DNA of 36,790 nucleotides from Ectocarpus siliculosus (lineage: Eukaryota > Sar > Phaeophyceae > Ectocarpales > Ectocarpaceae). The stretch is taken from the NCBI GenBank assembly GCA_000310025.1, contig FN648619.1, forward strand, positions 500,404-537,193, read 5' to 3'. Under the pieces are notes generated by a model. It saw only the letters and a list, made by a program, of their open reading frames with translations. It was not told the origin of the DNA and did not search any database. A program made the translations under genes and the position numbers. Of this stretch, positions 1 through 36,790 are shown one piece after another (the stretch's first letter is position 1; every line of letters starts with the position of its first letter).

Positions 1-1807
1 GCGCACGTCGTAGATGTAAGGCCACTCGAACCAGGGGATAATGAAGTGCATCCCCTCCGCCATGACCCCCTCCTTCACCCCGCTCAGCCGGTTGAACACG
101 ATCGCACGGTGCCCGCCATCCACTGCTCAAAACGCCGATCCGGAACGGAGCTCCAGGACATTAATAACACGCCGGGTGCTATGCACATGACGGTCGGAAT
201 AGCAGGAGTTGTGTTTCCTGTTGTTGGGGGCTATCCCAAAACGTATTACCGTATACGACACGAGATAACACACCCCCTGAATCGATTTTCAAAGCTAGAC
301 TACTCCACGATGAAGAGGATGAATAAACGAAACGATACGTTTTCGGAGAGATTTCGACGAGACAGCTTCAACACCACCATTTTTGGCGCCGCGACCCTTT
401 CTGCTGTTGAAAAATCAAGCCTTGAAAAACGGTCCAGGGGGTGTGTTATCTTGTGTCGTTTACGATACTTCGTTCACGGCAATCGTATCGTTCCGTAATA
501 CGAACACGGTTCAGTTGGCAACGCTAGCTGCGAGGCAGCGATGGCCACTCCGAGAAACGAGAGAGTGCGCTGAGACCGAGGCGAATTGGTGTGCGGGGCG
601 ACCAAGGCACCGAGTGTCTTCAAACGAAACTACGGCAACGAAGAGGAGCAGTGCCCGTGAAACTGCGGGTGTGGGGGGTCGACCAACGCATTGGCTGGCT
701 GCAAGAGACTGTGGCGAACAGCAGCCAAGCCACGCAACAACGGCCATCGCCGAGGCCCCGCTAACGATATCAATACCACTACCCCCCACCACCACTAGAC
801 CAGACAACCGTTGGCACTGCCTTTCTCCACTAGAGTCTTCCCCACTTCCAGGACCCCAACTATCACGACACTACCAGCTTCTGAGGACACCGTAGTGCAA
901 AGATGTAAGGTGCTCCGTAGAACATAGAAAAAGGGCAGTGAATGATTTTAAGGGCACTTCCCCGCATTGAGGACAATATTCTTGAGGAGGAGCAGACAGC
1001 GACGTCCTGAAAGCGAGGACAGCTGTGCCACTACCGGCAAACCACAACACCCTGAACAACACATCACAGCCGCGTCGGCACCAACACCGTAACTGGATAC
1101 ACCGCCGAAATGGAATGTCTGTATGCAGCAGCTCTACATACACTTGGCCGCGTGCCTCTTGTCTGCGCGAGGCGCGCCGTTCAAGTTGGGGGGGGGGGGG
1201 GGGGGTGATGGCAGAGAAGAAAACGGTTCGATTCCAGGAGCTTCTTCCGCGCCACATTGTATAACGGCCCGAACCGCAGCAACACCATCGCTACCGCGGG
1301 GACACCCCTTCACCTGTGAATACCGAGTTGTACCCGCAGTAGCCCACCGCTCCCAGCACCAACGCGCCGTTGATGAGGGGCAGGAGGGGCCCACTGTTTG
1401 GGATTTTGTTGAACGCGGCCTGCAAAATATTGCGCACGCGAGGGATGTGTATTAGCTTCCTGATCCTTTGCAAGCGGGGTTCGCTGGCGACGTCGGTCAC
1501 TGGTGTCATGAGAAAATGGCCAACGCTTGGGCGCCCACTTGTTTTCGTTTGCGACTTAGCCTGGGAAACTAACGTATGTACGTAGGGGCGTTCAAGCAAA
1601 GGATTCTGGAGCGAATGCACGGTTCGGTACATGTGGACTCGTCAGTACAACCGCAGCAGCCATGTCAAATACGGAGGCCACAATACGCCAACACCGTGTC
1701 GCAAAAAGTAGAAACAGCAGCAGCACCACCACCACCACCACCACCACCACCAAACAACAATCCCAAAACGCGCTCCAAATCTGCCGCACCTTCGCAGCTC
1801 CAGACAT
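1..1807 (-). CDS. PHB2: Prohibitin-2 (PHB2-like), 5' half, three exons, cut by window edge
   Basis: Inner-mitochondrial-membrane scaffold protein that forms ring complexes with prohibitin-1 (family knowledge). Exons on the minus strand are 1807-1790, 1419-1314 and 122-1 (continuing off the left edge). Exon 1 reads MSGAAK and ends at a GT donor in phase 0. Exon 2 (35 codons plus one base) starts [10 protein letters not shown] and contains a hydrophobic segment, [18 protein letters not shown], the expected N-terminal membrane anchor. It ends NSVFT plus G. Exon 3 begins TG GAT GGC, restoring valine, and reads [20 protein letters not shown] then [16 protein letters not shown], the hallmark start of the PHB/SPFH domain. 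The wording (HRAI.FNR, IPWF) favours PHB2 over PHB1. Intron 2 (123-1313) carries a MITE and intron 1 a CAC microsatellite. Exons 2 and 3 are secure. Exon 1 rests on phase fit and a plausible start, so it is less certain. Confidence 0.9.
245..470. mobile_element. Palindromic MITE copy 1, in PHB2 intron 2
   Basis: The left end reads GAGATAACACACCCCCTGAA then ATTTTCAAAGCTAGA. The right end is its reverse complement: CTTGAAAAACGGTCCAGGGG followed by TGTGTTATCTTGTGTCG. The arms are about 60-70 bp around a ~100-bp middle containing an ACTCCACGATGAAGAGGATG segment. The same terminal sequence recurs at 18165-18380, 20743-20965, 33508-33608 and 34055-34274, so this is a dispersed non-coding family. 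There is no ORF of its own. The exact ends and target-site duplication are not clear. Confidence 0.75.
1188..1205. repeat. G homopolymer (18 bp)
   Basis: An uninterrupted run of 18 G in PHB2 intron 2. It is one of many long G or C runs in the window (others at 3104-3119, 34233-34251 and 36771-36786). Length may be uncertain because such runs are prone to sequencing error. Confidence 0.9.
1724..1752. repeat. (CAC)n microsatellite in PHB2 intron 1
   Basis: A perfect CAC run next to a short CAG run (1716-1725). It lies within the proposed first intron, about 40 bp from the first donor site. Confidence 0.85.
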
Positions 1808-2531
1808 GATGCCGCTTGTGCCCCGCCGCTACAGCTGGCTCTGTCCGGGGAGGGGTAAGAGCGATACGGGGTTCGATTTGACGAGGGATTCAGCACAGCA
1901 CAAACGACCAAAACAACAGCGCTGGGTTGGGTGCAGCAGCGCGCGGAAATGCAAGGCATATGGGGGTTCGGGGGGAGTCGCTCCAAGAACATAACCGGGG
2001 TTCTGCCACAAATGCAGTTGTTTGGTATTTTTGCGCCCACATTTGCAAGTAAGAGTGTCGGTGTTACTCGGATTGGTGACCCGTACCCCCACCACAGGGC
2101 TCTTGGGTTACACGGAGCGTGTGCAGGAGACGTACGTCGTGTGCTGCAGGGGCCAAGAGGGCAAGAACATGACTCTCTCGCCCTCCCTACAGCAGAAGAC
2201 CTCATTTTTTGTTTCGGCGGTATGCACAGCAGGAACAAGATGGCAATGTCGTTTCGTTTCTTGCTGCCGAAGCCGCTACGCCCTGTGTCAAATTTCTCTC
2301 CCTGGACTAGTTGCTGGTGCTGGTGCTGCTACCCTCCCGGCACCTACCGTACACTTGAATACTTGATGGCCACACGGCCAACAGATCACACAGCAGCAGT
2401 TTGCTGCGTACAGGAACGATCGGATTTACAGCAGCACACGCTTCCGATCACCAAAAAGAATGCGACAACACTAACACGTGATGTGGACCACATAAGTGCC
2501 ACCTGGAGACTAGAACCGTGGGCTCAATAAC
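1808..2531. other. Intergenic stretch upstream of PHB2; no gene recognised
   Basis: Several open frames exist but none matches a family known to me or has a consistent splice structure. It should hold the PHB2 promoter and 5' UTR; I see no clear TATA box. Confidence 0.5.
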
Positions 2532-3098
2532 ATGCCACCTAACCCCCCCCCCCACCCACCGCAAGACCACTTGGAGATATACGGGAAGTTGAAAGAAGGG
2601 ATAGGGATGAAGAAGTACTTGGACGGCCCCATGGACTATGCGAAAAAGCTGAAATTGCAATTTCGAGTAGGCGATCTGGACTTGCCAGAACGGAGGAAGA
2701 GGTATACCAGCCGTAGGAGAGAGGAAGAGGAGGATAGACACACATGTCCATGTGGCAAATCGGAGGAGAGTAGACCCCACATAGTTGGGGAGTGTGAGTT
2801 GTACAGGAAGGAAAGAGAGGATCTCGAGGAGGAAATGAGACAGAGAGGGTGTGACATGGACAAGTTTGGTAAGTTAGACAACAGCGAAAAAACGATCGCG
2901 ATAATTGGGGATAGATGGTGGGCACAAGAGGCCCTAGAGGACGGGGATAAGATGTGCAAGAAATTTTTATGGAGTTTGTGGCAGAAACGTAAAGAGCTCC
3001 CAAATGTTGGTGGTGTCTCTAGTAGGTGTAGGAACGGTGCTCCGTCTCGAAAGGGACGCGTGGTCAATGGTCAAATGACTACGGCAAGCAACAAATGA
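2532..3098 (+). pseudogene. 3' end of a non-LTR (LINE) reverse-transcriptase ORF, 5'-truncated
   Basis: A 188-residue open frame with no RT catalytic core but with the C-terminal module typical of LINE ORF2 proteins: a basic stretch (PERRKRYTSRRREEEED), then a zinc-finger-like CPCG - HIVGECELYRKERE motif (Cys-X-Cys-X8-10-His-X4-Cys-X2-Tyr), then an acidic/hydrophobic tail with DRWWAQEAL. This order is familiar from the region after RT/RNase H in LINEs. The frame begins just upstream of a C-rich run (2547-2556), and the body upstream is missing, as expected for a 5'-truncated insertion. A C homopolymer (3104-3119) follows directly. An unrelated host zinc-finger fragment is a less likely alternative. 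Confidence 0.7.
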
Positions 3099-3103
3099 GT
3101 ACG

Positions 3104-3119
3104 CCCCCCCCCCCCCCCC
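3104..3119. repeat. C homopolymer (16 bp) after LINE tail
   Basis: A 16-bp C run immediately 3' of the LINE fragment. The stretch from here to 3429 has no recognised gene or element. Confidence 0.9.
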
Positions 3120-3429
3120 ACCCACCGCTGGGAACAGTCCCTTCCCCAAGCCACCTTCGCCGGTCCTGCTGCACGAGGGGGATCTGTCCGAGGGGGTCTG
3201 GGAATCTCGTGGGACCGTACAGCGGTACTGTACTTTGTCTTGATTTTTACTTGTGTGGGAGTAGTTAACGGCCAAGGCGGTACCTGCAACGCTTCCAGCA
3301 CCGGACAGAAAAAGCTCACGTCTTGCCATGTTTACCTCGGTGCCCACCCTATCGAAAAGGAAGGTGGCTAAAAGCTACTGCTTGACAACGGCAGTGCTCG
3401 TACGAATATGCATGATAGACATGTACATA

Positions 3430-3763
3430 GTAAAATTTCCATCAGACCGGGTGGTTTCAATATTTGGAACAAATGATGTAGCCACGAATCTCATCGAATG
3501 TATCTGGATATGTGTGCGCAAAGAGATCACTCCCTTCTTTCGCTCCGAAAACTAGTGAGCTGTCGCGTTGTTCGCTAAATTATAAATTATTGAGAGTATG
3601 CCGAACACTCGGTCGTCGAAACAACGGGACAGCTCACTAGTTTTCGGAGCGAAAGAAGGGAGTGATCTCTTTGCGCACACATATCCCGATACATTCGATG
3701 AGATCCGTGGCTACATCATTTGTTCCAAATCTTGGAACCATCCGGTCTGATCGGAAATTTTAC
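3430..3763. mobile_element. Foldback element with ~145-bp near-perfect inverted arms
   Basis: The left arm (3430-3574) starts GTAAAATTTCCATCAGACCG and ends near GAGCTGTCGCGTTGTT. The right arm (about 3619-3763) is its reverse complement and ends TCGGAAATTTTAC. Both arms contain AAAGAGATCACTCCC / GGGAGTGATCTCTTT and CGAAAACTAGTGAGC / GCTCACTAGTTTTCG. A ~45-bp AT-rich loop separates them. There is no internal ORF of note. The structure is that of a MITE or foldback transposon, or an ITR pair brought together by internal deletion. The tyrosine-recombinase remnant begins about 25 bp to the right, so the two could belong to one former element (inference). Confidence 0.85.
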
Positions 3764-3785
3764 TTCACATTTCGTGGCCTGATTT

Positions 3786-4509
3786 TCGGTTCTCAGTTTT
3801 TGGCAAGCAGCTCCGTGCGTCCAGCGAGGCAGTCGCAGTGTAGGCAGACCACGCCTGCTGTGCAGAACTTTGTGCGTTTCGCTGCGGTACGGCGTACATC
3901 TCGGCCGCTGAGCGCGTCCGTTGGGACCTGTCGAAGGGGGCACTTATTCCCGACGGTCACTGCCGAGGGTGAGAGGGGGGACCTCCCTCTTACGGCGGCC
4001 CGCATGACGGCCTCCCCGCAGAATCGTTCGTGGGTAGCTGAGCTGCCGACGCAGTTTACCATGCACTCCTTTCGTGCAGGCAATTCCCTCAGCAAGTCGG
4101 TGGCGGGGACGGCGGTAGAGTAGATGAAATCATGCAGATTGGGGGCTGGAAGACAGAGTCGGTGGCGCGGCACTACATCGGAGCCACCGCTATTATAGTG
4201 GTCGCCTGTCGGGTAGCAAGCGGGCCCGGGGGCAGAGTTACGCCGATGCGAATGATATGCCCCTGTCCCCGGAGTGCAGTAGGTACCGGTGCAGGTGAAG
4301 CAAGTCTGGGTGAGTCCCCTTCTCGCCGGGGTGGAGAGAGAAATCAATGGAGGTACACGAAGGATGGGCGGGACCACGGCCCGGCGCAGGAGGCCTCAGC
4401 AGGCAATCCAATGATACATCAAATGATCCTCGGTTTGAGTCAAAATACTGGAACAGGAAATACTGCTGTAGGTAGATTGTGCGGTGGCTCAAGAAATGAG
4501 AGCGCTTAG
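3786..4509 (+). pseudogene. Tyrosine recombinase C-terminal fragment (DIRS/Crypton-type), frameshifted
   Basis: The plus frame ending at 4123 holds the recombinase box II: FTMHSFRAGNSLSKSVAGTA, with the His-X2-Arg pair. It then hits a stop. Continuing in another frame from about 4114 gives VDEIMQIGGWKTESV and ARHYIGATA, containing the GGW position and the nucleophilic Tyr (HYIG). The break coincides with a GTAGA GTAGA direct duplication near 4112-4121, so a 5-bp insertion explains the frameshift. The N-terminal half of the recombinase, including the first catalytic Arg, is not visible. This recombinase differs clearly from the one in the intact-looking element at 11.4-12.8 kb (HSFRSGGAVSSSLAG, WRYMRLM), so it derives from another lineage. 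Confidence 0.8.
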
Positions 4510-5403
4510 GCGGGCATTGACACCACAAGCGCTCGCGAAAACCACCGCGCGGTCGGGCAAACAACCAAACGCACACCTCCCTTACACTTGCTGACTCGAA
4601 AAGGCGCGAGGAGACCAGAGATGACACAAGACTCACTCGTGCGCAGTGAGCAGTGCTACTATTGAACGTCTCTGCAACCAGTGTTTACCTCAGAGTACGA
4701 CCTATCGTGGGTTTACGCTACGATCGAATTCAACCACAAGTGTTTACCACAGGGCCAAATGGCTCAACGCCCGAGAGCACGATGTGGTGTGCCGACACTT
4801 GCTGCTGCTGTTGCTGCGGTCTCTGAACCACAGGCTCTACCCATCCTGCTGCTGAGCAGTGAGTATGAGACCTGTTCATCAATCCAGATGCTACTGAAGA
4901 AACACGGCTGCATAAGAGGGGCACATACTAGCGCGGCGAGCTCACGGTGTCCTCAACACACAATGGAACAGCCTGAAAAAATTCGGCCAAGCCTATCCCA
5001 GCGAGATGCTCTGCTGCTGCGCAGACTCTGAGTGCCGTCGACGGCAGAAGCGATGGCTACCCCAGGAAATGCAACGCAGGACACCCGAGGCCGGTTACTC
5101 ACCGTTTGAGGTTGGACTGAGAGAATAAAACAAGCCTGGGACCTCCGATAACTCCAAGCTTCGCTGCCCTCTAGGCTCGCTTTCTCCCTCTCTCTCTCCC
5201 TCTCTCTCTCTCTCTCTCGCCGATGGCTGCTGCTGATGTGCAATGCACGCGAACCTATCCGCGGGGAGACGCAGATGCGTCACATTTTACCCGGGATGCA
5301 AATACTCCTATTTGCGGGCTCCCCACCCTTAGCCTGGAGTGCAGCCTGCAGCAAGCGGCTCTGGGGGCGCGTGCACGGCGTAGACAGGAGGAAGAGGGAG
5401 AGG
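4510..5403. other. Intergenic stretch upstream of the oxygenase gene
   Basis: No gene recognised. It contains a CTG-rich stretch at 4800-4860 and the pyrimidine tract at 5178-5218. It presumably includes the promoter and 5' UTR of the plus-strand oxygenase starting at 5404. No TATA-like element stands out. Confidence 0.5.
5178..5218. repeat. (CT)n pyrimidine tract
   Basis: An almost pure CT run about 185 bp before the proposed ATG of the oxygenase. It could be a 5' UTR or promoter pyrimidine tract, or just a microsatellite. Confidence 0.8.
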
Positions 5404-6785
5404 ATGGCGAGTAGAGAGGTGCACATACCCACTGTCAATATCGCGTCACTGCTGACCACCAGTGATGAATCGTTCAGGTGATGAAATGGCAGTAGTACAC
5501 GTTAGATTCAGCTAAGCAGTGCATGCAGCCTGGTCGACATCATGCCGCCACAGCAGCAGGGTAAACCGAGACTTCACACCGCGTACTGGCATGGCAACAC
5601 GTGAAGGGACCCGGCCCAGATTCAAAGGTTTATGTTGTGCCATGGGTCAAGCCATGACGTGGAGAGGGGCGATGTGCATCTTGATCAAGACCATCATGCC
5701 TCTCCGGCCTGGCTGAACACTGCTCTGCGTAACTGTCGCATCTCCGCAGCGAGGATGATCGAGCGACCACCGCGAACGCCTTGCTGCGAGCTTGTGAGAC
5801 CCACGGGCTGTTCTTTGTCGTAGGTCATGGGATCACGACGTCTCAGAGGCGCCTGGCCTTCGACAACGCCAGGTGAATTTGAGTTTGTGACCGGGACTTC
5901 AACTGCAACTTTGTCCGAGGGAGGGGTTGCGGCCCAATCTCCCCGCAGTCCGTGAGTCCGCTCCCAGTTCCCCGTTCCCAGAGTCCCGAATTTGTGTTGC
6001 CTCGGTGCAAAGAATTATTCGAGAAGACCCGAGAAAAATTCAGCTTGCATGTACCTGGTTCATAGTGCACATACCGGGAATAGCAGTGTGGACCAGACCC
6101 CCACCACCGGTGATTGAAACCTACACGGCTGACAGCTGAGATGTCAACTATACTCGAAGTTGGAGGACTACAAAGCAGACTGTGTCACATTCTTGTTGTA
6201 CCGCGCTGTTGATGAAAATCGCCACCATGTTATTCTTCGTTATACAAAAGTCCGCTATAGACGGCAATCGCCATCATGCCACGCTATGGGGACACTCTGA
6301 TGAGTTGTGTTCGTGCGACACTCTTGCATACCCGTCGGCGACACGAAATGGCGGACCAACCACAAATGCTGGGTTTTTCTTTTCTTTTCTACGCACGACC
6401 GAGGGATCTACTATTGTAATAATAGTCTAGAAGTTCAAACATACTTTGCTGTGTCAAAATAGAGGATCCCATTTACGCATCATCAACGGCATTTGCGCGA
6501 TTTTGTTCGCGCCCTCGATTTTTCGCGTCGCCCACTCGTTTTCGGGTGTGTGACGCGCGCTTGCGGGCCCCGCGACTTTCTCCGACCAACATGAGGCGAT
6601 TTTTTACCGACGAACCACTGCTGTAAATCAGGCGATTTTTTTCCCTTCCGGAAGCGGAGAAAAGGAAAATCCCCGCAAAGAAGGGCGGCTTCACGCGAGG
6701 CTACATCGGATTCGGCGGGGAGAGTGGTTCGCACCTTCGAGAATGCAAGGAGGCTTTCAGCTACGGGTGAGGCAACGAGCTTGAC

Positions 6786-6824
<39 letters not shown>

Positions 6825-9800
6825 TGGATTCTCAAAACCAGAAATGAAGAAAGAGGTACGATTTCAAAATTCTCCAGACACAAAGAACCAGAACACAGGA
6901 GGAGGAAGAACACCCTCTCACTTCCTGTTATCAAACCTGTGCAAGACAGGAAAACAGAGGAAAAGAGAGCCTTCTTTTGAGACGCTCCACCATCCGCTCG
7001 CGCCCCCCGCTCTGCTCGAGCGGCGCCCGCGACCGTCCGTCCCGCTGGGATTAGTTCTTTCCCCCTGTTTGTGTCTCTCCTCGTGCGCTTCTTTCTCCTC
7101 ATCATGGCAGCGGCGGTACCGCACTTCCGGCTGGAGGACCTTCGCGAGCCCGGGCCCGAGACGGTCATAGAGCACCTCCATGACCTCTGCGCACCAGAGA
7201 GCGGCGGCGAGGGCAGCGGGCGGGTGATGGACTTGACCCTCCTGGGTGTGCTGCCGCACTGGCGGCAGCTGGAAGCCGCTTCCCTTGACGACGTGTGCAG
7301 GTTGTTTGGCGCGTTGATCGACGCAGGCTCCGCCAGCGACAAGCCCAGCATAACGCCGGCTCCGCGGCCGTCGGCGACGCACGTACGAAGGCGGCCCTAG
7401 CCCAAGCGCTGACTGGTCGGTATTCTGCCCAACGACGAAAGGAAACAACGAGAGGAAGCCGACCGAGCAGAAAAACCTTACAGAAACGAGAGAAAAACGC
7501 GTCCCGCGACGCTAATAGACAACAGGGAGCCCTTCGAATGGGGAAACAACGGAAACAACCGGAAACTAGCAAAAGAGAAAAACGCGCACCGCGTCACTAA
7601 AGTCGCGAATCTATCTAGTTGGGGCAGTTCTGACTGACATGCCCGAAACCGTGGCACTTGTGCAGCTCATACAGTGTGGCCTCCCGGACGCGGCCGCCGT
7701 CTGGGTACACGACAAGCTCATGTCGCAGACAGAAGAGGGTAGGCAGACCGACAGGGGCAAGGTCGTGAAGGAATTGTCGGCTGTCACAAAGTTCTTTGGG
7801 GGGCCCAAGCATGCCCCGGCTCCGGCCGGGGCTTGGGGCCCGCCTCCTATGCAACCCATGGCCCTCGCCCCGCATTCTGGGGGGTACAGCCCTTACGGTA
7901 TGCAGCCGCAAGGGGGGCAACCCGGCCACCACACCCCCGGGCGCGGATCCGGGGGGAGGCACCGGGCCTATTGGGGCCGCGGCGGCCGCGGCGGTGGCCG
8001 AAAGACCGCCTTGTGCAACACTTGCCGCCGAGCCGGCAAGACCGGGGCCGACATAAGAGCATTCGTACCGCGTCTGCCCCATGGTGCAGTGCCACAAGTG
8101 CCACGGTTTCGGGCATGTTGGTCAGAACTGCCCCAACTAGATAGTTTCGCGACTTTAGTGACGCGGTGCGCGTTTTTCTCTTTTGCTAGTTTCCGGTTGT
8201 TTCCTTTGTTTCCCCTTTCGAAGGGCTCCCTGTTGTCTAGCGTTGCGGGACGCGTTTTTCTCTCGTTTCTGTAAGGTTTTTCTGTTCGGTCGGCTTCCTC
8301 TCGTTGTTTCCTTTCGTCGTTGGGCAGAATATCGACCAGTGTCCTAGCCAGGCGGTCCTTCCCCACGGATTTCGTAGACGCTCTCCATGTTCTTTAATCC
8401 ATTGGTTCAACCCACATGTTTCTTTCTTTCGACTCGAGGTTCACGGCGGCATTCTCGGCCCTGTCTGACCGCCTTCGTTTTCCAAATACTCGCCCCCACC
8501 CATGCCTCATGCGTGTCAGGGAAGGCGAGGCTCGACCATGTGTTTTTCAGGTCTGATGGGCGAAATATAATGCTACAAATTCCACAGTGCCAACAGGTAT
8601 CCTCTGTAGTGGTTATCCTACTTCTTCGATACATTACTCGCATGATCACCAAAACACCTCCCCCGAAATTCCTGGTAGCCTCACCCGAAAGTACTGGTCG
8701 TATATACCTTTCTCGAGCAGTCTCCACCGCCTCTGCACCATTTCCTTTCTTGGTTTGGACTTTGGTCGACGGTTGAACGAGCGGATCGATTCATGTAGGT
8801 TAGGGTTAAGGTGGGCGGAGAAACTTGCCCAATTTGTTTGCTACTATCCCTAACCATGTGCAGCCTAGGTTACACGTGCGGCCGAAACACAACGTTAGTC
8901 ATGGCAACAAGCTCGGTCCCCGACACCAGAGATTTTCCTCCGCGCACTTCATGCGTGTCACAGGTCGGACCGGGAGCAAACTTATTCTTTGCCGAGAGAG
9001 CCGCACGTACCGCGCACATTCGCACACAGTCAGTGCGTGGGGACCTGCTCAGCGCATCAGCGCAACAGTCAACCGTCGACCTCTCTGACATCGGACAACT
9101 TCAACAATTTCACTACCTACCCGACCAAGCTCGGATGTGGGTGACGGACGATTTCGTTCCAGCTCACCTGCAGACCTCGGTCGAGTTCTGGCGGAACGAA
9201 ATTTTGCAAGATACCCCTGTTGGGGATCGGGTGGGTGGAAGGAGTCAACGTTCACGTCTTCGTAGAAAACAAGGCGACAGGCATTTTTCAAGGTCGATCG
9301 TACAACGGCGCTGACCTTACCTCGGTACATCTGCCGAACCACGTTCCCGACGAAGATGTACCATGGGTCACGAGTGAAATTGCCAAGCTCGCGGCGACTG
9401 GCTGCGTTGCAAAGTGGAAAGATGTCGCCGACGTTAGCGTGCACACCAAACCGCAGATGGTGCTTCCGTTGGGTGTGCAACCCAAGAAGCCCCGGTTGAT
9501 ATGGGACACGAGATGGTTAAATCTAATGTGCCATCATCGCACTTTCAGCATGGATGGCGTAGGCAAAGTGGCTCAGTGCGCTTGGGCAGGAGCTCATCAA
9601 GTCACTATTGATCATAAGGCTGGATACCACCACGTTGCCCTGGGGTTCCTGGCAATATTTTGGTTTCGAGTGGGAAGGCGAGGTATACGTGTTTACAGTG
9701 CTAGCGTTCGGGTGGTGTTCAGCCCCGTTCATATACGCTTCCCTTTCCGAAGCAATAGCTCGGTAACTGAGAGCACGAGACATCCCCGTGCTTACATGAA

Positions 9801-12800
9801 TCGACGATTTCTACCTGACAAATTTTCGGTCGACTCGCAGACTTAGCTATGACGAGCAGCGGAAAGCGGCTCAGACGACCGCGTATTTCGCTTTCGAAGT
9901 TTTCTACAGAGCGGGGTACTTCATTTCGCTCAAGAAGTGTGAGATCATCCCTACGACGCGCCTCGTTTTCCTTGGGATTATCTGTGATTCCGATCAGCAG
10001 CGTTTCGAGGTCCCAGAGGACAAACTCTCCAAGCTCGAGACGATTCTCGTCGACGCTATTACGTCTGAGTCCATCTCCTTTCAGATGTCAGAGAAGCTCG
10101 CAGGCAAATGCACTAGTCTCTCGGTGGCGGTTCCGGTGGCGGCTCTTCACACTCACCATATGTATAACAGCATAGTAGCTTTTCAGAGACGCGGAGGTCG
10201 CAAGCCCAGCATGGAGATAGAGATCCCGGCGAACAGCGGTCTTATGTTCGAGCTGACACGCTGGCGAGAGGTTCGTAACCGCTTTAACGGGGCGTAGTGG
10301 TGTCGTGCTGAACATAAACAATTAGCTCTTACCGGAGCATCTGATGCTTCCTCCGGCGGGTGGGGGGGGACTCAATAGGAGTCCAGGCCAACCCATTTTC
10401 AAAGCTGGCGGAGATTTCCCGCCACAGGTCGCGCAGCAGCATATCAATGTGCAGGAAGGGTATGCTCTTCAGCAGACTCTGCACCTGTTTTCAGATAGCC
10501 AGCCTTCTCAGCTGGCTGGGTCCACGCTCGTTTCCAACGTAGACAGCAAGGTCTTACACGACGCCTTTATGAGGGGGCGAGCCTCCAACACTTTCATGCA
10601 TGAGATTATTACAGATCTGTTCTGGTTGCAAGTGCGACGCGATTTCACGCTATAGTTGAAGTGGGTGAGCTCCGAGGCTAACGCTGAGGCCGACGGCATT
10701 TCTTGACCAGGGTCGGACGATTTTGTGAGATTAGCCGAACAGATGTTCGGCGAACTGAGCGCGTGGGCCGGAGAGCGTGTCACCATGGATTTAATGGCCA
10801 CACCTTCCTCGGTTCACAAGAGATGGGTGGCTCGGTGCTGCACTAGCGAGGACTTGCCATTTTACTCTAGATATCATACGCAGGGATGTGCCGGGGTTGA
10901 CGTGCTCACGCACAATGTTCGGTTCATGCCTGGTTCAAAGGCCGAGGATTGTTTCGGCTTCTGTTTTCCCCCAACCAGTATGGTCGGCGTGTTTCTTCAA
11001 CACTTGGAGGAGTGTCAAGCAAGGGCGCTTGTGATCGTCCCGGATCAGAAACAGTGCTGGTTTCCGAGGATAGCAAACGCGACTGCGCGGTCGCGAACGT
11101 TGTCAACTAGCAGCGGGGGTGAGTCACCCTTTTTCCGGGTACACCACCAGAAAGGGTGCGAGCGTTTTCATTTCAAACGGTCGGGAATGCTAGCAGTAGT
11201 AGTGGATTTCACCCGACATTTAAAGTAATACTTATTCGGCTTCCCTTCCCAACATGTCTTGTTCATGTTCGGTGGTTGTGGGACAACGCATTTTGCCAGG
11301 CTCTCCAGACTATGTTCACAGCTCTTGGCCTCGTCGTGAGCGTCTTAGGGGCGATAATTCGCAAGCGAGGTTATGTCGACGAGGCGAAGCTTTCTCCTCC
11401 CCCGCTCGTAAAAGTGTCGGCGTCAAGGGCACGGGTTTTATGCCCGAAGTGCTACTGTGAGAACGATGATTGGTTTCGGTTCTGTCAATGGTGCGGATAC
11501 TCGGTGGCTCAGCTCCAAGCTCAGACGACACCTCTTCTTCAAGAGGACGAAGAGGCTATTTCGAAGCGATACCAACAATGTCAAACGGCATGATCGGAAA
11601 AGGCCTCTGCGCGCAGCCGGTCGGCCACATGGGCTTTGTTCAGCAATTTCCTGGCGTCTCGAAGGAACGGGTCTGTTTGTATTGAAAATGCACAACCGAA
11701 AGATGTGGTAGAGTTTCTATGCTGGTTAGACTCGTGCGGTACTAGAAGGCGTACGTTGTGCATGCTCGACACTGCGAAGCAGTGGGCACAAAACACCTCA
11801 CGGCCTGTTCAACGGACAAAGGAGACTGTGAACCTTAGATATGCCTGTGACTCACCCCGAACAAATCATGTCTCCAAGTTATCCATGGTGTTCGAGAAGG
11901 AAATGAGGTTGATGACGCCGTGGGTAAGACCATGCGGGTCGGTAACCCGGTGAAGAGCAAACTAGTTGCGCAATATATGGAGTTCACCACGAGTGAGCAA
12001 CAGCAGGCGGGAGTATTGGTGCAGCAAGCACCGGTGATTCTTCGAAGCCATCTAGAGAAGATCATTCTTCCAATGCAGATCAGGCTTCAGTACGCCTCGT
12101 CTGACGTCGAACGGGTCACGTTAGCTGGGGACATTGCGTTATTTTTGTTAGCTTTTAGCACGGCCAAGCGAGGGGTGGAGCTTACAAATATCCTCATCCA
12201 GCGCATTTTGCGGCTCCCAAATCGGAGCGGTCTCATGTGCAACTTTCAATGGGGGAAAACCCAGCGAGATGGAGCAGATCATATCATAGCCGTATCGTAT
12301 GACGAGGAATACGTGGCAATCTGCCCAGTTCGAGCGGTAGAGCGGTTGGTCGCAGTGGGAAAACAGGTCGGATGGGACTCAACATCAGGGTACCTTTTCC
12401 CGGACATTTCGGAGTCTCGGCAAGGTCGAGCGCAGAGAGGCAGTTTGCCGGTGACTACTAGCAAGATGTCTGAAGCGCTGAGACGATACGATACACTACG
12501 GAGGTAGGGGAGACCCAACGGTTCTCTTTACACTCCTTTAGGTCGGGAGGGGCGGTTTCCAGCTCCCTCGCGGGGGACTCTCTGTCGACTATCATGCAGA
12601 AGGCGTATTGGAAAGACCCGAAGACGGCTTGGCGATACATGAGGCTCATGGAAGTGGTAGCTCCAGGATCGGAGGGTACCGCTATGGTCGAAGGAGTTTC
12701 AGAGGACCAATACAGGCAGCTGAATGAGTTCGGTTTGAGTGAGCAGAGCCGGTCGTTTGCAGCGTTTAGCAATAAGCCTCTGCTATAGATGGTCTCATTT

Positions 12801-15800
12801 GTTAATTTAAATTACCTTTTTTCAGCCATCATCTCAATACGCATTCATCTGTTAGTTAGTGAAGTATGGGATGACAAAACTCATCTCGATCGAGTGCGTT
12901 TCCTAAGTGAGGGAGAAATGGACACACCGTCCGTGGGAGGTGATGCCACTGTTCGCATCCCATACTACCTGAGGAGAAGAACTTACTCGAAAATACTGAT
13001 GGATTCTCAAAACCAGAAATGAAGAAAGAGGCACGATTTCAAATTTTTCCAGACATCAAGAACCAGAACACAGGAGGAGGAAGAACACCCTCTCACTTCC
13101 TTTTATCAAACATACCTGTGCAAGACAGGTAAACAGAGGAAAAGAGATTCCCCTTTGAGACACCACCCACCCGCCCAACGATGATTGAATCTTTCTCCAA
13201 TTTCTTTTCGATTCTATTTTCGGTCAATTCTTCTCCGAAAAATACAATCGTCGCGGATGGAAATAAATAAATACGATGTTTGTTCCAGAAAACATTTCTC
13301 CTCGCCATATTTATTTATTTCCTTTCGCAACGAGGTGGCAACACCAACCTCTCTCTGCGGGAGGTGATGCCACTGTTCGCATCCCATACTATCTGAGGAG
13401 AAGAATTGGCTCGAAAATACTGATGAATATATGTTGCGATAGGTTCTGTTGGTACCAACAGCGGGGCTACAATCTCCGCCCGTTAATAATGTTTTACTTG
13501 CTTCATGCTTCCTGCTCTTCGTTGCTGCTGTCCTCCAGCAACCGATCGCGTTTCTGAAACTTTTTTTTTTCGCGCGTGCCGGCGTCCCGCGGCGACGGTG
13601 CGCCCTGTCACAAATTGTCCATGGGCCCGACGATGGACTCGTCAGGGTCCAAAGAGGGGCACACGCATGCACGAATGCTGCACTTGTGTCGAAGCACGGC
13701 GTTCCGAGAATGTTTTTCGACGCCTACGTTGGGGCCGGTGCTACAGCCCTACCACCCTCCTCTTGGAAGGCCGGCCTTCTAAATAGCGCGATTGCTCGCA
13801 GACGTTCCCCTGTCTGCTTCACTGTTTCGCCATAGCCCATGGTCAGGTCAGGATGGCAAGATACATTTCCGCAAGGAGGCGCCCGCGTCAGTTGGACCGG
13901 TACGGATACTGCAGTAGAAGGTGCTGAGCGGAGATTAGAACGGTATTTACTGCGAAGACAACAACACCACCACCAACAATAACAACAATAACAACCGACA
14001 GTGGTGTTTCTTCTTTTTCCCCCCCCTTTAAGATCTGATATGTTCTCCGTTTTCCCCCGCAGGTATCCTTGGCCCAAAGACCAGCCCCCAAACAACGCGC
14101 TCCAGGGTCCAAACATATGGCCCGACAGTGACTCCCTGGGGGAAGACTGGCGAGATAGCATGTCGGCGCTGTTCAGGTGTGAGTTAAGGACATGAAAACA
14201 GCTCGACACTGAAATTCAGCAAGTACTTGAGCTACCGCAATGCTCGTTTTTTCTTTTTGCCATGTCTTGAACAGCACACAGCAGTCAGTCGCTCACGGAA
14301 AAGTGTTTTTTGGAACAAACGCAGTGGGTACCCCACCACGGAGATTGAAGATGTCCAAAATATGTCGTTTTCAACGGTTAATGCTCCCTCCCTTTCAACG
14401 TTCGCAGTGCGTGTCAACGGCCCTCCATGCTATTCGAAAACCGTCTGTACCGATTTTCAACGGTCACATTTGCTTGTGAACGGCCCTATAGGTTGATGGT
14501 GTCGGTGAACGAGGCCGTTGCGCGGGGTCTCTCGCTCTCCCTAGACCTCGGCCTGCAGGACCTCCCGGCCCTTTGCCAGGGGGGGGACACGATCAGCCTC
14601 TTGAGGCTCTTCCACTACTTTCCCTACAGCAACGACGCTGCCAGCAACAGCAACAGCAGCGGCGGCGGCAGCGGCGGCGGCAGCGGTACCGGAAGTGGCA
14701 ATCGCAAGGACGATGACGACGGCAGCGCCAAGGCCGTCGCCAGCACGGGCTCCGGCACCGGCGAAGAAAACTGTGGCAACGACGACACTGGCAACAGCGG
14801 CGGCAGCAGCGGCAGCCAAGAAGGAAGTGGTGCGGGAAACATTGGGTCCAGCCCGCACACCGACTGGTATGGCATGTCAAACGCTTTTGCACTGGCGTTT
14901 CTTTTTCTTTCTTTTTTGCACCCCGCGTTTGTTATGTTACACCTGCGATGTTCGCCCGTAGTACTTCTTTAGGTGCTTGGGGTCATGGGATGGCTTTGGG
15001 TCGCAGACTATAGCCCCGCTGATTTCGGTGCCAATCTCATAGTGAATCTTCTTACCATGCAGTGCTGCAAAAGGGTGCTGGGAAACAGGCAATGGCTTAA
15101 TTGTTGTCTTGCGCCTTGCCGCCGTACTGACCTTCTGGGCGCCGGGCTAGCCCTTGCAGCTGTCATTAAAGAAACCACACGGCTACGATATATCTCACTT
15201 CACAAAAGAGCGTGTCTCGTCCCCCCCGCAGAATCATCATTTCGGTCTACGTGTTGCTGGCACTCCATTCGATTTCGCGTCCCCCCCCCCCATGTTTTTC
15301 GATGGCTACGGCATGAAAAACATGCCCCGGTTGTTCTCACGTGTTTCCCATTCAGTCGTGGTCCCGGCTCAGCGGTCCATAGTGTTAAAAAAAAAATTAT
15401 AACCGCTACTGAGGACATCTCCGCTAAACCGGATTGGCAGTATTATAGCAGCTAGACTGCCGAGGTGCTTCCGTGCCACGAGATATTGGAATCCCTATTG
15501 AGGGCATCCCGCTAAACAAGGAACCGCTATACCGGGACCACGACTGTATGCGCTCGCAGGGGTCTGTCGACAAGCATTCTCCAAGACGGGGCTGGAGGCC
15601 TTCAGTTCCTGGAGCAAGCGACTCAAAGGTGGGGATAATTTGTTGGCTAAGGAGGCAGTCCGCAAGTTCCAACGCGAAGGCTTTCTCCGCGTTTGCTTAC
15701 CCGAAGAGATGGCACCCCCCCCCACCGCTAGACCGACTTTCAAAGCTCGCTTCCTAGACATGCAAGTGGGTGCGGATTGAGCCAGACACCAAAAGCCTTT

Positions 15801-17401
15801 TATGTACGAGATTTTACGAAATCCGCCCTCCTTTATCCGTTGTTGGCCTTGAAAAATCGGTCCGGAGGGGGTGCCATCTCTGCGCCTCTTCCCGTACTTT
15901 CTTCCGGCGGAACCTCGCACCCCGTGTTGCGACTGGCGCGGAGGTCGACGTATTTCTCCTCGGACTGGGCTTGTGGCACAACCAGGGAACATTATCGACA
16001 GCACCCAAGTGGGCTGTAGCACACCAAGGACCTATTCCTGTAGTGTTATTATTGCTATCATACCGTTGTAGTTGTACGACCGCGCGGGAGCGGAGTGACG
16101 GGCAGTTTTTGTGATGGGCAGAACCACTTTGACGCACAGCACAGCAGTGTCGCTTCTATTTGTCGTTACCACTGTTGGGCTCGATCCATGATTTTTGTCC
16201 AACACGTTGGGTCTCTGCGGGGCCGCCTTCTTGACGACTGGCCGTTGTTCGAAGCATTCGTGACACCGAGCTCTATCAAAATACCCTGTGAACCGCCGGG
16301 GTGAAAGACCTTCCCCAAGCCTATCGGCACTAGCCGGGCGTTGGTTTTGTCAAATGACAACGGAGCGGTATGCTTGCGATTTTCGACTGCTTTGTCTGAT
16401 GAATGCACTGCCAAAGGCGACGAATGCAAGCGGATACTAATAGCTTAGAAAACAAGTGGTGCCCCCGACCTACCCATAGGGGTGCCTTTCTTTTTGACGC
16501 CTCGTATGCCGCTGTTTTTGTTTTGTTACAGGTGGGTGGACGTCCCTTGCGCCCAGGAAGACGCGCTGGTGTTCAACTGTGGCGACTACCTTTCGCTTCT
16601 GAGCAACGGCCGCTTGAAGTGAGTCTGGTGATTTTAGGTGGTACATTAGCTTTTTGCCGGCAAAAAAATTCGATCCACCTGTAGTTTTTTTCAGAATAGT
16701 CCCTGTGCCAGAGAGCTTATCCTGAAACTGGAACCGGAACCAGCACCCAGGGCGTCGGAGCCGTTTTAACAAAGCCGCGCCGGTCTGTTGGTTATTGGTA
16801 CGCTCGCTTTTTCCACCACACCGATGTCAATACATTTGTGCGCGAAGTCAAACATGTACTATTTAGTGTTTTTTTGCTGTGCTGTGCCGGTATCATGAGG
16901 AGCACCACCGTGGTTCATTCGTTTGGGTTCGGTGCCGGTGGAACTTGTGCGGCCTCTCGCTCTAATAAGCTCGAAATGACACATCACTGCACGCGTTTCC
17001 CCCTCTTTATATCGACACCGGGGGCGCGTGCGAGCCAGGTCTCCGGTGCACCAGGTGGTGACGACCGGCGTCGAGCGGACATCGGTCGTGTTTTTCTACT
17101 ACAGTATCCCAGCTTCGACGCCAAGCTACCCGTCACCGCTCCGCGCGACGACGCGAGTTCCAGCGCAGGAGCAACCTCAACAAACCCGGCAGCGACGGCG
17201 GTTACAGCGACAACGGCAGCCACGGAGGAGCCAGTCACGCGCGAGCCGCGGGAGACGATCGGGTCGTACAACACCTTGCTGGACCTCCGCAATAAGCAGC
17301 GGGGTGGCGACGCTGCAGCGGCAACAGCCGTAGATGAGGACGATGCATCCTTCGGGCAGTACCTCGCCAGAAAGTGGGGAGCTGTATTCAGAGAAAAATA
17401 G
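5404..17401 (+). CDS. 2-oxoglutarate/Fe(II)-dependent oxygenase (isopenicillin N synthase-like), 8 exons
   Basis: Non-heme iron oxygenase; substrate unknown. Exons: 5404-5477, 5750-5872, 6632-6766, 14063-14176, 14492-14866, 15560-15628, 16532-16618, 17039-17401. All seven introns are phase 2 and every junction keeps frame. The N-terminal DIOX_N region reads MASREVHIPTVNIASLL, then ACETHGLFFVVGHGI, then FSLPEAEKRKIPAKKGGF and TRGYIGFGG. Next come NALQGPNIWPD and ISLLRLFHYFPY. A ~74-residue Ser/Gly/Asn/Asp-rich insert precedes the iron motif HTD (H271, D273). Then come WGLSTSILQDGAGGLQF and LVFNCGDYLSLLSNG, the distal iron His in KSPVHQVV (H330) and the 2OG-binding R-x-S (R339, S341, in ERTSVVFFYY). 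Right after that the frame breaks: removing 5 bp near 17102-17106 restores YPSFDAKLPV and gives 444 residues to the stop at 17401. Unrepaired, translation ends at 17333. This may be a pseudogene, an allele or a sequence error. Confidence 0.88.
6787..6823. repeat. (CTG)n microsatellite between oxygenase exon 3 and the retroelement
   Basis: About 12 perfect CTG units, 20 bp downstream of the exon 3 donor (6767) and directly abutting the left end of the DIRS element at 6826. It is not part of the element's repeats, since the copy at 13001 lacks it. Confidence 0.9.
6826..6994 (+). repeat. Split direct repeat A1 of the DIRS element
   Basis: Starts GGATTCTCAAAACCAGAAAT and matches 13001-13172 with scattered differences, including the shared internal stretch CAGGAGGAGGAAGAACACCC. 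Similarity fades after the GAGGAAAAGAGA segment. Confidence 0.9.
7104..8143 (+). pseudogene. Gag-like ORF of the DIRS element, rearranged
   Basis: The 5' part begins at the ATG at 7104 (MAAAVPHFRLEDLREPGPE) and stays open to 7400, with DLTLLGVLPHWRQLEA and LDDVCRLFGALIDAG. A 250-bp inverted segment (7412-7662) then interrupts it. Gag-like sequence resumes with DAAAVWVHDKLMSQTEEG and VVKELSAVTKFFGGPK, followed by a Pro/Gly-rich tail and a Gly/Arg stretch (YWGRGGRGGGRKT). After another frame change comes a CCHC zinc knuckle, CHKCHGFGHVGQNCPN, then a stop at 8143. The knuckle (Cys-X2-Cys-X4-His-X4-Cys) supports nucleic-acid binding. I could not align the N-terminal part to a named gag family; its place in the element is the main argument. 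Confidence 0.65.
7412..7662 (-). repeat. Inverted duplicate of the gag 3' end (left arm)
   Basis: The reverse complement of 8093-8340 at very high identity. On the minus strand it encodes LHKCHGFGHVSQNCPN and a stop, the same zinc knuckle as the plus-strand copy apart from G to S, followed by the same downstream non-coding DNA. It lies between the gag 5' and middle parts, so it looks like an inverted duplication within the element, not a terminal repeat. Confidence 0.85.
8093..8340 (+). repeat. Gag 3' end and downstream spacer (right arm of the inverted pair)
   Basis: Carries the gag zinc knuckle and stop (8143), then about 200 bp of non-coding DNA ending TGGGCAGAATATCGACCAGT. It pairs with 7412-7662 across a ~430-bp interval, so the transcript could form a long hairpin. 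The next stretch, 8341-8890, holds no convincing ORF. Confidence 0.85.
8892..11226 (+). pseudogene. Reverse transcriptase-RNase H polyprotein of the DIRS element, multiply broken
   Basis: The N-terminal part runs through FHYLPDQARMWVTDDF and VEFWRNEILQDTPVGD, then shifts frame near 9230. The RT core follows: TGCVAKWKDVADVSVHTKPQ, LGVQPKKPRLIWDTRWLN, VTIDHKAGYHHV. After a second shift near 9640 come FGWCSAPFIYASLSEA and the catalytic IDDF box (Asp-Asp), with in-frame stops at CGG-TAA and ACA-TGA just before it, then LKKCEIIPTTRLVFLG. The RNase H domain begins GASDASSGGWGG near 10337, then HINVQEGYALQQ, VSNVDSKVLHDAF and SSEANAEADG, supplying the D-E-D-D acidic set. The C-terminal extension has LPFYSRYHTQGCAGVDVL and CFPPTSMVGVFLQHLEE, a region commonly seen after RNase H in DIRS/Ngaro proteins. 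It is non-functional as read. Confidence 0.88.
11393..12788 (+). pseudogene. Tyrosine recombinase of the DIRS element, frameshifted
   Basis: Starts with a zinc-ribbon-like segment, VLCPKCYCENDDWFRFCQWC, carrying two Cys-X2-Cys pairs. A helical SAM-like region follows (FVQQFLASRRNGSVCIENAQ, then DVVEFLCWLDSCG), in a different frame. The catalytic domain (11920-12507) has box I Arg in LLAFSTAKRGVELTNIL and a PVRAVERLV segment. It hits a stop near 12505. Another frame continues with box II, QRFSLHSFRSGGAVSSSLAG (His-X2-Arg), then STIMQKAYWKDPKTAWRYMR, giving the Trp and the nucleophilic Tyr, and ends at 12788. At least two frameshifts inactivate it. In DIRS elements this enzyme replaces the DDE integrase. 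Confidence 0.88.
12934..13000 (+). repeat. Split direct repeat B1
   Basis: 67 bp starting GGGAGGTGATGCCACTGTTC and ending AAATACTGATG. It matches 13359-13425 with a few substitutions (ACTTAC versus ATTGGC). It directly abuts A2. Confidence 0.9.
13001..13172 (+). repeat. Split direct repeat A2
   Basis: The second copy of A1 (6826-6994), joined directly to B1 on its left, as expected for the circular-intermediate junction copy in split-direct-repeat elements. Confidence 0.9.
13359..13425 (+). repeat. Split direct repeat B2, right end of element
   Basis: 67 bp repeating B1. Host intron sequence (AATATATGTTGC) follows directly. The remaining intron to 14062 has no recognised gene or element, only a perfect palindrome CTGTTGGTACCAACAG near 13445-13460. 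Confidence 0.88.
14632..14850 (+). repeat. Low-complexity Ser/Gly/Asn/Asp coding insert in the oxygenase
   Basis: Within exon 5, between FHYFPYSN and the GSSPHTD iron motif, about 74 codons encode mostly Ser, Gly, Asn, Asp, Thr and Ala (for example SSGGGSGGGSGTGSG). The DNA is built of GGC/AGC/AAC-type triplets with no frame break, which suggests in-frame triplet expansion. Relatives normally have a short loop here. Confidence 0.85.
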
Positions 17402-17737
17402 CCTCTACAGAAGAAAAATATAATCTCCAACTTGTCGTCAACGGGTGTCTCAGCCTTGGAGTATTCCGAGAGACGAGCGTCAGTAGATCGCCGTGGGCCA
17501 CGGCCGTTTCCCCAGTTGAATCTATTCTTCTCGACGAGAGGGGAGCAGAAACTCCAACAGCATGTTTCGCGTAGTTGCCTAGTTCGAGGTAGCGCTCCTC
17601 TATGTGCGTGGCCTTTTCAGAGCTTGCGTGTGCCGCCGGAAGAAAAAGGCCACTCTGCTGATTAGGAGATGGGTTGGTTCGACGTTGTCCAGAGCAAGGA
17701 AATAATCTCGGTGACATGGGCGCCTGCCTCAGCTTAA

Positions 17738-17993
17738 CTAAGTTGTGGGCCCGATCTCGCGGCGGCGGGTCCAGTAGGTGCCACACACGATGCTCCTTTC
17801 GCTAAGCCTACACGTGCCCTATTAGAGGGATTGTACAGGTCCACACCGACAAGGTATTTCGACATGTTATCCATCGCCCAAGCTGTAGCTTTCTGCGCGC
17901 AGCCTAGGTTAGATCGATGGACACTCCACGCAAAACTCACGACGGCCTTTAATTTCCCGCACGAACCAGCGTGCGTCGCGTGGCTTAAATATT
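17738..17993 (+). other. Unassigned open frame, possible exon or element fragment
   Basis: An 84-codon stop-bounded frame lacking a clear start, with protein-like composition (LLEGLYRSTPTRYFDMLSIA; RLDRWTLHAKLTTAFNFPHE). I do not recognise a family. It ends with CVAWLKY and TAA. It could be a fragment of a transposon ORF or an unrecognised exon, or it could be chance. Confidence 0.25.
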
Positions 17994-18164
17994 AAAGGCG
18001 TCGACCATATATCGGGGAATGAACAGTAAACAACAAATTCAACAAGGAACTTGCCATCTAGTCTATAACAACACACAGGGATCCTTCTCAGCATGCCCAC
18101 AACCTTAACCTCGGCAGCTTAGTGTCCTCGTCTTCCCGTGGGACCGGGTGCGTGGCAGACGACC

Positions 18165-18380
18165 GTAGGTTGCAGAAGATATCACACCCCCTGGACCAAT
18201 TTTCGAAGCTCGATATCTCGGCAGGAAAAGCAGTGACGGTGCCGAAAATGGCGGAGGCGTTGGGACCGTCTGGTCGAGAGTTTTCCAAAACCGTATACTT
18301 CCGTTTCGGCATCCTCTTCGTCGTGGAGTAATCGAGCTTTGAAAATCGGTCCATGGGGTGTGATATCTTATGCAACATAC
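18165..18380. mobile_element. Palindromic MITE copy 2 (intergenic)
   Basis: 216 bp. The left end reads GTAGGTTGCAGAAGATATCA then CACCCCCTGGACCAATTTTC. The right end is the reverse complement, GAAAATCGGTCCATGGGGTG then TGATATCTTATGCAACATAC. Arms are about 60 bp. The interior contains GCCGAAAATGGCGGAGGC and GTCGTGGAGTAATCGAGC, shared with other copies. Confidence 0.85.
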
Positions 18381-19121
18381 TCCTGTAATAACTTTCGCCA
18401 CGTGCGGAGACCACGCGCGCAGAAACAACCAACAAGGCGTTCTCGGCGGGAGGAGAATCGCTGAACTTGAGCGCTGCGGCATGGGTCGCAGGGTCACTAA
18501 GATGTACCAACGTCTTGCTCCCGCCGTATGTATGGCAGCTTGTCACGAACCTAGACCGCGACTGGCCACCAAGAGCGCCTCCCACATAAAACGCAACCAA
18601 GGAAAGAGGGAACGGGCCACTGCAGGGGCGACCCCACCAACTTCGTGAGCCCAAAATTGCCGACTCCTCACGCAAGCCTGCTTTCGGTTTCTTAGCCCCT
18701 ACGCGGAAGCGCCATCAACGTGAACTATTTTCTCTTCAACACCAACCAATCGACTCAGAAACAGTGTTGGACCTATTTGCGCCGCCTGCCATAGCGTGCG
18801 GGGGGGGGCTCTAGGGTCTACGGTGCACGAACAAGGTCGGATCTAGCCCTGAACCGCAACGAAGAGCGCTTACAGCAACCTCGTGGCAATCGACTGCACC
18901 ATGATCGTGGTCCGGCCTAGAGCCAGCTGCACTGCCGTCGACCACTGGTTTCTCGGGGTCTCACCGAGTCGCCTGTAATTACAACTGCACGGCAGAATTA
19001 TTCAGCACCCATGGCTAGCGACCAGCACCTGCAGCAGCAATGCCGGAATCCTCTGTACAAACACTGCCCGATACGAACCTCGAAGTTCGTCTCAGAACAA
19101 CCTACTTATTCGTACAGCCTT

Positions 19122-19822
19122 CTAAAGCATACCGCACTTTTCTATTACCACCGGCTTCTTGGGCTTGTTTGTGCCCCCTTCCACCTTGACGCGCTCTATC
19201 AGGTGCACCACGTCCATCCCCTCGGCAATTCGCCCGAAAGCCACGTAGCGGTCATCCGCCCACCCCGCGTCATCCTTGATGGAGATGAAGAATCTGGTGG
19301 GGTGCGGGGAAAGACACACACGCGCGCAAGCGTTCGCAAGCAGTTGGAAGTCGAGCAAAAAACGACACGACTTGCGTGCGAGAGCTAACGTCAGCACTCT
19401 TTATCCGCAATATCTCTCTCCCCGCCTTGTACTTTTTCCCCCTGATTCTGCCACTTCCCGATGCTGGTCCAAGAGGTCAGAAGGAGCCTGATGCCGGTGG
19501 TACGTGAAACCGAGCCATGTTGGCAGAAGAATACATGGGTTGAGAATGACCTTGCAACTCAGTCAGCTGCAGTTGAGCGAGCGAGACCCTCAGGGCAGTG
19601 ACTGCCTTTACGGGGAAGCAATGAATGTCCTAGACTGTCTGTCGTTGATTTCTATTGACTTGCGGAACCCTTCGGGTCCACTTTATTTTCGTATACCTTT
19701 TTTTGGGTAAGTTAGCCTGTGACCACGGGAATCGACCGCGTCAAGTGTTGGACTAGTACGGACAGAAGAAGGTTCTGGGTAGAGAGAATGGAACGGTTTT
19801 CAATGTGAAGACAACAACAACG

Positions 19823-19853
<31 letters not shown>

Positions 19854-22800
19854 AGCTAAAGGACCCGTGTTTGGCAACGCAGGGTTCAAAAGGGTCGTTT
19901 GCTCACCGGCTGTCCCCCTGCGCGTCCGCGTTCCTGACCATGCTCAGCAGCCCTTCCTTCATGTGCTGCTCAAGGCCGCCACGGCGCAAGGGAGAACGCG
20001 CACACAGGGAGCAGATGGCGTCGAAACGCGAGACATTAGTAGGCAGAGGGGAAAAAAACACGAGAGCATACCAACTGCTGTCACCATTGGCTCTGTATTG
20101 GGACAAGGCGGAACGGGATCTTCGCCTGAGTAACACCAACGCTGGGGGCACGGCGGGTGCCAAGCTGGAACCACACAACTCGTGTGCAAGACCAGGGGCA
20201 GGTCATTCTTGAGGCACACCAAAGCTCACGCCGCAGGGAAAGTCAAGCAGCGTTCCGCCGTTGTTCACGCACGAAAAGCCACGGGTAATTCGGCCCCGCC
20301 GACTTTGTGCAATCGCCGACTTAAGGGTGAGCGTTCTTCTTACCTTGATGTCGAAGTTTTCCTGCGGGATGTTTTCTCCCGTCGACGACACGCCGGACTT
20401 GCCGCTTCTGCTGCCGATCGCCCCCATCTGAGCACAATCGGCGGGCAGAGAAGTTGGCACAAAAAGCGTAAATTCCGACGGTCGGCGAGATGTGTATCAG
20501 ATCGGTCGTCGACTCGTGGATTGACCGGAGTGCCGGCACTACACGCTGCCTGTAGCAGCTCCTACGACCTGCAGCAGCTCCTACACTACGACGGCTGTGT
20601 GGATGTTTGTGTAACTTCGTCCCACCCTTGCACAACATCACATACTGCCGTGTCGTCACTAAATACCTTTATATGAACCTCTAACTTCCTCCTTTCAAGC
20701 CTGCAGCGACTGCACGCAGCATGGACCAGAGTGGACAAGGAAGTACCAAAGGTTGCATAAGATATCACACCCCCTGGACCGATGTTCAAAGCTCGAATAC
20801 TCCACGATCAATAGGATGCCGAAGTTGAAGTATACGTTGTCGGAAAGATGTCGTCGAGACGGTTCCAACGCCGCCATTGTCGGTTCCGCCACTGCTCTTC
20901 CTGCCGAGAGATCGAGCTTCGAAAATTGGCCCAAGGGATGTGATATCTTATGCAACCTGCGGTACGTGACACCCTACATCGCCCCCTAGAGTCGGCACAA
21001 CTCTAATTGGTTCGGGCCTTTCGCGTCGTCACTACACCGTAACAACACACACACCCTCGGTCCTCATGTCCTCTTTCAGGCGGGCGGTCCTTCGTTGACG
21101 ATGATTGGTACCATTTACTTGTAGAAATGCCAAAGCAATGCCAAGTGGATGGAAACGAATTTTCCCACCATGCGATGAGGTAGAGCGGAACACCGGGTAA
21201 TTTGTGTGGTACGTGGAATGGATATCCAGGGTGTGCTAGGTACCCCTGTTGTATTTGGCGTCGCCCCCTCATTGGGTCATGTGTGTGAGAGTTGAGACGA
21301 GAATAATCACAACAAAGTTTTTTTTCACAGCGCGAGTCCGCCGAGTTGCCCGCACCTTATTCAACACACGCTTTATGTGACAGTGAAAAGCTACCCCCAG
21401 TTCGGATCACATCCAAACGCGCTAAATAGCGTGATATCATTCGGGATCCCGAGGTTAGGCTAGCAATGAACGGGTTTGGCCAAGAGGCTCGGCGATGGAG
21501 CAGCTGGATGCGCTCTCAGAAGAGCAGCGTCAGGCAGTCGATGCGCATATCAAAGCAGAGGTGGAAAAGTGAGGGGGAAGGAATAAACAGCTATGACGAA
21601 GAAGCAGCAGGGTGTCCCGCGTCACTCGAAGCTGTGACGCGGGGCGCTTTGCTGCTTCTTCGTCATATCCTTTTTATTCCTTTCCCTATCTGCTTTTCCA
21701 CCTCTGCTTTGATATGCGCATCGACTGCCTGACGCTGCTCTTCTGAGAGCGCATCCAGCTGCTCCATCGCCGAGCCTCTTGGCCGAACCCGTTCATTGCT
21801 AGCCTAACCTCGGGGTCCTGTATGATATTACGCTATTTAGCGCGATAGGATGACCCGAACTGGGGGTAGCTTGTCACATAGACGTGTGTTGAATAGGGTG
21901 CCCGAAACTGGGCGGGCTCGCGCCGAGAAAAAAACATGCTGTGATTAATCTCGTCTCATCTCTCACACACATTACCCAATGAGGAGGCGACGCCAAGCAC
22001 AACAGGGTACCCAGCACACTCTGGAATTCCATTTCACGTACCACACAATCACCCGGTGTTCCGCTCTACCTCGTTCCACGGGAACGTTCCGTACCATCCA
22101 CTTGGCATTGCTACAAGTATTTCAATCAACCCCGCTGCTTGTGCCCTGCCATATCATCATGACCTCTCACGAACTCGAAAACACAAGAAAATGAACTCAG
22201 AAACTCAACTTTCAAAACTGCCAAAATAGCCTCTGTGGCTAGAAATCAATTCCCACCCCCCCAGTTGTTCGAAACCTTAGCGATGTAACTGCTCCCCAGC
22301 CTAGCACACCTTCATCGAAAAACCCATGGGCGAATATGTAACATTCCTCGCCAGTTGTTTGATCACACATAAATAAACCATTATCTAAGAGTCCTCCCTA
22401 CAAAGTTAAGATGAAACTCAAAACCTCCCACGAAGTGCCTTGGTGAGGTCCGCTTGTTGGTTTGCCGACGACGATATCTCCTTTGCCCCCTCTCGAACTT
22501 GAGTAGTGCTGACTTAAAGGTTAATGTAAAAAGACAATTCCCACAAGCTCCATTCACTGCAATGGTATTGTCTCGAACGGTTAGTCTATTGACTCCAGCG
22601 CATCCGTGGTGCCTAGGGAAACTGGGGCACCTCCAACTGCCCTCAGAGTCACAAAAAACGTCGAGCCAAACCACTGCAACAGATTGTTAGTCAGCGCCCC
22701 ATCTTATCAGCACCGAGGGCTAGAGCCACACGCAAACAAAACCCCCACACGTCAAGCCAAGTACGTTCTGCGTGGTCCCCTAGACCCCCCCCCCCCCCCT

Positions 22801-24104
22801 CCCCAAACCTTGTGCTTGATACATAGTCGTGCCTGCCCACTACTGCTGTGAAACGATTCATTAGCCGGGATGCCCCCAATCAACCCATGGCGTATCTGGA
22901 TTGGCACAGCAAACGCAAGGAGGATGACCGGTTTGTGGTCCATCCTTGTATCCTTGTGAAACGAAATCCGGGCCGGCGAAACCGGGCATATCGCTCCGTC
23001 CCGGCAAATTCGAGGTCAATGGCCTATCGACAAAGGCATGCGCTCATCAAGGGTACGCCACCCCCCCGTCAAACCTGAATGTTTAGGCCGTCGAGCACGC
23101 GGTACGCCTCCGTCCCCTGGTACGAAACCCCGGCGGCGTTTTTCCCGGTGATGAGGGCAACGAAGTTCTTCACCGTGTCGGGCACGACCTTTCCGTAGAG
23201 CTGGGGTGAGGACAAAGAGGCGAACATGTCGCGAGAAGCGAGGGTGAAGGGTAGACGATGCTGTTCGTCGTTCGCACTAGGCGACTCTAAAAAACCACGT
23301 ACAATTTTCGGGGGGATTATATGCAGGGCCCGAGCGAAACGCGTATGGCATATCTGTGCAAACGCTGTCCGGCATTTTTGTTTCGGTGAATATCTTGGGG
23401 CACGTTTCATGCACCCGAGCAAGTGGCCGTGCTCTCGGCACCTTCTCAGATTTCAAAAAGCGAAAATCCCGTGTTCCAGATCCCCACCCAAAGAGGGACA
23501 TCAAGACTCTGCACCCTTGGAATCTGCCGCGCGTACGAAACGTACAGACACCTAAATAGTGACTCAAGAACAGATGATTCCACATGCACGAAAAAGGCGT
23601 GCTAGCGTAAGCTGGAACCACAGCGAGCGTTCTTCACGCAGGCAGATAAATATCTTGATGTGGGATTTCGCCGGCGCCAAGCGAATCAAGAGACGGCACG
23701 ATGGACGGAGCAAAAAAAAATGTGTCCACCCTTACACGGAGAGCGGCGGAGCAAACGAAGGACTGGGGGGGGGCGTAGCCCCTCGCCTCCTGACCCCTTG
23801 TACAAAAAATAAATAGGTTGCTGTAAGACTTTTGAGGTTAGCCTTATCAGGCTCGCTCTCACGTTAATCACCAGCCTCCCGGACGGGCTGTCCCCGATGG
23901 TAATGTCCATGAAGGCCCTCTGGGTAACCTCGGGTTCCTGCCACCCCGCGGCGATCTTGTCGGCGACCATCTTCTCGATGATCTCGTTGTCCGCCACGGC
24001 TCGGCCAACCCCCACGACGAGCGGAATCGCAGCCGCGGCGCCCCCGAGGAAAGCTTGCCGCGAGAGCGGGGAGGATGACGGTGCTGGTTGGGCGCGTTCA
24101 ACAC
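19122..24104 (-). CDS. Divergent cyclophilin-type peptidyl-prolyl isomerase with thylakoid-transfer-like leader; 5' end not found
   Basis: Cyclophilins catalyse prolyl cis-trans isomerisation. Minus-strand exons: 24104-23863, 23200-23075, 20427-20344, 19975-19917, 19293-19122 (stop). Phases match at each junction and give 226 residues plus an unlocated 5' exon (the first known exon starts with two bases of a split codon). The leader SRQAFLGGAAAAIPLVVGVG then RAVADNE is Arg-hydrophobic-AxA, like a thylakoid lumen transfer domain with only one Arg. The cyclophilin fold follows: FMDITIGDSPSGRLVINLYG, VVPDTVKNFVALITG, SYQGTEAYRVLDGLNIQ, GENIPQENFDIKHMKEGLLS, DSRFFISIKDDAGWADD, RYVAFGRIAEGMDVV, KPKKPVVIEKCGML. 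Compared with human CypA sites, Arg55, Gln63, Phe113 and Trp121 equivalents are kept, but Phe60 is Leu, Gln111 is Arg and His126 is Tyr, so catalysis may be weak. A candidate signal-peptide exon near minus 24956 is unproven. Confidence 0.88.
19811..19854. repeat. (CAA)n microsatellite in cyclophilin intron
   Basis: A nearly perfect ACA/CAA run within the last cyclophilin intron (19294-19916), about 60 bp from exon 4's donor. On the transcribed strand it reads TTG repeats. Confidence 0.9.
20743..20965. mobile_element. Palindromic MITE copy 3, in cyclophilin intron
   Basis: The left end reads GTACCAAAGGTTGCATAAGA then TATCACACCCCCTGGACCGA. The right end mirrors it as TGTGATATCTTATGCAACCT followed by GCGGTAC. 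This is the best-preserved terminal repeat of the family. It lies in the 2.6-kb intron 20428-23074. Confidence 0.87.
21495..21572 (+). other. Small ORF in left arm of the foldback (25 aa)
   Basis: Reads MEQLDALSEEQRQAVDAHIK then AEVEK and stops. The composition is helical and charged, as for a real protein segment. The mirrored ORF in the right arm has the same start and extends further. Probably a captured gene fragment; family unknown. Confidence 0.35.
21663..21767 (-). other. Small ORF in right arm of the foldback (34 aa)
   Basis: The minus-strand mirror of the left-arm ORF. It shares the first 25 residues and continues QIGKGIKRI before a stop at 21663. It appears less damaged than the left copy, which acquired a TGA after AEVEK. 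Confidence 0.4.
22126..23074. other. Remainder of the cyclophilin 2.6-kb intron
   Basis: No gene or element recognised apart from a C run at about 22784-22798. The part left of the foldback (20966-21104) is likewise empty. Confidence 0.5.
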
Positions 24105-24440
24105 CTGGTCAGGATGCATGCGGCGGTGGATCAAATCGTCACGACGAGCAACACGACGTGGGAATCTTAGGATTGAAACTTGGTTGGAGGTCAAGCGGTG
24201 TTATCACGAACTGCTTCCATGTTCAGGAAATTACGGGGAAACTTGTCGCTTTCGGCGGCTTGAGAAAAATGCTCGCCTTCCCAGCCGAGCGGCGTGAGAA
24301 CGAGTGGATGACAGCATTGATAACGTGAACACGATTGAAGAACCGACAGCGCCCTGCTGGATTGTGAGACAAAAACTCAATCGTGATGCATATTCTACGC
24401 AGGCGGCTGGGCATGAGGCGCCCTACGGTAGGAATACCAA

Positions 24441-24458
24441 CATCTCTCTCTCTCTGTC

Positions 24459-24505
<47 letters not shown>

Positions 24506-24583
24506 CTTTCTCTGTCTCTGTTTCTCTGTTTCTCGGTCTTCCTGTCTCTCTGTCTGTCTCTCCCCCCCCCCCCTTCTCTCTCG
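24441..24583. repeat. (CT)n / CTGTCT-rich low-complexity tract and C run
   Basis: About 130 bp of CTCT and CTGTCT repeats followed by a run of C. It is upstream of the known cyclophilin exons and may fall in its 5' intron or leader. Confidence 0.9.
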
Positions 24584-24775
24584 AAGTCCGACTAGGCGTC
24601 GAGGTCGCTACATATCATGCCTCACATGACGGCAGAAGGACACCCTGGGAAACCCTGATACAACCACGCTTGAGTACCTGAAACTGATCAAACTCATACT
24701 CCATAGCATAGCAGTCTGCCGCCAGAACCTAACGCGTACTACTGTTGGTGGTGAAAATGGTTGCAACAGTAGGAA

Positions 24776-24824
24776 CTACTGTAGGTTGCGGATCGTTATC
24801 CCTACTGTAGGTTGCGGATCGTTA
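24776..24824. repeat. Two-copy 24-bp tandem repeat
   Basis: CTACTGTAGGTTGCGGATCG followed by TTAT occurs twice in a row with one intervening base. Confidence 0.85.
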
Positions 24825-25678
24825 TTTAACGCGTATGTGACTGACTCGATTGCGGATCTTCCATGGGCAGTTGGAGGCCAACAGCTCGAATAGACCTTCG
24901 AAAAGCAGGAAAACAACAACAAGCGCACGTACATGCACACAAGAGTACAACGGCATATTTCGGAATCCTTCCCAGCGCAGAACCAGAGACCAACCGGAGA
25001 GCGTACGGCAGTGCCGGGGGTATGGGGGTCTGACGCTGTCCGGTCGGGGCAGCACCGATGTGTGGGGTTCGTGCCTTTGGGACGAGGCTGTCCAATGTGC
25101 ACGGCGAGTTTCAATTAAAAAAAAAAATGTACGAGGGACGGCCGTTTGGCGCACTGAAGCAGATACATAGGTAGAGGATGCAGCGGTATAGCAACGGCAA
25201 CAACATCAGATTTAGGCACACAGACTCATGCAGCCGCAGCAGCGGTGTGTCTCAACTCGGAGGTGCCCCCACAGAACTCTAAAATCGAGCTTGCCATCTA
25301 CTCGATGCATCAAGCTGGCATGCACACACATGGTCATGGTTGCAACATGACAAGGAAGCGGCAGCAGCATCACGCAGAGGCAGAGCAGCAGCAGGCAGCG
25401 GAGCGGAGGAACTTCGTAGCCTCAACGCCAAAACATTCCTGACACACGACCTAATGAACCCAGGGCACAGACCGCGTATGCATGTTTATAGTTTGCTTTA
25501 GGTCGTAGGTGTTTATGCAGAGACATGTCCCGTCTAGCCTCATCTATCCGAGCGGCCGCGCTATTTTGCTACAGCTGGTATGCGTATCTCGATCACCCCA
25601 GCAAAAACAGGAGACAGCTGCAGCAATACGGCAACTCTCTGGATTAATATATTAGGGTGAAACATCCCCCCCCCCGCC

Positions 25679-25765
25679 TAGTCGTGCATGCCGTAGTCGT
25701 ACGACCATTGACCTCGCATCCCTACAAAGCCGGGACGGAGCACGCCGGGTGCTCACCGGACCAGG
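25679..25765 (+). repeat. ~90-bp dispersed repeat, copy 1
   Basis: Reads TAGTCGTGCATGCCGTAGTC, then CATTGACCTCGCATCCCTAC, AAAGCCGGGACGGAGCACGC and CGGGTGCTCACCGGACCAGG. It is bounded by a C run on the left (25666-25675) and a G run on the right (25768-25778). Two further copies lie at 30513-30604 (inverted) and 36172-36260. Confidence 0.88.
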
Positions 25766-25942
25766 GCGGGGGGGGGGGCATAAGGTGATAAAGGTCGAGT
25801 AGGTCTGCGAGAACGGCCTACGTGTGCTGCACGACTAGGGTCGATACAGTCGTCGACCATCTCGATATGGGATGGCTGCTGCGTGTACTGGCCCGTTCAC
25901 ACCTGGGAACACAATTGAGACACAAGACACCCGCATGGTACA

Positions 25943-26441
25943 CACAATTGGATGAACGGCAGGTTACAGAGTACAGTACTGGGCCACGGCCCTGGAGTAC
26001 GAAGCGAGTGCCAACCCGCTGTCGTCGATGCCTCCATGGCGCCAAGGTACATGTAGAGATCGAAGGTCGCGGCTGCCATAGAAAGCAGAGCTTCAGCGAC
26101 GACAGCGGGTTGGCACTCGCATCGTACTCCAGGGCCGTGGCCCCTTCTTTACTATTTTATTTATTTATTTTCTCCCATCATTGGACTCTGTCGTCTGCCC
26201 CTCTGGCCCCCATCCTCCACTTAGCTACACAACCAGTGGGTTGAACCCCCTCTTGCGGTTCCTGCCTGAGATATTTTTATCGCGAAAAGGGTACAGCAAT
26301 CCCTTCCCTCGCGACTTATGAAGTCGATCTAGTTTACTAACAACGAGGTTTGCAGCGCGTCGCTTCCAACTTAGACCAGGATTTATTTAGTGAGAAAAAT
26401 ATCTCACTTTGCTATGTAACCTGCCGTTCATCCAATTGTGC
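25943..26441. repeat. Nested inverted repeat with interrupted right arm
   Basis: The left arm 25943-26027 (CACAATTGGATGAACGGCAG ... GCCAACCCGCTGTCGTCG) is complementary to two blocks: 26096-26143 (CGACGACAGCGGGTTGGCAC ...) and 26413-26441 (TGTAACCTGCCGTTCATCCA ...). The ~270 bp between the blocks (26144-26412) therefore looks like a later insertion into the right arm. That segment has its own hairpin, AGTGAGA with TCTCACT, at 26389-26408. Confidence 0.8.
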
Positions 26442-27111
26442 GGTCAACTTGACGTTGCATGATCATGAAGCGGTACGATAGTCTCCAAACGTCACGACAA
26501 CCTGCTGCTGTAGAGAGGTGATTGGATAGCACAGGTACCAGCGTAGCACAACCTAGCCATACAGCAACATCGGCAATGACAATACCCCCTATCCACACAC
26601 ACCCCTTCTCTCTCCCTCTCTCTCACCGTCATGCTGAGACTGGTCTGCCATCCTACAGCTCCTGCCCGGACATGTTTGCATCATGAACCCAGACGCCGTC
26701 ACCAGGCACAGCGGGAGAAATGCCACCGCCCACCTCATGATAAAGTGAAACAGCCACACCACACACAAGCTGGGCGTAGGAAGAGAGACAGCAATGTCGG
26801 TGCAGCCGCACAAACACCAACGGCACAGGTAGCCAAGTGAAGCAGTTGCGCACTGCTGCTCGGTCGGCTCGAGAGGTGGCCCCGCAGATGGCACAATACG
26901 GAGCACCCCACGGAGCCCCGCAAAATAGATTTGGAACCTCAGAGAGGGCGACCGACTCTCGCGCAACGCTCAAAACTCTCGCACACCACGGCGGATTCCG
27001 TTGACACGCGCGTACTCAGGGGCCGGAGAAAATACCTAGCAAGACCTTCCACCACGTTCATCCGCCTTTTTTCGCCAGCGAGTTGAGGTTCTCCAGGAAT
27101 ATTCGGGCAGC

Positions 27112-30100
27112 ATGGCGGACACTGAAAACCGGCCGTTGGGTATTTCCAAGGTTAGAAACACAACATGACAGCAGCAGCAGAACCCACCCATCCCTGCATT
27201 AAGCGGCGCTTAGGGCAGGGATTCTGCAATGCTTGCCTCAAAGTCAGGGCGTTCGTGTGTTCTAACAGTGTTACCAGGAAGCGTAGCAGTTCATGCTTTG
27301 GTTTCCCGATACTTTGCCTGGCTCTCTTACGGACCAGAGGCGGCCTTTCTTTCGAGGATGGCTCACAGACCAGCTGAACAGCAAGGTCTCGCGACTCTGA
27401 CATGTAGCTATGTAGCCATGTCTTCCACGGGCACGAAAGGTGCCTACACGCTCACTACCCGCGCTGCTGAACAGTAACCGGCCCTAGAAATGACGAGGGG
27501 AGGCGTAAAATGCCCGTCTCTTTCGGAGTTTCTTCCTAGCAGGTGTGCACAGCAGTATTATCCTCTTTGTGCCGTTGCAGGACTTACACAAGGTTACCAT
27601 TGTTGTAGCGGCGTACCTTCGGTGCCGGTGCGGTGGGCAGCGATGGTCACAGCAGCAGGCGGCTTGTGGGTGTTTGAGACCAAGAGAACTACGACCCTGG
27701 TATATTACGGACATTTGTATGCCCGTGACGCACTGGATGTCGCCGGCCGTTGGTCGGCTGTCTCTCTTGCCAACGTGGTTTGCACAGCAGTTCGTAGTAT
27801 ATTAGTAGGTCCCGGGCAGCAGCAGCAGCAGAGCGAGTGTCAAGCACGCAGCTATTCTCATGTGATGTAGACATACTATTGAAGATAAGTCTTTTTATGT
27901 ACTGCAGTGTACTGTTAGGGCCTACCATGACTGCTGTTGGAGCAAGGTGGGGGCGGCAGGAGGAGAACCGGTCACCTGTGTACTCGCCAAACATTGGGGG
28001 ATATACTGTAGCGTCGAGACACGAAGGGCCTTCCCCGAAACATCGCGTGACAGGGAGATGGAGAGCATTCGTCCTGCCGGCGTGTACTACATATTACTGT
28101 GGTGCATGCATCCAACTAAATAGTACGCTTTCTCACAGAAACCTGTTGGCTTTGTCTGCAAACACTACATCACGACACCGCTTACTGGTGTGGTGCATGC
28201 TTACACGTACATTAGGGTAGTACGTTGCCTCACATACCACCTGGTTGACCCTTCTTGTTCGTTCTCTGAACCAAACCTCTTGGCTTTTGTTAGGAAAAGG
28301 TGTACTGCATCCACGGTCTACGTCGTCTCACAGAAACCTGGCTGGATTTTGTCTGTAAGACCCCACACGTGTGGTGCATGCTTACACGTAGAACGTGGTC
28401 TCACACACATAAATCTACTTGCTCGTTTGTAAACGTCTCAGGGGAGCAAGGCCAAGGGCGGCAAGAAGGCCCCCCTAGGCTCTTCCCGAGGCGGCGGCGC
28501 CAACAGCAATGGCGGCGGCCAAACGGTGGAGCAGAGGTATCAGAAGAAGACCCAGCTCGAGCACATCCTCCTTCGCCCGGACACGTACAGTGAGTGGTTG
28601 GCACGAAGACAAGACCAAACGCCGCATGGTTGCAAAAATGCCGGTTGACGGACAGTAGACTTCGCAAGGTTTTTCTATTCAGTAAACGAACATGTTAGAT
28701 TAAGCACACAATCGGGGAGGTTGGGTTAGGGTTAGGGTTAGGGAAAACGGTCTGCGTACCCCCTTCCTGTTCTATTTCCTCATTACCTTGTTTTTCTGGC
28801 GGAGGCGGTCCTTGACGGACTTTGTGTAACCCTTGACAGACGATTTATTTGGGTACAACCGCCCCGCTTATCTCCCGCTGTGTCGCCCGGCAGCCGGGAC
28901 ATCTACACTGCGGTACTACCAGCACCATACTATACCGTAGATTTGTGACACGTTGACGCCAAAACAGCTGTGAATGACGACGGTCATGATGGTCCTTCGG
29001 TCTGGCAGACTAGTGTTCCGTCTTCCTCTCGCTTATTGTTGTTGGCGAACCGCTTGCGGGGAAAGTCTCGCCCTTTACCATTAGAAATCAAGGCCTCAGA
29101 AGAAGCTGCTTGTGTTCTCAATATCCAAAACTCGATCGCCGGATGATTTCTACATCCGCACAAAACGCCACAATATGGGTAAAGTACAAGCGTCTGCAGC
29201 CGTAGGTGTGCTTGGCTTCAGAGTAGATGCTGTACTCTGCAGGACTGCGTGTCTTGGAAAACAGAGCATGTTCGACACCAGCGGTGGTGTAAATCCACCC
29301 TGAGTTGTAAGTTCTATTTTCGTTGCTCTATGGCCTCGGGACATGGTTTCTCTGCTACACCTGTCTCAGCATCCGCCCGGCATAGGCTCGGGAGGTCGGG
29401 CTACATACTCATCGGCCTTTAACCCCTCTTCGCGTGCCGACTACGATACAGGCTGCGGATGTTTTGACGGACCTGCGTTGACACTACTATGAATGTAAAC
29501 GCGTGCAACTTTTTGTGCGCGTCCATTAGTCGTATCATGGCGGTTCTTAAAAGCGGACCCGCTTTGATTTTCCTTGTGACCGTAAACGCGTGTAAACTTT
29601 TGCGTCGAACAGTAGTATCATGGCAGTTCATACGCGCTTTGATTTCCCTTGTGACGGTAAACGCGTGTACGCTTGTGCGTCGAACAGTCGTGCCATGGCG
29701 GTTCTGATCGTCGACCCCGGCTTTGATCTCCCTTGTGAACGTAAAACGCGTGTTAAAATTGTGTGCGTCCGCTGCGGTTCTGATATTAGTCGACCCCGGC
29801 TTTGATCTCCCTTGTGAACGTAAAACGCGCGTTAAAATTGTGTGCGTCCGCCAGTCGGGTCTACGGAGAAGATGTCGCAGGAGATGTGGGTCTACGACGA
29901 GGTGGCGGACAGCATCGTCAAGCGCGCGGTCACGTTCGTGCCCGGGCTGTACAAGATCTTCGACGAGATCATTGTGAACGCCGCCGACAACAAGCAGCGC
30001 GACGAGAACATGTCCAAGCTCAAGGTGCGTCGGGTCGACTCACCCATGCGCCCGCTAATAGCGAGGGGGGTTGCCCAGTGAGTGGCAGATGATTTTTTGT

Positions 30101-33100
30101 CTCCCCTACTTGACAGCCTTTTAGATCATTCGGAAACGTAGGTTTTCTGTCGCGTTATGTACTCCAACGCGTACGGGTAGGCCCACTTCATTGTATCGAG
30201 TTCTTGGCTCCGAACTTAACCTCCGTACCAGATACCACCAAAGCCCATGATGCAAGAGAAAAGTTTGCCTCCTGTAGTTACGATCCTATAGATGCTCTGG
30301 TTTTCAGATTGGTTTACGCCTGCCGTGCTGGTTCCCGAGTGTTGCGTTAGTCGAAAGTGCTGAAAACAAGAGATCTGTACTTCAAATTGGAGCAGTCCAG
30401 TCTAAGATCCGCTTTCAAGGAGGTCGTCCAATGTCCAGCATCATCCCCCCGCCCCACCAAACGTCCCTTCTCAACCCCCGGCCCCCTCCTGGGTACTGGG
30501 TACCCCCCCCCCCCTGGTCCAGTGAGAACCCGGCGTGCTCCGTCCCGGCTTTGTAGGGATGCGAGGTCAATGTTCTAAGGATTCCGGCATGCACGATTAT
30601 GAGTCCCCTCCCCCCCCCCCCCCTCGGCTTCCGCCCCCCCCCTACTGTGCACCCATCTACGACGACGACCAGGTGACGGTAGATGCAGAGAGCGGCAAGA
30701 TCTCGGTCTGGAACGACGGGGCGGGCATCCCCATCCAGATGCACAAGGAGCACCACATCTACGTGCCCGAGCTGATCTTCGGCAACCTGTTGACGGGTTC
30801 CAACTTCGACGATGACCAGAAGAAGACCACGGGCGGGAGGAACGGCTTCGGAGCTAAGGTGGGGGGTGGATGGCCGTTGTTGTTGTTCCGGCTTTTCGTT
30901 TTGGTGGTAGGGGCTGTGGTTTGATGCTGCTACGTCCTGGTGGTGGTTGTTAATTGGTGCTGGTGGTAGCGGAGGTTGGATGTTGCTACGCCTGGTGCGC
31001 CTGGGTATGATGGAGGTGGGAGGAGGCTAGGGGTGGGTGCTGCTGCTGGTGCTGGTGGTAGTAGTAGCGACGAAGGAGTTTGATCTTGCTACCCCCGGTT
31101 GCGCCTGTTGTTGGTGGGCCTGCGGGTGGGGATGGACGAGCGGTTTTATTGGACACGTTCGAACCGAAAGAGCCGCCTTCCCATGTCTCTGTCGTGTGTG
31201 TATGTGTGTGTGGTTCGGTCGGTGCCTGTCCGTGTGGTTCCGTTCTCCAGCTGGCGAATATCTACTCGACGGAGTTCGTGGTCGAGACTGCTGACCGGGA
31301 TGCGGGGAAGCACTACAGACAAGTGTTCCGAAACAACATGCAGGAGAAGGTATGCCCCTAATTGCTGAACATGTTGATAGCTCTAAATTCCTGGTTCAGG
31401 AAGCTCAAGGAGTTGTGCAATGTCCTTGGTGCGTGCTGAGAGCTGGATGCCTTTGTGTTGTCAATTATGCGATTGATTTAATAACAAAGTTGTGGAGATA
31501 CACTGGTTCCCGAGGACAAAAGCGATGCCATCCACCACGTGGAACGCCCTCATCTTTCGCGCCACCCCAACTCCGAACGTGTCTCCTTCCATTGCGCGAC
31601 TTGATGCTTCTCAGTGGTGCATACCCCATGCTGTCAACTTCATGAGAAGTTGGTCTTCTGCCGAGGTTCAGTTCTGTACGTGAAGGCCAGCACGAACGAT
31701 ATGCCCATCGATTCTTTCCAAACTTGTCTGAAAAGGGACCTGCTGGCAATGTAATCAAAGTGAACCGGTCTTTGCAAAGCTTTTCTCTTGACGTGTGTTT
31801 CTTAGACTTTTGGCTCACTCCCTTTTGTAGAGGAATCAGGAAAAACGAAGAACAGATCAGTGTTCGTCTCGCGCGGTAAATGCTCTGACATTGCTGCGCG
31901 TGTGTTGCGTTTTGTCCGTGCCGTCTTTCAACGGTCGCAAACGACGCGCGCGTGAAACGCTCTTGACATTGCTGCTGGTGTCGTGTTTTGGCTGTACCGT
32001 CCATCCAACCGCCGCGTGTTGTACAGGAAGCACCCGAGATCGACTGTGACTACGAAGGTCCCGACTTTACCTGCATCACCTTCACCCCGGACTGGAAGCG
32101 GTTCCACATGACCGGAATGGAGGCCGACACGATCGCCCTTCTGAGGAAGGTGTGTGGTGTGTTCTGCCGCGCGGTTGGGTGGTGCTGTTTAAGCTTTGTG
32201 TCCATGAAACATAGGAGAAGGCTGGTCTACCCACGTGACTTTACCCATATCAGACAACACAAGAAAGAACACGAGCAAATACAAGTGCCGTGGGGGGGGG
32301 GGGTATGTGACGTAGTGTTACGGGTTGTTTACGAGAGGCCATGGTGTGGTGTAAGACACAGGGTTAGGTGCGTCCGGTGCATCTGGCGAAGGCACTCCAA
32401 CACGTCACGCACCACACCGAAGGAGAAGCCGCCGGACGAAAACGCGATGCTGCATCAACGGTGGTGAAGGAATCGACGCTTTCTTTGACCGCGCCTGTAC
32501 CGGCGTGCCTGAAGGGCACGGGTGTTGGCACAAGTCTACTTTGTCTGCCCCGACTCGTGGTGTCCATGATATAGTACGTTGGCGGAGCTATGGTACAACA
32601 TAGCAGTAGTTGGGTGTGCTTGTTCGAAGGCTCGTTGGCGGTTGGACCACATGTTATTGTCTTCACGTCCAGAACCGTTTGCTTCCGCTCAGTACCTCCA
32701 AATGTTCGCGTACTGGTACAACTGACGCATGGCAATTTTGTTTCCCCTGTGTTGTGATGTATTACGAATACCAACGACAGCGCGTGTATGACATGGCGGG
32801 GTGCATGGGAGGCTACGCCGGCGCCTCTGTCAAGGTCTACCTGGACAACCGTCGCGTGAAGGTGTCCGGCTTCAAGGACTACATGTCCATGTACGAGGGG
32901 ATGGAGACTCCCGTCATCTTCGAGTCGATCGGGGACCGCTGGGAGGTGGGCGTTGGGGGGTGGGTGGGTGGGGGCACCGTTGAATGATTTTACCGGGTAA
33001 TTCGTCTTCTGCACGAGAAACAGTTCTAGTTTATCGTTGTCTGACCTTTGCCTATTTTCAAAAATTGTTAGACTTTCCCGGCTTCCTCTGGGTTTTTGGC

Positions 33101-36100
33101 TCGAACATTTGTGGTTGTTGCAGAAGAGTTCACAATCACAAACATGACTTTCAGAGGCGTGTGCCCTGTTTGTTTCCCTATTTTTTTATTTTTTCGGTGG
33201 CCTGTCGTGTGGCGTGGCGGTCGGTTGCACAGGTGGGCGTGGCCGTGAGCGCAGACAGCGTGTTCCAGCAGGTGTCCTACGTGAACGCCATCTGCACCGT
33301 GAAGGGAGGCACCCACGTGGAGTGCGTCGCCAACCAGGTCATCAACAAGCTCCTTCCGGTGCTCAAGCGCAAGCACAAGGCCGAGGTGAGAGGCATAGAG
33401 AGAGAGAGAGCCGGACGACACGGTACAGGTAGCGCCTATGTACATCTCGTGGAGGGCTCTCCGTAGACGTCTGTATCGGGCCAACGGCGAGATAAGACTG
33501 CTGTATATCGTACGTGACGTTAGATACCACACCCCCCCGACTGATGTTTAAAGGTCGAATTATTTCTCCACAGCGGAAAGAGCGGCGGTTCCGAAAGTGG
33601 CGGCGTCGAAGGATCTACATCAAAGTTTTAGTGGAGGCTTGGGTTCGTAGCTCCTCTTGTGGGCTACCAATGACTGCTACCCTCCCATCGGAGATATGTA
33701 AACCTGGTTCCGGTTGGTGTCAGACCACCTCTTTGTCGATGTTGTTGATACCGCGGCATCTTTCATGCGTTGGGTGATTTCTCCCCGTTTCTTCCCTCTC
33801 ACCCGACCCCCCATATATATCTCGCGGACCCCCTCCCTCCGATCCACGTCTAGGTTAAGGGGCACTTCGTCAAGAACCACCTGTGCGTGTTCGTGAACGG
33901 TCTGGTCGAGAACCCGGCTTTCAACTCGCAGAGCAAGGAAGCCCTGACCTCGAAGGACACCCTGTTCGGTTCCGTGCCCAAGATCAGCGACGCCGGGCTC
34001 AAGAAGCTGGAGAAGAGCGAGATCGTCGACCGGTGAGAGCATACGGACGGCGTTGCCGTATGTGACGCGGGATATCACACCCGCTGGACCAATTTGGAAA
34101 GCTCGATTGCTACATACCACTCCACAGCAACAAGAGCAGTGGCGAAGGAACCGGCTCGTCGAGAGTGTTTTTTTTAAACATTTCGTTTGTTGTGTGCATC
34201 GTTTTCGTCGTGGAGTACTCGAGCTCGGTACAGGGGGGGGGGGGGGGGGGGTGGTATCTTGCGTCACTTACGGTAGACCTGTGCGAACGCCTTCTTATTT
34301 TCGTTGCTGTCGAGGGGTGTGTGTTTTTCGCACGCGGGTTGCCTGTGCTGTGGATGTGCAGTACAGTGGGGGGCCCGGTTTAGCAATCCTTACAGTAGTG
34401 CCACGACGAAATGTGCCCGCTATTGAGGGCAGGTCGCTAAACCAAACTATCCATTACTCCTGTAACAGTTACAGTAGCGGGGTGCGGCGGTGCCACGTGC
34501 TTTTGTGGATGCGAAACAGGGCATGTCGCTAAACACGGGGTCGCTAAACCGAGACCCCCAGTTCGTGTTGATTTTACATTATTTAGTCGCTCAATTCATC
34601 CGTGATGGCGGTGCCACCAGGTTCATGGTGGCAGCATGCGCTGCTTTCTGGTTTTGGGCGGCCCGTGCGGAGGAGGGGGGGGTGGATCCCCCCACCGCGT
34701 CTACAGTAGTCTGACCCCAGCCTGACCCCATTTGGTTCATGCCATGTTTTTCTGTTTTTCTGTGTCAGGGTGCTATCGTGGGCGAAGCACAAGCAGAACC
34801 AGCAGCTGAACAAGAAGTCGGGCAAGAAGAGCAGCAAGCTCGTGAGTTTTGGATGATACCACTTTTCTCCGTGTACTTGTATCGTTGTCGGGGCACTCTT
34901 TGCCCCTACGATGATGTGGCGTCTTTTCGTGGAAGTGGTGGGAATGTTTCGTCAGTCGGGGACTTTGCAGATGAATCGACTGGGCGTGGGTCAATAGATT
35001 CTGATGATATAATTGTGCTGGCAGGTCGACACAACCTACTCTGTCAAAGGTAGAAGGGTATTTTGGTTATTTTATGGACATACTAGTTCCTGTTGGACAT
35101 GTTTGGACGTTACATCAACTCCCTCACACACACCCCAGGTGCCATACTTGTCGTTGTACTCGAGTTGGACCCGCCCCCCACAAAAGAAAATGCGAATATT
35201 CTTGACACGACAAGTTGTTCATCGGCCGGACGCACGTCTCTGTCCATGAATCCGGAGCTAAATTGTGAGAAGGCCCTTTAAACACACGAAAATGGGAGCA
35301 ATTCCTTGAAGGCTGAAACCACCTGTCATTCCGTTATCTCAGATTTATCGCGGTGCTACGATAACCTCTTGCTGCTGTGCCCTCACTATCCCACCCCCGT
35401 CGATTGTTGGTTCTGTGTGCGGCGAGGCAGACCGGAATCACAAAGCTGGATGATGCCAACCATGCCGGGACCGCCAAGTCTCAGGTAGGAAGTCGTGGAT
35501 ACTGTACACGCCTCTCGGCTGTTGAAGAAAAGAAAGAGTCGACTGGACACGAGACTGCTGCGTAATTTGTCTCCATGTACTCGAAGAGTCACGGTGGTTA
35601 CATCGCGAATCCCTTTAAGGTGCAGTTCGCGTTTGCTATCCTCTGACACCGTTCTTGGTACAAGTACTCTGCCGGAAACCCACAACACAGGGGCATGTCA
35701 CGGAAATACTGTAGGCGAGCTATTACCGTTGCCGGGGGGCGGGCCCTCTGTTGCGATTCTTTCCTCCCCGACCCGCAGCATTTTTTTTTTCCTTTGGTCG
35801 ATTTTTTGCTTTGCTTAACCTTACTTTTTACAATCGATTTCTTCCTTGAAATATATTGCCTGTCATCGAATTTTCCCTTAGTTGATTCCATTGCATCAGA
35901 CCGAAGTTCGAGTTTGCATGGAATTAAGCAATTACCTCCGAGATATGGTACACTTGTTTCGCTTTTCGTTTACGGACGCACACCAGGACTGTACTCTCAT
36001 CCTCACCGAGGGGGACTCCGCCAAGACCCTGGCCGTGTCCGGGCTGGGCGTGGTGGGAAGGGACCGTTACGGGGTGTTCCCGCTCAAGGGTAAGCTGCTC

Positions 36101-36151
36101 AACGTGCGAGAGGCGACCGGTCCTCAGGTTCTCAAGAACGAAGAGATTCAG
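27112..36151 (+). CDS. TOP2: DNA topoisomerase II, N-terminal 518 codons, 12 exons, cut by window edge
   Basis: ATP-dependent type IIA topoisomerase of the nucleus. Exons: 27112-27150, 28442-28589, 29855-30024, 30673-30858, 31251-31349, 32027-32149, 32781-32945, 33233-33385, 33854-34032, 34769-34841, 35431-35484, 35987-36151. They sum to 1554 bp, in frame throughout. Exon 1 encodes MADTENRPLGISK with GGCAGCATGGCGG start context. Then come TVEQRYQKKTQLEHILLRPD and the GHKL ATPase: YDEVADSIVKRAVTFVPGLY, DEIIVNAADNKQRDE (catalytic Glu and Asn), NDGAGIPI, TGGRNGFGAK. The transducer follows: FVNAICTVKGG-like text reads SYVNAICTVKGGTHVECV, then VNGLVENPAFNSQSKEAL. TOPRIM opens with CTLILTEGDSAKTLAVSGLG and VVGRDRYGVFPLKGKLLNVR. 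Exon 12 ends EEIQ at a donor, and the cleavage/religation domain lies beyond the window. Exon 1 is inferred from phase and position; the rest is secure. Confidence 0.95.
28098..28410. repeat. Imperfect repeats in TOP2 intron 1
   Basis: GTGGTGCATGC recurs near 28099, 28192 and 28373, the last two extended by TTACACGTA. CTCACAGAAACCTG occurs near 28133 and 28326. Decayed duplicated blocks about 190 bp apart, ending just before exon 2. Confidence 0.7.
28723..28743. repeat. Interstitial telomere-type repeat (TTAGGG)3
   Basis: GGG followed by three perfect TTAGGG units, in TOP2 intron 2. A weak relative (GGTTAGGGTTAAGG) lies near 8799 inside the DIRS element. Confidence 0.85.
29488..29854 (+). 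repeat. Five-unit tandem array ending at the TOP2 exon 3 splice acceptor
   Basis: Units of about 76-93 bp begin GTAAACGCGTGT or GTAAAACGCGTG at about 29495, 29581, 29657, 29741 and 29820. They share GCGTCGAACAGT- or GTGTGCGTCCGC-type cores, and the full units end CTTTGATCTCCCTTGTGAAC. The fifth is truncated by exon 3. Its core GTGTGCGTCCGCCAG provides the acceptor at 29854, whereas unit 4 has GTGTGCGTCCGCTGC. Confidence 0.85.
30513..30604 (-). repeat. ~90-bp dispersed repeat, copy 2 (inverted), in TOP2 intron 3
   Basis: Reads CCTGGTCCAGTGAGAACCCG, then GCGTGCTCCGTCCCGGCTTT, then GTAGGGATGCGAGGTCAATG: the reverse complement of copies 1 and 3. It is flanked on both sides by long C runs (30503-30514 and about 30606-30624). 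Confidence 0.88.
30890..31075. repeat. Degenerate GGTGGT/TGCTGG minisatellite in TOP2 intron 4
   Basis: Loose repeats of GGTGGTAG, TTGATGCTGCTAC and GGTGCTGGTGGTAG on the plus strand, with GTTGGATGTTGCTAC and TTTGATCTTGCTACC as variant units. Confidence 0.7.
33508..33608. mobile_element. MITE copy 4 (left half only), TOP2 intron 8
   Basis: TACGTGACGTTAGATACCAC followed by ACCCCCCCGACTGATGTTTA and TTCTCCACAGCGGAAAGAGC resembles the left half of copy 5 (34055-34274), but no mirror half follows. Probably truncated. Confidence 0.65.
34055..34274. mobile_element. MITE copy 5, TOP2 intron 9
   Basis: The left end GCCGTATGTGACGCGGGATA then TCACACCCGCTGGACCAATT is mirrored on the right by GGTATCTTGCGTCACTTACG then GTAG. 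The right half contains CGTCGTGGAGTACTCGAGCT and a 19-bp G run at 34233-34251, where other copies have only CAGGGGG-type sequence. Confidence 0.8.
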
Positions 36152-36171
36152 GTGAGGGGGGGGGGTGTACT

Positions 36172-36260
36172 CATAGTCGTGCATGCCGTAGTCGTTTGAC
36201 CATTGACCTCGCATCCCTACAAAGCCGGGACGGAGCACGCCGGGTTCTCACCGGACCAGG
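36172..36260 (+). repeat. ~90-bp dispersed repeat, copy 3, after TOP2 exon 12
   Basis: Same sequence and orientation as 25679-25765, with GTTTGACC for GTACGACC and GGTTCTCA for GGTGCTCA. It lies 20 bp inside the intron, after a G run that starts at the donor. Confidence 0.88.
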
Positions 36261-36630
36261 CTCTCACATCACCAAGCGCGAAGCGCCGTGAGGTATTTGG
36301 CGAGTCGCATGAAGGGTGAGCTGCATCCTGCTAAGGGTGTTCGGCATCTTGTGCTTACTTCCTTGCGTACGGATGACAGCTACGTATGACTTAATTTATT
36401 TTCTGGTGCTTTCACTTCCAGAGACAGTTGTAAGCACTGTGTAACTGCCTCGAGGAAGCTTGACCATTTTAACACAACGTGGTGCGATCATCCCCCGTTG
36501 CGCGGAGTAAGGGTTCTCGACCCCGCACAACATAATCTACTCGACCACCATTATGGTTACCGCCAAAAACAAAAAACCGAGGTAAAAAAAAAAAAACGGT
36601 AACCTGGTTGCCGAGTTCACGAAGTGAGTT

Positions 36631-36757
36631 GGCTTGTTTTACAACGTCGTTGCCAAGCGACGAAAACCCAATCCCGATGGCAAACACCGAGTGGGGGGCT
36701 TGTTTTACAACGTCGTTGCCAAGCGACGAAAACCCAAACCCCGATGGCAAACACCGG
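36631..36757. repeat. Two-copy 66-bp tandem repeat at the right edge
   Basis: GGCTTGTTTTACAACGTCGT then TGCCAAGCGACGAAAACCCA and CCCGATGGCAAACACCG occurs at 36631 and again at 36697, followed by a G run at 36771-36786. The stretch 36261-36630 has nothing recognised. Confidence 0.9.
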
Positions 36758-36790
36758 GGGGGGCAGGTGAGGGGGGGGGGGGGGGGTGGT

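Follow-up and report, generated by a model that had tools for sequence, protein, structure and literature searches.

In Ectocarpus siliculosus, a gene of the 2-oxoglutarate/Fe(II) oxygenase-like type very probably holds within one intron a dead, ALOG-type tyrosine-recombinase retrotransposon of the DIRS order, with the split-direct-repeat layout of PAT elements. The window analysed here is a 36,790-nucleotide stretch of contig FN648619.1, to which all coordinates refer (Table 1). An earlier note on this DNA had proposed that a split-direct-repeat element of the DIRS order lies in sense orientation within an oxygenase intron, and that reading is supported by the repeats, by the continuity of the DIOX_N match over an exon join, and by homology to related elements. 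The element fits as a further member of the class published from Ectocarpus in 2012, and it fits the ALOG-type DIRS/PAT layout better than that of Ngaro. The ALOG transcription factors of land plants are proposed to derive from retroelements with this recombinase type (PMC3537659), so that another copy whose ends can be read helps to define the recombinase target.

Table 1. Features of the element and its host gene, in window coordinates.
Feature	Position	Strand	Basis
Host exon 3, 2-oxoglutarate/Fe(II) oxygenase-like, DIOX_N part	6630..6766	+	DIOX_N match
Host intron holding the element	6767..14062	+	GT and AG borders, phase
Whole retrotransposon copy, TG to TG	6825..13425	+	limits of A1 and B2 matches
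Repeat A1	6825..6997	+	alignment to A2
Putative N-terminal gag part	7104..7400	+	98-aa open stretch; no Pfam match; position only
Left arm of inverted duplication	7412..7662	-	matches reverse complement of 8093-8340
Loop: glycine-/proline-rich gag part, zinc knuckle start	7663..8092	+	six-frame reading
Right arm; first 47 nt complete the CX2CX4HX4C knuckle and its stop	8093..8340	+	repeat alignment
Reverse transcriptase, spread by breaks over frames 3, 1, 2	9150..10294	+	tblastn with L002, L006
RNase H region, broken	10298..10704	+	tblastn with L006 and L002 pol
Putative Dam-like methylase domain, FPP replacing NPPY	10707..11225	+	hhalign
Zinc ribbon and ALOG-type N-terminal domain of recombinase	11312..11940	+	40% to L002
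Tyrosine recombinase catalytic domain (KRG, HSFR, W..Y), two frames	11935..12785	+	tblastn L002, L006
Terminal block shared with L002, including most of B1	12905..12983	+	matches L002 4726-4804
Repeat B1 (as element part ends at TG 13000-13001)	12935..13004	+	65/70 vs B2
Repeat A2, overlaps B1 on TG 13000-13001	13000..13174	+	alignment to A1
Repeat B2 (element end = 13425)	13359..13428	+	65/70 vs B1
Host exon 4	14063..14176	+	joins exons 3 and 5 in frame

The order A1, ORFs, B1, A2, B2 given in the earlier note is confirmed by repeat alignment. When the two pairs are aligned, as that note had suggested, A1 and A2 show 158 identities, 11 mismatches and 10 gap columns (6.5% mismatch), and B1 and B2 agree at 65 of 70 positions (7.1% mismatch). 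The full A1 alignment covers 173 nt, with its cleanest stretch, 159 nt, at 6825-6983. Of the ends proposed earlier, 6826 and 13425, the right one stands and the left one is off by a single base. The dinucleotide TG is found at 6825-6826, 13000-13001 and 13424-13425, that is, at both element ends and at the overlap of B1 with A2. In the circular-junction model described in PMC3266345, the two ends and the inner repeats have a short sequence in common, and TG at these places is what integration of a circle predicts. The TG positions in this one copy agree with the circular junction and lack of target duplication that belong to the DIRS order. The junction is 2 nt long here (3 only with a one-base change at the left end), compared with 3 in DIRS1. 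The terminal repeats are direct, not inverted, and the inverted termini and internal complementary regions of DIRS1-like elements do not describe this copy.

The pol and recombinase frames are interrupted by stops and changes of frame, and the copy is dead. The earlier note reported neither this disruption nor an inverted duplication in gag; the copy is not intact. In searches of window pieces against Pfam, no retroelement domain scored above its cut-off, and domains were assigned by tblastn through relatives with long open frames (L002 and L006). By homology, the order is gag with a zinc knuckle, reverse transcriptase-RNase H, a putative, degenerate Dam-like domain, a zinc ribbon, an ALOG-type domain and the tyrosine recombinase. 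The order gag-RT/RH-YR given earlier is right as far as it goes; it omitted the methylase-like, zinc ribbon and ALOG-type domains. The gag knuckle (CX2CX4HX4C, 8081-8136) was recognised by eye, the reverse transcriptase retains an IDD motif with a stop ahead of it, and the recombinase motifs R, HxxR, W and Y are all present, though in separate frames. A zinc ribbon, CPKC...CQWC, lies within 11123-11590 and at the same place in L002 and L006; zinc-ribbon profiles matched the window piece weakly, all under cut-off. Compared with PHROGs, NCBIfam and PDB sequences, the pieces had weak matches only, the best relevant ones being phrog_1 integrase at 0.24 (recombinase C-terminus) and a retroviral reverse transcriptase at 1.5 (palm). 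Structure models from single sequences were of low quality (mean pLDDT 36.1 and 55.0), and no fold search returned a match with an E value of 0.001 or below. Scanning the window for Rfam families (at gathering threshold) and for tRNAs gave no hits.

The pol and recombinase regions are collinear with L002 and L006 by tblastn. The reverse transcriptase is 66.0% identical to that of L006 over 241 aa, L006 pol also matches at 54.5% over 288 columns, and the recombinase C-terminus is 71.6% identical to that of L002 over 88 aa. The segment 11312-11940 aligns to L002 at 40% over 208 columns (5e-37). Against the Pfam cut-off of 26.6 bits, the ALOG profile reached 30.6 with a piece of L006, 28.0 with one of L007 and 27.1 with the N-terminal piece of L002; the whole L002 protein (25.3) and the window piece (19.7) fell below it. 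Other profiles also stayed under cut-off in the relatives: RVT_1 (19.4 bits, 9.5e-4) and RVT_3 (12.9 bits, E 0.1) in L002, and Phage_integrase at 21.5 (L002), 17.1 (L006) and 16.7 (L007). The L002 recombinase matched 167 plasmid records, and the matches listed are annotated as integrases or recombinases, with E values down to 7e-9; in the order to which L002 belongs, it was matched in 2 of 343 genomes (G002 strongly, G498 at 7.2e-4). The contigs carrying L002, L006 and L007 are labelled bacterial. A search of genome contigs with the reverse transcriptase palm piece found L002; one with the A-repeat pattern gave no match, and viral contigs searched with the RT, YR, MT, A repeat and the L002 recombinase yielded no other locus. 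L001, a candidate from the reverse transcriptase search, was dropped as a chance NHVPDED match on a phage contig. The terminal block shared with L002 scored 53, the highest of 200 shuffles being 28; neither a second B copy nor a counterpart of A was found in L002. Since this block is conserved between elements whose proteins are 40 to 72% identical over aligned stretches, the region around B1 is a candidate replication or recombination site.

Membership in the DIRS order is indicated by a reverse transcriptase with RNase H (tblastn to L006 pol) and by a tyrosine recombinase in place of an integrase (homology to the L002 recombinase), and the split direct repeats A1-B1-A2-B2 are those of PAT elements, whose MT domain may have its counterpart here in the Dam-like match. 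The zinc finger in gag and the position of B1-A2 downstream of the recombinase agree with the echinoderm form of Pat1-like elements, which, as described in PMC4157794, shares the split direct repeats and perhaps an MT domain as well; that description mentions no ALOG-type recombinase domain. An ALOG domain ahead of the recombinase and a zinc ribbon N-terminal to it, both recognised via the relatives, are features of ALOG-type DIRS elements. Iyer and Aravind described such an ALOG-containing DIRS1-class retroposon from E. siliculosus in 2012, with a zinc-knuckle gag, reverse transcriptase, RNase H, an inactive adenine methylase, a recombinase that carries a zinc ribbon and an ALOG domain at its N-terminus, and 159-bp direct terminal repeats (PMC3537659). 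Compared by description only, the present copy shares these parts and their order, the methylase as a putative domain, and the cleanest stretch of A1 is likewise 159 nt long. The published element is slightly longer than 9 kb and has further 5' ORFs that diverge fast, one of them for a predicted 7TM protein (PMC3537659), whereas this copy is 6.6 kb, shows no such 5' ORFs, is dead, and carries the gag inverted duplication. The description "full-length" in the earlier note stands for the ends; given the greater length of this relative, the copy may be internally incomplete. The same superfamily label, PAT-like DIRS, is used for 5 Ectocarpus families with 842 copies in PMC12477816, where intronic TEs are described as common.

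The arms of the inverted duplication, 251 and 248 nt long, are identical at 240 of 248 positions with one 3-nt gap, and they surround the gag knuckle. Apart from this large hairpin in its first gene, the copy seems unremarkable. The predicted folding energy of the 929-nt segment that the arms bound is -706 kcal/mol, whereas 20 shuffles average -364 (sd 9.5). An open stretch in the left arm (LVGILPNDERK...) is not taken as a gene, because the 8 arm differences are spread over all codon positions and two stops separate it from gag. The arms differ at 8 of 248 positions and the A and B repeats together at 16 of 239, a contrast (Fisher p 0.094) that does not show the duplication to be later than the insertion.

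A Ngaro element, of the commonest DIRS-order group in Ectocarpus, would offer the same layout, gag, RT/RH and YR with no methylase or ALOG-type domain. On layout alone this is equally compatible (PMC8547959, PMC4157794): Ngaro elements such as that of Cafeteria are described with A1-ORFs-B1A2B2 and a length of about 6 kb (PMC8547959). The identification is nonetheless highly unlikely. Ngaro is described as having no MT domain (PMC4157794), whereas this copy has a Dam-like match of modest strength and a zinc ribbon and ALOG-type N-terminus in common with L002 and L006. The Dam-like match is weak: hhalign with just 3 Dam sequences gave E 0.011 and probability 3.9%, and with 8 of them a score of 28.34, E 7.4e-4 and probability 25.6%. 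Pfam gave no Dam match in the scanned pieces of the window, L002 or L006, and tblastn of the piece against phages found none. The putative domain, some 170 aa long and placed between RNase H and recombinase, aligns in register to the 8 Dam proteins, with a score above those of 60 of 60 column shuffles (highest 26.62). We regard it as possible, though doubtful, that 7412-8340 is a foldback transposon in its own right, inserted into gag. Its long terminal inverted arms would suit such an element, as would the 7-nt sequence CCTAGCC, directly repeated close to either end (a repeat of 7 nt or more occurred in 5 of 500 random pairs), and further hairpin segments lie in the window at 3432-3760 and 21244-22007. 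However, the CCTAGCC repeats do not abut the arms, standing off by 9 nt on the left and 2 on the right, the gag knuckle runs from the loop into the right arm, and the arms have no other copy within the window, all of which favours an inverted duplication of gag itself.

For the host, the donor after 6766 and the start of exon 4 at 14063 agree in splice phase as claimed earlier, and subtracting the element from the 7,296-nt intron leaves 696 nt, in line with the normal intron of about 695 bp expected. The gene appears to be 2-oxoglutarate/Fe(II) oxygenase-like, with the element in sense orientation, and its transcript would be spliced free of the entire 7.3-kb intron. It is unlikely that the gene is instead a pseudogene, or that it terminates within the element, the intron not being truly spliced. 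In favour of this, the last host exons gave no single-frame join with guessed splice sites, HR[VIL] matched twice in 16601-19500 (18962 and 19149), neither match close to the last recognised exons, 2OG-FeII_Oxy reached only 12.2 bits (E 0.24), and a single exact AATAAA lies within the element at 13262. Against it, exons 3-6 are open and phase-compatible with GT-AG borders and retain HTDW, and the DIOX_N match runs unbroken across the join of exons 3 and 4, strengthening from an E value of 1.5e-7 for 6627-6764 alone to 6.8e-14 with exons 3-6 joined (Pfam). Expression in Ectocarpus is also described as rarely disturbed by intronic TEs, at least one genic TE insertion being reported in 81% of genes without major effect on transcript abundance (PMC12477816). 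That this copy raises a special splicing question, as the earlier note held, is not shown. The intron insertion is of modest interest per se: an old enzyme family has one member that tolerates a single long element. By the trend given in PMC12477816 itself, a 6.6-kb element in such a gene is somewhat unusual.

Following the published DIRS model, the element RNA would have been reverse-transcribed together with gag, and the internal B1-A2 block would have served as the template that closes the ends, so that the resulting circle carries a B-A junction. With its zinc ribbon and ALOG-type domain as guides, the recombinase may then have carried out strand exchange between this junction and a matching short sequence, TG, in the intron, an integration that would leave no target duplication. 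After insertion, the repeat pairs would have drifted to their present divergence and the genes acquired stops and frame changes. Before or after the insertion, the end of gag would have gained its inverted copy, probably through template switching of the snap-back kind.

Since the copy lies in sense orientation in the host intron, the host promoter would transcribe a gag hairpin of about 250 bp in the pre-mRNA. Mu killer in maize is an example of a hairpin-type silencing locus. That this copy now acts likewise in trans, its intronic hairpin giving dsRNA and small RNAs that match the gag of live relatives, seems to us extremely improbable; the strong fold of 7412-8340 is no evidence of use, because any long inverted repeat folds strongly. 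Small RNA in Ectocarpus is reported at 6.38 log2CPM for PAT-like elements, higher than the 1.81 log2CPM for Ngaro (PMC12477816).

The order of parts claimed in the earlier note, A1-ORFs-B1-A2-B2, was borne out, with two direct repeat pairs bounding a 6.6-kb element. Alignment of A1 with A2 gave 158 identical positions, 11 mismatches and 10 gap columns, and B1 and B2 were identical at 65 of 70 positions. The resulting mismatch, 6.5% for the A pair and 7.1% for the B pair, agrees with a single insertion date. The inner repeats share TG, because the A match begins at T13000 and the unbroken B match stops at G13001; beyond it the B match has one mismatch and then two matching bases. TG also stands at both termini of the element (6825-6826 and 13424-13425). 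In the excerpted text of PMC3266345, the overlap of the inner repeats of DIRS1-like elements is named the circular junction, and in the integration model the junction on the circle recombines with an identical short genomic sequence without target duplication. That junction is described there as 3 bp; the one in this copy is TG, and would be ATG had a single base at the left end been altered. A perfect (CTG)12 array stops 2 nt short of the element. The + strand of the intron has a single exact AATAAA; it is at 13262, in the inverted repeat region between A2 and B2, and may be the transcript end signal of the element.

Features of the element, its host gene and the surrounding window
Feature	Window positions	Description
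Element	6825-13425	DIRS-order, ALOG type
A1	6825-6997	direct repeat
A2	13000-13174	direct repeat
B1	12935-13004	direct repeat
B2	13359-13428	direct repeat
Inverted arms	7412-7662, 8093-8340	gag region; 430-nt loop
pol match	9150-11219	
Inverted repeat	13248-13333	between A2 and B2; 26 nt, 88%
(CTG)12	6787-6822	
Joined host exons	6630-6766, 14063-14176, 14492-14866, 15560-15627	
Second recombinase remnant	3784-4191	upstream of host gene
Hairpin	3432-3760	two arms of 141 nt each; 94% complementary; 47-nt spacer
ORF	2532-3098	188 aa, CPC...H...C motif
Nested inverted repeats	21244-22007	arms 83, 52, 160, 54 nt; 76-96% complementary
Dispersed family	240-474, 18162-18380, 20743-20965, 33507-33558, 34055-34114	GATATCACACCCCCTGGACC-like ends

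No window piece scored above any Pfam cut-off for retroelement domains. A search of genome contigs with the RT palm piece led to L002 (55% over 165 aa, 3e-57), a 6136-bp contig of a MAG labelled Rickettsiales, and the same MAG holds two further contigs with related recombinases, L006 and L007, so that a single MAG carries three different ALOG-type recombinase contigs. Because one of 343 genomes of that order matches the tyrosine recombinase (YR) strongly and one more weakly (7.2e-4), and because the elements are eukaryotic in kind, the three contigs are probably eukaryotic contamination of the MAG. They are the source of open-frame relatives of the element: L002 has a complete YR ORF and a pol frame of two open stretches parted by one stop, the overlapping pol and YR frames of L006 are both open and are cut off by the contig ends on each side, and L007 holds a fragment of YR. 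Plasmids too have matches to the L002 YR: tyrosine recombinases in 167 records.

The window matches L006 collinearly: first RT, at 66.0% over 241 aa; then the stretch with RNase H and the methylase-like domain, at 54.5% over 288 columns; next the zinc ribbon with the ALOG-type part, at 43.8% over 249 columns; and last YR, at 53.6% over 248 and 62.6% over 131 columns. Pieces of L006 (30.6 bits), L007 (28.0 bits) and the L002 N terminus (27.1 bits) exceed the ALOG Pfam cut-off of 26.6 bits, and the whole L002 protein (25.3 bits) and the window (19.7 bits) fall under it; RVT_1 and Phage_integrase matched the relatives under their respective cut-offs. The methylase-like pieces of the window, L002 and L006 were aligned and compared with Dam methylases using hhalign. 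Against three Dam sequences the pieces aligned in register, but weakly (E 0.011, probability 3.9%); raising the set to eight (T1, two from bacterial genomes and five phage) gave a score of 28.34 (E 7.4e-4, probability 25.6%, 97 columns), and the FPP of the element aligned to NPPY. None of 60 column shuffles reached this score; the best came to 26.62 and the second to 17.34. NPPY is missing from all three element sequences, which fits the description, in the portion of PMC3537659 available, of the ALOG-DIRS methylase as inactive. The domain bears on the choice between Ngaro and PAT, and the Dam-like match is favourable to a methylase, though not conclusive.

The observation of a split-direct-repeat DIRS element stands, with its identity refined; the element is a further member of an already known kind. 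The nearest published one in that portion of PMC3537659 is an ALOG-bearing DIRS1-class element of Ectocarpus, slightly longer than 9 kb, whose direct repeats measure 159 bp. The element in the window is shorter, and the two are likened by description. Ectocarpus families number 5 PAT-like and 15 Ngaro in the part of PMC12477816 available. The pol match passes through frames 3, 1, 2 and 3, with 5 stops within the stretches aligned to L006, and the YR match through frames 2, 1, 2 (visible at overlapping matches), 1 and 3, interrupted by one stop or more; the catalytic motifs KRG, HSFR and W..Y are still legible but spread over frames. Judged from these frames, the copy could hardly produce its own proteins.

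The earlier layout was right in the order of repeats and ORFs but had overlooked the inverted arms in gag, which are identical at 240 of 248 positions with one 3-nt gap. Because the gag zinc knuckle begins in the loop and continues into the right arm, we read the right arm as the likely original and the left as its inverted copy, such as a snap-back template switch would yield. Less probably, the whole segment is a foldback element inserted into gag: a 7-nt direct repeat lies near its ends without abutting them, and 5 of 500 random pairs have one at least as long. Divergence is lower in the arms than in the split repeats, not clearly so (Fisher p 0.094). The 929-nt segment has a computed RNA folding energy of -706 kcal/mol, where 20 shuffles average -364. 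All three related contigs end short of gag, and the arm comparison is confined to the window copy.

A block at 12905-12983, containing most of B1, matches L002 4726-4804 with a score of 53 (top of 200 base-composition shuffles, 28). In the window it starts 117 positions past the final base of the YR stop codon, and in L002 116 past the YR stop. B2 likewise matches L002 (44 versus 24 in shuffles); A1 and A2 have no counterpart within the L002 head or tail, and that contig holds no second B copy. Because the constraint lies outside genes, it points to a candidate site for replication or recombination.

The matching splice phases claimed for the host gene hold at exon end 6766 and exon start 14063, with GT/AG borders, and the joined exons form one open frame. 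DIOX_N matches the exon 3 piece alone at 1.5e-7 and the joined protein at 6.8e-14 over profile positions 51-116, covering the exon 3/exon 4 join; the C-terminal oxygenase domain matches weakly (12.2 bits, E 0.24). For the last host exons no in-frame join was obtained, and a scan of 16601-19500 for HR[VIL] gave two matches only (18962 and 19149), distant from the last recognised exons. Without the element the intron shrinks from 7296 to 696 nt, in keeping with the normal intron of about 695 bp predicted earlier. Element class and intron size would fit a brown alga as the host. The available part of PMC12477816 gives a median intron of 524 bp on Ectocarpus autosomes and genic TE insertion in 81% of genes, with transcript abundance not majorly affected, and suggests that longer TEs are tolerated in young genes only; this element, whose host gene belongs to an old enzyme family, is a single case that runs counter to that trend.

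Other elements also lie in the window. The second tyrosine recombinase remnant, split between frames, is of L007 type (42.6% over 136 columns, 6.6e-18) and adjoins the hairpin. The 188-aa ORF, for which Pfam gave no match, presumably resembles the C terminus of a LINE RT protein. The nested inverted repeats make up a hairpin of about 760 nt, of foldback or MITE-like kind, and several members of the dispersed family, which is MITE-like, are short palindromes.
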